A stretch of DNA of 64,000 bases, taken from assembly GCF_008017535.1 (NCBI RefSeq), contig NZ_VRUA01000009.1, positions 1 to 64,000 on the forward strand. Reading direction: 5' to 3'. Both the position numbers and the translations under genes were made by a program. Source of the stretch: Ottowia flava. GTDB taxonomy: Bacteria > Pseudomonadota > Gammaproteobacteria > Burkholderiales > Burkholderiaceae_C. Positions within the stretch are counted from its first letter, which is position 1. The number at the start of each line of letters is the position of its first letter. Of this stretch, positions 1 through 64,000 are shown piece after piece. The notes beneath the pieces are model-generated. The model saw only the letters and a list, made by a program, of their open reading frames with translations. It did no database searches and had not been told where the DNA came from.

Positions 1-29
1 CAAGAAGTAGCCGCTAGGTCAGCGTCCTA

Positions 30-58
30 CCGTAGCCCATTGCAGGCTATGGTTTGTT
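30..58 (+). terminator. Intrinsic terminator at left edge
   Basis: An 8-bp stem (30-37 with 45-52, one G-U pair), a 7-nt loop and the T-rich run TTTGTT. It probably ends a phage transcript entering from the left of the window. No gene ending inside the window could be identified upstream of it. Confidence 0.5.
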
Positions 59-160
59 AAGTACATATTTCCCAATTTTTACGCAACCAGTTGGGCGCTG
101 CGCAATCCCGCATCGAGGAACTGCAAAGCGCCGAATCGGTTTGATACATGGCCTAACCCC

Positions 161-186
161 CGACTTGCCCCCGTATAGGGGCAGCC
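161..186 (+). repeat. CGACTTGCC stem-loop, copy 1
   Basis: CGACTTGCC followed by a 6-bp stem (166-171 TGCCCC with 178-183 GGGGCA) around a CGTATA loop, then CAGCC. A second copy at 391-416 keeps the flanks and CGTA loop but has a compensated base pair in the stem. The surrounding 740 bases have no convincing gene. Function unknown; a structured RNA or protein-binding site in the phage is the likely reading. Confidence 0.35.
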
Positions 187-390
187 ATCAAGAAAGGACG
201 AGGATGCTTTTCTTTTTGCTTCGCATTCTCGCCAGCGCAATCACCCTCACGCAGCCAGCGCCGTGCACGCGCCAATGGCTAGTGAGTCACGAGGCCTCGA
301 CAGCCTATCCGGCTGCCGCCCACAGACGCTGGCGATCATGAATCGGGTGTTGGCATGCACGGCGCCAAGACCCGCCAAGAACTTCATTCA

Positions 391-416
391 CGACTTGCCG
401 CCGTAAGCGGCAGCCT
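391..416 (+). repeat. CGACTTGCC stem-loop, copy 2
   Basis: Second copy of the 161-186 motif: CGACTTGCC, a 6-bp stem (396-401 TGCCGC with 407-412 GCGGCA), loop CGTAA, then CAGCC. Relative to copy 1 the pair C170-G179 is G400-C408, a compensatory change that suggests the fold is kept. It lies inside a larger inverted repeat (361-370 with 420-429) directly before the tRNA-like element. Confidence 0.35.
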
Positions 417-420
417 TCAT

Positions 421-539
421 CTTGGCGCCTCGGTGGGGCGCGTCCCGGAAGGGGCAAGACACTCAACAGGCAGCGGTTTGAGTCCGCGACAAAACGAGAG
501 CCTGCCAATGCGCCGCTGGTTCGATTCCAGCGCGCCAAG
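421..539 (+). ncRNA. tRNA-like structured element, 119 nt
   Basis: Positions 515-531 form a canonical T-arm: 5-bp stem GCTGG/CCAGC with the 7-nt loop TTCGATT. Directly after it, 532-538 pairs perfectly (7 bp) with 422-428, as in a tRNA acceptor stem. A third 5-bp stem (437-441 with 510-514) abuts the T-arm where an anticodon or tmRNA-P2 stem would sit. The insert of about 68 nt contains a GGAA-capped hairpin (443-454) and a 6-bp stem (461-466 with 478-483). No normal D-arm and no encoded CCA are visible, so it is not an ordinary tRNA. It may be a decayed phage tRNA, a tRNA-like regulatory RNA or a tmRNA-like fold. The 5' acceptor strand can pair instead with 361-370. Confidence 0.4.
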
Positions 540-625
540 ATGATGGCTGCACCAGCGGTCGCAACGCGCACGGCGGCGTTCTCCACGGCGTCGTTACTCC
601 TTTGCCAACATCCGTGCGGTTGCGT

Positions 626-680
626 TTCCTGGGAAATCTCACAGAAATTCCGCCAGGAAGCTGCCGACTTGAGGCGGCAG
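626..680 (+). other. Candidate left-end hairpins of TnpB-1 unit
   Basis: Two consecutive stem-loops, 626-632 with 653-659 (TTCCTGG/CCAGGAA) and 661-666 with 675-680 (CTGCCG/CGGCAG), lie just upstream of the promoter of the RHH-tnpB pair. IS200/IS605-type units carry subterminal hairpins at both ends, so this is the likely left end. The exact boundary cannot be fixed because no empty site is available. Confidence 0.3.
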
Positions 681-708
681 AGGAATGGCGGCTCCTTTTA
701 CTGTATGG

Positions 709-737
709 TTGAACATGTGTATATTGAGTGGCATAAT
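709..737 (+). promoter_or_regulatory. Promoter of RHH-tnpB operon
   Basis: TTGAAC (709-714), a 17-bp spacer and CATAAT (732-737) give a good sigma70-type match. The start codon at 745 begins only 7 bases after the -10 box, so the transcript is probably leaderless or nearly so. A CATGTG/CACATG inverted repeat brackets the promoter and could be an operator for the RHH protein. Confidence 0.55.
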
Positions 738-744
738 CTAGCAC

Positions 745-873
745 ATGCGCCGCATGAACATCTTTTTCCCTGAACCGCTGATTGCGGCGTTGAAAGCCTT
801 GTCCAAAAATACCGGGCTTCCCGTGTCTGAGCACATCCGCCGCGCGATTGACGAATACCTGAAGCGCCAATGA
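745..873 (+). CDS. Ribbon-helix-helix (CopG/Arc-like) small protein
   Basis: A 42-residue protein with the pattern of a single RHH domain: beta strand MNIFFPEPL, helix AALKALSKNTGL, then SEHIRRAIDEYLKR. RHH proteins bind operator DNA as dimers and usually repress their own operon. The stop overlaps the tnpB-1 start (ATGA), so the two are translationally coupled, and the promoter directly in front has inverted half-sites. Inference: autoregulator of tnpB-1 expression or of the element. The start at 745 is followed by another ATG three codons later (754), which would remove only MRR. Identification rests on pattern alone, but the layout strongly supports a real gene. Confidence 0.7.
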   Translation: MRRMNIFFPEPLIAALKALSKNTGLPVSEHIRRAIDEYLKRQ

Positions 874-1916
874 GCACCAAGGTTTACCGCTACCGTGTGA
901 AGTCGTTGAACGGCTTGCTGAACAAGCAGGCGCGGGCGGTTTCCTACGTCTGGAACTTCTGCAATGACACGCAGAAGCATGCGCTCAAGTGGCGCAAGCG
1001 GTGGCCTACCGGGTTCGATCTTGACAAGTTGACCGCGGGTAGCAGCAAGGAACTTGGCATCCATGCCGGCACCATCAATGCCGTTACCGCGCAATACGCC
1101 AAGTCTCGAAAGCAATTCAATCGGCCTTACCTTCGCTATCGCGGCAAGAAGTCGCTGGGCTGGGTGCCACTGAAAGGACGTGATCTGAAACGCGAGGGCA
1201 ACGCCTTCCGGTTCGCTGGCAACACCTTCCGCGTGTTCAATTCCAGACCCCTGCCGGAAGGCAAGATCAAGGACGGAACCTGCTTTTCTCAAGACCGGCG
1301 CGGCAATTGGTTCTTGAATATCGTGGTTGAGGTGCCCGATGTGCAGGCCCGCCAGCCGTTGCGCGGCGTTGGAATCGACTTGGGCCTTAAAGACCTTGCC
1401 ACCCTGTCCACCGGCGAAAAGATCAAGCACCCTCGGTGTTTCCGCCAACTTGAGGAAAGACTGGCTAAGGCTCAGCGGGCCGGGAAGAAGCGGCTTGCCG
1501 CGAAGATTCACGCGAAGATCGCCAACACCCGGCAAGACTTCTTGCATAAGGCCAGCACAGATATTGTGCGGCGCTTCGATTACATCGCTGTTGGCAATGT
1601 CAGCAGCGGCAAACTCGCCAAGACCAAGATGGCGAAAAGCGTCTATGACGCATCTTGGCATTCCTTCAAAAAGATGCTTGCGTACAAGTCGATTGCGAAT
1701 GGCGCATGGTATGAAGAAGTGAATGAGGCTTTCTCGTCTGTAACCTGTTCTTCGTGCAATGCACGAAGCGGCCCTAACGGGCTGAAAGGCTTGCAAGTAA
1801 GGCAATGGGTATGTGCTGAGTGCGGTTGCGTACATGATCGTGACCAAAATGCTGCTCTGAATATCCTTGCCCGTGCGGGGCATCGCACGCCTGTAGAGGG
1901 AATCCGCCTGCTTTAG
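870..1916 (+). CDS. tnpB: TnpB-family RNA-guided endonuclease (unit 1)
   Basis: 348 residues. The N-terminal wedge/REC-like part (about 1-160) is followed by a RuvC domain: RuvC-I GVGIDLGLKD (Asp170), a helical insert, the RuvC-II region IAVGNVSSGKLAKTKMAKS, a zinc ribbon (Cys293, Cys296, Cys315, Cys318) and RuvC-III HDRDQNAALNI (Asp325). TnpB proteins cut DNA guided by an omega-RNA made from the element's right end. At the usual catalytic glutamate (VED in typical TnpB) this protein has Gly242; Glu286 (VNEAF), just before the zinc ribbon, may substitute. No TnpA transposase is present. The gene overlaps the RHH gene by 4 bases, and its stop codon lies in the right-end hairpin loop. The protein is clearly related to the second copy at 7867-8928 but is not a recent duplicate. 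Confidence 0.9.
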   Translation: MSTKVYRYRVKSLNGLLNKQARAVSYVWNFCNDTQKHALKWRKRWPTGFDLDKLTAGSSKELGIHAGTINAVTAQYAKSRKQFNRPYLRYRGKKSLGWVPLKGRDLKREGNAFRFAGNTFRVFNSRPLPEGKIKDGTCFSQDRRGNWFLNIVVEVPDVQARQPLRGVGIDLGLKDLATLSTGEKIKHPRCFRQLEERLAKAQRAGKKRLAAKIHAKIANTRQDFLHKASTDIVRRFDYIAVGNVSSGKLAKTKMAKSVYDASWHSFKKMLAYKSIANGAWYEEVNEAFSSVTCSSCNARSGPNGLKGLQVRQWVCAECGCVHDRDQNAALNILARAGHRTPVEGIRLL

Positions 1917-1953
1917 CTGGCGGAGGATGTCAAACATGTGGCCATCAAATTGC
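1899..1953 (+). ncRNA. Right end / omega-RNA 3' end and guide, unit 1
   Basis: GAATCCGCC, an inverted repeat (1904-1908 with 1919-1923) and GGAGGATGTCAA ending at 1933 match the usual right end of TnpB-bearing IS200/IS605-type elements, where omega-RNA scaffold ends and guide begins. The predicted guide starts at 1934 (ACATGTGGCCATCAAATTGC) and is simply the flanking phage DNA. The scaffold would extend upstream into the tnpB 3' end. Its 5' boundary is not determinable here. Confidence 0.6.
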
Positions 1954-1991
1954 CCGCGCAGGGCGTGACCGGGCGCGCTGAAATAGCACCG

Positions 1992-2100
1992 GCAGAGTGG
2001 TGAAAGTCCATGATGCAAGCGGCAACCCCGCCTCTGCGAGCCGAACTCATCCTGATAGGTTGGGCTAAGGCAGCTCCGTGGAATGCGGAGCACCTTTTTT
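1992..2100 (+). ncRNA. Candidate small RNA with terminator
   Basis: A gene-free stretch with nested stems: 1992-1997/2032-2037 (GCAGAG/CTCTGC) enclosing 2019-2022/2028-2031, then 2039-2046/2059-2066 with one internal mismatch, then a terminator stem GCTCCG/CGGAGC (2073-2078/2086-2091) followed by CACC and six Ts. I do not recognise the family. No open frame of useful length fits. No clear promoter was found, so the 5' end is uncertain; it may begin in or before the TnpB right end. Confidence 0.4.
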
Positions 2101-2246
2101 ATGACGGGAAGGCGCGAATGGTGATCGCGCGGCGAATGGAAACAACCGGGCGGATAGAGCCTCCTAGGCCGGGTCTCCGGCTGCTATAAAAAACGGTGCG
2201 CCGCCCAACGCCGGAGCAACACCACCGGCCCCGTCACCCCTTACCC

Positions 2247-2273
2247 AGCCCGCACTACGCGGGCTTTTCTTTT
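2247..2273 (+). terminator. Hairpin terminator before nuclease gene
   Basis: AGCCCGC (2247-2253) pairs with GCGGGCT (2259-2265), followed by TTTCTTTTT. It closes the non-coding stretch 1934-2283. The rest of that stretch (2101-2246) shows no gene. Confidence 0.6.
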
Positions 2274-2283
2274 TCGCGAAGCA

Positions 2284-2397
2284 ATGCATCAGATTGAATT
2301 CGGCAGCGTCTGCAGCGGCAAGAGCCGCACGGGCCGCCCGGCGATTGATTTGCTGGGCCAGCGTTTTGGCCGCCCACCCAATACCCTGGAGCAAGAC
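2284..2397 (+). pseudogene. Remnant of a GRPAIDL-type phage protein N-terminus
   Basis: The frame upstream of and continuous with the nuclease gene reads RTGRPAIDLLGQRFGR, a signature I associate with the N-terminus of phage HNH/homing-endonuclease-like proteins (GRPAIDLTGQRFGRLTV). It then stops resembling them and runs into the next gene. A good ribosome site (GGAG) precedes the internal ATG at 2398, so this part is probably an untranslated or optional remnant rather than the true start of the nuclease. Confidence 0.3.
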
Positions 2398-2799
2398 ATG
2401 CAGAAGCAGTGCACCAAATGCGGCGAGACAAAGTTGCTCCCGGATGCTTTCCATCTTTCATCAAAGTCATCGGACGGCCACGCATCTTGGTGCAAAGCAT
2501 GCGTGAACAGCATTCGTCGCGAAAACCGCAAGCGCACGTACACCACCGAGAACAAGCAGAAGTGGGCGATCAAGACTCGCTACGGCCTGACGCCCAGCGA
2601 TGTGCAAGCGATGCTTGAAAAGCAGGGCGGCGCATGTGCCATTTGCGTTCTTCCGCTCACCAAGCACCACATCGACCACTGCCACACCACTGGCAAGGTG
2701 CGGGGGTTGCTTTGCCACAGGTGCAACACAAGACTGGGTGGCCTTGATGACAAGCAGTGGAGAGATGCCGCATTTCGCTATCTGGGGCTGCAGGCATGA
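2398..2799 (+). CDS. Endonuclease VII-like HNH/His-Me nuclease
   Basis: 133 residues from the ATG preceded by GGAG. An N-terminal Cys4-like element (CTKCGETK and CKAC) precedes the family core: RYGLTPSDVQAMLEKQGG, CAIC, HHIDHCHTTGKVRGLLCHRCN. This is the arrangement of phage recombination endonuclease VII relatives (T4 gp49 family), which use a zinc-stabilised His-Me finger to cut branched or recombination-intermediate DNA. Here it probably acts in phage recombination or DNA packaging clean-up. Its stop overlaps the methyltransferase start. An in-frame start at 2284 exists but adds a segment of different origin. Confidence 0.8.
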   Translation: MQKQCTKCGETKLLPDAFHLSSKSSDGHASWCKACVNSIRRENRKRTYTTENKQKWAIKTRYGLTPSDVQAMLEKQGGACAICVLPLTKHHIDHCHTTGKVRGLLCHRCNTRLGGLDDKQWRDAAFRYLGLQA

Positions 2800-4181
2800 A
2801 CTTCATCTCCCTTTGCTCTGGTATTGAAGCGGCGAGCGTCGCGTTTGGCCCTTTGGGCTGGAAAGCCATCGCCTTCAGTGAAATTGAGGGGTTCCCATCT
2901 GCAGTTCTGGCCCATCACTACCCCACTGTCCGCAACTACGGGGACATGTCCCTGTTGCGCGACTGGCCCGATGAACTGTTTGCCGATGCTGACGCCATCG
3001 TTGGCGGCCCGCCATGCCAAGCGTTTTCCTGCGCTGGCGCGCGCCGCGGACTGCTCGATGCCAGAGGAAATCTCACCCTGATCTATGTGGAGCTAATCGA
3101 CCATGCTGATGACATCAGAAGAAAGTATGGCAAGCCGCCAATTGTTGCTCTTTACGAGAACGTGCCTGGAATCTTCAGCGACAGAACCAACGCCTTTGGC
3201 TGCCTGGTTGGAGGTCTTGCGGGCGAAGACGTACCAGTTGTCCCACCAGGGAAGCGGTGGACGGACGCTGGTTGTGTGTTTGGACCCGAAAGAGCAGTGG
3301 CGTGGAGACTCTTCGACGCCCAATTTTTCGGATTGGCCCAACGACGCCGCCGTGTGTTCGTTGTCGCAAGTGCTCGACCGGGGTTTGATCCCGCAGCGGT
3401 TCTTTTTGAGTGGAACGGCCTGCGCCGGGATACTGCGCCGAGCCGAGAAACGCGGGAAGTCGCTCCCACCATCCCTGCACGCAGCACTGCAGGCGGTGGC
3501 CTTGGAACGGACTTCGACTGCGACGGAGGAGTAGTTCAGGTCTGTCCAACCCTGCGGGCGGGCGGGAACCGAACTGGTGGCGACAGGCCACCCGGAACCG
3601 ATGTAGACACAGCCGACAGCCTGATCGTGCAGACGGCCCACACCCTGCGCGGCGAAGGCTTTGACGCCAGCGAGGACGGCACCGGGCGCGGCACGCCGCT
3701 GGTGCCGGTCAGCCCGATACCAATTGACATGCGCCAAGCGAGTCGCCCGGCGAACGTCAGCAACCCGAAGCCAGGCGACCCATGCCACCCGCTGGCCGCT
3801 GGGGCGCATGCGCCTGCGATTGCCTTTGACTGCAAAGCGTCTGGCCAAAACGGCTTTGGCGTAGGCGATGTGGCGTCAACCATGCGCGCCATGGGGCACG
3901 CTGGCAGCCACCAGAACGGCGGCGGCCATCAGGCTGTGGCACAGGGTATGCAAGTGCGCCGCCTAACGCCCGAGGAATGCGAAGCGCTGCAGGGATTCCC
4001 GCGTGGCTACACCGCCATACCTTGGCGCGGCAAGTCGGCTGACCAGTGCCCGGATGGCCCGCGCTACAAGGCGCTGGGCAACAGCTGGGCAGTGCACTGC
4101 GCGCGCTGGATCGGCCAGCGCCTAGAGCGCACCTATTCAACCAAGCCCGCTAGGCGGGCTTTTTCTTTGGAGCAGCCATGA
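2796..4181 (+). CDS. DNA cytosine-5 methyltransferase
   Basis: 461 residues from the ATG overlapping the previous stop. Conserved motifs are in order: I (ISLCSGIEAAS, SAM binding), IV (GGPPCQAFS with the catalytic Cys), VI (ENVPG), VIII (QRRRRVFVVA), IX (RRLTPEECEALQGFP) and X (ALGNSWAVHCARWI). The long target-recognition region is rich in Gly and Asp. All catalytic motifs look intact. A phage-borne C5 methylase normally protects phage DNA from host restriction; no cognate restriction enzyme is in the window. The last dozen residues are encoded by the hairpin at 4144-4168, so the C-terminal tail was probably acquired by reading into a terminator-like sequence. Confidence 0.9.
   Translation: MNFISLCSGIEAASVAFGPLGWKAIAFSEIEGFPSAVLAHHYPTVRNYGDMSLLRDWPDELFADADAIVGGPPCQAFSCAGARRGLLDARGNLTLIYVELIDHADDIRRKYGKPPIVALYENVPGIFSDRTNAFGCLVGGLAGEDVPVVPPGKRWTDAGCVFGPERAVAWRLFDAQFFGLAQRRRRVFVVASARPGFDPAAVLFEWNGLRRDTAPSRETREVAPTIPARSTAGGGLGTDFDCDGGVVQVCPTLRAGGNRTGGDRPPGTDVDTADSLIVQTAHTLRGEGFDASEDGTGRGTPLVPVSPIPIDMRQASRPANVSNPKPGDPCHPLAAGAHAPAIAFDCKASGQNGFGVGDVASTMRAMGHAGSHQNGGGHQAVAQGMQVRRLTPEECEALQGFPRGYTAIPWRGKSADQCPDGPRYKALGNSWAVHCARWIGQRLERTYSTKPARRAFSLEQP
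4144..4168 (+). terminator. Hairpin inside the methyltransferase 3' end
   Basis: AGCCCGC (4144-4150) pairs with GCGGGCT (4154-4160), followed by a T-rich run. It lies inside the last codons of the methyltransferase, and the ribosome site GGAG of the next gene follows at once. Same stem sequence as 2247-2265. Confidence 0.55.
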
Positions 4182-4378
4182 ACGCCCCTGACTTTGCCCT
4201 GCGCGAGCGAATCCGTGACGCCGCCCAGTTCCAGACCCGCGTTCGCTTTGCCGAGCTGGCGGCCAGGCGAGGCGATTTTCAGGCTACCTGCCGACGCTTG
4301 TTCGCGGCTGGCGTGCCTTACGACCAGTGCTACTGCGCGGCAAAAGCGCTGATTTTGAGTGTGAGGAGTGAAGCATGA
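4178..4378 (+). CDS. Small phage protein, unknown
   Basis: 66 residues, basic, predicted helical, with no motif I recognise (starts MNAPDFALRERIRDAAQFQ). ATG overlaps the methyltransferase stop (ATGA) and GGAG sits 8 bases upstream. The 3' end overlaps the next gene by 4 bases. Coupling with its neighbours makes it very likely real; role in the early phage operon unknown. Confidence 0.6.
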   Translation: MNAPDFALRERIRDAAQFQTRVRFAELAARRGDFQATCRRLFAAGVPYDQCYCAAKALILSVRSEA

Positions 4379-4749
4379 GAACCCAGTACGCCGGCACACC
4401 CACCGGCACCGGCCCTGCCCTGCCGCAGTACCTAAGCGACGCCGAGGCGCGCCAACAAGACGAAGCAGCCTACGAGCGCGCCCTGTACCCAGCGCCCAGC
4501 GCAGCGGAACGAACACTGGAAGTGCTGACCGACGATCCAGACGAGTGCTTCATTGCTGCGGAAATCGGCGAATACGACGGCGAACGCGAAGCGCTGGGCC
4601 TGCTCCTGAGCGTGCTGGCCGACCACAAAGAGAACAAGACCGGGCGCGAGGCAGACATTCTGCGGCGCTGCGACCAGTTGATTGATCTCGTTTTCAAGAA
4701 CCGGGGCGACGACTACTGGCGGGGCGTGGATCGGAGGAAGGCGATATGA
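4375..4749 (+). CDS. Phage hypothetical protein
   Basis: 124 residues, acidic. A proline-rich N-terminal third is followed by a predicted helical part (ERTLEVLTDDPDECFIAAE, LLLSVLADHKENKTGREAD). No catalytic motif is visible. It overlaps both neighbours by 4 bases, so it belongs to the same translationally coupled chain. Function not assigned. Confidence 0.6.
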   Translation: MRTQYAGTPTGTGPALPQYLSDAEARQQDEAAYERALYPAPSAAERTLEVLTDDPDECFIAAEIGEYDGEREALGLLLSVLADHKENKTGREADILRRCDQLIDLVFKNRGDDYWRGVDRRKAI

Positions 4750-4943
4750 GCTCGCCCCACGCACACGCCGAATTCCTGCGCGCCCTGGCCGATGGCGAGG
4801 TCATCGAAACGCGGCTTGAGGGCTGCGACGACGAGTGGGTGCCGGTCTTGAGTGCCAGTACCACTGCAATGCACATGCTGCTTAACCCGGCCATGTGGAC
4901 AAACGCTAAGTACGAATTTCGAGTGGCACAGGAGGCCGCATGA
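4746..4943 (+). CDS. Small phage protein, unknown
   Basis: 65 residues starting MSSPHAHAEFLRALADGEVIE. Short phage proteins with an FLRALADGE-like opening and a W/F-rich end are common in phage early operons, but I know no assigned function. It overlaps both neighbouring genes by 4 bases and is preceded by GGAGG (4735-4739). Confidence 0.6.
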   Translation: MSSPHAHAEFLRALADGEVIETRLEGCDDEWVPVLSASTTAMHMLLNPAMWTNAKYEFRVAQEAA

Positions 4944-5086
4944 ACTGGATTCTCACCATGGTTCTGGTGACCACAGGCGCGACTTACGACGTGCCCATGC
5001 CAACACAGGCCAAGTGCGAAGCGCTGGCCAAAACCATCAACGCCAAAGACAAGGCGTACCACGCCGAATGCAAGGAGCAGAAATGA
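4940..5086 (+). CDS. 48-residue exported-like phage protein
   Basis: Too short for common ORF cut-offs. It starts by ATGA overlap with the previous stop: MNWILTMVLVTTGATYD, a hydrophobic N-terminus resembling a signal peptide or membrane anchor, then a charged region with two cysteines (AKCEALAK, HAECKEQ). It overlaps the next gene by 4 bases. The chain of overlaps supports translation; function unknown. Confidence 0.5.
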   Translation: MNWILTMVLVTTGATYDVPMPTQAKCEALAKTINAKDKAYHAECKEQK

Positions 5087-5280
5087 TGCTGACCATCACC
5101 GCACCAGAAATGCGCGGCGCCACCGAATCACGGCGCGCCAACTTCACCACCACCAGCAAAGGAATCATCATCGGTGGATCGTGGCTCAAGAAGCCTACGC
5201 CATGGGATGCCCAGGCGATCAGCGGGCCGCACCGCAAGACTTTCATGCAGCGGCTTCGGGCGATGGCGGGGGCGGTATGA
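5083..5280 (+). CDS. Small phage protein, unknown
   Basis: 65 residues (MMLTITAPEMRGATESRRAN...), basic, with a central GIIIGGSWLKKP segment. Two adjacent ATG codons (5083, 5086); the first overlaps the preceding stop. The 3' end overlaps the next start. No recognisable domain. Confidence 0.5.
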   Translation: MMLTITAPEMRGATESRRANFTTTSKGIIIGGSWLKKPTPWDAQAISGPHRKTFMQRLRAMAGAV

Positions 5281-5447
5281 CCCGCCCGTCCGGCCCAGTG
5301 CTGGCGCTCCTTCTGGTACTGGCCTTCCTATTCGCATTCGCTGGCTACCACGACGCACCCAGCGATACCGACGACCTAATCAACACCGCCGCCAATCTGA
5401 CAGACGCCCAGGGTGCGGCTGTTTTGGCGGGGCTTTCGAGGAAGTGA
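5277..5447 (+). CDS. Single-pass membrane phage protein
   Basis: 56 residues. The start is chosen by ATGA overlap with the preceding gene. After MTRPSGP comes one clear transmembrane segment (VLALLLVLAFLFAFAGY), then an acidic tail. Probably an inner-membrane phage accessory protein. Function unknown. Confidence 0.55.
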   Translation: MTRPSGPVLALLLVLAFLFAFAGYHDAPSDTDDLINTAANLTDAQGAAVLAGLSRK

Positions 5448-5448
5448 C

Positions 5449-5562
5449 ATGAAACGCCTCCTTGACCTCATTCGCATCTACCGGCAGTACCGTCGCCATC
5501 ACTCGCGCGCCCATGCTTGGCGCATCGCATGGGGCTGTGCGATTCAGGGTCTGCCTTTCTAG
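5449..5562 (+). CDS. 37-residue basic phage protein
   Basis: Short frame MKRLLDLIRIYRQYRRHHS..., ending IQGLPF, with the start codon one base after the previous stop. Arg/His/Tyr-rich amphipathic peptides of this shape recur in phage early regions as far as I recall. It is followed by the AGGAG ribosome site of the next gene. Function unknown; call depends on context and composition. Confidence 0.45.
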   Translation: MKRLLDLIRIYRQYRRHHSRAHAWRIAWGCAIQGLPF

Positions 5563-5570
5563 GAGCAAAC

Positions 5571-6227
5571 ATGGACAACATGAAACTGTGGCAATCGGTG
5601 TCCGTCACCGACCCGAAGGCAGTTAAGCCGATCACAGGCAAGCAATACAAGGGCAACAGCCCAAAGCCATACTGGATCATCCAGCGCGCGACAGAAACCT
5701 TTGGCCCATGCGGTCAAGGATGGGGTGTACAGGTCCTTGACGAGCGCTTTGAGCGCTTTGGCGAGCATGAGGCCTTGCACGTTGCCAAGGTGCGGGTTTG
5801 GTACATGCGGGACAACCAACGCTGCGAAATCGAGCAGATGGGTCAAACCCGCGCGGCCTATATGTCAGCCGCTGGCAAGCACATCGTGGATGAAGATGCG
5901 CCAAAGAAGTCCGTGACTGACGGCATGGTCAAGTGCTTATCTATGCTGGGTTTTGCTGGTGACATTTTCAGCGGCCGATGGGATGACTCGAAGTACGTCG
6001 AATGGGCCTCCGAAGAAACGCGCCGTCGCGAAACGCCACTTATTTCCGCTGAGCAGGCCGCAGAAATCAAACAGCTATTGCAGGACACCCAGAGCGACAC
6101 CAAGAAGTTTCTCGCATGGGTGAGCAAAGGCTGTGGAATGACAGTGGCTAGCGTGGACGAGATGCCCGCTGACGCTTACACCCCGTCCGTAAAAAGCCTC
6201 AAAGAAAAACAGAAGGTGCCCGCATGA
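5571..6227 (+). CDS. Probable Rad52-like phage annealing protein
   Basis: 218 residues from the ATG following AGGAG. The N-terminal 130 residues carry a pattern I associate with phage Rad52/Sak-type single-strand annealing proteins: KPYWIIQRATETFGPCGQGWG, then strands ending VWYM, then DEDAPKKSVTDGMVKCLSMLGFAGDIFSGRWDDSKY. The C-terminal part is a helical linker ending in a basic tail. Such proteins coat ssDNA and pair homologous strands in phage recombination. Position just before a Gp157-like gene and ssb fits a recombination/replication module. The family assignment is by pattern memory, so a profile search is the decisive check. Confidence 0.65.
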   Translation: MDNMKLWQSVSVTDPKAVKPITGKQYKGNSPKPYWIIQRATETFGPCGQGWGVQVLDERFERFGEHEALHVAKVRVWYMRDNQRCEIEQMGQTRAAYMSAAGKHIVDEDAPKKSVTDGMVKCLSMLGFAGDIFSGRWDDSKYVEWASEETRRRETPLISAEQAAEIKQLLQDTQSDTKKFLAWVSKGCGMTVASVDEMPADAYTPSVKSLKEKQKVPA

Positions 6228-6721
6228 GCCTGACCCTATATGAACTCAAAGGCCAGTGGCTAGCCCTGGCAGAAAAGCTGTCTGACATGGACCTGGATGC
6301 GGACACCATCGCAGACACCATCGAAGGCTCGGATGAGCAGCTTGCACTTGAGGAAAAGGTGCAGGGCTATGAGCTAGTTGCCCGCACGATGGAGGCACCT
6401 CGCCAGGCCATCCAGGCGGAAATCAAGCGGCTACAGACGCTGGACAAGGCCATTAGCGCTCGTACCGACGCCCTACGCAAGCGAGTGCAGGACACGATGA
6501 CCGAATTGGGCATCCAAAAGATAGCTTGCCCGCTGTTCGAGGTTCGCATCCAGAAAAATCCGCCAGCCGTCGAAGTGTTTGACGAGCAGATGATCCCATC
6601 CATGTTCTGGCGCACGCCCGACCCGGTGCTGGACAAGGCATTGCTCAAGGAGCACATGAAAGCGGGCGAGGAAATCCCCGGCGCCCGGCTGATTCAAGGC
6701 GAGAGCCTGCGCGTGAAGTAA
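6224..6721 (+). CDS. Gp157-like phage protein
   Basis: 165 residues. The first 90 are largely helical/coiled coil (LYELKGQWLALAEKLSDMDL; APRQAIQAEIKRLQTLDKAI) and the end carries the pattern CPLFEVRIQKNPPAVEVFDE then IPSMFWRTPDPVLDKALLKE, as in the siphovirus Gp157 family. The molecular role of that family is poorly known; members sit beside ssb and recombination genes as here. ATGA overlap with the annealing-protein gene, then a hairpin before ssb. Confidence 0.75.
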   Translation: MSLTLYELKGQWLALAEKLSDMDLDADTIADTIEGSDEQLALEEKVQGYELVARTMEAPRQAIQAEIKRLQTLDKAISARTDALRKRVQDTMTELGIQKIACPLFEVRIQKNPPAVEVFDEQMIPSMFWRTPDPVLDKALLKEHMKAGEEIPGARLIQGESLRVK

Positions 6722-6730
6722 CCCCAACCC

Positions 6731-6756
6731 CCGCCCTGCATGTGGGGCGGCTTTTT
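6731..6756 (+). terminator. Hairpin terminator before ssb
   Basis: CCGCCC (6731-6736) pairs with GGGCGG (6745-6750), then CTTTTT. The ssb ribosome site (AAAGAGAA) follows within 15 bases, so it may attenuate rather than end transcription. Confidence 0.55.
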
Positions 6757-6767
6757 GAAAGAGAACC

Positions 6768-7217
6768 ATGAACGTAATCACCATTGCCGGGAATCTGGGC
6801 AAAGACATTGAAATTCGCCGCACCCCGAACGGCGATGCGGTTGGCTCGTTTTCTGTTGGCGACAGTCAGGGGCAAGACAAGCCGACCATTTGGTGGCGCT
6901 GCCAGCTCTGGGGAAAGAGGGCTGAAGCGCTCGCGCCCTTTTTGCTGAAGGGACAGCCTGTCACAGTGTCAGGCGAGGTAACGGAGCGTGAGTACACCGA
7001 CAAAGACAACCAGCAGCGCAAGGCGCAAGAGGTGCGCGTGAACAACGTAAAGCTGCAAGGAAGCAAGCAGGGCAGCGCACCCGCGCCAGCACCGCAGGCA
7101 CGGCGCGCACCGGCTCCGGCTCCGCATCAGGGTGGTTCATCGGGCTTTGACGATATGGACTCAGATGTCCCGTTCACCGACCCCCTAAAGCGCCGCGCCC
7201 TAGCGCTTTCAATCTAA
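6768..7217 (+). CDS. ssb: Single-stranded DNA-binding protein
   Basis: 149 residues. One OB fold covers about residues 1-105: MNVITIAGNLGKDIEIRRTP, GDAVGSFSVG, TIWWRCQLWGKRAEALAPFL, KGQPVTVSGEVTEREY. A Pro/Ala-rich linker and the acidic SSB tip DMDSDVPF follow. Unlike host SSB, where the tip ends the protein, 13 more residues (TDPLKRRALALSI) follow it here. The tip normally recruits repair and replication proteins. The phage version protects ssDNA during phage replication and works with the annealing protein upstream. Hairpins flank the gene on both sides. Confidence 0.9.
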   Translation: MNVITIAGNLGKDIEIRRTPNGDAVGSFSVGDSQGQDKPTIWWRCQLWGKRAEALAPFLLKGQPVTVSGEVTEREYTDKDNQQRKAQEVRVNNVKLQGSKQGSAPAPAPQARRAPAPAPHQGGSSGFDDMDSDVPFTDPLKRRALALSI

Positions 7218-7224
7218 CCCACCC

Positions 7225-7248
7225 AGCCCTCCCAGCGAGGGCTTTTTT
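7225..7248 (+). terminator. Hairpin terminator after ssb
   Basis: AGCCCTC (7225-7231) pairs with GAGGGCT (7237-7243), then a run of Ts to 7248. The next start codon (7260) follows 11 bases later. Confidence 0.6.
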
Positions 7249-7259
7249 ACGCACAAACC

Positions 7260-7580
7260 ATGTCCCGAATCAACGCAACCGAACTCACCATCACCAATGA
7301 CCCGTACATCAGCGGGCGAATTGTCCGATCCAAGTACGACCCGATCTTTGAGCAAATCGAAGTAGGCCAGCGCATCGTCTGTCCGCAGGGCACTGCCGCG
7401 CGCCTTGCGGTGCAGTTTCGCAAGTGGCTGGCTTCACACGGCTATTCCGATGTTGAAGTGAAGGCGCGGGAACGCTGCGCCGATGGCCAGGGCGGCGTGT
7501 GGTGGCTGGCTGGCGAGAAGAAGGCGCAGACACGCTGGAATACGCCAGGGAACAAGGCGCCACTGCGGAAAGCGACGTGA
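7260..7580 (+). CDS. Phage hypothetical protein
   Basis: 106 residues (MSRINATELTITNDPYISGR...). A mixed fold is likely, with a short segment KARERCADGQGGVWWLAGEKK. No family recognised. It is the last phage gene before the second TnpB unit; its stop lies about 20 bases left of that unit's candidate left-end hairpin, so its last residues could come from the inserted element. Confidence 0.6.
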   Translation: MSRINATELTITNDPYISGRIVRSKYDPIFEQIEVGQRIVCPQGTAARLAVQFRKWLASHGYSDVEVKARERCADGQGGVWWLAGEKKAQTRWNTPGNKAPLRKAT

Positions 7581-7601
7581 TGACCACGAGTGCGCGTCAA
7601 G

Positions 7602-7650
7602 CCTCGGCCTTCAGGCCGGGGAAGGAAAGCGCGAAGCCCTTCAGGGCTTC
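7602..7650 (+). other. Candidate left-end hairpins of TnpB-2 unit
   Basis: Two hairpins with the same TTCA loop: 7602-7609 with 7614-7621 and 7633-7639 with 7644-7650. The right-end hairpin (8946-8965) has the same TTCA loop. GTCAA precedes the left hairpin (7596-7600) and GTCAA ends the right end (8970-8974). The second hairpin overlaps the stop of the minus-strand small gene. Together these suggest the element spans about 7601-8974. Confidence 0.45.
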
Positions 7651-7802
7651 TTTGGGCGCCACCGATCAATCAGCAGCCGTAGCGCAGGAACACCAGCCAT
7701 GCGAACCTTTTCCCATTGCGCGCGCGTGAGCCGCAGCGTGCCATGCACCAATTCCTTATCCGGCGCGACAGGCGGGCGCCCGGTCTTTTTTCGTTCTTCC
7801 AT
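7641..7802 (-). CDS. Small basic DNA-binding-like protein beside tnpB-2
   Basis: 53 residues from ATG at 7802: MEERKKTGRPPVAPDKELVH, then GTLRLTRAQWEKVRMAGVPALRLLIDRW. The order basic GRPP arm, short strand (GTLRL), helix, turn, helix resembles minimal ribbon-helix-helix or AT-hook-like regulators, but I cannot assign a family. It diverges from tnpB-2 across a 64-bp gap that holds a 9-bp inverted repeat overlapping the tnpB promoter. By analogy with the RHH gene coupled to tnpB-1, it is probably a regulator belonging to the element. Confidence 0.5.
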   Translation of the reverse strand: MEERKKTGRPPVAPDKELVHGTLRLTRAQWEKVRMAGVPALRLLIDRWRPKKP

Positions 7803-7815
7803 GCCTGAATTATCC

Positions 7816-7860
7816 GTGGCACGAGAACAGCTTGCAAGCGTCGTATTTTCGTGCCACAAT
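7816..7860 (+). promoter_or_regulatory. tnpB-2 promoter with 9-bp inverted repeat
   Basis: TTGCAA (7832-7837), 17 bp, CACAAT (7855-7860), with the start codon 7 bases later (7867), so the mRNA is probably leaderless. A perfect inverted repeat GTGGCACGA (7816-7824) / TCGTGCCAC (7849-7857) spans the promoter, one half overlapping the -10 box. It could be the operator of the divergent small protein. Confidence 0.55.
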
Positions 7861-7866
7861 AACGCC

Positions 7867-8928
7867 ATGCAGACGGCAGTGAAGACACTCAAGATTCGCA
7901 TCAAGGACAAGCACGCCAGTGTGCTTCGGCGCATGGCGCGCGACGTGAATCAGGTGTTCAACTTCGCCAACGAAACCAGCAGCCGCGCCATCCGTGAGCG
8001 TGGCAAGTGGCTGAGCGCCTACGACCTACAGAAGCTCACCGCCGGCTACAGCAGGTGCGATGGCGTTACGGTCGGCAGCGGCACAGTGCAACTGGTGTGC
8101 GTGGAGTACGCCACACGCCGCAAGCAGTTCAAGAAGACCCGCCTCAACTGGCGCGTCAGCAACCCGAAGTCGCCCAAGTATTCGCTTGGCTGGATTCCAT
8201 TCAAGGGCGGGCACGCCAAGTACAAGTCGGGCCAAGTCCAGTTTGGTGGGCACAAATTCAGCCTGTGGGACAGCTATGGCCTGAGCCGCTTTGAGCTGCG
8301 AGCCGGATCGTTCAACGAAGACAGCCGTGGACGCTGGTATTTCAATGTCGCCGTCGAGGTCGAGGTTCTCCCCAGCCAGGGGGCATCGGCTGTCGGCATC
8401 GACTTGGGGCTGAAAGAGTGCGCCACCACAAGCGACGGCGACAAGCTGCAAGGACGGTGGTTCCGCGAGCTTGAGCCGCAACTTGCAGCCGCGCAGAGGG
8501 CGCGGAAGAAAAAGCGCGTCAAGGCGATACACGCCAAGATTGCGAATCGCCGCAAGGATGCAATCCACAAGTTCACCACGCACCTTGTGAAAAACAACGC
8601 CGCCATCTTCGTGGGCGACGTGGCTAGCGCCAAGCTGGTCAAAACCAAGATGGCCAAGTCCACACTGGATGCGGGCTGGGCCATGTTCAAAACCGCTTTG
8701 GAATACAAGTGCCGTCAGGCAGGAGTGGTTTTTGAGGTAGTCAACGAAGCGTATTCAACCCAGGCGTGTTCTTCATGCGGAAGCGTGGAGGGGCCGAAAG
8801 GCTCGAACGACCTAGGAATAAGGCGATGGACTTGTAGTTGCGGCGCGGAACACGACCGCGACGTGAACGCTGCGAAGAACATCGCCCGATTCGGACTGGA
8901 ATCGCTAGCAGTAGGAGCCCCAGCATGA
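7867..8928 (+). CDS. tnpB: TnpB-family RNA-guided endonuclease (unit 2)
   Basis: 353 residues from the ATG after the promoter; an in-frame extension to 7483 exists but crosses the element's end and the divergent gene. RuvC-I AVGIDLGLKEC (Asp179), RuvC-II region IFVGDVASAKLVKTKMAKS, zinc ribbon Cys301, Cys304, Cys323, Cys325 (second pair CSC, one residue shorter than usual) and RuvC-III HDRDVNAAKNI (Asp332). As in unit 1, Gly (250) replaces the canonical RuvC-II Glu, and a VNEAY Glu (294) precedes the zinc ribbon. No tnpA nearby. The stop overlaps an ATG (8925) that reads through the right end into a dUTPase fragment. Confidence 0.9.
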   Translation: MQTAVKTLKIRIKDKHASVLRRMARDVNQVFNFANETSSRAIRERGKWLSAYDLQKLTAGYSRCDGVTVGSGTVQLVCVEYATRRKQFKKTRLNWRVSNPKSPKYSLGWIPFKGGHAKYKSGQVQFGGHKFSLWDSYGLSRFELRAGSFNEDSRGRWYFNVAVEVEVLPSQGASAVGIDLGLKECATTSDGDKLQGRWFRELEPQLAAAQRARKKKRVKAIHAKIANRRKDAIHKFTTHLVKNNAAIFVGDVASAKLVKTKMAKSTLDAGWAMFKTALEYKCRQAGVVFEVVNEAYSTQACSSCGSVEGPKGSNDLGIRRWTCSCGAEHDRDVNAAKNIARFGLESLAVGAPA

Positions 8929-9125
8929 GCACGGATTTTCAGAATCCCCGTGCTTCAGCGCGGGGAGCAGTCAAAGCAGAGGATATGCTGCCGTTTGAGA
9001 TCAAGGCAGGCGAACGCATCGCCCAGGCCAAGGTTCAAGACGCCCCGCAATACCGCCTCGAATGGGCAGACGACCTGTCCGCGACGGCGCGGGGTGTTGG
9101 CGGGTTTGGCAGTAGCGGGGCCTAG
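8925..9125 (+). pseudogene. C-terminal dUTPase fragment
   Basis: The last 46 codons (from an internal ATG at 8985) carry dUTPase motif 4 (FEIKAGERIAQAKV) and the nucleotide-closing motif 5 (ARGVGGFGSSG). The rest of a dUTPase, including the catalytic motif 3, is missing. Upstream codons (8925-8984) run through the TnpB-2 right end. Joining the flanks of the element in silico (7600 to 8975) does not restore a longer dUTPase, so most of the gene was already gone or was deleted with the insertion. It might still be translated by coupling to tnpB-2 (ATGA). Activity as a dUTPase is unlikely. Confidence 0.7.
8931..8994 (+). ncRNA. Right end / omega-RNA 3' end and guide, unit 2
   Basis: GAATCC, then an 8-bp stem 8946-8953/8958-8965 with TTCA loop, then GAGCAGTCAA ending at 8974: the standard right-end layout. 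The predicted guide starts at 8975 (AGCAGAGGATATGCTGCCGT) and lies in the coding region of the dUTPase fragment, so the nuclease would recognise an unoccupied copy of this locus. Confidence 0.65.
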
Positions 9126-9127
9126 CC

Positions 9128-9292
9128 ATGCAATGGATTTGCACCGACTGCGCTGCCAAGCGCGGCAGCTTCAACCCCGATGGGCACATCGCTACTTGGC
9201 ACGTTGGCGAGTGCGACGTGTGCCACGAACAGAAGCCAGTGACGGAGCCGAGGGACTTCCGGCCACGGCCTGACGCAGAAGGAACACCATGA
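9128..9292 (+). CDS. 54-residue zinc-ribbon-like phage protein
   Basis: Reads MQWICTDCAAKRGSFNPDGH then HVGECDVCHEQKPV: two CxxC pairs spaced as in a small zinc ribbon, with a charged Pro/Arg tail. The start codon is 2 bases after the preceding stop, and the end overlaps the next gene by ATGA. Likely a zinc-binding accessory protein; role unknown. Confidence 0.65.
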   Translation: MQWICTDCAAKRGSFNPDGHIATWHVGECDVCHEQKPVTEPRDFRPRPDAEGTP

Positions 9293-9768
9293 AACCCAAA
9301 AAAATCTACGGCCCTTGGATCAAGTGGCACGGCGGCGAGTGCCCTGTGCCTCCAGACACACTGGTGGAGGTGCGACTCCGAATTGGGGAGCGAGGGAAGC
9401 CAGTCGCTGCAGGCGCCTACGACTGGCCGCACAGTGATGAAGACGGTGACATCGTTGAATACCGCATCGTCCCCGAGCAACCCGATCTCGACGCCGCAGA
9501 GAATCTGTTGCGCGCCAACGGCTACACCATCATCCCGCCAGTCAAGCCGCTCACGTTCGATGACGTGGCGCCGATGAAGGAAGCGCCGGAAATTGGAACG
9601 TGGTACTGGCTGGTTCAGCCTTTTAATAGTCGAGGGGTAGAGAGTTTTGCCTGGTGCGGCGATGGGTATGACTTGGACGCTTTGCGACACCGCATGGCCT
9701 ACCGCGATAGAGAGCATGCCCTGATCGCAGCGCGGCACATCTTTGGATTGAAGGGGGGTGAACTGTGA
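9289..9768 (+). CDS. Phage hypothetical protein (GPWIKWHGGECPV type)
   Basis: 159 residues. The N-terminal GPWIKWHGGECPVPPDTLVEV resembles a repeated small phage domain that I recall in many phage-encoded proteins of unknown role. The middle is acidic; the end is predicted helical (REHALIAARHIFGL). ATGA overlaps at both ends keep it in the coupled operon. Confidence 0.65.
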   Translation: MKPKKIYGPWIKWHGGECPVPPDTLVEVRLRIGERGKPVAAGAYDWPHSDEDGDIVEYRIVPEQPDLDAAENLLRANGYTIIPPVKPLTFDDVAPMKEAPEIGTWYWLVQPFNSRGVESFAWCGDGYDLDALRHRMAYRDREHALIAARHIFGLKGGEL

Positions 9769-10181
9769 CCACACCACGACAACGTGCGGAGCTTGCGACC
9801 CTGTATTACTCGGATAGAACATTGAAATGTTGGGTGAAAGATAATAGCGACCGCTGGGTCCCGTTGCGCGATCCCAACTTCAAATCAAGCGCCCTCGAAT
9901 ACTACGTTGGCCACGAACCCCCGCCACCTGACAAGCACACCATCACCCTGACCGTGAATGGCAAAGAGTGGGTGTTGCCCGAGCCGTTGAGGGAGGAGCC
10001 AGAAAAAGGCGCAGAGTATTGGATCGTTAACAATGCAGTGAACTCCGGGGCTATGTGCCTGCACTGGGATGGCCAGATTGGCGAACGTTTGGCGCTCAAC
10101 CACAACACCATTCACGCCACATCCGACGACGCCCAAGCATGGGCCGAGTTCGACAAGTGGTGTAGGGGAGGCGGGGCGTGA
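9765..10181 (+). CDS. Phage hypothetical protein
   Basis: 138 residues. Starts by 4-base overlap at GTG (9765). Contains strands around HTITLTVNGKEWVLPEPLRE and a Trp-rich second half (YWIVNNAVNSGAMCLHWDG; DAQAWAEFDKW). The VNGKEWVLPEPL segment has a counterpart in the protein at 10515 (AGRIWSLPAPN), hinting at a shared small domain. Function unknown. Confidence 0.6.
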   Translation: MTTPRQRAELATLYYSDRTLKCWVKDNSDRWVPLRDPNFKSSALEYYVGHEPPPPDKHTITLTVNGKEWVLPEPLREEPEKGAEYWIVNNAVNSGAMCLHWDGQIGERLALNHNTIHATSDDAQAWAEFDKWCRGGGA

Positions 10182-10300
10182 GTTCCGTTGTAATCGCCGT
10201 TCTCGCCGGCCTGCCAAGCGCCCATGAACTCGCGGGCAGGCATGTCCACCTTGGGAAGCTCAAGGCAGTGCAAACGTGCTGCGTGGGAGAGCCATCATGA
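10178..10300 (+). CDS. 40-residue phage peptide (GTG start)
   Basis: GTG overlaps the previous stop (GTGA), reading VSSVVIAVLAGLPSAHELAG..., and its stop overlaps the next start (ATGA). It fills the only gap in an otherwise unbroken chain of overlapping genes. The N-terminal segment is hydrophobic but short. No known family. Confidence 0.4.
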   Translation: MSSVVIAVLAGLPSAHELAGRHVHLGKLKAVQTCCVGEPS

Positions 10301-10518
10301 CCATCAGTGCGTTCCCTGTGCTTGAACGAGGAGGCAGCGGCCTTGAGTTGACCGACCCTGGTATGACGCTTCGCGACTATTTCGCGGCTCGGGCGATTGG
10401 GCCGCTGCTGCAGCAGATCGAAGTCTACCCAGATGAGAACTGGCGCATAGCTCTCGCAATTGACGCATATGCAATGGCTGACGCCATGCTTGTAGCGCGA
10501 GAAAGGGCGCCATCATGA
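10297..10518 (+). CDS. Phage protein, GMTLRDYFAARA type
   Basis: 73 residues. The stretch PGMTLRDYFAARAIGPLL and the later AYAMADAMLVAR match a small phage protein type common in siphophage early regions; the family has no established function. The ATG at 10297 is chosen over an upstream frame because it overlaps the preceding stop. It overlaps the next gene by 4 bases. Confidence 0.7.
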   Translation: MTISAFPVLERGGSGLELTDPGMTLRDYFAARAIGPLLQQIEVYPDENWRIALAIDAYAMADAMLVARERAPS

Positions 10519-10799
10519 CCACCGACACCGAAACCCAGCAGATTACCCATGTCGCCATCAGTTACGCGGGCCGCATCTGGTCGTTACCCGCGCCGAACCG
10601 ACACCACGACGTTATCCGGTTCATCGCCAAAGAAACTGGATCGGGCCTGTACGGCCCGCACAGCGAAGGCTTTCTCACCGAGAACGGCACATACCTTGAT
10701 CGCCTCTCTGCCCGCTGGCTCGCTGAGAGTACCGGCCAGTTCAAGCGCGCAGCCGGTGGAACGCAAAGCCCCCACCTATTTTCGGAGGATTTATGGTGA
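10515..10799 (+). CDS. Phage hypothetical protein
   Basis: 94 residues. HVAISYAGRIWSLPAPNRHHDVIRFI looks like a compact beta-alpha unit, followed by GLYGPHSEGFLTENGTYLDR and a helical tail. The GPHSEGFLTENGTYLDR segment recalls phage proteins of unknown function. Overlaps both neighbours. Confidence 0.6.
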   Translation: MTTDTETQQITHVAISYAGRIWSLPAPNRHHDVIRFIAKETGSGLYGPHSEGFLTENGTYLDRLSARWLAESTGQFKRAAGGTQSPHLFSEDLW

Positions 10800-11284
10800 C
10801 AGACACCGAAGCGCTGCGGGCGAAGTTTGAGGCGTGGTTCTCGGGCGGCTTCCCACGCTCAGTCGAGCGCAACGTAGACGGCGAGTACAAGTACATGCCG
10901 GCCGACTCTGCATGGCGAACCTACCAAGCCGGCCACGCTGCCGCCAAGGCTGAGACTGCGGATGTGGGGGAGCCAGCGGCGTGGATGGCCGTGGTGACGC
11001 ACTCACGCTCGCAAGGACCGCAGGCGCACTTTGTATCTGATGCCAAGCTGGCAAGGCAGTGGGATTACAACGGCGTTGTTGATGGCGAGCCGTGCATCGT
11101 GCAGCCCCTATTCACAGCCCACCAGCTTGCCGCTGCGGTGGCTGCAGCGCGGGAGAAATGCGCTGGTATCGTGAACGAACTCCGCATGGAATGCGCCCGC
11201 CGCAACATGCCCGAATCGGCGACCATGCTGTGGCACGCGGAGGACGCCATCCGCGCAGGGGCGAAGGAGCCGAGCGATGGCTAG
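10793..11284 (+). CDS. Phage hypothetical protein
   Basis: 163 residues with a strong ribosome site (CGGAGGAT). The N-terminal ALRAKFEAWFSG and AWRTYQAGHAAAKA segments, plus a central GEPAAWMAVVTHS part and a helical end (AAVAAAREKCAGIVNELRME), are typical of phage genes that combine a DUF-like head with an attached helical tail. Function unknown. Confidence 0.65.
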   Translation: MVTDTEALRAKFEAWFSGGFPRSVERNVDGEYKYMPADSAWRTYQAGHAAAKAETADVGEPAAWMAVVTHSRSQGPQAHFVSDAKLARQWDYNGVVDGEPCIVQPLFTAHQLAAAVAAAREKCAGIVNELRMECARRNMPESATMLWHAEDAIRAGAKEPSDG

Positions 11285-11354
11285 CCGCAGAGCACGCCAG
11301 CGCCGTGACAAGCGGGCGCCGATACCCGACTTTGACGAACAACGCCCCGCCTAG
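11277..11354 (+). CDS. 25-residue Arg-rich phage peptide
   Basis: MASRRARQRRDKRAPIPDF..., starting inside the previous gene's end (8-base overlap) and ending in the terminator hairpin. Highly basic N-terminus. Support is only position and composition. Confidence 0.25.
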   Translation: MASRRARQRRDKRAPIPDFDEQRPA

Positions 11355-11368
11355 CGGGCTTTCTTTTT
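11344..11368 (+). terminator. Hairpin terminator before integrase operon
   Basis: CCCGC (11346-11350) pairs with GCGGG (11354-11358) around CTA, then TTTCTTTTT. The GGAGG ribosome site of the DUF4224 gene follows at once. Confidence 0.55.
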
Positions 11369-11378
11369 GGAGGAACGC

Positions 11379-11597
11379 ATGAGCGCACTACCGTTTCTCA
11401 GTGAGGACGAGGTAGACACCTTGTGTAAGCCGCTAACACAGCGCGCGGCCCAACTGCGCAAGCTGTGTAGCCTGCTGGGGGTGAAAGAGCTGCCCCGGCG
11501 CCCCGATGGGTTCCCGCTGGTCGGGCGCAAAATGGCTGAGGCGAAGCTGAACCACGACAAACCGATCCAACCTGGGCAATTCAACTGGAGCAAGTGA
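11379..11597 (+). CDS. DUF4224 protein upstream of integrase
   Basis: 72 residues. MSALPFLSEDEVDTLCKPLT, then QRAAQLRKLCSLLGVKELPR and RPDGFPLVGR match DUF4224, a short family typically encoded directly before phage tyrosine integrases and suspected to help control excision. GGAGG lies upstream of the ATG; the frame extends to a TTG at 11367 but the ribosome site favours 11379. Its stop overlaps the integrase start by one base (TGATG). Confidence 0.8.
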   Translation: MSALPFLSEDEVDTLCKPLTQRAAQLRKLCSLLGVKELPRRPDGFPLVGRKMAEAKLNHDKPIQPGQFNWSK

Positions 11598-12634
11598 TGG
11601 GACGCAAACGCGAGCGAGCCAGCGGGTTTGGCCTGCTTCCAAGGATGGAGGCTCGCCCGCACGCGAATGGTCAAACGGTGACCTACCGCTACCACCCCGT
11701 CGGCGGGAAGCCGATCAACCTGGGCACAGATCGCCACACCGCGATGCAGCGGGTCATGGATTTGCTGGGGACGGGTTCGGACGCGGGGACGCTCACCGAA
11801 CTGTGGCGCACCTACCGAGAACTCCCCCAATGGAACGAGCTGGCCCCCGCCACCCAGAAGGACTATGACAAGTCCAGTAAACACCTGCTGAGGGTCATGG
11901 GCGCCGTGCCTGCCGGGCAAATCCGACCGGCAGACATTGCCCGGTATCTTCGGGTGGAGCGGGCCTCAGCGCCCGTCCGGGCCAACCGGGAAGTCGCCCT
12001 GCTCTCCAACCTGCTGAACGTGGCCGTGGAGCGCGGCGACATCGAGGTGAATCCCTGCCGTCAGGTGCGCCGGAACAAAGAGGTGCCACGCACCGAGGCG
12101 CCGGAGCCGAAGGAGCTGCGCCGGTTCCTCGAATGGCTGGACACCCAATCACCACAGCGCCGGATGCTGGGCCTAATGGCTGAGTTTGCGTCTCGAGCTG
12201 GATCGCGCCGGGTGGAGTTCTTGGGGTTAACCCTGCCGCAGATTGATGATGAGGCCGGACTGATCCGGCTTTTCCGGGCCAAGCAGCATGGTGGCAAGCG
12301 CAAGGCTGAGGCCGTGATGATTGACGGCGGCATGCAGAGCTTGGTCGAGCGCCTGAAAGCCCTTCCACGGCCCGATACGAGCCTTTCCGTGTTCACCAAC
12401 AGGGACGGCAACCCGTACACGGAAGAAGCGTTTTCGACCCTTTGGCAGCGGATCATGGTCAAGGCCGAGGCAACTGGCGTGATTGAGCGCCGGTTCACCT
12501 TCCACGACTTGCGGGCCTACTACACCACCCAGCACAAAGAAATCCTGGGCGAACTGCCAGAAATTCACGCCAACAAGGCCACCACGGCGCGCGTTTACGA
12601 CCGTTCCAAGGTGTCAAAACGCCGCGCCATCTGA
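11597..12634 (+). CDS. int: Phage tyrosine integrase
   Basis: 345 residues. The N-terminal arm-binding part (about 1-60) is followed by a core-binding SAM-like domain (LTELWRTYRELPQWNELAPATQKDYDKSSK region, about 70-160) and a catalytic domain. Catalytic residues visible: Arg in SRAGSRRVEFLGL, Lys in AKQHGGKRK, the His-x-x-Arg of HDLRAYYTT, and a final Tyr in TTARVYDRSK. The second conserved His/Trp position is unclear. It integrates and excises the prophage by strand exchange at attP/attB. It is the last phage gene, 85 bp from the 3' end of the tRNA at 12720, which is the expected attachment site. Confidence 0.9.
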   Translation: MGRKRERASGFGLLPRMEARPHANGQTVTYRYHPVGGKPINLGTDRHTAMQRVMDLLGTGSDAGTLTELWRTYRELPQWNELAPATQKDYDKSSKHLLRVMGAVPAGQIRPADIARYLRVERASAPVRANREVALLSNLLNVAVERGDIEVNPCRQVRRNKEVPRTEAPEPKELRRFLEWLDTQSPQRRMLGLMAEFASRAGSRRVEFLGLTLPQIDDEAGLIRLFRAKQHGGKRKAEAVMIDGGMQSLVERLKALPRPDTSLSVFTNRDGNPYTEEAFSTLWQRIMVKAEATGVIERRFTFHDLRAYYTTQHKEILGELPEIHANKATTARVYDRSKVSKRRAI

Positions 12635-12640
12635 GGCCGG

Positions 12641-12671
12641 ATATTCCCACGATGGGTCTATATGGGAATAT
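12641..12671. promoter_or_regulatory. Inverted repeat, candidate att arm sites
   Basis: ATATTCCCA (12641-12649) and TGGGAATAT (12663-12671) form a perfect 9-bp inverted repeat between integrase and tRNA; a related GTGAATATT lies at 12712-12720. Possible integrase arm-type or accessory-factor binding sites next to the attachment core. Confidence 0.4.
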
Positions 12672-12719
12672 TCTGATGGTTTCGCATCAACTTTGATAGC
12701 GCAAAACCCGCGTGAATAT

Positions 12720-12796
<77 letters not shown>

Positions 12797-12811
12797 AGAC
12801 CAGCCACAATT

Positions 12812-13831
12812 CTAGGCGCTGCCCGCGGGCTTGCCCTGGCTGAGCGCGTTGCTGACCAATCGCGAGGTGATGTCGACGATCTGGATCATGCGGTCATAGG
12901 GCATGCGCGTGGGGCCGATCACGCCCAGCGTGCCCACAACCTTGCCGTCGACCTCGTACGGCGCACTGACCACCGAGAGCTCTTCGATGGGCACCGTCTG
13001 GCTCTCGCCGCCAATGTAGATGCGCACGCCCTCGGCCTCGCTGGAGACATCCAGCAGCCGGATCAGCTGCGCCTTCTGCTCAAACAGGTCAAATGCGCGG
13101 CGGAGCTGGTTCATGTCGGACGAAAAATCGGACACGGCGAGCAAATTGCGCTCGCCCGATATCACGACCTGCTCCTGCGCCTGCGTCATCGCGTCAGAGC
13201 CGGCGGCCACCGCCGCCTGCATCAAGGTGGCGATCTCGCCGCGCAAGCGATCCACCTCCTGGCGCAGGCGCGAGCGCACCTGATCAATCGCCATGCCAGA
13301 GAAATGCGTGTTGAGGTAGTTCGCCGCCTCCTGCAACGCGGATGCCGAATAGTCGGTTTCCGTGAACAGCACGCGGTTCTGGACGTCACCGTCTGGCGCC
13401 ACGATGATCAGCAGCAGGCGACGCTCCGACAGCCGCAGGAACTCAATGTGGCGAAACACCGAACTGCGCCGCTGCGTCATCACCACACCGACAAAACTCG
13501 ACAGGTTGGACAGCAGTTGCGCCGCGTTGGCGATGACTTTCTGGGGCTGGTCAGCGGCCAGCGCGGGCGTCTCAAGCTGGCCGCGCTCGGCGGTCAGCAT
13601 GGTGTCGACAAACAGCCGATAGCCCCTCGGCGTGGGCACGCGACCGGCTGAAGTATGGGGACTCACAATCAGCCCAAGGCCTTCCAGATCGGCCATCACA
13701 TTGCGGATGGTCGCAGGCGACAACTCAAGCCCGGGCGCGCTGGACAAGGTGCGCGAACCCACCGGTTGCCCATCGGCGATGTAGCGCTCGATCAGGGTCT
13801 TCAGCAGCAGTCGCGCACGGTCATCCAGCAT
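12812..13831 (-). CDS. hrcA: Heat-inducible transcription repressor HrcA
   Basis: 339 residues from [23 protein letters not shown] at 13840 would add MIS. The N-terminal winged helix ([33 protein letters not shown]) and central HrcA domain are complete, ending [13 protein letters not shown]. HrcA represses groE/dnaK-type operons by binding the CIRCE element; no CIRCE copy was seen in this window. Only 26 bp separate it from divergent nadK, so their promoters must overlap coding sequence or each other. The 3' end is 16 bp from the tRNA. Confidence 0.93.
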
Positions 13832-13857
13832 TGAAATCATTATGATGTAATTTGCCG

Positions 13858-14754
13858 ATGAGCCTTCAGTTCCCCCGCGTCGCCGTCGTAGGCAAATACC
13901 AGGATTCACCCTCGGGTGCGGCGGTCGAATCCACCCGGGAAGTGATCGCCGATATCGCCGATTTCCTGCGCGTCCAGGGCTGCGATGTCGCGCTGGCCGA
14001 GCGCACAGCCCAAACCACTGGCCTGGACACGTATCCCACACTGGCTGTCCCTGCGATCGGCAATGAGTGCGACTTGGCCGTGGTGGTCGGAGGCGACGGC
14101 ACGATGCTGGGCATCGGCCGACAGCTCGCACGCTATGGCACGCCGCTCATCGGCATCAACCAGGGGCGGCTGGGTTTCATCACCGACATTCCGCTGGGGG
14201 AATACCAGGAGTTTCTGCCCGCCATGCTGCACGGGGCCTACGAGGAGGACCACCGCAGCCTGATGCACGGCACGGTGCTGCGGGACGGCCAACCCGTGTT
14301 TGAAGCGTTCGCGATGAACGACGTCGTGGTCAACCGGGGCGCTGTGGCCAGCATGGTCGAGCTTCGGGTAGAAGTGGATGGGCGATTTGTCGCCAACCAC
14401 CGCGCAGACGGCATCATCATCGCCACCCCGACCGGCTCAACGGCCTACGCACTGTCAGCGGGTGGGCCGCTGCTGCACCCGCTCGTGCCGGCGTGGGCGC
14501 TGGTGCCGATCGCGCCCCACACATTGTCGAATCGCCCCATTGTGCTGGCCGATCCCGTGGAAATCGCGATCGAGATCGTCGCAGGCAAGGACGCCAGCGC
14601 GAGCTTCGATATGCAGTCGGTCACGTCCCTGCACCACGGCGACCGGATCGTGGTTCGACGCTCGGACTTTCGCGTGCGCTTTCTGCACCCCAAGGGCTGG
14701 AGCTATTTCGACACGCTGCGCGAAAAGTTGCACTGGAACGAGGGCGGGGTCTGA
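13858..14754 (+). CDS. nadK: NAD kinase
   Basis: 298 residues. Phosphorylates NAD to NADP in the cytoplasm. Visible: the GGDGT motif (about 78-82), the NDVVVNRG region, and [22 protein letters not shown], the substrate-binding hallmark. The ATG at 13858 is preferred to an in-frame TTG six bases upstream. Diverges from hrcA and is followed 4 bases later by recN, as in many Burkholderiales. Confidence 0.95.
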
Positions 14755-14758
14755 CGTC

Positions 14759-16456
14759 ATGGCATTGCGGCATCTGAGCCTGCGCGACTTCGTGATCGTT
14801 GATGCGCTGGAACTCGATCTTGAGGCCGGTTTCACCGCGCTGACCGGCGAAACGGGGGCGGGCAAGTCGATCCTGATCGATGCGCTCCAACTGGTCCTGG
14901 GCGGCCGGGGTGATGCCTTGTGGGTGCGCGAAGGCCAGGGGCGCTGTGACATCGCGGCAGAGTTTGACGTTCCAGCCGGCGCCAGCGAGTGGCTTGCAGA
15001 CCAAGGGTTTGACTCGGGCGCTGACGCGCTGCTGCTGCGACGAACCATCGACGCCTCCGGCAAGAGCCGCGCCTGGATCAACGGCTCGGCCGCTACCCTG
15101 ACGCAGCTGCGAGAGCTCAGCGAGTGGCTCGTCGACATTCACGGCCAGCACGCCTGGCAAAGCCTGACACGCCCTGCCGCCGTGCGTGCACTGCTGGACG
15201 GCTACGCCGGAGCCGACTTGCGGGCGCTTCAATCTGCATGGGACGCGTGGCAACAAGCCAAGGCGGCCTTGGCAACAGCTCGTGGCGCCCAGGACAACCT
15301 GGCGCGCGAGCGAGATCGTTTGCAGTGGCAGATCGGCGAGCTCGACAAACTGGCCCCCAGCGAAAACGAATGGGATGAGCTCAACCAACGCCATACGCGT
15401 CTGGCCAATGCGCAAGCGCTGATCGATGGCGCCTCTTCCGCGGCAAGCATCCTGGAGGGAGACGATGAAGGTGCGGCCCTTGCCTGCCTTCATCGCGCGC
15501 TGGCCCAACTGCAGGCATTGCAGGATATTGAGCCCGAGTTCCGGGCGATGGCGGAGGTGCTGGAAGCCACCATCGCGCAAGCGCAGGACACCGTGCACGG
15601 CCTGCACGCCTATTTGCGCCGTGCGGACGTCGATCCTCAGGCGCTGGCGGCATTGGATGACAGGTTGGCGCTGTGGCTGTCGCTGGCACGGCGCTACCGT
15701 CGGCCGCCGGAAGAATTGCCCGCCTTGCTGACGTCATGGCGACAAGAACTGACGGCGCTGGACGCGTCGGCCGACTTGGAGCAGTTGGAAACGGCAGCGA
15801 ACCAGGCCGCCTCTGTCTACGTCAGCGAAGCACAACGCATATCCACGTTGCGCAGCACGGCCGCACCCCAACTGGCGGCAGCGGTCACCGACAGCATGCA
15901 GACGCTGGGCATGCAGGGCGGCGTTTTCCAGGTGGCGTTGGACCGGCTCGACGCGCCTTCGGCCCATGGCCAGGAATCGGTGCAATTTCTGGTTGCAGCG
16001 CATACTGGGTCAGCGCCACGCGCTATCGATAGAGTAGCATCCGGCGGCGAGCTTTCCCGGCTTGCGCTGGCCATTGCGGTAACCACCAGTGAACTGGGGA
16101 GCGCGAACACGTTGGTGTTCGATGAGGTCGACTCGGGCGTGGGCGGAGCGGTCGCGTCCACGGTCGGCCGGCTGCTGCAACGTCTCGGTCAGGATCGCCA
16201 GGTGCTGTGCGTCACCCACCTTCCGCAAGTGGCCGCCTGTGCCGATCATCACCTGCTGGTGCGCAAACAGACGGCCCCCTCCGGCACCACCAGTTCGGTG
16301 GCACCGATTGACAGCGACGCGCGCACCAGGGAAATCGCCCGCATGCTGGGCGGGGAGCGCCTTTCTGACACCTCGCTCGCGCATGCCGAGGAGATGCTGC
16401 AGGCACCTTCCCTATCCACCCAGCAAGGCGGACGCAGCCGAAAGGCCCGCGCATGA
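14759..16456 (+). CDS. recN: DNA repair protein RecN
   Basis: 565 residues. SMC-like ATPase acting in double-strand break repair. Walker [10 protein letters not shown] (about 29-37), QHAW region after the first ATPase half, a coiled coil in the middle (about 170-380), then the ABC signature [15 protein letters not shown] and Walker [15 protein letters not shown]. The long upstream frame from 14378 is a nadK shadow; ATG at 14759 begins [19 protein letters not shown] as expected. Overlaps rapZ by 4 bases. Confidence 0.95.
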
Positions 16457-17316
16457 CCAAGGAGCTGGTCGTCATCACCGGCATGTCGGGGTCGGGCAAG
16501 TCGATTGCGTTGCACGCGCTGGAGGACGCAGGCTACTACTGCGTCGACAACCTGCCGCCTGAGCTGTTGGAGCCGCTGCTCGCACTGGAAACCGGGCGGG
16601 GTGAACGCAAGCTCGCCATCGCCATCGACGTGCGCAGCGGGCAATCGCTGCCACAGCTGCCCTTGCTGCTGCATGGCCTGGGCGACAAGGGCATCGCTCT
16701 GCGCCTGCTGTTTCTGGACGCCAACGACCAGACGCTGGTGCGGCGTTTCTCCGAGACACGCCGCCGCCACCCGCTCTCGCTGCCCGGAGAAACCGCCGAC
16801 GCCCAGACGCTGACCCAAGCCATCGCGCGCGAGCGCCATCTGCTGGCCGACCTGCGTGACCGATCACACGTGATGGATTCGAGCTTCCTGCGCAGCGCGC
16901 AGTTGGTCGCGTATGTGAAGGAGCTGATTGCCGCCCCATCGGCGCTGTTGACGCTGGTGTTCGAGTCGTTTGCCTTCAAGCGCGGCGTCACCCTGGATGC
17001 CGACTACGTGTTCGACGTGCGCATGCTGCCGAACCCGCACTATGAACCTGTCTTGCGCCCACTGACAGGCCGCGATCAGCCGGTGATTGAATTTCTGGAC
17101 GCGCAACCGGATGCGCAGCGCATGCTGGCGGACATCGAGGGGTTTCTGCGTCATTGGCTTCCGGCCATGGCGCGTGACCACCGAAGCTACGTCACCGTGG
17201 CGATTGGATGCACAGGCGGGCAGCACCGCTCGGTCTATCTGGTCGAGAAATTGGCGGCCATGTTCAACGCGGATTGGTCCAGTCTGCGCCGCCACCGGGA
17301 GCTGGACGGTCTGTGA
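16453..17316 (+). CDS. rapZ: RNase adapter / nucleotide-binding protein RapZ
   Basis: 287 residues. P-loop GMSGSGKS (about 10-17), [35 protein letters not shown], and the C-terminal family signature [17 protein letters not shown]. In enterobacteria RapZ targets sRNA GlmZ to RNase E; in betaproteobacteria the target is not established. Coupled to recN. The end overlaps convergent mutY by 53 bp. Confidence 0.93.
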
Positions 17317-18385
17317 ACAGCGCTGCCTGAGCGGGCACTGGCGCGCCCAGGAATCGCCGGATCGGCGCTGGTAAGCCCAGCGCAGGCCAAGCCAAGGGCG
17401 CATACCAAGCGCCTTCGCCCGTGCCGAGCACAGCCCCGGCCGACACCTCTGGAACCGAGACAAAGTGCAAATCCAGATCCCGGTGCGTTAGCACGTGTCT
17501 GACCGGCGCATGCTCAACCATCCTGGTCTGCAGTGCTGGCGGCAACGTTGCCAGCAACGCATCCCGGTCTTCAAACGCCGGCAGACAATGCAGCGCAGCC
17601 CAGATACCGCTCGCAGGGCGCTGAACCAGCCAGACCCTGTCCTGACCATCCAGCGCGTGCAAGAGCCAGATCGTCTGCTGACTGCGCCGCACCCGCTTCG
17701 TCTTGACGGGGTACTTCTGTGGGGCACCTTCGCGCCTGGCCACGCAGTGCGCCGCCAAGGGGCAAGCAACGCAGGTTGGCCGACTGCGCGTGCAAACCTT
17801 GGCGCCCAGATCCATCAGGCCTTGGGTATAGGCCGGCATTGACCGCGCAAGATCTCTTGTCGGGAGCGCCTGCTCGGCGCGCTGCCACAGCGCCCGTTCA
17901 TGCGCCGCCACACTCAGATCGTCCGACACGCCCCAGGCACGTGTCAGCACCCGCTTCACGTTGCCATCCAGGATGGCTGCCCGCTCGCCGAAACAGAAGG
18001 CGGCGATTGCAGCAGCGGTCGAGCGTCCAATGCCTGGCAGGGTGGACAGTGCGGCGGCGGACCGCGGAAACCCGCCGCCGTACTCGCTCACCACCACGGT
18101 CGCGCAGCGATGCAGGTTGCGCGCACGCGAGTAGTAACCCAATCCGCTCCACAAGCCGAGCACGTCTTCCAGCGGCGCCTGCGCCAGACTGAAAACATCG
18201 GGAAACCGCGCCAGGAAACGCGGGTAGTAATCCAGCACCGTGCTCACCTGCGTCTGCTGCAGCATGATTTCGGACAACCAGACCCGGTACGGGTCGCGGG
18301 TGTTCTGCCACGGGAGATCGTGTCGGCCTGCCTGTCGCTGCCAGGCAATGACCTGGTCAGCCAACTCCCTCACGTCGTCCGTCAC
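17264..18385 (-). CDS. mutY: A/G-specific adenine glycosylase MutY
   Basis: 373 residues. Removes adenine mispaired with 8-oxoguanine. Catalytic Glu39 in [11 protein letters not shown], helix-hairpin-helix [15 protein letters not shown], catalytic Asp in [10 protein letters not shown], four-cysteine Fe-S loop ([17 protein letters not shown]), then a NUDIX-like C-terminal domain that reads 8-oxoG ([18 protein letters not shown]). Its 3' end overlaps rapZ on the other strand. mutM, another 8-oxoG pathway gene, is two genes upstream on the same strand. Confidence 0.94.
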
Positions 18386-18392
18386 GCGCGAA

Positions 18393-20363
18393 TCAGGCCT
18401 CGACCGCCTCAGGCTGCGCAGCGCTTTCCAAGCGTGGGCTTTTGTCCGCGGTCAGTTCGCGCGTCAGTGCTTCGAGCCGGCCCTGCACTTCCATCAGGTG
18501 AGCATCCATCTCGTCGATCTCGCCGATGCGTCCATCCAACCCACCCGCAGCGTCCTGGATGCGGCGAATCGCTTCGATGCGGCGGCCGAAGGCCTTGCGG
18601 CGCTCGCGCAGCTGGGCATCCAACTGACTGGACAGCGATTTATTCCACAACTCCAGTTCACCCAGCGCAGTCTCGAAAATCGACCTCACTCGCGCCACCA
18701 GCGCACGCAGCAGCTTCTCGGCGAATTCCTTGCGCGCCAACTGGACCATATTGCCCACGCCCAGGTACTGCAGATGGCTGCGCTCCACGGCAGTCAGGTC
18801 TTCCAGGAAGCGCCGCGTATCGGGCGGCGGCGTCGCCTGCAACGAAAAACCATGTTCCGTGTTCAGTTGCCGGAACGACGCCGTCAGCATCGTCTGGATA
18901 TCGTTTTCCAGTGCTTGAACCTGAAGCAGCACATCGCGCAGGCTTTCAAAGCCACTGGCATAGGCTTTCTTCACGCCCAGTTTCAGGCCGGGCTCCCGCA
19001 ACAGGCTGTTGAGCTCCGACAGGGACCGCTTGATCGAGGAACTGCCAAGCAGCTTGAACACATCGCGCAGCACCTTCATGTGGACCGAGCGCACCGTCAG
19101 CACACTGGCCGCGCTCCGATCGAAATCGGCTTTTTCCTTTTCCACGCGTAGCCGCATCTGCCGAATCACCGTGTGGTTCTTGCCGCGCAGCCCCTTGAGT
19201 TCGAGCAATTGCTCGGCCAACTCGCGCCGCCGCACCCCCAAGGTCCTGCCGGCCTGCGCGTGCAGCTGGCCGACCACGCTCGCGATGGCGGATGTGAGCA
19301 TGGTCTGGCGCGCACCCAGCACTTGGGAGCCCAGCAGGCGCTCGAAATCCGGCAGGTGGCTGTCGTCCAACAGCGCCGCATCGCCGCGCACCTTGGCCAA
19401 CAGGCCCTTCTGCGCCGACAGCGCCAGCACCTGGTCGACCGGCAGCCCCAGTGTGTGGGCCGTCTCCGTGCGCTGGCGTTCCACCTGCGCCTGCACCTGT
19501 GCGGTGGTGCTCAGTTCGTCCCACAGGGTATCGATCTTGTTCAGCACCACAAAACGTGTGGCCGTCGATGATTCCAATGGCGCCAGGTGCTCGCGCCAGA
19601 TCGCCAGATCCGACTTGGTGACACCGGTGTCCGCGCCCAGCACGAACACCACGGCCTGAGCCTGCGGAATCAGGCTGACAGTCAACTCGGGCTCAGCCCC
19701 GATGGCGTTCAGTCCCGGTGTATCCAAGACGACCAGCCCCTGCTTCAGCAGCGGATGGGCCATGTTGATCAGCGCGTGCCGCCAGCGCGGCACCTCGACG
19801 CGACCTTCTGCGTCCACCGGCGGGTTGTCCTCCGGGCGATCGTCGTGCCAGAAACCGAGCGCACGCGCCTCGTCCTTGGTCACGTGCAGCACCTCGGAGA
19901 CCTTCTCCATCGCGCCCGCCAACTGGTCGGGGTCGTCGACATCGAGGTCGACGCGCGTCCATTGCTCTGGCACGAGGCGCCATTCGACCAGGGCCTGCGG
20001 CTCCAGCCGCGTCTGGATCGGCAGCAGCCTCAGGCAGGGGGGCAGCGCGGCGTCATAGCCCAACTCGGTCGGGCACATCGTCGTGCGGCCGGCGCTGGCA
20101 GGCATGATGCGCCGCCCGTACGCGGCAAAGAAGACCGCGTTGATCAGCTCCGACTTGCCGCGCGAGAACTCCGCCACGAACGCGACCATCACTTTGTCGG
20201 TCTGCAGGCGATCACCCAGGCTGTGCAGCCGCTCGTCGGCGCCATCGTCCAGCAGATCCTGCTCCTTCAGCCAGTCGCCCAGCACCTTCACGCGCAGGCC
20301 CATCTCGCGACGCCACGCACCGTGCCTGTCGAAGTGCTCGTTGAAACCTGTCACAGTTGCCAT
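18393..20363 (-). CDS. Bacterial dynamin-like GTPase
   Basis: 656 residues from ATG at 20363 (preceded by GCGGGG); an upstream frame to 20546 runs into mutM. GTPase motifs: G1 AEFSRGKSELINAVF (about residues 64-78), G3 VVLDTPGLNAIG, G4 VLNKIDTLWDE. The second half is helical with coiled coil (RELAEQLLELKGLRGKNHTV; LDAQLRERRKAFGRRIEAI), typical of dynamin-family stalks. No transmembrane helix is obvious, so membrane association would be peripheral. Role unproven; relatives are implicated in membrane remodelling or chromosome/stress functions. Seven bases upstream of mutY, probably one transcript. Confidence 0.8.
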   Translation of the reverse strand: MATVTGFNEHFDRHGAWRREMGLRVKVLGDWLKEQDLLDDGADERLHSLGDRLQTDKVMVAFVAEFSRGKSELINAVFFAAYGRRIMPASAGRTTMCPTELGYDAALPPCLRLLPIQTRLEPQALVEWRLVPEQWTRVDLDVDDPDQLAGAMEKVSEVLHVTKDEARALGFWHDDRPEDNPPVDAEGRVEVPRWRHALINMAHPLLKQGLVVLDTPGLNAIGAEPELTVSLIPQAQAVVFVLGADTGVTKSDLAIWREHLAPLESSTATRFVVLNKIDTLWDELSTTAQVQAQVERQRTETAHTLGLPVDQVLALSAQKGLLAKVRGDAALLDDSHLPDFERLLGSQVLGARQTMLTSAIASVVGQLHAQAGRTLGVRRRELAEQLLELKGLRGKNHTVIRQMRLRVEKEKADFDRSAASVLTVRSVHMKVLRDVFKLLGSSSIKRSLSELNSLLREPGLKLGVKKAYASGFESLRDVLLQVQALENDIQTMLTASFRQLNTEHGFSLQATPPPDTRRFLEDLTAVERSHLQYLGVGNMVQLARKEFAEKLLRALVARVRSIFETALGELELWNKSLSSQLDAQLRERRKAFGRRIEAIRRIQDAAGGLDGRIGEIDEMDAHLMEVQGRLEALTRELTADKSPRLESAAQPEAVEA

Positions 20364-20410
20364 CCCCGCTGGTATGAACGGCATATTACACCGGGGTGTG
20401 ACCACTCGAT

Positions 20411-20473
20411 GAATTTGAGTGCCAAATTGGCCGCCAGCGCTTTCCCCATCTGCGCAAGCAGCTATGGTTTTTG
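20411..20473 (-). repeat. ATAGCTGC-TGCGCA dispersed repeat, at mutM 3' end
   Basis: Minus-strand copy: ATAGCTGCTTGCGCAGAT (RC of 20448-20465), a spacer, then GCGGCCAATTT and CAAAT. Contains the mutM stop codon. Confidence 0.75.
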
Positions 20474-21277
20474 ACAAACCGGGCAGAAAAACGTCGACCT
20501 CTGCCCCTGGCGCAGCTGCCGTACGGGCGTGCCGCAGACCAGGCAAGGCTGGCCCTGACGTCCATACACGGCCGCTTCAGCCTGAAAATGCCCCGACTCG
20601 CCCGTCGCGCTGGAAAAGTTGCGCAACGTACTGCCCCCGCGGTCGACCGCGCGCTGAAGCACCTCGCGCACCGCCAGGTGCAGGCGGTCGGCACGCGGGC
20701 GCGACAGCCGACTGGCGCGCGTGGTGGGCCGAATTCCTGCGCGAAACAACGCCTCCGACGCGTAGATGTTGCCCACCCCCACCACCACGTCGCCCGCCAG
20801 CAGCACCTGCTTGATCGGCGCATGGCGGCGCTTGAGCGCCGCGTGAAAGGCCTCCGGCCCGAAGTCTTCGCCAAGCGGCTCGGTACCCAGCCCACCCAAT
20901 AGCTTGCGCGCCGGTTCCGTGTCGATATCGTCCGACCACACAACGGCACCGAAACGGCGCGGATCGTGCAGACGCAGCACACCGAGCGTGGTCACCAGAT
21001 CGAAGTGGTCGTGCACATGGGGCGGCGGCGGGTCGGTTCGAAAACTCAGGCTGCCGGACATACCCAGATGCACCAGCAGCACGCCCCGGTCGAAGTGCAG
21101 CAGCAGGTATTTGCCACGCCGGCCGACCGAGCGCACGGTGCGCCCATGCAGCGCCTCCGGCGCAATGCCCAAGGGCCAGCGCAGGGGCTTTCCAAGGCGC
21201 ACGCCCTGCACCTGTGCGCCCAGCAACCGCTGCTCGACGCTGCGCCGCGTCACTTCGACCTCAGGTAACTCCGGCAT
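20462..21277 (-). CDS. mutM: Formamidopyrimidine-DNA glycosylase MutM
   Basis: 271 residues. Excises 8-oxoguanine. N-terminal [15 protein letters not shown] with catalytic Pro2/Glu3, central Lys in [14 protein letters not shown], helix-two-turn-helix, and C-terminal zinc finger [10 protein letters not shown]...CPVC. Complete. The stop codon lies in a dispersed repeat (20411-20473), so the final residues (CQKP) come from the repeat. Divergent from the TPR gene, with about 40 bp between starts. Confidence 0.95.
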
Positions 21278-21318
21278 ACGCGCCTGTGGACTCCAAATGC
21301 ATGGATTATTATGGGTTG

Positions 21319-23085
21319 ATGAAGCAACTGCCGCGTGTACTGGCTGCCTGGGCTCTGGCCAGTGTCAGCTGTGTCGCCCTCTCGCAAACCTCGGCTGCGC
21401 CCGCCATTGCAGCATCGGCCCCTGCCAGCTCGACGCCTCCTGCCCAGTCGGCCATGACGGCACGGCTGATGTACGAACTGCTGCTGAGCGAGCTGTCCTT
21501 TCAGCGCGGTGACGCGCCGTCCGCCACCGCCCTGATGCTGGACGCAGCGCGCCGCACCAGCGACGAGACACTTTTCAAGCGGGCGGCTGAACTGGCGGTG
21601 CAGTCGCGCTCCGGCCCGGCCGCACTGGAAGCCACACGCGCTTGGCGCCAGGCCTATCCCAAATCTGTCGCTGCGGGCCAGTACGAACTGCAGGTTCTGG
21701 TGGTGATGGGACGGATCGCAGAAACCGAAGAAGCGGTGCGCCGCTTCATCACCACGCTGCCGGCGCAAGAGCGCGTCAGCTTCATCACGGCGCTGCCCGC
21801 GATCTACCAGCGCGTGCCGGACAAGACCGAAGCCGCTGCCGTGGTCGAACGTGCGCTGTCGGATGCCATCAAGGACCCTGCGCTAGCGCCGGCCGCCTGG
21901 ACATCGATTGGCCGGCTGCGTCTTCAAGCCGGCGACAAGGCCGGCGCGCTGTCGGCCGCCACATTGGGACAGACTTCGAATGTCCAGTCGGAGTGGCCTG
22001 CCTTGCTGGCGCTGCAGTTGATGGGTGCGGGCGAGGCCAGCGCCGAGGCGATGGTCAAGCGTTACCTGGCCACTGCCGGCGCGAAGCCTGAAGTGCGCAT
22101 CGCCTACGCGCGCGGTCTGGTCGAGCTGGGCCGCAACGCCGAAGCCCACACCGAGCTGGCGCACATGACACAGCAGTCGCCCAACGCGCCGGACGCCTGG
22201 CTGGTGCAAGGCGCGCTGTTCGCCGACGAACGCGACTATGCGCGGGCTGAAACTTCGCTTCAGCGCTACCTCGATCTCACGGCGCCGCCCGCCAGCGAAA
22301 CCGGCGTTGACCGCCGCACCGGCCGCGACCAGGCACGCATGATGCTGTCGCGTGTGGCTGAACGGCGCGGCGATCTGGCTCGTGCCGAAAAGCTGCTGGA
22401 AGCAGTTGAGTCCCCCGAGCAGGCGCTTGCAGTGCAAGTGCGCCGCGCTGACATGATGGCCCGCCAAGGGAAGCTGGACGCCGCCCGACAGGCGATCCGC
22501 TCTGCCCCGGAGCGCGGGCCAGACGACGCGCGCCTGAAAATCCAGGCCGAGGCGCAGCTCCTGCGCGATCGCCAACAGCCCGCGGCCGCCTACCAGTTGC
22601 TGGCAGAAGAGTTGAAGAAAGACCCGGACGACGAAGGTCTGCTCTACGACACCGCGATGGCGGCCGAACGCGCAGGCGATGCGGCGGAAATGGAGCGCCT
22701 GCTGCGCCAGCTGATAGAGATCAACCCCGAGGCCGCCAACGCATACAACGCGCTCGGCTACTCGCTCGCCGATCGCGGCCAGCGCCTGCCCGAGGCCAAG
22801 CAGTTGATCGAAAAAGCGGTGCAACTGGTGCCCGACGATGGTTACATCCAGGACAGCCTGGGCTGGGTCGAATTCAGGATGGGCCGCGTGCAGCAGGCCC
22901 GCCGAATTCTGGAGCAGGCTTTCAAATCGCGCCCCGACGCCGAGATTGCCGCGCACCTCGGTGAGGTGTTGTGGACACTGGGCGACCGCGACGGTGCACG
23001 CAGGATCTGGCAGGAAGGCCAGCGCCTGAACGCCGAGAACGAAACGCTGGTCAAGACGCTCGAGCGCTTCAAGGTGGCGCCGTGA
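21319..23085 (+). CDS. Exported TPR-repeat protein upstream of lolB
   Basis: 588 residues from [22 protein letters not shown], a plausible signal peptide; ATG at 21301 would add six residues. The body is a string of TPR-like helix pairs (for example [80 protein letters not shown]). Likely a periplasmic or outer-membrane-facing scaffold. Directly coupled to lolB (4-base overlap), suggesting an envelope or lipoprotein-related job. No catalytic domain. Confidence 0.85.
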
Positions 23086-23612
23086 GCCGCGCCGCATCCA
23101 TCGAGGACACCGCCGCGCCGCCGCTGTCACGCCGCTCTGTCGGCTGGCTTTTTGCTTCTCTATTGATAGCTGGTTGCGCAACCAGCACTAAGGGCGGGGC
23201 CTCATTTGATGCAGAAACCAACCGGTGGAGCGGGCGCCTGGCCTTGAACGTGGCATCCGAGCCGCCGCAGTCGTTTTCAGCAGGGTTCGAACTCAGCGGT
23301 CAGCCCGACAAAGGCGAGCTGCGCCTGACGTCACCGCTGGGCAACATCCTCGGCGTCATGCAATGGCAACCGGGGCAAGCGCTCCTGAGTCAAGGCGAGC
23401 AGGTTCGCCAGTTCGACTCGGTCGAAGCCTTGGCGGCCGAAGTGACGGGTGCGCCCATCCCCGTGCGTGCGCTTTTTGCCTGGTTGCGTGGCCAGCCAGA
23501 AGAGGTGACGGGTTGGCAAGCGGACCTCGGTCAGCTGCCAGCGGGCCGCCTCAGCGCGCAGCGTCAAATGCCTTTGCCGACGGCCGAACTGCGCATCGTC
23601 CTCGACCGCTGA
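23082..23612 (+). CDS. lolB: Outer-membrane lipoprotein receptor LolB
   Basis: 176 residues, GTG start overlapping the preceding stop. Signal peptide with lipobox SLLIAGC (Cys about 32), then WSGRLALNVASEPPQSFSAGF, a typical LolB beta-strand pattern. LolB accepts lipoproteins from LolA and inserts them in the outer membrane. Remarkably, the lipobox and first mature residues (LLIAGCATSTKGGASFDAE) are encoded by a dispersed repeat at 23159-23218. Followed 2 bases later by ispE. Confidence 0.88.
   Translation: MSRAASIEDTAAPPLSRRSVGWLFASLLIAGCATSTKGGASFDAETNRWSGRLALNVASEPPQSFSAGFELSGQPDKGELRLTSPLGNILGVMQWQPGQALLSQGEQVRQFDSVEALAAEVTGAPIPVRALFAWLRGQPEEVTGWQADLGQLPAGRLSAQRQMPLPTAELRIVLDR
23159..23218 (+). 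repeat. Dispersed repeat encoding LolB lipobox
   Basis: CTATTGATAGCTGGTTGCGCA, spacer, AAGGGCGGGGCC then ATTTGATGCAGAAA, matching the intergenic copies at 28604 and 38521 end to end. It is read in frame inside lolB. Confidence 0.75.
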
Positions 23613-23614
23613 AC

Positions 23615-24472
23615 ATGCGCGCGCTGTACGACGTGCCGGCGCCGGCCAAGCTGAACCTGTTTCTGCACATCACCGGACGGCGCGACGATGGGTACCACCT
23701 GCTGCAGTCGGCCTTCATGCTCATCGACTGGTGCGACACGCTGCATTTCGAGCGGCGCGCTGGCGGCGCCATCAGCCGGGAAGACCTGGGCGCACCGTTG
23801 CCCGCCGACGACCTGATCGTTCGCGCTGCGCGGGCGCTCCAGCAAGCCACGGGTTGCGCGGAAGGCGTGCACATCGCCATCGACAAGCGGATTCCCGCGC
23901 AGGCCGGCATGGGCGGGGGTTCATCCGATGCGGCATCAACGCTGCTGGCACTGAACCGGCTGTGGGACCTGAACCTGCCTCGCGCTGCCCTCGCGGCTAT
24001 CGGCCTGCAACTGGGCGCCGATGTCCCCTTCTTCGTGCATGGACACAACGCCTGGATCGAAGGCATCGGCGAGCAGATCAGCCCCATCACCCTCCCGCCG
24101 GCACGTGTGGCCGTGGTGAAGCCAGCGCAGGGACTCGAGACGGCAGAGATTTTTCGCGCAGAGGATTTGAAGCGCGATTCAAAGGCTGCTACAATCTTTG
24201 GCTTTGCTGCAGATTCTTACGGCTTTGGCCGCAACGATCTGCAACCGGTCGCCGAGCGGCTTTGTCCGCAGGTCGCCCAAGCAGTGGCTCTCTTAAAGCG
24301 CCACGGCCTTTCGGGCAAAATGACGGGTTCAGGCAGCGCGGTTTTTGCAGTGCTTCCCGATGGGTTTCAGGCGAATAGCCTGTCCATTGACGAACACGCA
24401 GACTGGCAAGTTCGCGTTTGCAGCAATCTGGAGTTTCATCCGCTCGTCGGATGGGCTTCTAGCGACGATTGA
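23615..24472 (+). CDS. ispE: 4-diphosphocytidyl-2-C-methyl-D-erythritol kinase
   Basis: 285 residues. MEP isoprenoid pathway kinase of the GHMP family: PAPAKLNLFLHITGRRDDGYH at the start, ATP-binding PAQAGMGGGSSDAASTL in the middle, and MTGSGSAVFAV near the end. ATG at 23615 lies 2 bases after lolB stop. tRNA-Gln follows 40 bp downstream, the common betaproteobacterial order. Confidence 0.95.
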   Translation: MRALYDVPAPAKLNLFLHITGRRDDGYHLLQSAFMLIDWCDTLHFERRAGGAISREDLGAPLPADDLIVRAARALQQATGCAEGVHIAIDKRIPAQAGMGGGSSDAASTLLALNRLWDLNLPRAALAAIGLQLGADVPFFVHGHNAWIEGIGEQISPITLPPARVAVVKPAQGLETAEIFRAEDLKRDSKAATIFGFAADSYGFGRNDLQPVAERLCPQVAQAVALLKRHGLSGKMTGSGSAVFAVLPDGFQANSLSIDEHADWQVRVCSNLEFHPLVGWASSDD

Positions 24473-24512
24473 AGGTGGTTGTTTCAGCAGTATTCGAAAC
24501 AACGACCGGTGT

Positions 24513-24589
24513 AGGGGAGTCGCCAAGTTGGTCAAGGCACCGGATTTTGATTCCGGCATGCGAGGGTTCGAGTCCTTCCTCCCCTGCCA
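24513..24589 (+). tRNA. tRNA-Gln(TTG)
   Basis: 77 nt with encoded CCA. Acceptor AGGGGAG/CTCCCCT, anticodon stem CCGGA/TCCGG with loop TTTTGAT (anticodon 24547-24549), T-arm GAGGG/CCTTC with TTCGAGT loop. Lies between ispE and prs as usual. Confidence 0.95.
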
Positions 24590-24683
24590 AACCATTTCGC
24601 CAGCGCATGCGGCAAGCGCCCGCCGCCGCGCACGGGTGATGCCGTATCTGCCCGCCGTTTTTCAGTGACCTGCCGGAAAGCTC

Positions 24684-25661
24684 ATGCAGCCCCATACCCA
24701 TCCTGACTTTCTGGTATTCACGGGCAACGCGAACCCGGCGCTCGCGGCCGAGATCGCCAGCAACCTCGGCATTGGCCTCGGCGCCGCCGACGTGGGCCGC
24801 TTCTCCGACGGTGAAGTCACGGTCGAGCTCAAGCAGAACGTGCGTGCCCGCGACGTGTTCGTCGTCCAGTCCACCTGCGCGCCGACCAACGAAAACCTGA
24901 TGGAGTTGCTGATCATGGTCGACGCGCTCAAGCGCGCCTCGGTCGAACGCATCTGCGCCGTCATCCCCTACTTCGGCTATGCCCGCCAGGACCGCCGCCC
25001 GCGTTCGACGCGCGTGCCGATCTCGGCCAAGGTGGTCGCCAACCTGCTGCAGACCGTCGGCGTCAACAGCGTGCTGACCATGGACCTGCACGCCGACCAG
25101 ATCCAGGGTTTCTTCGACATCCCGGTCGACAACATCTACGCCTCGCCGGTGCTGCTGGGCGATCTGCGCCTGAAGAACTACGACGACTTGATCGTGGTCA
25201 GCCCCGACGTCGGCGGCGTGGTGCGCGCGCGCGCGCTGGCCAAGCAACTCGGCTGCGACCTCGCCATCATCGACAAGCGTCGCCCCAAGGCGAACGTGAG
25301 CGAGGTGATGAACGTCATCGGCGAGATCGAAGGCCGCAACTGCGTGATCATGGACGACATGATCGACACCGCCGGCACGCTCGTGAAAGCCGCCGAAGTG
25401 CTGAAAGAGCGTGGCGCCAAGAAGGTGTACGCCTACTGCACGCACCCGATCTTCTCGGGTCCGGCCATCGAGCGCATTGCCCAGGGCTCGGCCCTGGACG
25501 AAGTGGTCGTCACCAACACCATTCCGCTGAGCGACGCTGCGTCGCAATGCGCCAAGATTCGCCAGCTCTCCGTGGCACCGCTGATCGCTCAGACGATCCA
25601 GCGCATCGCCCGCGGTGAGTCGGTGATGAGCTTGTTCCAGGAGCAGGAAAACCTGTTCTGA
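24684..25661 (+). CDS. prs: Ribose-phosphate pyrophosphokinase
   Basis: 325 residues. Makes PRPP from ribose-5-phosphate and [42 protein letters not shown], the flexible-loop [16 protein letters not shown] and the PRPP-binding loop [17 protein letters not shown] are all present. Followed by an intrinsic terminator before rplY. Confidence 0.97.
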
Positions 25662-25677
25662 GCGAACGGCAAGCACT

Positions 25678-25708
25678 GCTGACCCAAAGTTCGGTTCAGC
25701 GGTTTTTT
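25678..25708 (+). terminator. Terminator after prs
   Basis: GCTGA (25678-25682) pairs with TCAGC (25696-25700), extended by CC/GG after one mismatch, then GG and six Ts. Confidence 0.7.
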
Positions 25709-25754
25709 AATCGGAGTCGCACTGGTCGCGGTCGGCTCCATCAGGAGTAATCAC

Positions 25755-26399
25755 ATGAAATTCGTCGCTTTTGAGCGCGCAAAGCAGGGTACGGGTGCGA
25801 GCCGCCGTCTGCGCAATGCTGGCAAGGTGCCCGGCATTGTTTACGGCGGTGAGGGCGAGCCTCAACTGATCGAGTTGGACCACAACGCGCTGTGGCAAGC
25901 CCTCAAGAAAGAGGCTTTCCACTCGTCCATTCTGGACATGGACCTGGGCGGCAAGTCCGGCAAAGTGCTGCTGCGCGACTTGCAAGTCCATCCGTTCCGC
26001 CAGCAAGTGCTGCACATCGACTTCCAGCGCGTTTCCGCCAAGCAGAAGATCCACATGAAGGTGCCGCTGCGCTACACGGGCGAGGAAGAATCGACCGCCG
26101 TGAAAACCGACAAAGCGCTGGTCAACCACATCCTGACCGAGTTGGAAGTGTCCTGCCTGCCGGCCGATCTGCCCGAAGCCATTGAGGTGGACCTGTCGAA
26201 GCTGGAAAAGGGCCAGACCCTGACCCTGAACGACATCACCCTGCCCAAAGGCGTGGAAGCCGTGTTGCACGGCCACAAGGCCGAAGACACCGTGCTGGTG
26301 TCCGTGGTGGCACCGGCCGCCGCCGAACCGGAAGCCGATGCTGCCGACGCCGCACCGGCTGCTGGCGATGCACCTGCTGCCGAAGGCGACAAGAAGTAA
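25755..26399 (+). CDS. rplY: Ribosomal protein L25 (CTC/TL5 type)
   Basis: 214 residues. The N-terminal L25 domain (about 1-95) binds 5S r[34 protein letters not shown]. The C-terminal TL5/CTC beta domain (about 96-190) is followed by an Ala/Glu-rich tail ([19 protein letters not shown]). AGGAG lies 8 bases before ATG. Standard prs-rplY-pth order. Confidence 0.95.
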
Positions 26400-26438
26400 G
26401 CCTTCTGACGCGCATGGCACGCGCGCTTGGGCGCGCTA

Positions 26439-26479
26439 CCAACGAGAACGGCCCGCCCAGTGCGGGCCGTTCTCGTTGG
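26439..26479 (+). terminator. Long perfect hairpin between rplY and pth
   Basis: An 18-bp perfect stem (26439-26456 with 26462-26479) with a 5-nt loop. No T-run follows, so it may act as an RNA-stability structure or a weak bidirectional terminator. Confidence 0.55.
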
Positions 26480-26525
26480 CGCGCCGCTCCACTCGGTCGC
26501 GCCGCACGCCACGGATAATCCCTCC

Positions 26526-27188
26526 ATGATCAAACTCTTCGTCGGCCTGGGCAACCCGGGCCCCGAGTACGAAACCACCCGCCACAACGCTGGCTTCTGG
26601 TGGATCGACAACGTTGCCCACAGCCTGGGCGTTCGACTGGTGCCAGAACGCGGCTACCACGGGCTGGTGGCGCGCACCAGCGTCGGCGGCCAGTCGGTCT
26701 GGCTGCTGGAGCCCCAGACCTTCATGAACCTGTCGGGCAAGTCGGTCGCCGCACTGGCGCGCTTCTACAAGATTGCACCCGACGAGATTCTGGTCGCGCA
26801 CGACGAACTGGACCTGCCCGCGGGCGAAGCCAAGCTCAAGCAAGGCGGCGGCCACGCCGGGCACAACGGCCTTCGGGACATCCACGCGCAACTCGGGTCT
26901 TCCGACTACTGGCGCCTGCGCCTGGGCATCGGTCACCCAGGAAGCAAGTCCGAGGTGGTGGGCTGGGTCCTGCGCCGGCCGCCCGAGGACGAACTGATCG
27001 GCATCGAACAAGTGATCGACCGCGCTGTGAAGGCTTTCCCCGATCTGGCCCGCGGCGACATGACCAAGGCAACGCAGTTGATCCACACCAGCAAGCCACC
27101 GAGGCCAAAGCCGCTTCGCAAGGAGCAGCCATCAACGCCTGCCGAGCCAGACACACCCGCCAGCGACGGTCCGGTCAACGGCGCCTGA
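26526..27188 (+). CDS. pth: Peptidyl-tRNA hydrolase
   Basis: 220 residues. Recycles peptidyl-tRNA. [26 protein letters not shown] with the catalytic His, then [20 protein letters not shown] and [27 protein letters not shown]. The Pro-rich C-terminal tail (about 190-220) extends beyond the enzyme core. The long frame upstream of 26526 is not part of the protein. Confidence 0.95.
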
Positions 27189-27221
27189 GCGCTTCGCCCG
27201 AGGGCGGCCTGTGCCAGCCCC

Positions 27222-27506
<285 letters not shown>

Positions 27507-27608
27507 TTATCGGGCGCCAGGTCCGCGCGGCGATTGCCCGCGATCAAAAGCCGCTACCGATTGTGCTGATAATGCCGCCACACCCGACGCCGAGCCCGAC
27601 GCCGCTGC

Positions 27609-28577
27609 ATGAGCCTTTTTCTCTTCAAACGCATCCTCACGCTGATCGCCACGCTGATCGCCACGAGTGTGATCGTGTTTGCGGTGCTGGAAATCCTGCC
27701 GGGCAACGCTGCGCAAGTGCTCATGGGCCCCGACGCGGACCCCGTCGCGGTGGCCGCCAAGGCGACCGAACTGGGGCTCGATCGCCCCGCGGTCGTGCGC
27801 TATGGGGAATGGATGCGCGGCCTGCTGCACGGCGACATGGGCATGTCGTACGCCTACGGCACGCCGGTCGCCGAGCTGATTGGCGAACGCCTGCAGCTCA
27901 CGGTGCCGCTGGCGGTGCTGGCCATGCTGCTCACCACGGTGCTGGCGCTGCTGGCCGGGGTGTACGCCGCGTCGCACCACAACCGCGCGGGGGACGTGGG
28001 GCTGATGAGCCTGGCGCAGATCGGCATCGCCATCCCCCACTTCTGGTTCGCGATGCTGCTGATCCTGCTGTTTTCGGTCAAGCTGCAATGGTTTTCCGCT
28101 GGGGGCTTTGACGGTTGGTATTTCGACGACGGGGTGTGGGCTGGCCTGTGGGAAGGCCTGAAGGCACTGATTCTGCCGGCGGTGGCGCTGGCCGTGGTGC
28201 AGGCGGCGATCCTGGCGCGCTTCACGCGCTCGGCCGTTCTGGAAGTGCTGCGCGAGGACTTCGTGCGCACCGCGCGCGCCAAAGGTCTGTCGCAGCGTGC
28301 TGCCCTCTGGGGCCACGTGCTGCGCAACGCCATGATCCCGGTGATCACCGTCATGGGTCTGCAGTTCGCCGAGCTGCTGGCCGGCACCATCGTGGTGGAA
28401 AACGTGTTCTACCTGCCCGGCCTGGGCCGCCTGATCTTCCAGAGCATCGCGAACCGCGACGTGATCGTGGTGCGCAATTGCGTGATGCTGCTGGCGGCCA
28501 TGGTGGTGGTGGTCAATTTTGTGGTGGACGTGCTGTACGCGGTGATCGACCCGCGCGTGAAGGCGAGCGAGATCTGA
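27609..28577 (+). CDS. Peptide-type ABC transporter permease (DppB-like)
   Basis: 322 residues. Six transmembrane segments starting LTLIATLIATSVIVFAVLEI; the N-terminal TELGLDRPAVVRYGEWM periplasmic loop and the EAA coupling loop near EDFVRTARAKGLSQRAALWG identify a DppB/OppB-type inner-membrane permease. First of four genes for a peptide/nickel/oligopeptide-class importer; substrate unknown. 28578-28692, between the two permeases, contains a dispersed repeat. Confidence 0.88.
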   Translation: MSLFLFKRILTLIATLIATSVIVFAVLEILPGNAAQVLMGPDADPVAVAAKATELGLDRPAVVRYGEWMRGLLHGDMGMSYAYGTPVAELIGERLQLTVPLAVLAMLLTTVLALLAGVYAASHHNRAGDVGLMSLAQIGIAIPHFWFAMLLILLFSVKLQWFSAGGFDGWYFDDGVWAGLWEGLKALILPAVALAVVQAAILARFTRSAVLEVLREDFVRTARAKGLSQRAALWGHVLRNAMIPVITVMGLQFAELLAGTIVVENVFYLPGLGRLIFQSIANRDVIVVRNCVMLLAAMVVVVNFVVDVLYAVIDPRVKASEI

Positions 28578-28603
28578 GCATGCGGTACCACTCAATGACT
28601 ACA

Positions 28604-28661
28604 CTATTGATAGCTATCCGCGCAGATGGTTCTGGGGCCAGAGGCTTATTTCTCTTGAAAT
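28604..28661 (+). repeat. Dispersed repeat between the permease genes
   Basis: CTATTGATAGCTATCCGCGCAGAT, spacer, GGGGCCAGAGGC and TTATTTCTCTTGAAAT. An intergenic copy with the full-length form of about 58 bp. Confidence 0.75.
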
Positions 28662-28692
28662 CTGTCGCCTCAATCCACCGCACGGCTCCCGC

Positions 28693-29568
28693 ATGAGCAG
28701 CGCCACGCTACCCTCCCCCACGACCCGCGCCGCGCCGGATTTCTGGCAGCGCGCGCGCCGCCACCCGGGCTTTGTCATCGGCGGCGTGCTGACCTTGTTG
28801 CTCCTGGCCATGGCCGCGCTGTCGTACGTCTGGACGCCCTACTCCGTCTTCGACGTCGCCATGGACGACAAGCTGCTGCCGCCGTCGGCGCAGCACTGGC
28901 TGGGCACCGACGCCTACGGACGCGATGTGGTGTCCCTGCTGCTGGTGGGCGCGCGCGCGTCGATTCTGGTCGGCGTCATCGCCGTGGGCATCGGCCTGGT
29001 GATCGGCACTGCGCTCGGCCTGCTGGCGGCAGCGCAGCGCGGCTGGGTGGAAGAAGCCATCATGCGCGTGTCCGACTTCGGCTTTGCCTTCCCGGCCATC
29101 CTGTCGGCCATCATGCTCACCGCCGTGTACGGCCCGGGCATCGTCAACGCCATCATCGCCATTGGCATCTACAACATCCCCACGTTTGCGCGCATCACGC
29201 GCGCCGCCGCCAACGCGGTGTGGAGCCGCGACTACGTGCTGGCCGCGCGCGCCTGCGGCAAGGGCAAGTGGGCAATCACCTTCGAACATGTGCTGCCCAA
29301 CATCCTGGCCGTGCTCATCGTGCAGGCCACCATCCGCTTTGCGGTCGCCATCCTGGCCGAAGCCGCCCTGTCCTACCTGGGCCTGGGCACGCAGCCGCCG
29401 CAGCCCAGCTGGGGCCGCATGCTGGCCGAAGCGCAAACGCTGATGTTCGACGCACCCCTGCTCGCCGTCTGGCCGGGCGTGGCCATCGCCTTGTCGGTGC
29501 TGGGCCTCAACCTGCTGGGCGACGGGCTGCGCGACGTGCTCGACCCGCGCCTGAACCGACGGAGCTGA
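28693..29568 (+). CDS. Peptide-type ABC transporter permease (DppC-like)
   Basis: 291 residues. The N-terminal OppC_N segment (ARRHPGFVIGGVLTLLLLAM) is followed by the LGTDAYGRDVVSLLLVGAR signature and five more membrane segments. The EAA loop DYVLAARACGKGKWAITFEH contacts the ATPases. Partner of the 27609 permease. Confidence 0.9.
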   Translation: MSSATLPSPTTRAAPDFWQRARRHPGFVIGGVLTLLLLAMAALSYVWTPYSVFDVAMDDKLLPPSAQHWLGTDAYGRDVVSLLLVGARASILVGVIAVGIGLVIGTALGLLAAAQRGWVEEAIMRVSDFGFAFPAILSAIMLTAVYGPGIVNAIIAIGIYNIPTFARITRAAANAVWSRDYVLAARACGKGKWAITFEHVLPNILAVLIVQATIRFAVAILAEAALSYLGLGTQPPQPSWGRMLAEAQTLMFDAPLLAVWPGVAIALSVLGLNLLGDGLRDVLDPRLNRRS

Positions 29569-29573
29569 GCGCC

Positions 29574-30584
29574 ATGCCCTTGCTTGAAGCGCGCGGCCTG
29601 CGCGTCGACCTGCATACCCACCGCGGCACGGCGCCTGCGGTGCGTGACATGAGCTTCACGCTGGAGCGCGGCGACACGCTCGGCGTGATCGGCGAATCCG
29701 GCTGCGGCAAGTCGATGACGGCGCTCGCGCTGATGGGCCTGGCGCCCGACAACGCCACCGTTAGCGGCAGCCTGACGCTGAACGGGCAGGAGCTGATCGG
29801 CCTGCGCGACCGCGACTGGCGCGCCATCCGCGGCGCGCGCATCGCCATGATTTTTCAGGAGCCCATGACGGCGCTGAACCCGGTGCACCGCATCGGCCAT
29901 CAGGTCATGGAGCCGCTGCGCCTGCACCAGCGCCTGCCTATGGCCGAGGCGCGCGCGCGTGCCCTGGCGCTGCTTACGCGCGTCGGCATCCCCGACCCAG
30001 CGCGCCGCTTCGACAGCTACCCACACCAGTTTTCCGGCGGCCAGCGCCAGCGCATCATGATCGCCTTGGCGCTGGCCTGCGCGCCCGACGTGCTGATCGC
30101 CGACGAGCCGACCACGGCGCTGGACGTCACCGTGCAAAAGCAGATCCTGAAACTGATCGCCGAGCTGGTGGCCGAACGCGGAATGGCGTTGATCCTGATA
30201 TCGCACGACCTGGGCCTGATCGCGCAGAACGTGCGCCGCATGCTGGTGATGTACGGCGGCAGCGTGGTCGAACGCGGGTCGGCCGATGCCGTGTTTGCGC
30301 ACCCCGCCCACCCGTATACGCGCGGCCTGCTGGCGGCGCGGCCCAGCCTGGCGCAGCGCCTGGTGGCACATCGCAGCGAACGCCTGCCGACCATTCCCGG
30401 CACCGTGCCCGACTTGTTCGCCCTGCCGCCCGGCTGCCCGTTTGCCGGTCGCTGCGCCTTCACCGAAGACGCCTGCGCCACCGATGAGCCTCCGGTGGTG
30501 CCCCTGGAAGGTGATCACAGCTTCCGGTGCAGCAGAGCCGACGTGGTCTTGCATGCTCCTGAAACCGTAGCTGCTCGCGCATGA
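29574..30584 (+). CDS. Peptide-type ABC transporter ATPase (DppD-like)
   Basis: 336 residues. Walker A GESGCGKS, signature FSGGQRQRIMIA, Walker B DVLIADEPTTALD, and a C-terminal oligopeptide-transporter extension with Cys motif GCPFAGRCAFTEDAC. Energises the two permeases. Ends HAPETVAARA, a tail encoded by a dispersed-repeat-like sequence, and overlaps the next gene by 4 bases. Confidence 0.9.
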   Translation: MPLLEARGLRVDLHTHRGTAPAVRDMSFTLERGDTLGVIGESGCGKSMTALALMGLAPDNATVSGSLTLNGQELIGLRDRDWRAIRGARIAMIFQEPMTALNPVHRIGHQVMEPLRLHQRLPMAEARARALALLTRVGIPDPARRFDSYPHQFSGGQRQRIMIALALACAPDVLIADEPTTALDVTVQKQILKLIAELVAERGMALILISHDLGLIAQNVRRMLVMYGGSVVERGSADAVFAHPAHPYTRGLLAARPSLAQRLVAHRSERLPTIPGTVPDLFALPPGCPFAGRCAFTEDACATDEPPVVPLEGDHSFRCSRADVVLHAPETVAARA

Positions 30585-30617
30585 TGGACAAAGGCCAAAG
30601 CCCGTTTCTGCTCGAAT
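30556..30617 (+). repeat. Possible degenerate dispersed repeat at ATPase gene junction
   Basis: GAAACCGTAGCTGCTCGCGCA, then a weaker match to the remaining repeat. It covers the stop of the first ATPase gene and the start of the second. Similarity is lower than for other copies. Confidence 0.4.
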
Positions 30618-31384
30618 TGCGCGATGTGACGCGCAACTACCCGCTGCCACGCGAATCGCTGTTCCAACCGGCGGGCGCTGTGCAGGCGCTGCGCGGCGTA
30701 TCGCTGCAAGTCACGGCCGGGCGCAGCATGGGCATCGTGGGTGAATCCGGCTCGGGCAAGAGCACACTGGCGCGGCTGGCGATGGCGCTGGAAGCACCAA
30801 GCTCTGGCGAGGTGCTGTTTGGAGGCAAGAACCTGAACACCTTGTCGCCCCAGGCTTTGCGCGCGGCGCGGCGCGACTTCCAGATGGTGTTCCAGGACCC
30901 CTACGGCTCACTCGACCCGCGCCGCGCCATCTGGCGCACGGTGGCTGAGCCCGCAGCGGCGCTGGAGCGCGCCAGCCGCACCCAGCAGCGCAACCGCGCG
31001 GCCGAAGCGCTCACCGCCGTCGGCCTGCGCACCGACGCGCTGGACAAGTACCCCCACGAATTTTCCGGCGGCCAGCGCCAGCGCATCGCCATTGCGCGGG
31101 CGCTCATCACGCGGCCCAGGCTCATCGTCGCTGATGAAGCCGTGAGCGCGCTGGACGTGTCGGTGCAGGCCCAGGTGCTGAACCTGATGGCGGACCTGCG
31201 CGACCAGCAGGGCGTGACCTTCCTCTTCATCAGCCACGATCTGGCTGTGGTCAGCCACCTGTGCACCGACGTCGCGGTGATGAAAGGTGGCCTGATCGTC
31301 GAACACGGGCCGGTGCGCCAGGTGCTGCAGGCGCCGCAGCACGACTACACGCGCACGCTGCTGGCTTCCGTACCTGAGATCTGA
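30581..31384 (+). CDS. Peptide-type ABC transporter ATPase (DppF-like)
   Basis: 267 residues. Walker A GESGSGKS, signature FSGGQRQRIAIA, Walker B RLIVADEAVSALDVSVQAQ (Glu-Ala instead of Glu-Pro after the catalytic Glu), H-loop FISHDLAVVSH. ATG at 30581 overlaps the previous stop; a second ATG follows at once. Last gene of the importer operon; a convergent terminator follows. Confidence 0.9.
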   Translation: MMDKGQSPFLLELRDVTRNYPLPRESLFQPAGAVQALRGVSLQVTAGRSMGIVGESGSGKSTLARLAMALEAPSSGEVLFGGKNLNTLSPQALRAARRDFQMVFQDPYGSLDPRRAIWRTVAEPAAALERASRTQQRNRAAEALTAVGLRTDALDKYPHEFSGGQRQRIAIARALITRPRLIVADEAVSALDVSVQAQVLNLMADLRDQQGVTFLFISHDLAVVSHLCTDVAVMKGGLIVEHGPVRQVLQAPQHDYTRTLLASVPEI

Positions 31385-31390
31385 CGGAAC

Positions 31391-31430
31391 CGAAGGCCGG
31401 CGCCTGCGCCGCCGCAGCACCAGGCCTTCG
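31391..31430. terminator. Bidirectional hairpin between convergent genes
   Basis: CGAAGGCC (31391-31398) pairs with GGCCTTCG (31423-31430), with a GC-rich inner region. Lies between the importer operon and the convergent nuclease gene. Confidence 0.5.
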
Positions 31431-31441
31431 CACCTACGGTG

Positions 31442-34400
31442 TCAGCCGCGGCGGCGGGCATCGCCCGCCAGGCCGCCGCGCGCAAGTCCCGTCAGGAAAA
31501 CGGCCAGCAGCAGCAGCGCCCACTGTCCCAGCGTTGGCACAGGCGTGGGGCCGACGTCCGCGGCCACCACCAGCGCGCCAGGGTCGACGATGTTGCCGTC
31601 TACACGCAGGTCGTCGTCGCCCAGGCCACCGTCGCGCAGGGCAAAGGTGACCATGTTGCCCTGAATGCTGGCCGGCAGTGGGTACCAGTGTGCGCTGGTG
31701 TTGTCGGCGCTCTTGCCCCATTTCCAGTACTCGGCACCCGCCGGCAGCGCGCCTGGGAAGCTGAGCTTGACGGTCACCATCGCACCCTGGTCGCAATTCT
31801 GCGTGCGCAGCGAGAACATCCCGTAAGGCAGACTGACGTCGGGGCGAGGAAGGCCCTGCGCACCTGCGGCGGCTGGCGTCAGCACCTGCGGCGACGGCAC
31901 CACGCGGCAGGTCGCGCCACCACCGGTAACCGTGCCCGTCACCGGCTGTTGCCCTGACGTGCCCAGGTTGAACTGGTTGGCCGGGTCGACCGTGGTCGGT
32001 GGCGTCACGTTGAACGCCATTTGCGCCACGACGGGCGCATTGGCGCCATCGGTCAACGTGAACGTGAGGGCCGCGCCAGCGGCATCGGCGATGACTGCCG
32101 CCTGCGCCAGCAGCGCGTTGATCTGCGTTGGCGTGCCCTGCAGTTGCAGACCTGGTTGGGAGGTATCCGCGTCGGTCAGGCCCAGCAGGCGGGCGTTGCT
32201 GGCGGTGATCGTCAGCGTCAAGACCCCAGCTTCAGGGTCTGAGACGGTCAATCCGTCCAGGCCGAACGCCTCACCCGCGACCACGGTGCGCGGCGTGGTC
32301 GGAACGCCGGTGATGGCAGGCGGCAAATTGCCCATCGACAACCCCAGCACGATCGGGTTGTGGTCGCTGGATCGGTAGGGCGTCGGCGCGTAGAAGCTCG
32401 CGGGCTTGTTGAATTCGGTGTTGTAGTCCAGCGCGACCGGCTCCTGCGCGTTGATGGCCCACTTGACCACATTGCCGACGCGCGGCTGCAAGCCGGCGCT
32501 GACGAAGATGTGGTCCAGCGAGCCCCACAGACCGTCGAACGAGTATGAATCGCCGTGGCTGACCTTGATGAAGCCGTAGCCCTCCAGCGTCGTGATCGGC
32601 TGCTCCTTGCCATAGGCGTTGAAGTCGCCGACGAGCACGATATTGCTGCTGGTGGCGCCAGTGGGATTGGTGTCGAGCCAGCTCTTGAGCTGATTGGCCG
32701 CCATGACACGCGCAGCATTGTTGGCACCTTGGCCGTCGCCCTGGTCGTCGTTGCCAGCACCCGCCAGCACGCTGCCCTTGGACTTGAAGTGGTTCACCAC
32801 GACGGTGACCTGATCGGTCGCTCCGGCGCCCATCGGCACGGCAAAAGTCTGTGCAATCGGCACGCGACTGCCGCCCACTGTTCCGTCAAAAGCCGGGTAC
32901 GTTGCCGGGCTGGCCACAGCGGCCATGCCTGCAGGTTCGACCCGGTCGCTCCTGTAGACCAAGGCCACGGTGATGGCGTCCGACCCGGCGCCCGCCACCT
33001 GCGCCGCGCCTTCCTTGAACGGGGCCTTGACGTAGTCGTAGCGCGCGCCAGCCGGCTTGTCTGAGCTGGCATTCAGGGCGTCGGTCAAGTCTTTCAGCGC
33101 GCTGGCAGCGCCAAAGCCGTTGTTCTGCACTTCCATCAAGCCATAGACGTCAGCGTCCAGCCCAATCAGGTTGGCGACGATCTTGGCGCGTTGACGCTCC
33201 AGTTCCTGCGCGTTGTTGGCGCCACGAATGCCCTGCGAGTTGCCCAAAGGAGTATTGAACTTGACTTGCGAGGAGCCAGTGGTAGCGCCCGTCACATTGA
33301 AGTAGTTGAGCACGTTGGCCGACGCGATCTTCAGGCCCGCCGCACCCATGGCCGCCTTGAAGTCCGCTGCGGTCGGTCGCTCCGGCCCGCTGAAGCTGGG
33401 TGCAACGGTCGGCTGCACGCGGTAGCTGGTTTCGTGCGCAGCGGCGGCTGAGTCAACAAACTGGTCCAGCACCCCCACTACGCTGGCCACGGAATCGCCC
33501 GCGCGCAGCGTGTTGGCAGCCGACAGCGGCTGGCCATTGCGGCCATACACGATGGGCGGATTCTGCACACTGAGGCCATCGTCCAGGATGATCTGGCCAC
33601 GCTGGGTAGCCTTAACAAAGGCCTCAAAACCGCTGGTACTGGGGGCATTCGCTTCGGTGAACTGCACCTGCGGCTGGCCGACGCTGAGTGTCACGGTACC
33701 GTATCGGCCCAGCGTTTGGGTGTCGGTCACGACCAGTTGACCGCTGGCCGGACGCATCTCGACCCGCATACCCTCGTAACGCTCTAGAACCGCCATATCG
33801 GCCACCGGCAGCGTCAGCACCACAGGGTTGGGCAACGCGGCCGGGCCCTTGACTTCGAAGCCCGTCACGTTGGTCAACTGGGTTTGGTTGCGGTACTCAC
33901 CCACCACAGCCTTCAACTCGACCACTTGTCCAACGGTGGCGTCTGTCACGCCCGGATTCGTGCCCCCGTAAAACACGAAGATGCCCTCGGAGGTCTCCTC
34001 GTTGCCATCGGAGTCGGCAGCTTCTTCCTGCAGGAAGAAGCCGCTCAAGCCTGGGCGGAAGGCCGTGACGACCGCGCGCACGGTGACCGAAGCGCCGAGC
34101 TTGGGTGACGCCTCACCTGTCCCCTGGATCGCAGAAATCAAGGTGATGGCTGATGTGGGCGGGGCGCCACCCGGCGTGCCAGGCGAGCCGATGTTGGCGG
34201 CTTGGCCGGGCTGTGCGAAGCCGCCTGCCACCCCTACTGCCGCTGGCACGTAGCGTGGGGCACGGGTGGATTGGCCATCCCATACGGCGGATACCCCGTT
34301 GCCGATGGAAGTACCCGCGGCGGCGAACGCCGGACCCGCATGAGAGTCGGCCACCGGTGGGGCTTCAGCACCGCTTTGCGATGGGTTGGCGCCATAGACC

Positions 34401-36793
34401 GAGGTCGAACCATAGTTGAGCGCGGTGACGAGTTGGCCGTTCGGGTCGTAGAGCAGCACGGCATCGCCCTTGCCCAGGCCTTTGCCGGACACGCGGATCA
34501 CGCCATCGCAGGAAGCCAAGCCCCACGCCGCGCAGAAGGCAACCGCATCGGTCTCGGACGCAACCACCAGTGCTTTGCCCGGTGCCAGCGTGGTGTTGGG
34601 CGGAAACACTTTGCCGCCGCTAAACGCTTCAGAGTTGTCGGTCCAACGCCAGTTGGCCAGGTTGACCGGCGTCCTGCCGTAGTTGTAGAGCTCGAAGAAG
34701 TCGCCACCCGCGGCGTTGGAGTTGACTTCTGTTATCAGCACGGTGCGCGTCAAGGGCGGAGGCGCACCCGTGGTAAAGGTGAGGTTGCTGCTGACCCAGG
34801 CGTTTCCGGCCTGGTCAACGACGGGATTGCCCACGGCCGCCAGAACGTACGCAGCGTTGGGGCTGAGACCCGCTGGCGGACGCAATGTCAACGTGTTGCC
34901 GCTGAACGTGGCCAAGCTCGTGTCGCCTGCTGGCAGCGTGGAGATCAAGGTGCCCCCAGCGCGCAGCTCGAACGATCCACCACCGTTGCGCACCGGCTCG
35001 CTGAACACGAGTTGGATGCTGGTCGAAGGGTCGACGCCGATGGCGCCGGCGGCTGGCGTGCTGGACTGCAGCGCTGGGGGCGTGGTGTCCACCGCGACGG
35101 GGTTGCTCAAGGTGATCCAGTTGCCCGTGAATTGCTGATCGCCGGGCGCGAGATCCTTGGACGGCTTGGTGCGGCCGGGCCAGACGGTATCGCCGTTGTC
35201 CTGCAGAAGCTGAACGCGCGTGCCCGCCGCCGTGCTGGAAGGGCTGACCAAGGTCTCGAAACTACCGCCGGTTGCAACCAACAGGGAATCCAGCGCGTTG
35301 TCCAGCCGCTGGGCGGTTGTGCTGCTGCCGTCCCATACATACAGCGCGAAATTGCTGCTGCTGGCGGAGGCCGTTGCCGACCCCGCAGGCCCGGCAATGA
35401 TCAGAAACTTGCCGTCGTCCGTTCGCTCTATGGAGCGAACGCCCCGTCCACCCAGATCGAGCTCGATCGGCGCGCCAAACATGGGAGCAGCCCCGGTCAG
35501 CACGGCAGCAGGGTTGGTCAGCGGCACCAGCAGCGCCCTGGTGCGCAGCGCTGCACTGGCCTGCGGCGCGCGAAAGCCCAGCAACAGGTGCCCGCTGGCG
35601 GTTGCCGCCATGCCTTCGATTGAAAAGCCGTTGCTGGCCTCCGGCACCACGCCGTTGCCCGAAGAGGCCGCCAGTCCAAAGTAGTTTGCGCCTTTGCCAT
35701 GGGCATTCCCGCCGTCCCAACTGACCAGGGCCTGCTCCAGTCCGCCGTACTGCGCGACATAGGCGAACGTTGCGCCCGCGCCCGTGCCTGTGACATCCAC
35801 AGCAAACAGATGCTCACGGTTGTTGGCCTCGCTACCGTCCTTCTTGTTGCTGTGGGAGCCCGTGAAATACAGGCGGTTGCCAATGCGGGTGCTGGCCTCC
35901 AGGTCCAGTTCGGAAGAGCCGATGCCCAAGAGGCTGCCATACGACCACTCTCTGACCGCCGCGCCGCCGGCACGCGGGTAGACGCGCAACACGTTGGCCT
36001 CGTCGTCGCCCACCACCATCCAGTCGGCATCCAATGCAATGGCAGTGGATGCGTCGGAACTGCCGAACGCCGTGCCTGCGGGCGGCGTGAAGACGTTGGC
36101 GCCAGCTCCCGTCGTCAACCGAAGGTTGTCAATGGCCAGGCCATGGTCACTGCCCGCGTCGTTGGTTTCGACCCAGCGCAGCCACAGCGTGGCGCCGGGC
36201 GCCCAGCTCAGACTGCTCAGCGTGCCGCCAACGTCTGGCACGCGGCCTGCCACGTTGCCATCCACCGCCGCGGCCGTCGCCGTGTTGACCGGAGAAGACC
36301 AATCAAATGCTGCGCCTGCAGCGGTCCACGTCGCGACGTCGGCAAAGGTGCTTCCGATGCCGTATTCCAGCTTCATTGTGTGCGCACTGGTATTGCCACC
36401 GTTGCGCCACTGCTCGCCGTCAAACCGCACATTCAGTGCGTTGATCGTGGCGCCTGTCGTGTTGATGGCCGCCAGTGCGATGTAGCCCTCGAAGCTGCCC
36501 GACCCGACGCCCCCCAAGGCACGCTCCGTCGCCCCGCTGCTGCCATAGCTGTAGAAGGCGCCGTTGTTGGCTGTGCCACTGTCAGCGCGGTACGTCGCGA
36601 CCGAGGACTTGTCGTGCTTGAACAAATGCCAGCCGGGAACGGTCTCGTCGTTGACCCAGGTGTTGGCGCTCCCGGAAGTCGCCAGCGTATCGAACTGCTG
36701 GGCGTACGAACCATTGAAGGCAATAGGCGCGGCATGAGCGCCGGAGCAGGCAAGGACGAACAGCCACGCCAGCCCGACAAGACTTTTTGACAT
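31442..36793 (-). CDS. Giant secreted ExeM/NucH-type nuclease with IPTL-CTERM tail
   Basis: 1783 residues from MSKSLVGLAWLFVLACSGAHA, a clear signal peptide. Approximate order: N-terminal choice-of-anchor-like domain (30-235); DUF3616-like beta-propeller region (240-560); Big_5-type Ig domain (570-676, TTPPALQSSTPAAGAIGVDP); lamin-tail-like domain (686-790, VLITEVNSNAAGGDFFELYN); OB-like ExeM region (883-1000); endonuclease/exonuclease/phosphatase domain (about 1149-1480) with catalytic motifs LMEVQNNG, VGDFNAYG and SSDHNPIVLG; Ig-like and choice-of-anchor-U-like domains; and C-terminal IPTL-CTERM (VPTLGQWALLLLAVFLTG plus basic end). Likely an exported, sorted extracellular DNase or phosphodiesterase for nutrient release or biofilm DNA. 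It sits between the importer operon and its probable binding protein. Confidence 0.85.
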   Translation of the reverse strand: MSKSLVGLAWLFVLACSGAHAAPIAFNGSYAQQFDTLATSGSANTWVNDETVPGWHLFKHDKSSVATYRADSGTANNGAFYSYGSSGATERALGGVGSGSFEGYIALAAINTTGATINALNVRFDGEQWRNGGNTSAHTMKLEYGIGSTFADVATWTAAGAAFDWSSPVNTATAAAVDGNVAGRVPDVGGTLSSLSWAPGATLWLRWVETNDAGSDHGLAIDNLRLTTGAGANVFTPPAGTAFGSSDASTAIALDADWMVVGDDEANVLRVYPRAGGAAVREWSYGSLLGIGSSELDLEASTRIGNRLYFTGSHSNKKDGSEANNREHLFAVDVTGTGAGATFAYVAQYGGLEQALVSWDGGNAHGKGANYFGLAASSGNGVVPEASNGFSIEGMAATASGHLLLGFRAPQASAALRTRALLVPLTNPAAVLTGAAPMFGAPIELDLGGRGVRSIERTDDGKFLIIAGPAGSATASASSSNFALYVWDGSSTTAQRLDNALDSLLVATGGSFETLVSPSSTAAGTRVQLLQDNGDTVWPGRTKPSKDLAPGDQQFTGNWITLSNPVAVDTTPPALQSSTPAAGAIGVDPSTSIQLVFSEPVRNGGGSFELRAGGTLISTLPAGDTSLATFSGNTLTLRPPAGLSPNAAYVLAAVGNPVVDQAGNAWVSSNLTFTTGAPPPLTRTVLITEVNSNAAGGDFFELYNYGRTPVNLANWRWTDNSEAFSGGKVFPPNTTLAPGKALVVASETDAVAFCAAWGLASCDGVIRVSGKGLGKGDAVLLYDPNGQLVTALNYGSTSVYGANPSQSGAEAPPVADSHAGPAFAAAGTSIGNGVSAVWDGQSTRAPRYVPAAVGVAGGFAQPGQAANIGSPGTPGGAPPTSAITLISAIQGTGEASPKLGASVTVRAVVTAFRPGLSGFFLQEEAADSDGNEETSEGIFVFYGGTNPGVTDATVGQVVELKAVVGEYRNQTQLTNVTGFEVKGPAALPNPVVLTLPVADMAVLERYEGMRVEMRPASGQLVVTDTQTLGRYGTVTLSVGQPQVQFTEANAPSTSGFEAFVKATQRGQIILDDGLSVQNPPIVYGRNGQPLSAANTLRAGDSVASVVGVLDQFVDSAAAAHETSYRVQPTVAPSFSGPERPTAADFKAAMGAAGLKIASANVLNYFNVTGATTGSSQVKFNTPLGNSQGIRGANNAQELERQRAKIVANLIGLDADVYGLMEVQNNGFGAASALKDLTDALNASSDKPAGARYDYVKAPFKEGAAQVAGAGSDAITVALVYRSDRVEPAGMAAVASPATYPAFDGTVGGSRVPIAQTFAVPMGAGATDQVTVVVNHFKSKGSVLAGAGNDDQGDGQGANNAARVMAANQLKSWLDTNPTGATSSNIVLVGDFNAYGKEQPITTLEGYGFIKVSHGDSYSFDGLWGSLDHIFVSAGLQPRVGNVVKWAINAQEPVALDYNTEFNKPASFYAPTPYRSSDHNPIVLGLSMGNLPPAITGVPTTPRTVVAGEAFGLDGLTVSDPEAGVLTLTITASNARLLGLTDADTSQPGLQLQGTPTQINALLAQAAVIADAAGAALTFTLTDGANAPVVAQMAFNVTPPTTVDPANQFNLGTSGQQPVTGTVTGGGATCRVVPSPQVLTPAAAGAQGLPRPDVSLPYGMFSLRTQNCDQGAMVTVKLSFPGALPAGAEYWKWGKSADNTSAHWYPLPASIQGNMVTFALRDGGLGDDDLRVDGNIVDPGALVVAADVGPTPVPTLGQWALLLLAVFLTGLARGGLAGDARRRG

Positions 36794-36937
36794 GTGTGAA
36801 TGACACCGAAACACCGCGCTCCCTCCTCAGGGCTCGCCACCAGTCGTTTGTCGCAGCCCTTGATGAAACGGCAATGACACGCGAACGCTGCGCTACCATG
36901 CGCGCAACTTGCCCGTCACACGAGGAGAGACTTGGAG

Positions 36938-38425
36938 ATGAAACGCCGCGATTTCGCCCTGACCGTGCCCGCCGCTGCTGCGCTGGCGCACCTGCCCGCG
37001 CTGGCCCAGTCGCGCAAGGACAGCATCGTGCTGGGCATGACGCTGGAGCCGCCGGGCCTCGACCCAACGGCAGGCGCCGCGTCGGCCATCGCTGAAGTGG
37101 TGCAGTACAACGTGCTGGAGACGCTGACCAAAATCCAGTCGGACGGCAAAGTGACACCCCTGCTGGCCGAGCGCTGGGAGGTATCGCCCGACCTGCGCAC
37201 CACGACCTTCTACCTGCGCAAAGGCGTGAAGTTCAGCAACGGTGAGCCGTTCAATGCGCAGACCGTCAAGTACAGCTTCGAGCGTGCGGCGGGCGAGAAA
37301 AGCACCAACAAGGACAAGCGCACCTTCGCCGCCATGGAGAGCGTGCGCGCCGTGGACGACCACACCGTGGTGATCGTCAACAAGGAGCCCGATCCGGACT
37401 TCCTGTTCTACCTGGGCCAGGCGACGGCGGTGATGGTCGAGCCCAAGAGCGCCGACACCAACGCCACCAAGCCTGTCGGCACCGGCCCCTACGTGCTCGA
37501 CAACTGGGCCAAGGGCTCGTCCATCGTGCTGAAGGCCTCACCCAGCTACCGCGCGCCGGGCAGTCTGAAGATCAAGCGCGCCACCTTCCGCTTCATCAGC
37601 GACCCGGCGGCGCAGGTCGCGGCCGTGCTGGCGGGCGACGTCGACGCTTTCGTGCGCGTCACGCCACGCGGGGCGACGCAATTCAAGCGCAACCGGCGCC
37701 TTCAGACGCTGGTGAGCGGCTCGCGCGCCAAGACGGTGCTTGCCATCAACAACGCGAAGAAGCCCCTGAACGACGTGCGCGTGCGCCGCGCCATCAGCGC
37801 CGCCATCGACCGCAAGGCCGTGATTGCCGCGGCCGGCGACGGCTTTGGCGTGCCCATTGGCAGCCACTATGTGCCCGGTGCGCCCGGCTACATCGACACC
37901 ACCGGCATCAACCCCTACAACCCCGAGAAGGCCAAGGCACTGCTCAAGGAAGCGGGCGTCACCACGCCGCTGGAGCTGAGCCTGGTGCTGCCGCCCCCGC
38001 CCTATGCACGCCAGGGCGGCGAAGTCATCGTGTCGCAGCTCGCCAAGGTCGGCATCGTGGCCAAAGTGCAGAACGTCGAATGGGCGCAGTGGCTGGCCAA
38101 CACCTACGGCGGCGCGCACAACTACGACCTGACGATCATCAGCCACGTGGAGCCGTTCGACCTGGACAACTTCACCAAGCCCGACTACTACTGGGGCTAC
38201 AACAACCCCAAGTTCAACGAGTTGTACGCGCGCATCAAGACCACCGCCAACGTCGCCGAGCGCAACAAACTGCTGGGCGACGCGCAGAAGATGCTGGCCG
38301 ACGACGCGGTGCTCGACTGGCTTTACCAGCCGCAGTGGGTCACCGTGGCCAACAAGAACGTGACCGGTCTGTGGAAAGACATGCCGATCTTCGTCAACGA
38401 CTTGTCGGCGATGGGCTGGAGTTGA
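36938..38425 (+). CDS. Peptide-type ABC transporter substrate-binding protein
   Basis: 495 residues, SBP family 5 (DppA/OppA-like). MKRRDFALTVPAAAALAHLP is a signal sequence with a near-Tat motif; GGAG precedes ATG. Motifs: LTKIQSDGKVTPLLAERWEV, VKFSNGEPFNAQTVKYSFER, GTGPYVLDNWAKGSSIVL. Probably delivers substrate to the permeases at 27609-31384, although a 5.4-kb nuclease gene on the other strand lies between. Followed by an amidase, hinting at an amide or peptide substrate. Confidence 0.88.
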   Translation: MKRRDFALTVPAAAALAHLPALAQSRKDSIVLGMTLEPPGLDPTAGAASAIAEVVQYNVLETLTKIQSDGKVTPLLAERWEVSPDLRTTTFYLRKGVKFSNGEPFNAQTVKYSFERAAGEKSTNKDKRTFAAMESVRAVDDHTVVIVNKEPDPDFLFYLGQATAVMVEPKSADTNATKPVGTGPYVLDNWAKGSSIVLKASPSYRAPGSLKIKRATFRFISDPAAQVAAVLAGDVDAFVRVTPRGATQFKRNRRLQTLVSGSRAKTVLAINNAKKPLNDVRVRRAISAAIDRKAVIAAAGDGFGVPIGSHYVPGAPGYIDTTGINPYNPEKAKALLKEAGVTTPLELSLVLPPPPYARQGGEVIVSQLAKVGIVAKVQNVEWAQWLANTYGGAHNYDLTIISHVEPFDLDNFTKPDYYWGYNNPKFNELYARIKTTANVAERNKLLGDAQKMLADDAVLDWLYQPQWVTVANKNVTGLWKDMPIFVNDLSAMGWS

Positions 38426-38520
38426 GGGGTTGAGGAGTCGGGGGCTGCGCGGCCAAAGGCGGGCGCAGCAACCCGTCCACGGCAACCCGAACCGTCGTTC
38501 GCACGCTGTCAATTGCTTCC

Positions 38521-38579
38521 ATTTTGATAGCTACCTGCGCAGATCCTTCTAGGGCTGCCGGCCGATTTCATTCATTTCA
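38521..38579 (+). repeat. Dispersed repeat before the amidase gene
   Basis: ATTTTGATAGCTACCTGCGCAGATC, spacer, CTAGGGCTGCCGGCCGATTTCATT. Full-length intergenic copy. The remainder of 38426-38605 shows no gene. Confidence 0.75.
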
Positions 38580-38605
38580 CCCGTTCTCCCGCAGAACGCA
38601 TCGCC

Positions 38606-40012
38606 ATGACCGCATCGCTGCACACCCTGAGCGCCACCGAACTCCTGGCCGGCTACCGGCGCCGTGCGTTCTCGCCGGTCGAAGTGCTGCGCGACGTGTT
38701 GACGCAAATCGAGCGCTGGGAGCCCGCGCTGGACGCCACCTACCTGCTGCGCCCCGAAGCCGCGCTGGCCGAGGCGCGTGCGTCCGAAGAGCGCTGGCTG
38801 CGGCGTCGCCCCACGGGAGCGCTCGACGGCGTGCCCGTCACGATCAAGGACAACATTGCCACGCAGGGCGACCCGACGCCGCTGGGCACGCGCGCGACGC
38901 CGCTCGCGCCAGCGCTCGCTGACGCACCGCCAGTCGCCCGCGTACGCGAAGCGGGTGCCGTCTTCATCAGCAAAACCACCATGCCCGATTACGGCATGCT
39001 GTCGTCGGGCCTCTCGACCTTTCACCGCATCACGCGCAACCCGTGGGATCTGTCGCGCACGCCCGGGGGCTCCAGCGCCGGTGCGGGCGCCGCGTGCGCC
39101 GCCGGCTACGGGCCGCTGCACCTCGGCACCGACATTGGCGGCTCCATCCGCCTGCCAGCGGGCTGGTGCGGCATCGTCGGCTTCAAGCCGAGCCTGGGTC
39201 GCGTGCCGATCGACCCGCCCTTCATGGGCCGCGCTGCCGGCCCGATGACGCGCACCGTGGACGATGCGGCGCTGCTGATGCAGGTGCTGAGCGCGCCGGA
39301 CGCACGCGACAGCATGAATCTGCCACCCCAGCGCATCGACTGGGCGGCCACCTGGAAGAAGCCAAAGCCCCTGCGTGGCCTGCGCGTCGGTCTGCTGCTG
39401 GACGCAGGCTGCGGCTTGCCAGTGGCGCCGCCCATCCGCTCGGCCATTGAAGACGCCGCACGCCGCTTCGAAGCCGAAGGCGCGGTGATCACCCCGTTGG
39501 CGCCATTCATGACGCCCGCGATGCTGGCCGGGCTCGACCATTTCTGGCGCATGCGCTCGCTGGTCGACCTGAGTGGGTTGACCGAGAACGCGCGCGACAG
39601 CGTGCTGCCCTGCATCCGCACCTGGGCCGAGAGCGCCGGCGCGATGAGCGGCGCCGACGTGTACCAGGCCTACGCGCAGACGCACGCCACGCGCGTGGCC
39701 ACAAACCAGGCCATGCAGGGGCTGGATTTTCTGCTTTCGCCCACGGCGCCCTGTGGGCCTGCCGCGTTCGACTGGCCTTCGCCCACCAACGACCCCCTGC
39801 GCGGGCTGGAGCACATCGGCTTCACCGTACCGTTCAACATGGGCGAGCAGCCCGCCATCTCGGTCAACGCCGGGTACGACGACGATGGCCTGCCGATTGG
39901 CCTGCAGATCGCTGGCCAGCGCTTCGACGACCTCGGCGTGCTGCAAGTGGCACGCGCCTTCGAGCGCATGCGTGCCCCGCAACGCGCCTGGCCCGAGCCG
40001 CCTGCAGCCTGA
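38606..40012 (+). CDS. Amidase-signature family hydrolase
   Basis: 468 residues. The Ser-cisSer-Lys triad is visible: Lys in GVPVTIKDNIAT, glycine/serine-rich core TPGGSSAGAGAACAAGYG, and nucleophile region GTDIGGSIRLPAGWCG. Cytoplasmic hydrolase of amides; substrate not predictable. Follows the binding-protein gene on the same strand. Confidence 0.9.
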   Translation: MTASLHTLSATELLAGYRRRAFSPVEVLRDVLTQIERWEPALDATYLLRPEAALAEARASEERWLRRRPTGALDGVPVTIKDNIATQGDPTPLGTRATPLAPALADAPPVARVREAGAVFISKTTMPDYGMLSSGLSTFHRITRNPWDLSRTPGGSSAGAGAACAAGYGPLHLGTDIGGSIRLPAGWCGIVGFKPSLGRVPIDPPFMGRAAGPMTRTVDDAALLMQVLSAPDARDSMNLPPQRIDWAATWKKPKPLRGLRVGLLLDAGCGLPVAPPIRSAIEDAARRFEAEGAVITPLAPFMTPAMLAGLDHFWRMRSLVDLSGLTENARDSVLPCIRTWAESAGAMSGADVYQAYAQTHATRVATNQAMQGLDFLLSPTAPCGPAAFDWPSPTNDPLRGLEHIGFTVPFNMGEQPAISVNAGYDDDGLPIGLQIAGQRFDDLGVLQVARAFERMRAPQRAWPEPPAA

Positions 40013-40052
40013 GCCGCTGTCGAAACGAGGGCGCGCTCCGTAAAATGGCCTG

Positions 40053-40907
40053 GTGAGCTTTCCTGCCAACGCCGACCTGCACTGCCATTCCGTCGTCTCC
40101 GACGGCACCCTGACACCCGAAGCCCTGGCCGAGCGGGCCAGCGCGAACGGTGTCGACCTGTGGTCGTTGACCGACCACGACGAAGTCGGCGGCCAGCAGC
40201 GCGCCCTGGCGGCCGCGCGGACGCTGGGCATGCGCTACCTCACCGGCGTCGAAATCTCCGTTACCTTCATAGACACCACGGTCCACATCGTCGGCCTGGG
40301 CTTTGACGCCGAGGATCCGCGCATCGTCCAGGGGCTCGCCGACACGCGCGACGGGCGCGGGCCGCGCGCGCGCGCGATGAGCGAACAGTTGGCCAAGGTG
40401 GGCATCGAAGGCGCGTACGAAGGCGCGCTCGAGTACGTGGGCAATCCGCGCCTGATCTCGCGCACCCACTTCGCCCGGTTTCTGGTGGAGAGTGGCGTGT
40501 GCCGCGACACGTCAGAGGTGTTTCGGCGCTTTCTCACCGAAGGCAAACCCGGCTTCGTGCCGCACCAATGGGCCAAGCTGGGCGACGCGGTGAACTGGAT
40601 CACGCAGGCCGGCGGCGTCGCCGTGATCGCTCACCCAGCGCGTTACCGCTTCACGCCGAACGAGGAATACGCGCTGTTTTCCGAATTCAAGGAGCACGGC
40701 GGGCGCGGCGTGGAGGTGGTCACCGGCAGCCACAGCGCATCGGAAGCGGTGAAGTACGCCGAAACCGCGCAGGAATTCGGCCTGCTGTGCTCGCGCGGCA
40801 GCGACTTCCACAGCCCGGATGAAAGCTACACCGATCTAGGCGCGCTGCCACCGCTGCCCCCACACCTGCCCACGGTGTGGTCGGCGCTGGCCGATCGCAT
40901 CCAGTGA
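40053..40907 (+). CDS. PHP-domain phosphoesterase (TrpH/RNase AM-like)
   Basis: 284 residues, GTG start. Metal-binding PHP motifs: ADLHCHSVVSDGTLTP, SLTDHDEVGG, GVEISVTF, HPARYRF, and GSDFHSPDES. The family includes 5'-3' exoribonuclease/3',5'-bisphosphate nucleotidase enzymes (YciV/Rnm). Overlaps the EamA gene (GTGA) and forms a likely operon with it and the following YciO gene. Confidence 0.88.
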   Translation: MSFPANADLHCHSVVSDGTLTPEALAERASANGVDLWSLTDHDEVGGQQRALAAARTLGMRYLTGVEISVTFIDTTVHIVGLGFDAEDPRIVQGLADTRDGRGPRARAMSEQLAKVGIEGAYEGALEYVGNPRLISRTHFARFLVESGVCRDTSEVFRRFLTEGKPGFVPHQWAKLGDAVNWITQAGGVAVIAHPARYRFTPNEEYALFSEFKEHGGRGVEVVTGSHSASEAVKYAETAQEFGLLCSRGSDFHSPDESYTDLGALPPLPPHLPTVWSALADRIQ

Positions 40908-41851
40908 GTGCACAGGTTCCTCGGGACCACCATCCCGATCGGCCAGCGGCCGGACGCGATCGTTCCGCAGAGCGCACTCTGGCCGGCGTGGCCATGGCCG
41001 TGCTGGCCGTCGCCTGCTTTGCCACGCTGGACACGGCGACCAAGGTCGCGGTCGCCACCGTGCCTGTGTTGATGGGCGTGTGGTTTCGCTACACCTTCCA
41101 GGCGATGGCGACGACCGCCGTGCTGTTGCCCTTGCATGGCCGGAGCGTGCTCCGCACACGGCATCCGGGTTACCAGTTGCTGCGCGGACTGCTTCTGCTG
41201 GGCAGCACGATGTTCGCGTTCCTGAGCCTGCGTTACATGCCCATGGCGGAATTCACGGCCGTCGTGATGGTGACGCCGCTGGCGATCACCGTGCTGGCGG
41301 CAACGGTGCTCAAGGAACATGTCTCGCCGCTGCGCTGGACGCTGGTTGCGGGCGGCTTTGTCGGCACCCTTCTGATCCTTCGGCCTGGTGGTGATGCCTT
41401 TGGCTGGGCGATGCTGCTGCCGCTGGGTTTGGTCGGCACCAACGCCGCTTTCCAGATCCTGACCAGCCACCTGGTGCGCACGGAAAATCCGTTGACCATG
41501 CATTTCTATACCGGTTGGGTCGGCACGGTGGCGACCTCTTTCGCGCTGCCTTTTGTCTGGCAGGCCCTTCCTTCCTGGCACAGTTGGGGCACGCTTTTCC
41601 TGATGGGCGTAGCGGCGACGGTGGGGCACTTTCTGCTGATCCTGGCGTATCGGCGTGCGCCCGCGTCCACGCTCACGCCCTACCTCTACGCGCAGATCGC
41701 CTTTGCGATGTTGGGCGGCTGGTGGGTGTTTCATCAGGTGCCGGATACCGCCTCACTTCTCGGGATTGCCCTGATCGCCGTGTGCGGCGCGGCGGGCGCC
41801 TGGCTCACCATGCGCGAGCGGCGCATCCCGATTGAGCCGGTGGAGCCTTGA
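40904..41851 (+). CDS. EamA/DMT-family transporter
   Basis: 315 residues from GTG overlapping the previous stop. Ten hydrophobic segments, beginning GVAMAVLAVACFATLDTATK, in two EamA repeats; MPMAEFTAVVMVTPLAITVLAA and PASTLTPYLYAQIAFAMLGGW are family-typical. Inner-membrane metabolite exporter or importer; substrate unknown. The first 35 residues are charged and lack a signal peptide. Confidence 0.85.
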   Translation: MSAQVPRDHHPDRPAAGRDRSAERTLAGVAMAVLAVACFATLDTATKVAVATVPVLMGVWFRYTFQAMATTAVLLPLHGRSVLRTRHPGYQLLRGLLLLGSTMFAFLSLRYMPMAEFTAVVMVTPLAITVLAATVLKEHVSPLRWTLVAGGFVGTLLILRPGGDAFGWAMLLPLGLVGTNAAFQILTSHLVRTENPLTMHFYTGWVGTVATSFALPFVWQALPSWHSWGTLFLMGVAATVGHFLLILAYRRAPASTLTPYLYAQIAFAMLGGWWVFHQVPDTASLLGIALIAVCGAAGAWLTMRERRIPIEPVEP

Positions 41852-41879
41852 GGCTCTGACTTGGCCGCACAATAGCGCC

Positions 41880-42503
41880 ATGGCCCAGTATTTCAGCGTC
41901 CACCCCGAGAACCCGCAGCCGCGTCTGCTGAAACAGGCGGTTGCGCTGCTCGATCAAGGCGGGGTGTTGGCCGTCCCAACCGATTCCAGCTATTCGCTGG
42001 TCTGCCATCTGGACGACAAGTCGGCCGTGGACGCCGTGCGCCGCATCCGTGGGCTGGACGATAAGCAACTTCTGGCACTGATCTGCCGCGACCTGAGCGA
42101 GTTGGCCAGCTACGCGCGGGTGGACAACGCGCAGTACCGGCTGCTGAAGCTAGGTACGCCAGGCCCATTCACCTTCGTGCTCGAAGCCAGCAAGGAAGTG
42201 CCGCGGCGCGTCAGCCACCCGCAGCGCAAGACCATCGGGCTGCGTGTGCCTGAGAACAGGGTTCTACTTGATCTGCTGGAGCTGCATGGTGGCCCCCTGC
42301 TGGCCACAACGCTGATCCTACCTGGCGAGACGGACCCGCTGAACGACCCCGAGGAAATCCGCGACCGGCTGGAAAAACAGGTGGCCGGCGTCATCGAAGC
42401 CGGCGCCTGCCCCTTGGAGCCGACCACGGTAGTCGACCTGACGACCTCGCCTCCCGAGGTGCTGCGCCGCGGCCGCGGTGATCCAGCAACGCTCGGCCTT
42501 TGA
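41880..42503 (+). CDS. YciO/YrdC/Sua5-family protein
   Basis: 207 residues. YrdC fold: LLDQGGVLAVPTDSSYSLVC, RRIRGLDDKQLLALICRDLS, and GPFTFVLEASKEVP; the Lys/Arg pocket that binds RNA/ATP is present. Family members include L-threonylcarbamoyladenylate synthase; this branch resembles YciO, whose role is less certain. ATG 41880 is chosen over a frame entering from the previous gene. Confidence 0.85.
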   Translation: MAQYFSVHPENPQPRLLKQAVALLDQGGVLAVPTDSSYSLVCHLDDKSAVDAVRRIRGLDDKQLLALICRDLSELASYARVDNAQYRLLKLGTPGPFTFVLEASKEVPRRVSHPQRKTIGLRVPENRVLLDLLELHGGPLLATTLILPGETDPLNDPEEIRDRLEKQVAGVIEAGACPLEPTTVVDLTTSPPEVLRRGRGDPATLGL

Positions 42504-42547
42504 TCTCTGCGGGCTGAAGCGCCCGGCCGGTCTGAGACAATGGTGGT

Positions 42548-43216
42548 GTGGACTTCGCCAATATCATTCAGACCATTGCCATCTACGCCCTGCCGGTGCT
42601 TTTTGCGATCACCGTGCACGAAGCGGCGCACGGCTACGTGGCGCGCCACTATGGCGACAACACCGCGGCAGCGCTCGGGCGTGTGACCCTCAACCCGCTC
42701 AAACACATCGATCCGATCGGGACGATCATCATTCCGCTGGCGATGTACCTGATGACGGCTGGCGCGTTCCTGTTCGGGTACGCCAAGCCTGTCCCGGTGA
42801 ACTTCGGGCGGCTGAAGAATCCGCGGCGTGACAGCATCCTGGTGGCATTGGCTGGCCCGATGTCCAATCTGCTGCAGGCCATTTTCTGGGCCGTGGCGCT
42901 TTACCTGCTGCGCGGCACGGGTGTCGAGGAACGCTTTTTCCTGGAGATGTGCCGCGCCGGGGTGTTGGTGAACGTCGTGATGATGGTCTTCAACTTGTTT
43001 CCGCTGCCCCCGCTGGACGGCGGCCGTGTCGTGGCCGGGCTCTTGCCGCCAAAGGCGGCCATGACCTATGGCCGCATCGAGCCCTGGGGCTTCTTCATCG
43101 TGATGGGCCTGCTGGTCGCGGGGGTCATCAGCAACTGGTGGATGCGCCCTTTGATGTCGCTCACATTCGGTTTTCTCGATTTGATCTTGTCGCCGCTGGC
43201 AGCATTGCTGAGCTGA
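42548..43216 (+). CDS. Site-2 protease family (M50) membrane protease
   Basis: 222 residues, GTG start. Zinc-binding HEAAH in FAITVHEAAHGYVARHYG, and the second motif NLFPLPPLDGGRVV; about six membrane segments. Intramembrane metalloprotease of the YwhC/Rip group; substrate unknown. Precedes trpS by 24 bp, a common Burkholderiales pairing. Confidence 0.9.
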   Translation: MDFANIIQTIAIYALPVLFAITVHEAAHGYVARHYGDNTAAALGRVTLNPLKHIDPIGTIIIPLAMYLMTAGAFLFGYAKPVPVNFGRLKNPRRDSILVALAGPMSNLLQAIFWAVALYLLRGTGVEERFFLEMCRAGVLVNVVMMVFNLFPLPPLDGGRVVAGLLPPKAAMTYGRIEPWGFFIVMGLLVAGVISNWWMRPLMSLTFGFLDLILSPLAALLS

Positions 43217-43240
43217 CCGGCGCCTTTTCTCCAATTTTTC

Positions 43241-44557
43241 ATGTCTTCCTCCACCGCTTCGCGCCGCGTTCTGACGGGCATTACGACCACAGGCACACCG
43301 CACCTGGGCAACTATGTCGGCTCCATCCGCGCGTCCGTGCGCGCCAGCCGGGCTCCCGGCGTCCAGAGCTTCTACTTCCTTGCCGACTACCATGCGCTCA
43401 TCAAGTGCGACGACCCTGAGCGCATCCAGCGCAGCACGCTGGAAATCGCATCAAGCTGGCTGGCTGCAGGGCTTGACCCGGAACACGTGGTGTTTTATCG
43501 CCAATCGGACATTCCCGAAATCCCCGAACTGAGCTGGTTTCTCACCTGTGTGACTGGCAAGGGTCTGCTGAACCGTGCCCACGCCTACAAGGCCATGCTC
43601 GACAAGAACGCCGCCGCCGGGCAGGAGCCCGACCACGACGTGACGGCAGGCCTGTTCATGTACCCGGTGCTGATGGCGGCCGACATCCTGATGTTCGACG
43701 CACATCAGGTGCCCGTGGGGCGCGACCAGATCCAGCACCTGGAGATGGCGCGCGACATGGCCTCCAGCTTCAATCACCTGTATGGCGAGCATCTGACGCT
43801 CCCTGAGGTGCTAATTGACGACAATGTGGCCTTGTTGCCAGGTCTGGATGGCCGCAAGATGAGCAAGAGCTACGACAACACCATTGCACTGTTTGGCTCG
43901 CAGGCGCAAATGCGCAAACAGATCATGTCCATCGTGACCGACTCGCGCGCCCCCGGCGAGCCTAAGGACACCGAGAGCTCGGCGCTGTTCCAGATCTACC
44001 GCGCCTTCGCGACCGATGACGAGACCGCGGCATTTGCTCGCGCATTTGACGAAGGCATTGCCTGGGGCGATGCCAAACAGGTGCTATTTGACCGTATCGA
44101 CCAGGAAGTCGGCCCGATGCGCGAGCGATATGCTCATTTGACTGCACACCCGCAGGAAGTCGAGGCCATCCTCCTTCGCGGGGCCGAGAAGGCTCGAGCC
44201 ATCGCCACGCCCAAGATGAGGGTCTTGCGACGAGCCGTCGGCCTGCGTGCGTTGGGCAGCACCGCCGCCACGGCCGTCGCGCCTGTCAGAACAAAAGGGG
44301 AGCTGGCCAGTTTCAAGCAGTACCGTGACTCCGACGGCCGCTTTTACTTCAAGCTGACCGAACCGGGAGGCCGGGTATTGCTGCAAAGTAACGCCTTCGA
44401 ATCACCCCGTGATGCAGGTAACGTCGTCAAACGATTGCAGACGGAGGGTGTTGCCGCGCTACCCGAACTGACAGCACACTTTGTACCCAATGATACCGTT
44501 GAACAAACGGATCTTGACGACGCGCTGACAAGGTTGGTATTGCACCACGCAGGGTGA
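43241..44557 (+). CDS. trpS: Tryptophanyl-tRNA synthetase with C-terminal DUF1508-like domain
   Basis: 438 residues. Class I motifs: HIGH-like TTGTPHLGNYVGS and DGRKMSKSYDNTI. The catalytic protein occupies about 1-350. The end (about 355-405) carries an extra domain: FKQYRDSDGRFYFKLTEPGG and QSNAFESPRDAGN, matching the small DUF1508/YegP fold. Charges tRNA-Trp; the role of the extra domain is unknown. Starts 24 bp after the M50 gene. Confidence 0.93.
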   Translation: MSSSTASRRVLTGITTTGTPHLGNYVGSIRASVRASRAPGVQSFYFLADYHALIKCDDPERIQRSTLEIASSWLAAGLDPEHVVFYRQSDIPEIPELSWFLTCVTGKGLLNRAHAYKAMLDKNAAAGQEPDHDVTAGLFMYPVLMAADILMFDAHQVPVGRDQIQHLEMARDMASSFNHLYGEHLTLPEVLIDDNVALLPGLDGRKMSKSYDNTIALFGSQAQMRKQIMSIVTDSRAPGEPKDTESSALFQIYRAFATDDETAAFARAFDEGIAWGDAKQVLFDRIDQEVGPMRERYAHLTAHPQEVEAILLRGAEKARAIATPKMRVLRRAVGLRALGSTAATAVAPVRTKGELASFKQYRDSDGRFYFKLTEPGGRVLLQSNAFESPRDAGNVVKRLQTEGVAALPELTAHFVPNDTVEQTDLDDALTRLVLHHAG

Positions 44558-44613
44558 ATTCCCAAGTCTTTTTGTCCGTCGGCCCCCGGGAGTATGGGCC
44601 CGGCAGTACATAA

Positions 44614-44660
44614 TGGGACATCGCCGTCCCATAACAACCCCATAACAATCCCAAAAAAGG
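44614..44660 (+). promoter_or_regulatory. Palindrome plus three 11-bp direct repeats before response regulator
   Basis: TGGGAC (44614-44619) and GTCCCA (44626-44631) form an inverted repeat. Overlapping it, three 11-bp units start CCCATAACAAC (44628), CCCATAACAAT (44639) and CCCAAAAAAGG (44650), one helical turn apart. Looks like a multi-site operator for a regulator, perhaps the adjacent LuxR-type protein. Confidence 0.5.
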
Positions 44661-44679
44661 GAGCGCAGGAGCACGGAGA

Positions 44680-45291
44680 TTGACTGTATATGTGATTGAT
44701 GACCACCCGTTGATGCGCGAAGCGGTGGTAATGCTGCTGCGACGCGTACGGCCAGGCGTAGAGGTGGTGGAGCTGTCTCAACTGTCCGCCATCGAGCGCG
44801 AAGTGGCCGACCGAGGAGAGCCGGAATTTTTCTGTCTGGACTTGAAGCTGCCCGACACCGTCGGCGTGTCCGGCGTGAAGTTCCTCAAGAACCAGTTCCC
44901 GGACGTGCCGGTCATCGTCATTTCCGCTTCTCCCGCTGAAGACGCGGAGGAATGGTGCCGCGCTGCCGGCGCCGATGCGTACATTGAGAAGTCGGCCGGC
45001 GCTGCGGAAATCACTACTGCACTGCGCTCCATGATGGTGATCGACAGCCAGTTGGGCGAGTTGGATGAGGCCACTGGTGAACTGGGTTTTGACACACGCC
45101 TGTCCAAACGACAGAAACAGCTCATCGTCATGCTGGATCAAGGGCTGTCCAACCGCGAGATCGCCGACCAGCTTGGCATCAGCGAGCACACCGTGAAGGT
45201 GCACCTGTGGCGACTGTTTCGTCGTCTAGGGGTCAAGTCCCGGACGCAGACGCTCCACTTCGCGCGCCGCCATGGTCTGTTGAGCCAGTGA
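44680..45291 (+). CDS. LuxR-type two-component response regulator
   Basis: 203 residues, TTG start preceded by CGGAGA. Receiver domain (about 1-120): YVIDDHPLMREAVV, phospho-acceptor Asp in FFCLDLKLPDT, Lys in YIEKSAGAAEI. LuxR-type HTH at the end: RLSKRQKQLIVMLDQGLSNR, EIADQLGISEHTVKVHLWRL. Probably phosphorylated by the convergent kinase at 45233-46681, with which it overlaps 59 bp at the 3' ends. Upstream 11-bp repeats suggest autoregulation. Confidence 0.88.
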   Translation: MTVYVIDDHPLMREAVVMLLRRVRPGVEVVELSQLSAIEREVADRGEPEFFCLDLKLPDTVGVSGVKFLKNQFPDVPVIVISASPAEDAEEWCRAAGADAYIEKSAGAAEITTALRSMMVIDSQLGELDEATGELGFDTRLSKRQKQLIVMLDQGLSNREIADQLGISEHTVKVHLWRLFRRLGVKSRTQTLHFARRHGLLSQ

Positions 45292-46681
45292 GTCGTTGTG
45301 ACTCTGGAGCAGGCTCGGAGAGCGGCACCTGCAGGCGAAACACCGTGCCTTTGGCGAGACGCGAACGCAAGGTGATCGGGTAGTCCATCAAGGCGGCCAA
45401 CCTGCGTACCAGCGACAAGCCCAGGCCAAAGCCGTCTTCGGTCCCACCTTGGGGGACCTTGTAGAACTCGCCGAAGATGTGGGCATGCTGGTCGGCCGCA
45501 ATGCCCATGCCCGTATCCCACACTTCGAACAGCAAACTCCCTTGGCACCGGCGCACGCCGAGCAGCACCCCGCCATGCGATGTGTAGCGAATCGCGTTCG
45601 AGATCAAGTTCCCGAGAATACGGCGCAAGATGATCGAGTCGGTCAAGATCACAGCATCGATCGAACGCGCGCGAAGCACCAATCCCTTCTGCACCGCCAG
45701 CGGACGGTATTGAACGAGCAGGTCCTTCAGCAGAGCGCCGACGTTGAGCGGCCGTAGGTTCAACTGCAGGTGATCGACATCTAGCTTAGCCAAATCGAAC
45801 AGCGAATCGAACAGGCTATTGATGGCCTGGGTGGCCTGCAGGATCTTGGGCGCAAGCTCCTCCACAAGGCGGGGCTCACTGCCCAGCCATTCGGCGTAGA
45901 TGCCCAGCGCGCTAATGGGCTGCTTGAGGTCGTGCGCCGCGCCGGCCAGAAAGCGGGTGCGGAACTCTGCCCCGCTGCGGGCCGCTCGCGTCTGCTCGCG
46001 CAGCGACTGGATCAGCAGCTGGTTCTGGTAGAGCAAGTCGATGACCTGCGCGTGGCGCGCGTGATGCACGCGGATCAGCCGCGCCAAAAGGAGCACGTAC
46101 AGAACCAGTGCAACGGGCATCCACCAGCGTCGCGGACCCAGCGGGTCGTACAAGCCCACCACCAGTTCCACCGCGACGCTGAGCGCGAGGCAGGCTGCGA
46201 ACACGACCAGATAAATCCTGGCCGAGCGCAGATGGGGTGCAAGGTAGCTCGTACGCCCAATGCCTCCCGCGATCACAGGCAGCCAGGCGATAAGAGCGTC
46301 GGTGGCCGGCAGGTAGCTAAAAAGCCCCAAGGGGGTCAGACCCCAGAACATCCCATTGAACACCCACAGGGGTTCCTGTTTGCGGGCATAGTTGAGCTGC
46401 TCTTCCATCGAATGCCCGCGCACCAGACGCTCGTAGTGCTTTCTTACCGTGGAACGCCAAACCACGTCGACCATGGCCAGCGAAGACCAGACCAGCAACA
46501 CGCCCGCCGGTACATGCTCGTAAGAGAGCATGACCAAGATCGCGGCCATCATGAGGGCCGAGAGCTGTGCCCCGCTCATGCTGCTGAAAAATGCGTTGTA
46601 TGACGCTGCTTCCAGCCAGTCCGCTTCCTTGCTCGGATCCACGGGCACGGTAATGGCGGCGGTAGGAATAACGGGGCGCAT
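45233..46681 (-). CDS. Membrane sensor histidine kinase
   Basis: 482 residues. The N-terminal half (about 40-210) has around six membrane segments (ALMMAAILVMLSYEHVPAGV; WLPVIAGGIGRTSYLAPHL; VALVLYVLLLARLIRVHH) and no large periplasmic domain. Then HisKA with H-box AGAAHDLKQPISALGIYAEW, N-box NLISNAIRYTS, G1 DTGMGIA and G2 GFGLGLSLV. Likely partner of the convergent response regulator. Stimulus unknown; with almost no sensor loop it may sense within the membrane. Confidence 0.88.
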   Translation of the reverse strand: MRPVIPTAAITVPVDPSKEADWLEAASYNAFFSSMSGAQLSALMMAAILVMLSYEHVPAGVLLVWSSLAMVDVVWRSTVRKHYERLVRGHSMEEQLNYARKQEPLWVFNGMFWGLTPLGLFSYLPATDALIAWLPVIAGGIGRTSYLAPHLRSARIYLVVFAACLALSVAVELVVGLYDPLGPRRWWMPVALVLYVLLLARLIRVHHARHAQVIDLLYQNQLLIQSLREQTRAARSGAEFRTRFLAGAAHDLKQPISALGIYAEWLGSEPRLVEELAPKILQATQAINSLFDSLFDLAKLDVDHLQLNLRPLNVGALLKDLLVQYRPLAVQKGLVLRARSIDAVILTDSIILRRILGNLISNAIRYTSHGGVLLGVRRCQGSLLFEVWDTGMGIAADQHAHIFGEFYKVPQGGTEDGFGLGLSLVRRLAALMDYPITLRSRLAKGTVFRLQVPLSEPAPESQRLTGSTDHGGARSGASASGT

Positions 46682-46693
46682 GGTAAATTTTAC

Positions 46694-46746
46694 TATCTAA
46701 ACAATAGCTGCCTGCGCACAACCAGACTGGTGTTCGGCTATATTTG
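46694..46746 (+). repeat. Dispersed repeat between kinase and aroC
   Basis: CAATAGCTGCCTGCGCACAACC, then a diverged second half. Lies in the 69-bp gap upstream of the kinase gene and reaches about the aroC stop. Confidence 0.65.
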
Positions 46747-46750
46747 CTCG

Positions 46751-47827
46751 CTACTCCGGGATCGACACGTCGCCACATTGCGCGCGCTGGCGCAGCGCGT
46801 GCTCCATCACCACCAGCGCCAAAAGCGCCTCCAGGATCGGCGTGGCACGAATACCCACGCACGGGTCGTGCCGGCCCTTGGTGATCACCTCCACCGGTTC
46901 CCCGACGGTATTGATGGACGCGCGGGGCACCAGCAGCGAACTGGTCGGTTTGACCGCCACCGCCACTTCCAGATCCTGCCCGTTGCTGATGCCGCCCAGC
47001 ACGCCGCCGTCGTGATTGGTCTCGAACCGGCCGCCCGGCAGGATGGCGTCGCCATGCATGCTGCCCTTGTGCGCCACGCTGGCAAAGCCGTCGCCAATCT
47101 CCACGCCCTTGACCGCGTTCAAACCCATCATGGCCTTAGCGATGTCGGCGTCCAGGCGGTCGTACAGCGGCTCGCCCAGGCCGACGGGCACGTTCTGCGC
47201 CGTCACGCGCAGGCGCGCGCCGCACGAGTCGCCCGACTTGCGCAGCACGTTCATGTAGTCCTCGATGGCCGACACGTCGGCCACGGGGGCAAAGAAGGGG
47301 TTGCCCTGCACATGCTCCCAGCCCTCGAAGCCGATCGCCAGTTCGCCCACCTGCGTCATGCAGCCCTTGAAGGTGGTGCCGTACTTTTGCTGCAACCATT
47401 TGCGCGCCACGGCGCCGGCGGCCACGGTGGGCGCGGTCAACCGCGCGGACGAGCGCCCGCCGCCGCGCGGGTCGCGGATGCCGTACTTGCGCCAATAGGT
47501 GTAGTCGGCGTGGCCCGGGCGGAAGGTTTGCAGGATGTCGCCATAGTCCTTGCTGCGCTGGTCGGTGTTGCGGATCAGCAGGCAGATCGGCGTGCCGGTG
47601 GTCTGGCCCTGGTACACGCCCGAGAGGATCTCGACCTGGTCGGGCTCGTTGCGCTGGGTGACGAACTTGCTGGTGCCTGGGCGGCGGCGGTCCAGCTCGG
47701 GCTGGATGTCGGCCTCGCTCAGCGCCATGCCGGGCGGGCAGCCGTCGATCACGCAGCCAATGGCTGGTCCGTGCGATTCCCCGAAATTGGTGACGGCAAA
47801 CAGTGTGCCGAAAGTATTGCCGCTCAT
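46751..47827 (-). CDS. aroC: Chorismate synthase
   Basis: 358 residues. Converts EPSP to chorismate using reduced FMN. Signatures: [20 protein letters not shown], the [20 protein letters not shown] region, [20 protein letters not shown] and [17 protein letters not shown]. Complete. Typical betaproteobacterial length. Confidence 0.96.
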
Positions 47828-47881
47828 GCGCCGATTATCCCCAACCGGCAGCGCGCCCGGCGCCGTGGCGGCCTCGAACGC

Positions 47882-48346
47882 TCAGGGGAAATCGGTATCG
47901 GTCTTGCCGTTCTCTTCCGGCCAGTCGCGGATGTAGGCCTTGAGCATGCGGTTCTCGAAATTCTGGCTGTCCACCACGGCCTTGGCGACGTCGTAGAAGC
48001 TGATCACGCCCATCAGTTGGCGGTTGTCGATGACCGGGAGGTAGCGCGCATGGCGGTCCAGCATCATGCGGCGCACCTCGTCCATGTCGGTTTCCATGGT
48101 GCAGATCAGCGGGCCGGGGTCCATGGCGCGGTACACCGTCGTGCTGCCGAAGCTGCCGCCGTTTTTCACGGCGGCCTGAATCACCTCGCGGAAGGTCAGG
48201 ATGCCGACCACGCGCCCGTGCGACATCACGACGAGCGAGCCGATGTCGCGCTCGGCCATCAGTTGGGCGGCGTCCGCCAGGCTGTCTTCGGGCGTGATCG
48301 TGTACAGAACGTTGCCCTTCAGACGCAGAATATCGCTGACTTTCAT
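47882..48346 (-). CDS. CBS-domain pair protein
   Basis: 154 residues from MKVSDILRLKGNVLYTITPE; the frame extends further upstream but lacks support. Two CBS motifs (about 8-65 and 78-135), for example SLADAAQLMAERDIGSLVVM and RMMLDRHARYLPVIDNRQLM. CBS pairs bind adenosyl nucleotides and sense energy or redox state. No attached catalytic domain. Just downstream is aroC; upstream diverges the sulfhydrylase gene. Confidence 0.88.
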   Translation of the reverse strand: MKVSDILRLKGNVLYTITPEDSLADAAQLMAERDIGSLVVMSHGRVVGILTFREVIQAAVKNGGSFGSTTVYRAMDPGPLICTMETDMDEVRRMMLDRHARYLPVIDNRQLMGVISFYDVAKAVVDSQNFENRMLKAYIRDWPEENGKTDTDFP

Positions 48347-48447
48347 GTGAAGCTCCGGTGTCGCGCGCAGGCGACAGTCCCGGGAAATATAGCCCACAAT
48401 GCGTGGCTTGACCGACCCGGCCCCCGGCCACAACCAGAGGAGACGCC

Positions 48448-49758
48448 ATGTCCGGCTACGCCGACCCTGGCTTTGACACGCTCGCACTGCACGCAGGCGC
48501 CGCCCCCGACCCCAGTACCGGCGCGCGCGCCGTGCCGATCCACCTGTCGACGTCCTTCGTCTTCGAATCCAGCGACCACGCGGCCGCCCTCTTCAACCTG
48601 GAACGCTCGGGCCACGTCTACAGCCGCATCAGCAACCCGACCAACGCGGTGCTGGAGCAGCGCGTGTCGGCGCTGGAAGGCGGCATTGGCGCCATCACCA
48701 CGGCCAGCGGCCAGGCAGCGCTGCACCTGACGGTGGCCACGCTCATGGGCGCGGGCAGCCACATCGTGGCCAGCACGGCACTGTACGGTGGCAGCCAGAA
48801 CCTTTTGCATTACACGATGCGGCGCTTCGGCATCGAGACGACCTTCGTCCAGCCCGGCGACATCGACGGCTGGAAGGCCGCGATCCGACCCAACACCAAG
48901 CTCCTGTTTGGCGAAACCGTGGGCAACCCGGGGCTGGATGTGCTCGACATCCCGACCGTCGGCCAGATCGCCCACGAAGCGGGTGTGCCGCTGCTGGTCG
49001 ACTCCACCTTCACGACGCCCTACCTGCTCAAACCCTTCGAGCACGGCGCCGATCTCGTCTACCACTCGGCCACCAAGTTCCTCTCGGGGCACGGTACGGT
49101 GATCGGCGGCATCGTGGTCGACGGTGGCAGCTTCGACTGGGACAAGAGCGGCAAGTTCGCCGAACTGACCGAAACCTATGACGGCTTCCACAACATGGTG
49201 TTCAGCGAGGAAAGCACCGTGGGTGCCTTTCTGCTGCGCGCGCGCCGCGAAGGCCTGCGCGACTTTGGCGCCTGCCTGAGCCCGCACAGCGCCTGGCTGA
49301 TCCTGCAGGGCATCGAGACCCTGCCGCTGCGCATGGAAAAGCACATCGCCAACACCGAAAAGGTGGTGCGCTTCCTGGCCGAACACCCGTTCGTGCAGAA
49401 AGTGGGCCACCCGCTGCTCGAATCGCACCCCAGCCACGCGCTGGCCGGCCGCCTGCTCAAGCACGGCGCCAAAGGCGCGGGCAGCGTGTTCAGCTTCGAC
49501 ATGAAAGGCACGCGCGAGCAGGGCAAGAAGTTCATCGAGACGCTGAAGATCTTCAGCCACCTGGCCAACGTGGGCGATTGCCGCAGCCTGGTCATCCACC
49601 CGGCCAGCACGACGCATTTCCGCATGAGCGACGAGGCCCTGGCCGGCGCGGGCATCGGCCCCGGCACGATCCGCCTGTCGATCGGGCTGGAGGACGCCGA
49701 CGACCTGATCGACGACCTGAAGCGCGCGCTGAAAGCGGCCGAGAAGGCGGGGGCGTAA
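48448..49758 (+). CDS. O-acetylhomoserine sulfhydrylase-type PLP enzyme
   Basis: 436 residues. Cys/Met metabolism PLP family: FDTLALHAGAAPDPSTGARA, SRISNPTNAVLEQRVSALEG, ASGQAALHLTVATL, and the PLP-lysine motif HSATKFLSGHGTVIGG. Length and STSFVFES pattern fit MetY (O-acetylhomoserine aminocarboxypropyltransferase) better than the shorter MetZ, but the acyl donor cannot be proven from sequence. Ribosome site AGGAGA. Confidence 0.88.
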   Translation: MSGYADPGFDTLALHAGAAPDPSTGARAVPIHLSTSFVFESSDHAAALFNLERSGHVYSRISNPTNAVLEQRVSALEGGIGAITTASGQAALHLTVATLMGAGSHIVASTALYGGSQNLLHYTMRRFGIETTFVQPGDIDGWKAAIRPNTKLLFGETVGNPGLDVLDIPTVGQIAHEAGVPLLVDSTFTTPYLLKPFEHGADLVYHSATKFLSGHGTVIGGIVVDGGSFDWDKSGKFAELTETYDGFHNMVFSEESTVGAFLLRARREGLRDFGACLSPHSAWLILQGIETLPLRMEKHIANTEKVVRFLAEHPFVQKVGHPLLESHPSHALAGRLLKHGAKGAGSVFSFDMKGTREQGKKFIETLKIFSHLANVGDCRSLVIHPASTTHFRMSDEALAGAGIGPGTIRLSIGLEDADDLIDDLKRALKAAEKAGA

Positions 49759-49766
49759 CCATGAAC

Positions 49767-49848
49767 CCCCACGTTCCTCACTTCGTGTATTCACTGCCCC
49801 CCGAGGGGGCGCAGGCCTCCCTTGGGGCGGCCCGGCGGGAGTCCTGAC
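49767..49848 (+). repeat. CCCCCCGAGGGGG-type dispersed repeat
   Basis: ACGTTCCTCACTTCGTGTAT, then the palindromic core CCCCCCGAGGGGGC (about 49797-49810), CTCCCTTGGGGCGGCCC and GTCCTGACC. A second repeat family I recall from Comamonadaceae intergenic regions. It fills the gap between sulfhydrylase and hydrolase genes. Confidence 0.6.
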
Positions 49849-49849
49849 C

Positions 49850-50656
49850 ATGCACATCCAAGTCAGCGGCGCGCCGCTTTACGCCTACACGGGCGGCAAG
49901 GATTTCGATGCCGCCAAGCCCACCGTCGTGTTCATCCACGGCGTGCTCAACGACCACAGTGTGTGGATCCTCCAAAGCCGCTACCTCGCCAACCATGGCT
50001 GGAACGTGCTCGCCATCGACCTGCCCGGCCAGGGGCGTAGCGGTGGGGAGCCGCCCGCGACGGTGGAGGCTGCGGCCGACACCGTGCTGGCGCTGCTGGC
50101 CGCGGTCGGCGTGGAGCAGGCCGCGCTGGTCGGTCACAGCTTTGGCTCGCTGATCGCGCTGGAGGCGGCGGCGCGCTCGCCTGCCCACGTCAGTCATCTG
50201 GTGCTGGCGGGCACGGCCTTCCCAATGAAGGTGTCGCCCGCGCTGCTGGAGGCATCGGTCAAGGCGCCCGAAAAAGCCATCGCCATGGTCAACACCTTCT
50301 CGCACAGCACGCTGGCGCCGCCGCCCTCGTCGCTGGGCCCCGGCACCTGGCTGTATGGTGGCTCGCGCGCGCTGATGCGCCGCGTGCTGGCCAGCAACCC
50401 CAAGGTGAACGTGTTCTACACGGGCTTCAAGGCCTGCGACGACTATGCCGGTGGCGAGCAGGCGATGCCCGCGGTGCATTGCCCCACCCTGTTTCTGGTG
50501 GGCAAGCACGACCAGATGACGCCGCCCAAGTCGGCCAAGGCATTGGCGCAGCATGCGCGGCTGGCGCAGATCGTCGAAGTCGAGGCCGGACACGCGCTGA
50601 TGACCGAAGCGCCGGACGAAGTGCTGTTCGCATTGCGCGATTTTCTGGCGGCCTGA
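49850..50656 (+). CDS. Alpha/beta-fold hydrolase
   Basis: 268 residues. Oxyanion HGVLNDHSVW, nucleophile elbow LVGHSFGSLIALE, acidic residue near LFLVGKHDQMTPPK, and His in VEAGHALMTEAP. No signal peptide. Substrate unknown; likely an esterase or related enzyme of the BioH/MhpC-like class. Confidence 0.88.
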   Translation: MHIQVSGAPLYAYTGGKDFDAAKPTVVFIHGVLNDHSVWILQSRYLANHGWNVLAIDLPGQGRSGGEPPATVEAAADTVLALLAAVGVEQAALVGHSFGSLIALEAAARSPAHVSHLVLAGTAFPMKVSPALLEASVKAPEKAIAMVNTFSHSTLAPPPSSLGPGTWLYGGSRALMRRVLASNPKVNVFYTGFKACDDYAGGEQAMPAVHCPTLFLVGKHDQMTPPKSAKALAQHARLAQIVEVEAGHALMTEAPDEVLFALRDFLAA

Positions 50657-50695
50657 TCCAAGCGCTCGATGGGCGAGAATCACGGCGTCAGCTAC

Positions 50696-50754
50696 TTTTT
50701 CAATAGCTGGCCGCGCTTATTCCCGTAGGACTGAGGCCTGATTTGACTTGAAAT
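50696..50754 (+). repeat. Dispersed repeat at yihY 3' end
   Basis: TTTTTCAATAGCTGGCCGCGC, spacer, GGACTGAGGCC and TGATTTGACTTGAAATC. The yihY-like stop and last residues (DFKSNQASVLRE) are encoded by the opposite strand of this copy. Confidence 0.7.
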
Positions 50755-52030
50755 CGCCTTTGGCCTTCGCCTGCGGCAGAGCATCGGCCGCGTGGGGCGC
50801 GGGCACGTTCAGCAGGTCGGCCACGGTGAGGCCGGCCACCCCTTCGTTCTGCCACCAGGCGTCCAGCGCGCGGTCGGGCTTGAGCAGCAGGCGCTCGACC
50901 AGCGGGCGCAGGGGCTCCTTGGCGGGCTCGATCAGCAGCACGTGGCGCGGCTCTTCGTTGTCGCGGTCGGTCGCCAGCTGGCCGACCCAGTCCAGCGACG
51001 CCAGGGCTTCCAACACCGGGCTGAGCTGCAAGCTGTCGACCCGCAGCAGGTTGGCCAGCTGCGGCAGCTTCAGGCCCCGCGTGGCCGTGCCGCGCATGCG
51101 TGCCAGGGCCTGCAGCACTTCTACCGCCAGCTGAAATTCCCAGCCCGGCCCACCGCCGCGCCGCGCCACGCCCGAGAGCAGGCTGGGCAGGTAGGCCGCG
51201 ATGACGGCGCCGAACAGCACGATCAGCCAGCTGAGGTAGATCCACAGCAACAGGATCGGCACCGTGGCGAAGGCCCCGTAGATCAGCGAATACGTGGGCA
51301 TGCTGGACAGGTACCAGCCCAGGATCTGCTTGGCCAGACCGATGCACACGGCCACGAACACCGCGCCAGCCAAAGCGTGCTTCCACTTCACCGGCGTGTT
51401 CGGCACGAAGCGGTACAGCAGCGTCAGGCCACCGACCATCAAGGCGGCCTGCAACGTGTCCAGCGCCAAGTTCAAACCGCCGGGCATCACGGGGATCAGT
51501 CCGCGCGAATGGCTGACCACGTAGGAGGTGATCGCCAGGCTGCCGCCCAGCACCAGCGGCCCCAGCGTCAACGCGGCCCAGTACACCAGCAGGCGCTGGC
51601 CCAGCGGGCGGCGGGCGCTGACGCGCCAGATGGCGTTCAGCGTGTGGTCGATCGTCAGCATCAGCGACAGCGCCGTGATGAACAGCACGGCCAGGCCAAC
51701 GGTGCCCAACTCGCTCGCCTTGGTGGCGAACTGGGTAAGGTAGTCCAGCACGTTGCGGGAGATGCTGGCGGGAATCAGGCTGTCGATCAGCCACTGCTCC
51801 AGCGCGTCCTTCAGCTCGGCAAACAGCGGGAAGGCCGTGAACACCGCTAGCACCACGGCAAAGAACGGCACCAGTGCCAGCGTGGTCGTGAAGGTGAGCG
51901 AGCTGGCCGTCAGGCCAAGGCGGTCCTGCTGGAAGCGCTCCCACAGCGTGGCGGCCGTCGGCAGCACCGGGAAGTCGGTGATGTCCGTGACAAAGGTCCG
52001 CAGCCGGTTCTTGAGCCCGTCCAGATTCAT
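50717..52030 (-). CDS. YihY/BrkB-family membrane protein
   Basis: 437 residues from MNLDGLKNRLRTFVTDIT. Six membrane segments after residue 35 (LTFTTTLALVPFFAVVLAVF; VGLAVLFITALSLMLTIDHT; ALMVGGLTLLYRFVPNT; AFATVPILLLWIYLSWLIVL), then a cytosolic helical tail with a winged-helix-like stretch (RGLKLPQLANLLRVDSLQLS). Family function unproven despite historical RNase BN naming. The last 12 residues come from a dispersed repeat. Diverges from the DUF2069 gene. Confidence 0.88.
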   Translation of the reverse strand: MNLDGLKNRLRTFVTDITDFPVLPTAATLWERFQQDRLGLTASSLTFTTTLALVPFFAVVLAVFTAFPLFAELKDALEQWLIDSLIPASISRNVLDYLTQFATKASELGTVGLAVLFITALSLMLTIDHTLNAIWRVSARRPLGQRLLVYWAALTLGPLVLGGSLAITSYVVSHSRGLIPVMPGGLNLALDTLQAALMVGGLTLLYRFVPNTPVKWKHALAGAVFVAVCIGLAKQILGWYLSSMPTYSLIYGAFATVPILLLWIYLSWLIVLFGAVIAAYLPSLLSGVARRGGGPGWEFQLAVEVLQALARMRGTATRGLKLPQLANLLRVDSLQLSPVLEALASLDWVGQLATDRDNEEPRHVLLIEPAKEPLRPLVERLLLKPDRALDAWWQNEGVAGLTVADLLNVPAPHAADALPQAKAKGDFKSNQASVLRE

Positions 52031-52052
52031 GGTCGGTATGATGCCACCGCCC

Positions 52053-52463
52053 ATGCCCTCGCCTTCCGTTCCTGCACCAGCGCCCTCCCCCTCGTCCGCC
52101 CGCACCACGCGCGCCATCGCCGTGCTGGCGCTGCTGGCGCTGACCGCGCTGTGCCTGGCGTGGGAGCTCTGGCTGGCGCCGCTGCGCCCGGGCGGTTCCT
52201 GGTTGGCACTCAAGGCGCTGCCGCTGCTGCTGGCACTGCCCGGACTGCTGCGCATGCGCATGTACACCTACCGCGCTCTGGCCTTGTTCATCTGGCTGTA
52301 TTTCGTCGAAGGCGTGGTACGCGCCACCAGCGACCGCGCGCCGTCGTCTTACTACGCGTGGGGCGAAGTGGTGTTGGTGGTGATCCTGTTTGTGGCGTGC
52401 ACCGCGCACATCCGCCTGCGACAGCGCGAGGCCAAGGCGGCGGCCGCGGTTTCAGGCACCTGA
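52053..52463 (+). CDS. DUF2069 membrane protein
   Basis: 136 residues; ATG 52053 or 52038, neither with a strong ribosome site. Four membrane segments (TRAIAVLALLALTALCLAWE; SWLALKALPLLLALPGLL; YRALALFIWLYFVEGVVRA; GEVVLVVILFVACTAHI) and the GGSWLALKALPLLLALPGLL region typical of DUF2069. Role unknown. Confidence 0.8.
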   Translation: MPSPSVPAPAPSPSSARTTRAIAVLALLALTALCLAWELWLAPLRPGGSWLALKALPLLLALPGLLRMRMYTYRALALFIWLYFVEGVVRATSDRAPSSYYAWGEVVLVVILFVACTAHIRLRQREAKAAAAVSGT

Positions 52464-52496
52464 CCTGCCGCCCGCGGAGCGCGCGGCGGACGCGGC

Positions 52497-54410
52497 TCAG
52501 CGCAGGATGCCCGCGAAGAACGCCGCCAGCTCGTCAAAGCCATTGAGCGGCAGCACGTGCGCCACGTACTGGTCCGGCCGCACGACCACCATGCAGCCCT
52601 TTTCGCGGTCGATGCGGCGCATGTCGAAGATGTCGCCCGCGCCCTTGTGGTCGACGCAGAACACCTTTTCGTGGTCCTGCAGCCCCAGCTTGCCGGTCTG
52701 AGGCTTGAGCAACGAGGGCATGTGCTCGTAGGCCAGCTCATCAAAGGTCTGCTGGAAGATGGCGCGGAAGTCGATGACGGCGTCCACGTCCTCGCCGGGG
52801 CGGGTGTGCTTGACGACCGGGGATTGGGGGTCTTTTTCCAGCCAGTCCGCCAGTTGGTGGATGGCCGAACCGGGGTTCGAGCCGTCCGCCTTGCCAGCGA
52901 AGGCGTAGATGCGCCAGCGCGCGTCGGCCTCAGCGGCGTGGCCCAGTTGCATCTGCTTGGCGTCCGACACCCGCACCACCGGCGCCGAATGGAAGCGCCG
53001 GCCGATCGCCTCGCCCTTGGCCAGCGACTGGTGCGTGCCAGGCGCGAACAGGTTCGAGGTGTCGTACTTCACGGCCGTGCCGCCGGTGAATTCAAGGTTT
53101 TCCTTGAACTGGCGAATGATGCGCGGCTCTTCGGTGCCGTCGCGCTCGGCCTGGGTAGTGGGGGCAGACATCACGCGCGACCAGTGGTGGTCGGTGTCGA
53201 CCAGGCGCTTGGCCTCGGTCAGGCGCTCTTTCGAATAGCTGCGCAGCAAACTCGCGTCGGCGCGGCCCTGCAGCACGTGCACCAGCTTCCAACCCAGGTT
53301 GAAGGTGTCCTGCATCGACACGTTCATGCCCTGCCCCGCCTTGGGCGAATGCGTGTGGCAGGCATCGCCCGCGGTGAAGACGCGCGGTGCCCGGTCCGAG
53401 CCCTCGGGCACGTCGTCGAACTTGTCGGTGATGCTGTGCCCGATGTCGTAGATCGACCACCAGACGACTTCCTTCACGTCCAGCGCATACGGGCGGATGA
53501 TGCGGTTGGCCGCCGCGATCATGTCCTCTTGCGTCAGCTTACGGTTGGCCGCTTTCTCGTCGGGGTTGAGCTTGTCCAGCTCGACATACATGCGGAACAC
53601 GTACCCGCCCTCGCGCGGCAGGATGAGCACGTTGCCCTCGTTCGCCGACGAGATCAGGCATTTTTGCCGCACGTCGGGAAAATCGGTATTGGCCAGGATG
53701 TCCATCACGCCCCAGGCCTGGTGCGCTGCGTCGCCGTGCAGCTCGCCGCCGATCGCCTTGCGCACCGCCGAATGGGCGCCGTCGCAGCCGACCACATAGT
53801 TCGCACGTACCGTGCGCGTCGCCCACCAGTTGATGCCGGACGAATCCTTCAGCGTCACCGTCACGGGATGGTCGTCGGTCTTCGGGTCCACCGTCAGGCC
53901 GACCACTTCCCAGCCGTAGTCGGGCTCCAGGCGCGAGGCCGAGTTCTTCATCACCTCCAGGAACAGCTCGTGCAGCCGCGCCTGGTTGATCAGGATGTGC
54001 GGCATTTCCGAGCTGTCGTCGGCCACGTCCTGCACACGGCCCACGCGGCGGATGTGCGCAGGGTTGGCCGGGTCGGGCATCCAGAACGCGGTCTGGTTGA
54101 CCCAGTAGGTCTCGCGCTTGACCTTGTCGGCAAAGCCGAAGGCCTGAAACATCTCCATGCTGCGCGTGTTGATGCCGTCGGCCTTGCCCTTGATGATGTT
54201 GCTGGGCATGCGTTCGACGATCATGGTGCTGATGTCGGGGAACTGCGCCAGCTGCGCCGCCAAGCAGAGGCCGGCCGGCCCAGTGCCCGCGATCAGCACG
54301 TCCACCTTCTCCGGCAGCGGCTCGTTGGTGCCGCGGTTGCGGCGGTGGGGCGCGGCCTCCTTGATGTCGGGGTTGCCGCCGCGAAATCCATTCTTGTAGA
54401 ACTGCATCAC
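52497..54410 (-). CDS. mobA: 3-hydroxybenzoate 4-monooxygenase-like flavoprotein
   Basis: 637 residues. FAD-dependent aromatic hydroxylase: GxGxxG in LIAGTGPAGLCLAAQLAQF, the DG motif VVGCDGAHSAVRKAIGG, the GD motif VFTAGDACHTHSPKAGQGMN, and a C-terminal thioredoxin-like domain as in phenol hydroxylase. Length and pattern resemble the Comamonas MobA enzyme, which converts 3-hydroxybenzoate to protocatechuate; phenol 2-monooxygenase is the alternative. A MarR gene diverges directly, as in the mobRA arrangement. The opposite-strand 670-codon frame over this gene is a shadow. Confidence 0.82.
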   Translation of the reverse strand: MMQFYKNGFRGGNPDIKEAAPHRRNRGTNEPLPEKVDVLIAGTGPAGLCLAAQLAQFPDISTMIVERMPSNIIKGKADGINTRSMEMFQAFGFADKVKRETYWVNQTAFWMPDPANPAHIRRVGRVQDVADDSSEMPHILINQARLHELFLEVMKNSASRLEPDYGWEVVGLTVDPKTDDHPVTVTLKDSSGINWWATRTVRANYVVGCDGAHSAVRKAIGGELHGDAAHQAWGVMDILANTDFPDVRQKCLISSANEGNVLILPREGGYVFRMYVELDKLNPDEKAANRKLTQEDMIAAANRIIRPYALDVKEVVWWSIYDIGHSITDKFDDVPEGSDRAPRVFTAGDACHTHSPKAGQGMNVSMQDTFNLGWKLVHVLQGRADASLLRSYSKERLTEAKRLVDTDHHWSRVMSAPTTQAERDGTEEPRIIRQFKENLEFTGGTAVKYDTSNLFAPGTHQSLAKGEAIGRRFHSAPVVRVSDAKQMQLGHAAEADARWRIYAFAGKADGSNPGSAIHQLADWLEKDPQSPVVKHTRPGEDVDAVIDFRAIFQQTFDELAYEHMPSLLKPQTGKLGLQDHEKVFCVDHKGAGDIFDMRRIDREKGCMVVVRPDQYVAHVLPLNGFDELAAFFAGILR

Positions 54411-54459
54411 CTGTCTCCTTGCGTCTGGGCGCCAAGGTCAAGTGGTTGGCGCGGCCTTC

Positions 54460-54503
54460 ATAATATCTATACTTACTATTCGCGTCCATACTGTATGAAT
54501 ACA
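54460..54503. promoter_or_regulatory. mobA/marR intergenic operator region
   Basis: A perfect palindrome TGTAT-GA-ATACA (54492-54503). A minus-strand promoter for mobA is possible: TGGACG (RC of 54483-54488), 17 bp, TATTAT (RC of 54460-54465). The palindrome lies just upstream of that -35 box. Likely MarR binding site. Confidence 0.45.
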
Positions 54504-54565
54504 TATCAATTGACCGACACAACGCCCGTCAGCTCAGCACCAACGCACCGGAGGCCGCAGGAGCC

Positions 54566-54985
54566 ATGAATTCACTCGACATGGCGGGCCACCTGATCCG
54601 CCGGCTGCACCAGCAGTCCACCCAGACCTTTGCCCAGCGCACGCAGATGGCGGGCTTCGATTTGACGCAGGTGCAGTTCGCCGCGCTGGACGCCATCCGC
54701 GCGCACCCCGGCATCGACCAGGCGGGCGTCGCCGAGCGCATCGCCTACGACCGCGCGACGATCGGCGGCGTGATCGAGCGGCTGGAGCAGAAGGGCTGGA
54801 TCCTGCGCACCGTGAGCGAGCGCGACCGCCGGGCGCGCGTGCTGTCGCTGACCGAGGACGGCGAGGCGATGTTCGCCGCCCTGCTGCCCGTGGTGCAGGC
54901 CTTGCAGGTCGACATCCTGGAGCCCCTGAACGCGAACGAGCGTGAGCAGTTTCTGGGCATGGCGCGTCAGGTGATTGAAGGCTGA
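54566..54985 (+). CDS. MarR-family regulator (MobR-like)
   Basis: 139 residues. Winged helix: LTQVQFAALDAIRAHPGIDQ, AGVAERIAYDRATIGGVIER, LEQKGWILRTVSERDRRARV. GGAG upstream. Divergent from the aromatic hydroxylase; in the known Comamonas system the MarR protein represses mobA and 3-hydroxybenzoate relieves it. Same role is inferred here from layout. Confidence 0.85.
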   Translation: MNSLDMAGHLIRRLHQQSTQTFAQRTQMAGFDLTQVQFAALDAIRAHPGIDQAGVAERIAYDRATIGGVIERLEQKGWILRTVSERDRRARVLSLTEDGEAMFAALLPVVQALQVDILEPLNANEREQFLGMARQVIEG

Positions 54986-55080
54986 ACGAAATCACCACGC
55001 GCGGGCCAGGCGCACCGCCCTGCGCCTAAGATGAAGTCCGCGTGCACCCGCTGCCCGTGCGACGCCGTGAAAGCCCAGAA

Positions 55081-55146
55081 TAGTCATCGAATCGGCCTGA
55101 AGCCCTAGATGAATCTGCGCAACCAGCTACCACTTCAATAGCATTC
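55081..55146 (-). repeat. Dispersed repeat before GlcD-like gene
   Basis: Minus-strand copy: CTATTGAAGTGGTAGCTGGT, TGCGCAGATTC, CTAGGGCTTCAGGCCGATTC. The remainder of 54986-55080 shows no gene. Confidence 0.7.
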
Positions 55147-55149
55147 AGC

Positions 55150-56565
55150 ATGACTTCCTCTGCCCTTGTCCAAGCTCTGCAGCAAGCCGTCGGCACCGCC
55201 CACGTGCTGACCGACGGCGATTTGACGGCGTACGAACAAGACTGGCGCCGCCGCGCCCGCGGCCGCGCGCTGGCCGTGGTGCGCCCGGCCGACGCCGAGC
55301 AGGTGGCCGCCGTGGTGCGCGCCTGCGCCCAGCACGGCGGCACCATCGTGCCGCAAGGCGGCAACACGGGCCTGGCCGTCGGCTCGGTGCCGGACGAGAC
55401 CGGCACGCAGGTCGTGCTCAGCCTGCGGCGCATGGACAAGGTGCGCGCCATCGATGCGGCCAACCTGACGCTCACGGTCGAAGCCGGCGCGATCCTGCAG
55501 AACCTGCAAGCCGCCGCGGCCGACGCAGGCTTTCTGTTCCCGCTCAGTCTGGCGGCCGAAGGTAGTTGCACCATCGGCGGCAACCTGGCGACCAACGCCG
55601 GCGGCACGCAGGTCGTGCGCTACGGCAACGCACGCGAGCTGTGCCTGGGCCTGGAAGTGGTCACGCCGCAGGGCGACATCTGGCACGGCCTGACCGGCCT
55701 GCGCAAGGACAACACCGGCTACGACCTGCGCGATTTGTTCATCGGCAGCGAAGGAACGCTGGGCATCATCACCGCCGCCACGATGAAGCTGTACCCGCAG
55801 CCGGCCGCCAAGCTCACCGCCTGGGCTGCCGTGCCGTCGATGGAGGCCGCGGTCGAGCTGCTCGGCCTGGCGCACGGGCAACTGGGCGCGGGCTTGACGG
55901 GCTTTGAAGTGATGGGCCAGTTCGCCCTCAGCCTGGTCGACAAACACTACCCGCAACTGCGCGTGCCGCTGTGGCGCGAATCGCTCTGGTGCGTGCTGCT
56001 GGAAAACTCCGACAGCGAATCCGAAGCCCACGCGCGCGACCGCTTTGAAGCGCTGCTGGAAGGCGCGCTGGCCGCCGGCTGCGTCACCGACGCCGTCGTC
56101 GCCGAGAACCTGACCCAGGCAAAGGGCCTGTGGCACATCCGCGAAAGCATTCCGCTGGCCCAGGCCGAAGAGGGCCTGAACATCAAGCACGACATCAGCC
56201 TGCCGGTGTCGCGCATTCCCGCCTTCGTCGCCGAAACCGACGCCCTGCTCGCGCGCGAAGTCCCCGGCGTGCGCCTGGTCGACTTCGGCCACCTGGGCGA
56301 CGGCAACCTGCACTACAACGTGCAGGCGCCCGAGGGCGGCGATGCGCAGGCCTTCCTGCGCGATGAAGAAGACCGCATCAACGCCCTGGTGTTCGACGCC
56401 GTCGCGCGGCATAACGGCTCGATCAGCGCCGAACACGGCATCGGCAGCCTGAAAGCAGCCAAACTGCCTCACTACAAATCAGCCGTCGCCTTGCAGCTGA
56501 TGCGCAGCATCAAGCAGGCGCTGGACCCGCAGGGGCTGATGAATCCAGGGCGGGTGCTTATCTAA
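55150..56565 (+). CDS. GlcD-like FAD-linked oxidase
   Basis: 471 residues. FAD_binding_4 domain (about 35-175): GGTIVPQGGNTGLAVGSVPD, IGGNLATNAGGTQVVRYGN; then FAD-oxidase C domain ending LDPQGLMNPGRVLI. Oxidises a 2-hydroxyacid such as glycolate, D-lactate or D-2-hydroxyglutarate; exact substrate not predictable. No neighbouring glcEF genes. Confidence 0.88.
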   Translation: MTSSALVQALQQAVGTAHVLTDGDLTAYEQDWRRRARGRALAVVRPADAEQVAAVVRACAQHGGTIVPQGGNTGLAVGSVPDETGTQVVLSLRRMDKVRAIDAANLTLTVEAGAILQNLQAAAADAGFLFPLSLAAEGSCTIGGNLATNAGGTQVVRYGNARELCLGLEVVTPQGDIWHGLTGLRKDNTGYDLRDLFIGSEGTLGIITAATMKLYPQPAAKLTAWAAVPSMEAAVELLGLAHGQLGAGLTGFEVMGQFALSLVDKHYPQLRVPLWRESLWCVLLENSDSESEAHARDRFEALLEGALAAGCVTDAVVAENLTQAKGLWHIRESIPLAQAEEGLNIKHDISLPVSRIPAFVAETDALLAREVPGVRLVDFGHLGDGNLHYNVQAPEGGDAQAFLRDEEDRINALVFDAVARHNGSISAEHGIGSLKAAKLPHYKSAVALQLMRSIKQALDPQGLMNPGRVLI

Positions 56566-56613
56566 TCTAATGCCCAGGAGCCCTTGGCGCACACTCGAAG
56601 CCAGCTAGAAACC

Positions 56614-57009
56614 ATGTCGCAAGTCACTTTCGCATCGATCATCGTTGGCCAAACCTACTCTCGAGAAACACTCGCGAAGCTGTGGGACTACTCAAGCTTC
56701 CACGCGATTGCGCGAGGGGTCGTTACACCAGCCCAAGACGACAAGATCATCCTGTTTGTCACGGAACACAAGCAGAACTCAGCCGAACCCTATCAAGACG
56801 CCCTCACAGGAGATCGTCTGGAGTGGGAAGGTCCGACGGATCACTTTGGTGAACAACGAATTCTTGGCGCACGCGAGAGTGGTGATCAGATTCACCTCTT
56901 CCACCGCGCTCAGCACCGGATGCAGTTCACCTACCTTGGAAAACTTACGCTGGTTAGCCAGCAGCTCTTTTCTGACCGACCAAGCCGGTTCGTCTTCGCC
57001 CTACCTTAA
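56614..57009 (+). CDS. Small DUF3427-like orphan protein
   Basis: 131 residues from MSQVTFASIIVGQTYSRETL. Contains LAKLWDYSSFHAIARGVVTP, IILFVTEHKQNSAEPYQDAL, RLEWEGPTDHFGEQRILGAR, IHLFHRAQHRMQFTYLGKL. This resembles the beta-rich PUA-like region attached to some helicases and restriction endonucleases (DUF3427/ScoMcrA head-like), where it reads DNA or modified bases; here it stands alone. Base composition is clearly more AT-rich than its neighbours, suggesting transfer. No partner nuclease adjacent. Confidence 0.55.
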   Translation: MSQVTFASIIVGQTYSRETLAKLWDYSSFHAIARGVVTPAQDDKIILFVTEHKQNSAEPYQDALTGDRLEWEGPTDHFGEQRILGARESGDQIHLFHRAQHRMQFTYLGKLTLVSQQLFSDRPSRFVFALP

Positions 57010-57025
57010 CTGATAGCGCACAAAA

Positions 57026-57046
57026 AAAGCCGCACAAGGCGGCTTT
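57026..57046. terminator. Bidirectional terminator
   Basis: AAAGCCGC (57026-57033) pairs with GCGGCTTT (57039-57046), flanked by A-rich and T-rich ends, between the orphan gene and the convergent helicase. Confidence 0.65.
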
Positions 57047-57100
57047 CAAGAAAAAGTGGGCGCGGCATTCACCGCGCCCTGGGGTTCACACCCCGTTGGC

Positions 57101-58870
57101 TTAACGACTTTTCGGTGCGTAAGGCTTGGCGGCGCGCGGTGCGCCAGCGGGGCGGGCGGCCGGGCGGGCGCCGTGTTTGGCGTGGGCCGGTGCCGGGCGG
57201 CCGCTATCGAAGCGGGAGCTGCCTGCGCCTTCCTGGCGCCGGCCGGAGCCCGATTTACCTTCAAAACCGCCACCGATCATGCGGGGGCCGCGGCGCTCTT
57301 CAAAGCGGCGTTCGCCACCACCGAAACGGTCACCACCAAAGCGGTCACCACCACCGCCGAAGCTGCGGCGCGGGCCGCCGCGGCCACCGCCGCCGCCTTT
57401 GCGCGCAGGGGCGTCCTGCGTGATGGGCGGGTAGTGGCGCGTTGGCTCCAGGCCTTCGATCAAGAGCGGCTTGAACGGCTGGCGTGTGTGCGCTTCGATG
57501 TCGGCCAAGCGGCGGCGGTCGCGGAACTCGGCCAGGGTGATGGCCAGGCCGTCGCGCCCAGCGCGGCCGGTGCGGCCGATGCGGTGGGTGTAGTCCTCGG
57601 CCTTCATCGGCAGGCCGAAGTTGATGACGTGGGTCACCGTAGGCACGTCAATGCCGCGGGCGGCCACGTCGGTGGCGACCAGGATTTGCACACGGCCGTC
57701 GCGGAGGGCCGACAGGCGGCGGTTGCGCACGGCCTGGCTCAAGGCGCCGTGCAGGGACACGGCGGCAAAGCCGGTCTGCTGCAGCTCTTCGGCCAGCTGT
57801 TCACATTCCACCTGCGTGCAGGCGAAGACGATGGCCTGGTCGATGCTCGGGTCGCGCAGCCAGTAGTCCAGCAAACGGCGCTTGTGCTCGGGGCTGTCGG
57901 CCCAGTACAGCTCCTGGCGGATGTTGGCGTGCTGCTCTTGCGGCGTGGCGATCTGCACTTTACGGACCTTGGCGCCGTTGTCGTGCATGACGCGCATGGC
58001 CAGCTGCTGGATGCGCGGCGCAAAGGTGGCGCTGAACATCATGGTTTGCTGGCGTTGCGACGTCAGTTGGTGCACTTCAGCCAGATCGTCGGCAAAGCCG
58101 AGGTCGAGCATGCGGTCGGCCTCGTCCATGACCAAAAAGCGCACCTGGTCCAGCTTGATCTGGCCGCTGCGGGCCAGGTCCAGCAGACGGCCGGGCGTGG
58201 CCACCATCAGGTTGGCGTTCTGCAGGCGGGCGATCTGCAGCTGGTACGGCATGCCACCGACCACGCTGGCCACACGCAGGCCGCGGCAGTGCTTGACCAG
58301 GTCGATCGCGTCGGCGGCCACCTGTTGCGCCAGTTCGCGCGTGGGGCACAGCACCAGCGCACCCGGCACGGCCGGCTTGAAGTGGCGCGAATCGGTCGGG
58401 TTCTTGCGGCGCGGACGCTTGGGCGCGGGCTCGCCCGCCGACAGCGCGGCGGTGACCTTGGCGTCCCACGCGGCCTTTTCAGCGGCGGCGATTTCGTCTT
58501 GCTGCTGGATCAAGGTGTGCAGCACGGGCAGCAAGAAGGCCGCGGTTTTGCCGCTGCCGGTCTGGCTGCTGACCATCAGGTCGTTGAAGGCACCGCCACC
58601 TTCCTCACCGGCCAGGGCCAGCGGGATCGTGCGTTGCTGCACGGCGGTCGGTTCGGTGTAGCCCATGTCGCGCACGGCGGCGACGAGCTCGGGCGCCAGG
58701 CCCAGGGCGGCAAAGGCCGCGCCGGGCACGGCGGTGTCGTCGGCCGCGGGTGCGGCGACATCATCAGCAGGCGTGGCCGCGGCAACGGCCACCGCATTTG
58801 CTGCGTTTTCAATAGCTGCCTGCGCAGGCTCATCCTGCGTCAGCGCGTGATTTTCTTCAAAAGAAGCCAT
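57101..58870 (-). CDS. DEAD-box RNA helicase (RhlE-like)
   Basis: 589 residues from MASFEENHALTQDEPAQAAI. Motifs: Q region (MGYTEPTAVQQRTIPLAL), I SSQTGSGKTAAF, Ia PTRELAQQ, II MDEADRML, III FSATF, V ATDVAARGID, VI HRIGRTGRAG. A Gly/Arg-rich C-terminal tail (GGGGGRGGPRRSFGGGGDR) likely binds RNA. The first 20 or so residues are encoded by a dispersed repeat (58806-58864). A frame open further upstream to 59305 lacks support. Roles in RNA decay or ribosome assembly are inferred from the family. Confidence 0.9.
   Translation of the reverse strand: MASFEENHALTQDEPAQAAIENAANAVAVAAATPADDVAAPAADDTAVPGAAFAALGLAPELVAAVRDMGYTEPTAVQQRTIPLALAGEEGGGAFNDLMVSSQTGSGKTAAFLLPVLHTLIQQQDEIAAAEKAAWDAKVTAALSAGEPAPKRPRRKNPTDSRHFKPAVPGALVLCPTRELAQQVAADAIDLVKHCRGLRVASVVGGMPYQLQIARLQNANLMVATPGRLLDLARSGQIKLDQVRFLVMDEADRMLDLGFADDLAEVHQLTSQRQQTMMFSATFAPRIQQLAMRVMHDNGAKVRKVQIATPQEQHANIRQELYWADSPEHKRRLLDYWLRDPSIDQAIVFACTQVECEQLAEELQQTGFAAVSLHGALSQAVRNRRLSALRDGRVQILVATDVAARGIDVPTVTHVINFGLPMKAEDYTHRIGRTGRAGRDGLAITLAEFRDRRRLADIEAHTRQPFKPLLIEGLEPTRHYPPITQDAPARKGGGGGRGGPRRSFGGGGDRFGGDRFGGGERRFEERRGPRMIGGGFEGKSGSGRRQEGAGSSRFDSGRPAPAHAKHGARPAARPAGAPRAAKPYAPKSR
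58806..58864 (+). repeat. Dispersed repeat encoding helicase N-terminus
   Basis: TTTTCAATAGCTGCCTGCGCA, spacer, GCGCGTGATTTTCTTCAAAAG. It encodes, on the other strand, the helicase's first residues (SFEENHALTQDEPAQAAIE). Confidence 0.7.
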
Positions 58871-59420
58871 GATTGCTCTCAAAACTTTCCCGCGCGTTGC
58901 ACAGCCTGGCGGCCATGGGTGATGGTGCGCGTCATATGGTCGGGTGCCCAAAAAATCAGCCAGGCGCACCCACGGGTTCAATAACAACACCCACCATCTG
59001 ACGACAACGCGTACGCGGTAGCTGGTGCGGTGACCCGGTGGGTCTGACCAGCCTTCGCGCCGGGAATCGATCTGTGGCTGACCCGAGAAGGGCAACACGC
59101 GGATCGCAAGTGGCCGCCTGAGTGGCAGACGAAGTGCCTGCCCGGCAGCCACACGAGAGAAGGAAGATGTGGCGGTTTTCTTCGCGCTGGGCGACGGGCC
59201 TGAGTCAGACCCGGGTGCCTTGAAAGCGGTGCGGCCCTTTTGGCGCTGCCAACCACTCCTTGACGCGAAACCGCGAATTATAGAACGAAATTTCTTAATG
59301 TGCAACCAAGCGGCATGGTCGCGCCAGAATGCAAACGCCTCGGACGTTCAATGTTCAGGCCGACGCGGCTTGCCGCACATGCGAGCGCCCACTCTCTTTT
59401 CAACCAAGGCGCTGCAGCAC
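58871..59420. other. 550-bp gap upstream of helicase, no gene found
   Basis: Contains the presumed promoter and long leader of the helicase gene. An AT-rich patch lies at 59274-59310 (ATTATAGAACGAAATTTCTT). Several GC-rich inverted segments occur but no clear terminator or small gene. The minus frame stays open from 58870 to 59305, which keeps an N-terminal extension possible though unlikely. Confidence 0.4.
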
Positions 59421-59930
59421 TCAGACCTCGTCGGGCGGCGCCTCGCTCACCACCCGCGCATGCGCGACCAGACGCGTCAACAGCCGGTCGAACTGCGCCT
59501 GCTCGGCGGCCGACAAGCAGGCCACGATCTGCTGGTTGCGCCGTTCCACCGCCGCCATCAGCCGGTGCCACAGGGCTTCACCTTCAGGGGTAAAACTCAG
59601 CACCACCCCACGCGCGTCCAGCGGGTCGGGTTTTTTCAGCACCAGACCGCGGTCCACCAGCGACTGCGCGGCGCGGCTGGCCTGGCCCTTGTCCACGTTG
59701 GCCAGGTGCGCCAGGTCCTTGACCGACAGCGGGGCAAAGGCACCCACCGCGCTCAGGCAACGCGCTTCGCCCAAGGGCAGACCGATCTCGGCTTCGTACG
59801 TGGCCTGCGATACCCGGTCCGTGAGCTTTTGCAGGGTGTGCAGCCGGTGCGTGAAGCTTTCACCCAGTGGCCGCACGGGCGCCGCACCGGGGTGGGCAGT
59901 CTGGGACGAGGCGGGCGATGGGCGTGACAT
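59421..59930 (-). CDS. MarR-family regulator
   Basis: 169 residues. Winged-helix core: LPLGEARCLSAVGAFAPLSV, KDLAHLANVDKGQASRAAQS, LVDRGLVLKKPDPLDARGVV. Divergent from the FAD hydroxylase operon and separated from it by a palindromic site, so it probably represses that operon and itself, with an aromatic acid as ligand. The -10 box lies so close to the ATG that the mRNA should be leaderless. Confidence 0.87.
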   Translation of the reverse strand: MSRPSPASSQTAHPGAAPVRPLGESFTHRLHTLQKLTDRVSQATYEAEIGLPLGEARCLSAVGAFAPLSVKDLAHLANVDKGQASRAAQSLVDRGLVLKKPDPLDARGVVLSFTPEGEALWHRLMAAVERRNQQIVACLSAAEQAQFDRLLTRLVAHARVVSEAPPDEV

Positions 59931-59937
59931 GGGTCAA

Positions 59938-59973
59938 ATTATAGTTGCGAGCGCAACCAATTTGCGGAACAAT
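59938..59973. promoter_or_regulatory. Shared operator and divergent promoters
   Basis: Perfect palindrome GTTGCG-AG-CGCAAC (59944-59957). For the MarR gene, -10 TATAAT (RC of 59938-59943) abuts it. For the hydroxylase operon, TTGCGA (59945-59950), 17 bp, AACAAT (59968-59973) forms a promoter whose -35 lies in the palindrome. Binding would block both. Confidence 0.6.
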
Positions 59974-60093
59974 GCGGCATCTTGGCACGGACGCTTGGCC
60001 GCAGGCACGCGGTGATCGCGGCCACGCCCTCGGTCGTCGTCGACGCACGGGGGCGCCACTCGATCCACCCTTTTCCACGCCCGTTTGTCGCCC

Positions 60094-61785
60094 ATGCACC
60101 AGCCCGCCGACACGCCCCGTCCGTCGATCTATTACGACTACCAGGTCCACGCGCCCTGGCTGGCGTCGCAGCACGGTGCGCAGCCGCGCCATACCGTCGT
60201 CATCGTCGGCAACGGGCCGTCGGGCATGGTCACTGCGCTGGAATTGGCGCGCCATGGTGTGCCCAGCGTGATACTGGCGGCCGAGTTGCAGGTGTCGCAA
60301 GGCAGCCGCGCCATCGTGTTCACGCGCCGGTCGATGGAGATCCTGCAGCAGGTCGGCACCGCCCAGCGCATGACCGAAAGCGGCCTGCCCTGGCGCTACG
60401 GCAACAGCATCTACCAGGGCCGCACCGTGTTCCGCATGGAGGCGCCCCACGAGGCGGACGATCGCTTCTTTCCCATGCTCAACCTGCAGCAGCAGTACAT
60501 GGAGGAATACCTGATCGACGCCTGCGCCGCGCACCCGCTGATCGACTTGCGCTGGGGCAACAAGCTCGTCGACATAGCGCAAAACGATGACGGCGTGCGC
60601 GCCACCGTCGACACGCCCGAAGGCGACTACGCGCTGCAGGCCGACTGGCTGGTGGACGCGTCGGGCGGTCGATCGGCCATCCGCGACGCGATGGGTGTGC
60701 GCATGGAAGGCGCGTCGTACGAAGGCCTGTTCGTGATCGCCGACATCCGCATCGACTTGCCGCTGCCGACCGAGCGGCTGGCGTATTTCGACCCCGACTG
60801 GAACCGTGGCAACACCATCCTGATGCACCGCGAGCCGCACGGCATCTGGCGCGTGGACTACCAGCTGCCGCCGGGCGAATCGCCCGAAGACGCGCTGCGC
60901 CCCGAATCGCTGAAAAGCCGCATCGACGCGCAGCTGGCCATGATCGGCTTTGGCGGCACGCCATGGGAGATGGACTGGTCGTCCGTCTATTCCGCGCGCA
61001 CGCTGACCCTGCCTGACTACGTCAACGGCCGCGTGCTGTTCGTCGGCGACGCGGCGCACCTGCTGCCGATCTTCGGCGTGCGCGGCGCCAACACCGCGTT
61101 CCAGGACGCGCAGTCGCTGGCCTGGCACCTGGCCTTTGTGGTGCGCGGCTGGGCCGGGCGCCGGCTGCTGGCGAACTTCAGCGCCGAGCGCGTCGGCGCC
61201 GCGCGCGAAATCATCGACGAAGCGGGCAAGAGCACCCGCTTCATGGCGCCGCCCAGCCGCGGCTTTCGCGTGCTGCGAGACGCGGTGCTGTCGCTGTCGC
61301 TCACGCAGGACTTCGTGCGCCCGCTCTACCACTGGCGCACCTCGCGGCCGCACGAATACACGCATTCGGCCCTCAACAGCACGGGCGACGACAACGCGCT
61401 GTTCAGCGCCGGCCCGGCGCACGGCGCGCCGCCGCTGAACGTGCGCCTGGGTGCCGACGACTTCCTGCTGGACCACCTGGGCGGCAGCTTTGACCTGCTG
61501 TACTTCACCGAAGCCGAGGCCCTGCCCGCGCCGCTGCAAGCCGTGGTCGCCGACGTGCGCGCCCGTGGCGTGCCGCTGCGTGTGACCGCCGTGGGAACCG
61601 GCCGCGCCGTGGCGGGCGCCGATCAAGCGCTCGCCGACGCCGACGGCCACTTCCGCCGCCGTTACGGCGTCACCGCCAGCGGCGGGGCCTACCTGCTGCG
61701 CCCTGACCAGCACATCTGCGCGCGCTGGCTGACGCTGGACGCCACGCGCCTGAAGGCGGCGTTCGACGCCGCCCTCCCCCAATGA
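60094..61785 (+). CDS. FAD-dependent aromatic hydroxylase (MhpA/PheA-like)
   Basis: 563 residues; ATG 60094 chosen over an in-frame TTG. GxGxxG VVIVGNGPSGMVTALELARH, DG-type VDASGGRSAIRDAMGV, GD motif VLFVGDAAHLLPIFGVRGAN, and a thioredoxin-like C-terminal domain (about 430-560). Hydroxylates an aromatic substrate with NAD(P)H. Downstream fumarylacetoacetase suggests a route to a homogentisate- or gentisate-type ring-cleavage product. The substrate cannot be named from sequence. Confidence 0.85.
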   Translation: MHQPADTPRPSIYYDYQVHAPWLASQHGAQPRHTVVIVGNGPSGMVTALELARHGVPSVILAAELQVSQGSRAIVFTRRSMEILQQVGTAQRMTESGLPWRYGNSIYQGRTVFRMEAPHEADDRFFPMLNLQQQYMEEYLIDACAAHPLIDLRWGNKLVDIAQNDDGVRATVDTPEGDYALQADWLVDASGGRSAIRDAMGVRMEGASYEGLFVIADIRIDLPLPTERLAYFDPDWNRGNTILMHREPHGIWRVDYQLPPGESPEDALRPESLKSRIDAQLAMIGFGGTPWEMDWSSVYSARTLTLPDYVNGRVLFVGDAAHLLPIFGVRGANTAFQDAQSLAWHLAFVVRGWAGRRLLANFSAERVGAAREIIDEAGKSTRFMAPPSRGFRVLRDAVLSLSLTQDFVRPLYHWRTSRPHEYTHSALNSTGDDNALFSAGPAHGAPPLNVRLGADDFLLDHLGGSFDLLYFTEAEALPAPLQAVVADVRARGVPLRVTAVGTGRAVAGADQALADADGHFRRRYGVTASGGAYLLRPDQHICARWLTLDATRLKAAFDAALPQ

Positions 61786-62000
61786 GCCACGCTGCCGACA
61801 CCACCATGACCGCAAGCACTTCCGCCCTGAGCATTCCCGACCTCGAGACCGTCTACGACGCGCTCGCCACCGCCATCGACCAGGCCGGCCCCGACAAGGC
61901 CGAGCTGTTCCTCGTCAAGCTCGCACTGCTCAATGCCAACGCGCTGGGCCACCCCGCCGTGGTGCAGCAACACATCCAGTCCGCGCTGCAGGACTTGTAA
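61782..62000 (+). CDS. DUF2783 small protein
   Basis: 72 residues, ATGA overlap with the hydroxylase stop; an ATG at 61806 is possible. SIPDLETVYDALATAIDQAG, KAELFLVKLALLNANALGHP match DUF2783, found beside aromatic-degradation hydroxylases. Possibly a hydroxylase helper. Function unknown. Confidence 0.75.
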   Translation: MSHAADTTMTASTSALSIPDLETVYDALATAIDQAGPDKAELFLVKLALLNANALGHPAVVQQHIQSALQDL

Positions 62001-62042
62001 GCAGCCACCCGTTCGTTTTCAACCCACCCCAAGGAGACACCC

Positions 62043-62591
62043 ATGGCCATCGTTGACCGCATCCACCACGTCGCCTACCGCTGCAAGAACGCCAAGCAGA
62101 CCGTCGAGTGGTACCAGAAGTACCTCGACATGAACTTCATCCTGGCGATCGCCGAGAACGAAGTGCCCTCAACCAAAGAGCCCGATCCGTACATGCACAT
62201 CTTCCTGGACGCGGGCAACGGCAACGTGCTGGCGTTCTTCGAGCTGCCCACGCAGCCCGAGATGGGTCGCGACCCCAACACCCCCAGCTGGACGCAGCAC
62301 CTGGCGCTGAAGGTCGATTCGGTCGACACGATGCTCAAGGTCAAGGAAAAGCTGGAAGCCGATGGCATCAACGTCATCGGCCCAACCGACCACACCATCT
62401 TCAAATCCATCTACTTCTTCGACCCGTCTGGCCACCGCCTGGAGCTGGCCGCCAACACCTCCACGCCCCAGATGGACAAGGCACTAGACGAAGTCAAGTG
62501 GGATATGCTCAATGAGTGGGACCGCACCAAGAAGGCCCCTGAGCATGCGCGCTGGATGCACGACGGCAGTGGCAAGGTCGGCGCGCACTGA
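62043..62591 (+). CDS. VOC-family dioxygenase/glyoxalase-like protein
   Basis: 182 residues. VOC fold with metal-ligand pattern: IHHVAYRCKNAKQTVEWYQK, PYMHIFLDAGNGNVLAFFEL, TQHLALKVDSVDTMLKVKEK, DPSGHRLELAAN. AGGAG upstream. Within the aromatic operon it may be an extradiol-type dioxygenase or an isomerase for the ring-cleavage step; which one is unresolved. Confidence 0.83.
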   Translation: MAIVDRIHHVAYRCKNAKQTVEWYQKYLDMNFILAIAENEVPSTKEPDPYMHIFLDAGNGNVLAFFELPTQPEMGRDPNTPSWTQHLALKVDSVDTMLKVKEKLEADGINVIGPTDHTIFKSIYFFDPSGHRLELAANTSTPQMDKALDEVKWDMLNEWDRTKKAPEHARWMHDGSGKVGAH

Positions 62592-62619
62592 AAACGCCCT
62601 TCCTCCAAGAGACAGACGC

Positions 62620-63933
62620 ATGGCAACGCTGAACGAAACGCACGACCCGAAACTCACCAGCTGGGTGGTTTCGGCCAACCACGGCACGACCGATTTCCCG
62701 ATCCAGAACCTGCCCTTCGCCGTGTTCCGGCGCCAGGGCAGCGCCGAAGCGTGGCGCGGCGGCGTTGCCATCGGTGACCAGATCGTGGACATGGCCGCAG
62801 CCGTTCAGGCTGGCGTGTTCAGCGGCGATGCGTTGGCCCCGGCGCAGGCCGCGGCCGAACCCACCCTCAACCATTTGATGGGGATGGGTGCCCAAGCGGC
62901 GTCCAGCCTGCGCAAGGCGCTCTCAAAAGCATTGCAAACCGGCTCAGCGCAAGAAGCCGCGCTGAAAGCCTGCCTCGTGCCGCAGGCCGATGCCGAATTC
63001 ACCCTCCCCGCGCGCATTGGCGACTACACCGACTTCTACACCTCGGTCTACCACGCCACCAACATCGGCAAGCAGTTCCGGCCCGACAACCCCCTGCTGC
63101 CCAACTACAAGTGGGTGCCCATCGGCTACCACGGCCGCTCGTCGTCCATCGGCGTGTCTGGCCAGGCCTTCAAGCGGCCCAAGGGCCAGGTCAAGCCGCC
63201 GGACGCCGACGCGCCCGTGCTCAAGCCCAGCGCGCGCATGGACATCGAGTTGGAAATGGGCGTCTTCGTCGGCCAAGCCAACGAACTGGGCGACCCGGTC
63301 ACCATCGATCAGGCCGAATCGCACATCTTCGGGCTCGTGCTCTTCAACGACTGGTCGGCGCGCGACATCCAGCCCTGGGAATACCAGCCGCTGGGGCCCT
63401 TCCTGGCCAAGAACTTTGCCTCGACCATCTCGCCCTGGATCGTGACGATGGAAGCGCTCGCGCCCTTCCGCGCCGCCTTCAGCCACCCCGAAGGCGATCC
63501 GCAGCCCCTGCCCTACCTGAGCAGCGACGCCAACAGCGCCGAAGGCGGGCTGGACATTCAGCTGGAAGCCTGCATCGTCACGCCCCAGATGCGCGACGCC
63601 CAGGCCGCGCCCGAGCGCTTCACGCTCACCAACTACCGCCACGCCTACTGGACGGCGGCGCAGATGGTCACGCACCACACCGTGAACGGCTGCAACCTGC
63701 AGCCCGGCGACCTGCTGGGCACGGGCACGCTGTCCGGCCCCACGCTCGATTCGGCCTGCGCGCTGATCGAACTCACGGTGGGCGGCAAGAACCCGCTCAA
63801 GCTGAAGAACGGCGAAACCCGCACCTGGCTGGAAGACGGCGACACCATCATCCTGCGCGGCTGGTGCGACAAGCCGGGCGCTGCGCGCATCGGCTTCGGC
63901 GAGTGCGTGGGAATGGTGCTGCCCGCGGCTTGA
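62620..63933 (+). CDS. fahA: Fumarylacetoacetase
   Basis: 437 residues. Hydrolyses fumarylacetoacetate to fumarate and acetoacetate. N-terminal FAA_hydrolase_N region, catalytic part with DYTDFYTSVYHATNIGKQFR, IGYHGRSSSIGVSGQAFKRP, MDIELEMGVFVGQANELGDP, FNDWSARDIQPWEYQPLGPF, NLQPGDLLGTGTLSGP. Full length for the eukaryote-like FAH type. Last gene of the operon in the window. Confidence 0.94.
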   Translation: MATLNETHDPKLTSWVVSANHGTTDFPIQNLPFAVFRRQGSAEAWRGGVAIGDQIVDMAAAVQAGVFSGDALAPAQAAAEPTLNHLMGMGAQAASSLRKALSKALQTGSAQEAALKACLVPQADAEFTLPARIGDYTDFYTSVYHATNIGKQFRPDNPLLPNYKWVPIGYHGRSSSIGVSGQAFKRPKGQVKPPDADAPVLKPSARMDIELEMGVFVGQANELGDPVTIDQAESHIFGLVLFNDWSARDIQPWEYQPLGPFLAKNFASTISPWIVTMEALAPFRAAFSHPEGDPQPLPYLSSDANSAEGGLDIQLEACIVTPQMRDAQAAPERFTLTNYRHAYWTAAQMVTHHTVNGCNLQPGDLLGTGTLSGPTLDSACALIELTVGGKNPLKLKNGETRTWLEDGDTIILRGWCDKPGAARIGFGECVGMVLPAA

Positions 63934-63976
63934 CGGGCGGGGCATCGATTGCCGGTGCTTTCTTCACCGTTTTTTT

Positions 63977-64000
63977 GCTTTTGATTTGATAGCTGCCCGC
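63977..64000 (+). repeat. Dispersed repeat, cut by window end
   Basis: TTTGCTTTTGATTTGATAGC then TGCCCGC: the 5' part of another copy. The rest lies outside the window. Confidence 0.6.

Follow-up and report, generated by a model that had tools for sequence, protein, structure and literature searches.

TnpB nucleases in which the RuvC-II Glu stands away from its usual place have already been described. In the excerpts of Yoon et al. (2023; PMC10711439) used here, the Ealt TnpBs are characterised by a Glu that precedes the CxxC of the zinc finger by six residues and by a D-Phi-G motif at RuvC-I. According to the available part of Nety et al. (2023; PMC10278001), one tested ortholog of the RuvC-II-rearranged clade RII-r5 cut DNA. 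Passages of PMC11423790 on the structures of Fanzor1 place the Glu on the loop that joins strand 5 to the TNB domain, and in a further excerpt E541, D383, N385 and D606 of SpuFz1 hold two magnesium ions (PMC10432273). TldRs, as presented in part of PMC13418256, are TnpB relatives with an inactivated RuvC domain that are carried by temperate phages.

Two tnpB genes, A and B, are found in the window, i.e., the whole stretch of 64,000 nucleotides of Ottowia flava DNA analysed here. Each lies inside an IS200/IS605-type element without TnpA in a prophage. The genes were defined by the ORF list, a profile match and the alignment of residues:

870..1916, forward strand: tnpB-A, 348 aa, with the codons of D170 at 1377-1379, Gly242 at 1593-1595, Glu286 at 1725-1727 and D325 at 1842-1844
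7867..8928, forward strand: tnpB-B, 353 aa, with the codons of D179 at 8401-8403, Gly250 at 8614-8616, Glu294 at 8746-8748 and D332 at 8860-8862

A mechanical ORF listing gives tnpB-B as 481 aa from 7483. The ATG at 7867 is the preferred start, as the alignments of the relatives begin there, and the residue numbers 179, 250, 294 and 332 used in the earlier note agree with it. Neither ORF is truncated, none of the catalytic or zinc residues is missing, and both proteins score far above the cut-off of 100 bits for guided_TnpB (NCBIfam NF040570; 224.8 bits for A and 226.9 bits for B).

The earlier note had proposed that both proteins keep the RuvC-I Asp (170 in A, 179 in B), the RuvC-III Asp (325 and 332) and the zinc ribbon, and the codons and alignments confirm this. 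It had also placed Gly242 and Gly250 at the canonical site of the catalytic Glu, which holds in alignments to ISDra2 and to canonical relatives. Both proteins thus have Gly in the canonical RuvC-II position and a Glu six residues ahead of the first zinc-ribbon Cys, and the RuvC-I motif is DLG in both. In the phmmer alignment with ISDra2 TnpB (PDB 8bf8/8exa) the 'AVGN' of A lies under 'GTEH', the Glu of which we take to be the catalytic E278.

The Glu just before the zinc ribbon, also pointed out in the earlier note, is strongly conserved. D170, G242, E286 and D325 of A are invariant across 41 aligned proteins, and the only invariant acidic residues in this set are D142, D170, D260, E286 and D325. 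E286 is the sole invariant Glu. The equivalent residues of B are invariant as well. In a larger alignment of 67 rows, 53 combine Gly at the canonical site with Glu at the alternative site, and all 53 of these keep both Asp residues. The reverse layout, with a canonical Glu and none at the alternative site, is seen in 12 rows (L004, L090, L091 and L128-L136); these canonical relatives show (I/V)ED or VER where A and B have Gly. Of the two other rows, L003 has no Glu at either site and L005 is a fragment that does not reach into this part of the protein. All 53 Gly/Glu rows fall on one side of a branch with 100/100 support in the tree. The E-x6-C-x2-C arrangement could be identified in 77 of 84 loci matched by tblastn, and the seven others are partial or interrupted genes (L061, L078, L079, L081, L083, L084 and L086). 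These counts are to be read with the peptide patterns of the search in mind, E286 lying inside one of the six patterns for A and E294 inside none of those for B.

AlphaFold2 models put the Glu immediately past the fifth RuvC strand (residues 280-285 in A and 288-293 in B), with the Asp residues lying in the first strand and the final helix. The pTM of these models is only 0.63 (A) and 0.61 (B), and pLDDT falls below 50 close to the active site, at residues 256-259 of A and 263-269 of B. The top Foldseek match of both models was the TnpB structure 8h1j (E 2.9e-20 for A and 3.5e-19 for B), and the mimivirus Fanzor2 structure 9b0l was also found.

Among the known systems, ISDra2 TnpB (PDB 8h1j, 8exa) is thus the best structural match of A and B and one of the best in sequence, but its Glu is canonical whereas theirs is relocated. 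The fold and, going by the literature excerpts, the alternative Glu position are shared with Fanzor2 (mimivirus L79, PDB 9b0l) and Fanzor1. The Fanzors and pro-Fanzors are described in those excerpts with DPG at RuvC-I, whereas A and B have DLG, and we reject a Fanzor identity on this ground. A and B resemble clades RII-r3 and RII-r5 in being TnpBs of mobile elements with the RuvC-II Glu off the usual column, a likeness to the description in part of PMC10278001. The closest agreement is with the Ealt D-Phi-G TnpBs: A and B have the same E-x6-C-x2-C, no canonical Glu and DLG. Both are phage-borne and lack TnpA, and none of the features that we compared separates them from the group as described in the excerpts of Yoon et al. 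(2023; PMC10711439).

Because this rearrangement is already described, A and B seem to belong to a known active group and not to be dead copies. They are very probably RNA-guided TnpB nucleases of the Ealt group, carried inside IS200/IS605-type prophage elements without TnpA. In such a nuclease, the RuvC-II Glu would come after the fifth RuvC strand and just before the zinc ribbon (Ealt, DLG at RuvC-I), and, judging from the sequence, the two Asp residues and the relocated Glu would hold the metal ions. The omegaRNA scaffold would consist of the 3' end of each tnpB gene and the right-end hairpin, and the guide would be the phage DNA that follows GTCAA. TnpB loaded with this omegaRNA would cut DNA in which a TAM precedes the guide sequence, as it does in alleles without the element. 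The parts of the two elements are as follows:

639..642, forward strand: possible TAM of A, TCAC, tentatively placed by eye against the relatives L007, L118, L119 and L122
from about 643, forward strand: possible left end of A, tentatively placed by the same comparison
745..873, forward strand: ribbon-helix-helix (RHH) gene, 42 aa, the stop of which overlaps the start of tnpB-A (ATGA)
1900..1933, forward strand: right end of A with hairpin and GTCAA, at which the presumed omegaRNA scaffold would have its 3' end
1934..1953, forward strand: predicted guide of A, after GTCAA where the element copies diverge; 20 nt, an assumed length
7581..7584, forward strand: probable TAM of B, TGAC, from a comparison of left ends, with the left end at about 7585
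7641..7802, reverse strand: 53-aa ORF inside element B, also present in L019
8945..8974, forward strand: right end of B, a hairpin and GTCAA, altered relative to L019 and L036
8975..8994, forward strand: predicted guide of B, after GTCAA; 20 nt, an assumed length

Both right ends show the hairpin and variable flank of IS200/IS605 elements. A fits a hairpin that covaries across 28 relatives (A included, B left out), although the conservation of this hairpin could serve TnpA binding and not an RNA. The hairpin of B is altered, with extra bases and a shorter spacer between hairpin and GTCAA than in L019 and L036, and the guide RNA of B may therefore not work. TGAC was seen in 14 of the 17 left ends found when 23 loci were scanned, the B of the window counted in. 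The 53-aa ORF matched neither Pfam nor NCBIfam at E values up to 1.

No ORF for a Y1 transposase TnpA is present at either element in the ORF list, and PF01797 (Y1) has one match across the genome, on another contig, which by eye we take to be of the REP-associated type. A divergent ORF with TnpA-like motifs was seen by eye in the relatives L062 and L067. TnpB elements without TnpA are known. The elements might nevertheless be inactive relics, stranded in a decaying prophage with ORFs that are intact only through recency. The lack of TnpA at the elements and of a clear IS200/IS605 TnpA in the genome fits this, as do the altered right end of B and a prophage seen incompletely because the contig begins 869 bases ahead of tnpB-A. 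Full-length ORFs with every catalytic and zinc residue and the match of A to the covarying hairpin speak against it, and we consider such relics unlikely.

An Rfam search of positions 1-12000 gave no match with E up to 1. A candidate structured RNA at 1970-2100 was dropped; its fold z-score was -0.11 and, among viral contigs, the pattern derived from it hit nothing but this prophage. Two similar hairpins at 161-190 and 391-419 were also dropped, as many shuffled sequences fold as well and no match came near the gathering score.

The 42-aa protein encoded ahead of tnpB-A matches RHH_3 (33.8 bits, cut-off 21.6) and RHH_1 (32.3 bits, cut-off 20.5). An RHH gene also precedes tnpB in five relatives (L007, L010, L011, L118 and, by eye, L119). 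A literature search for RHH proteins with TnpB pointed to PMC8987985 and to PMC8303175, where the two words stand in unrelated passages; for HgcC together with TnpB it gave no paper. The coupling in several relatives would suit a phage-adapted homing nuclease, in which A with its coupled RHH regulator cuts element-free phage alleles and repair copies the element, so that the transposase is dispensable. A relative in Salmonella phage LPSTLL points the same way: its guide equals 19 of the 20 bases that follow TGAT in the empty site of phage seszw and 18 of the 20 that follow TGGT in that of SB28. However, the left junction in LPSTLL has a second copy of AGAATTAAT, which homing alone leaves unexplained, and most of the A-like relatives scanned either lack an RHH gene or show none. 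Viral contigs and phage records also yielded no empty site for A or for B. The guide start of B with GAC gave four matches in viral contigs, all with unrelated flanks, and that of A with TCAY gave none; the DNA 3' of A and of B had no match among phage records. The gene upstream of B has one further viral relative (49% identity) and three distant genome matches. On balance, homing of this kind appears rather improbable. Improbable, too, is a more elaborate version, in which A is a two-gene phage cassette whose coupled RHH repressor controls an Ealt TnpB for transposase-free RNA-guided homing, with the relocated Glu also limiting collateral single-strand cutting.

The earlier note had left it at either a rearranged site or a dead repressor. 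The former is supported by the reciprocal placement of Glu, its invariance and the class of equal spacing described in the excerpts of PMC10711439. A nuclease-dead, RNA-guided repressor of the TldR type, which would bind DNA by its guide and block transcription without cutting, would account for the missing canonical Glu and for the DNA-binding RHH gene next to A, and TldRs, too, are TnpB relatives in temperate phages in the available part of PMC13418256. But A and B keep the full Asp-Glu-Asp set, no catalytic position being lost without replacement, and on sequence grounds they are predicted to be active and differ from the TldRs described there. Many of the relatives are multi-copy elements with flanks that differ between copies, and, per the part of PMC10278001 cited above, the RuvC-II-rearranged RII-r5 ortholog is active. 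A second target for the guides was also sought in the host genome: the first 18 bases of the B guide match only the element itself with up to two mismatches, and those of the A guide match two other places at three mismatches, with no element after them, and none closer. A dead repressor is thus very unlikely. An alignment error, with Gly away from the catalytic position and another acidic residue completing the triad, is conceivable for a motif as short as RuvC-II, where aligners can slip, but the region aligns both with the (I/V)ED or VER of canonical relatives and with ISDra2, and so few acids are invariant that we give this hardly any weight.

Since the relocation of the active site is already in print, the finding mainly adds two examples to the Ealt group. 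These phage-borne examples are well bounded and compact (348 and 353 aa) and come with predicted TAMs and guides. They would lend themselves to two questions: does catalysis outside the Fanzor lineage depend on the relocated Glu, and do transposase-free phage TnpBs spread through cleavage of alleles in which the element is missing?

Two tnpB genes were placed on the forward strand of the window:

870–1916, + strand, TnpB-A, open reading frame present
7867–8928 (most likely), + strand, TnpB-B, relatives align from the ATG at 7867

The mechanical open reading frame of TnpB-B begins earlier, at 7483, but since the alignments of its relatives begin at a later ATG, we consider 7867 the most likely start. 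Both proteins matched TnpB families by family profile comparison, and they share 45% identity. In an alignment to PDB sequences Gly242 of TnpB-A falls under the Glu of 'GTEH' in ISDra2 TnpB, which we take to be the catalytic residue. The two diverged TnpB open reading frames with Gly at the canonical RuvC-II site, described in an earlier note, are confirmed.

The same note had pointed to a conserved Glu before the zinc ribbon (E286 in TnpB-A, E294 in TnpB-B), and this held up; the residue stands six positions before the first Cys. Among 41 proteins picked from the full-length relatives, with near-copies left out, D170, G242, E286, and D325 (TnpB-A numbering; the alignment was also made with TnpB-B first) are invariant in 41/41, and no Glu other than E286 is invariant. 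A further 26 proteins, taken from phage records, other genomes and the O. flava genome itself, brought the alignment to 67 rows (one, L005, is a fragment); 53 of these carry Gly at the canonical site and Glu at the alternative one, with both Asp present in 53/53. The reverse pattern, a canonical Glu and none at the alternative site, was seen in 12/67 (L004, L090, L091, and L128–L136); in this group the RuvC-III position is Asn in L135, and the sequence of L136 stops short of it. In a 64-row tree (L003, L004, and L005 left out; midpoint root for drawing purposes only) one 100/100 branch separates the 53 Gly/Glu rows from the other 11, this being among the long branches that, as the tree program warned, meet. 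As to search bias, E286 lies inside one of the six peptide patterns used for TnpB-A, and E294 inside none of those used for TnpB-B.

Two TnpB-like proteins are encoded elsewhere in the O. flava genome. L003 (on contig C15; 1465–3162 of the locus, − strand; 565 aa) is the one row of the 67 with Glu at neither RuvC-II site and is a candidate cleavage-deficient TnpB relative; a neighboring open reading frame resembles a conjugation ATPase by eye. L004 (on contig C27; 1369–2931 of the locus, − strand; 520 aa) has the canonical Glu and an incomplete first zinc-ribbon Cys pair.

AlphaFold2 models made with these alignments had pLDDT values of 84.8 (A) and 86.5 (B) and pTM values of 0.63 (A) and 0.61 (B). 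In the TnpB-A model strand 166–171 holds D170, strand 238–243 holds the old RuvC-II site, E286 directly follows strand 280–285, and helix 324–337 holds D325; the TnpB-B model is equivalent (strands 174–179, 244–251, and 288–293, helix 331–348). The top Foldseek match for both was TnpB 8h1j, with Cas12f, TranC, and mimivirus Fanzor2 among the lower matches. According to PMC11423790, which treats TnpB and Cas12a alike, the Fanzor1 Glu is on the loop joining strand 5 and the TNB domain, and in SpuFz1 two magnesium ions are held by E541, D383, N385, and D606 (PMC10432273).

Relocated Glu residues of this kind (Ealt) were defined by Yoon et al. (2023; PMC10711439), who divide the TnpBs that have them into a D-Phi-G and a DPG group; TnpB-A and TnpB-B agree with the definition of the former. 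TnpB clades with a rearranged RuvC-II are described by Nety et al. (2023; PMC10278001), who report one active RII-r5 ortholog. TnpB-A and TnpB-B are read as relocated-Glu TnpBs and are probably active nucleases; the rearranged catalytic site suggested earlier is borne out by the invariant E286, the reciprocal Glu placement and the published Ealt definition. The other suggestion was that both are nuclease-dead repressors. Enzymes with non-canonical sites are sometimes unable to cut, as with Cas12m2, which has an HDD triad and is described as binding and silencing (PMC10442227). With both Asp and the alternative Glu present in 53/67 rows, the dead-repressor reading is not supported and is unlikely.

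The right end of these elements is a hairpin followed by GTCAA, after which the guide presumably starts. One sequence expression matched 50 of 56 elements, with GTCAA ends in 47, GTCAT in L023, and GCCAA in L033; L089 was matched in the wrong register, its right end being visible by eye. The six unmatched elements were element B and L088, whose ends can be made out by eye, and L020, L021, L032, and L051, in which inspection showed no clear hairpin end. The sequence beyond GTCAA is mostly unlike between copies, and when right flanks of matched loci were compared with all loci collected by then, shared flanks were seen only in L012/L013, L023/L024, L027/L028/L029, L053/L081, and L064/L069.

For covariation, 28 differing right ends were chosen from the matched ones (element A in, element B out). 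All nine hairpin pairs show changes on both sides, 90.6% of the hairpin cells pair (≤65.8% when slid), and the covariation score was reached by 0/500 shuffles. Since conservation of the hairpin may serve both TnpA binding and the guide RNA, it marks the element ends more surely than an RNA function. Against L019, a relative with 90% identity, the right end of element B (window 8905–8974) shows additional bases together with an alternative hairpin; the guide RNA end of B may be impaired.

Codon identity at identical residues is 0.56 in the last 45 residues vs. 0.46 before in the TnpB-A family (10 sequences) and 0.70 vs. 0.62 in the TnpB-B family (17 sequences), an increase that begins at about codon 211–226, too early for RNA of usual length to explain. 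The 3′-end folds are only moderately stable (z −1.97 for A, −1.15 for B). The Rfam family HgcC (RF00062), an archaeal RNA, matched the tnpB 3′ end of A (window 1822–1946) with 18.3 bits and those of 5/10 relatives submitted with 20.0–27.7 bits, all far below the gathering score of 50:

L007, 3462–3580, HgcC match
L017, 3468–3571, HgcC match
L089, 3999–4123, HgcC match
L118, 2455–2594, HgcC match
L121, 2446–2571, HgcC match

In one relative sot0042 matched the tnpB 3′ end. Singly these matches are unconvincing, but their common location on tnpB 3′ ends is convincing, and the HgcC family may represent guide RNAs of TnpB.

Left ends were found in 17 of 23 scanned B-type loci, preceded by TGAC (14), TGAT (2), or TGGC (1), and were not found in five; the match in L042 was dropped as it lies far from tnpB, and that in L050, ∼560 bases upstream of tnpB, may belong elsewhere. 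Taken by themselves, the left-end data would also fit TGAC as the opening bases of the element and not as the TAM, the motif bordering the left end. Given this left end, element B extends from ∼7585 to 8974, and its right flank opens with AGAGG together with the start codon (ATG) of the phage open reading frame that follows. The left end of element A would lie at ∼643, after TCAC, a weaker assignment than that of B, made by visual comparison with four relatives that have TCATC. The AmaTnpB TAM is given as TCAC by Nety et al. (2023; PMC10278001).

Several B-like copies per genome were found by genome scan (partial copies counted): 7 loci in one Malikia genome, 10 loci in Lampropedia hyalina, and another 7 in Vreelandella stevensii. 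A relative of TnpB-B also lies between head and lysis genes in Salmonella phage LPSTLL (L089, 2950–4115), an insert that phages seszw and SB28 are without. The LPSTLL guide is identical to the empty site at 19/20 positions in seszw, after TGAT, and at 18/20 in SB28, after TGGT, which is consistent with cutting of element-free alleles. No comparable empty site was found for the relative in Acinetobacter phage HFM1. The short repeat AGAATTAAT flanks the LPSTLL insert and is not present as a repeat in the SB28 and seszw empty sites. Because an extra copy is retained at the left junction, simple IS200/IS605 insertion is no explanation, and the insert with its flanking repeat is unlike the usual insertion of this type.

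The RHH gene upstream of tnpB-A exceeds two Pfam cut-offs. A first scan of 16 relatives (L007–L012, L014–L017, L033, L075–L077, L088, and L089; L013 was skipped because it duplicates L012) found the motif in L007, L010, and L011, and being narrow it may have missed others. In a second scan it was present in L118 and overlooked in L119, which has one by eye; none was seen in L121 and L122, and the sequences of L120 and L123 end too near tnpB to show it. The divergent 53-aa open reading frame of B was found only in L019 among 16 relatives scanned by motif. Phage genes around A and B encode endonuclease VII, a C5 methyltransferase, Gp157, SSB, and an integrase. IMG/VR includes this prophage as a contig of 11,890 bases; here it is seen one-ended, window base 1 being the contig start. 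Upstream of element A there are two similar short hairpins (window 161–190 and 391–419), spaced by ∼230 bases. A tRNA-Met gene ∼90 bases from the end of the integrase gene (window 11594–12796) may be an attachment site.

The novelty is small: one prophage with two relocated-Glu TnpBs whose inferred TAMs differ and, further, an RHH gene coupled to tnpB in part of the TnpB-A group.
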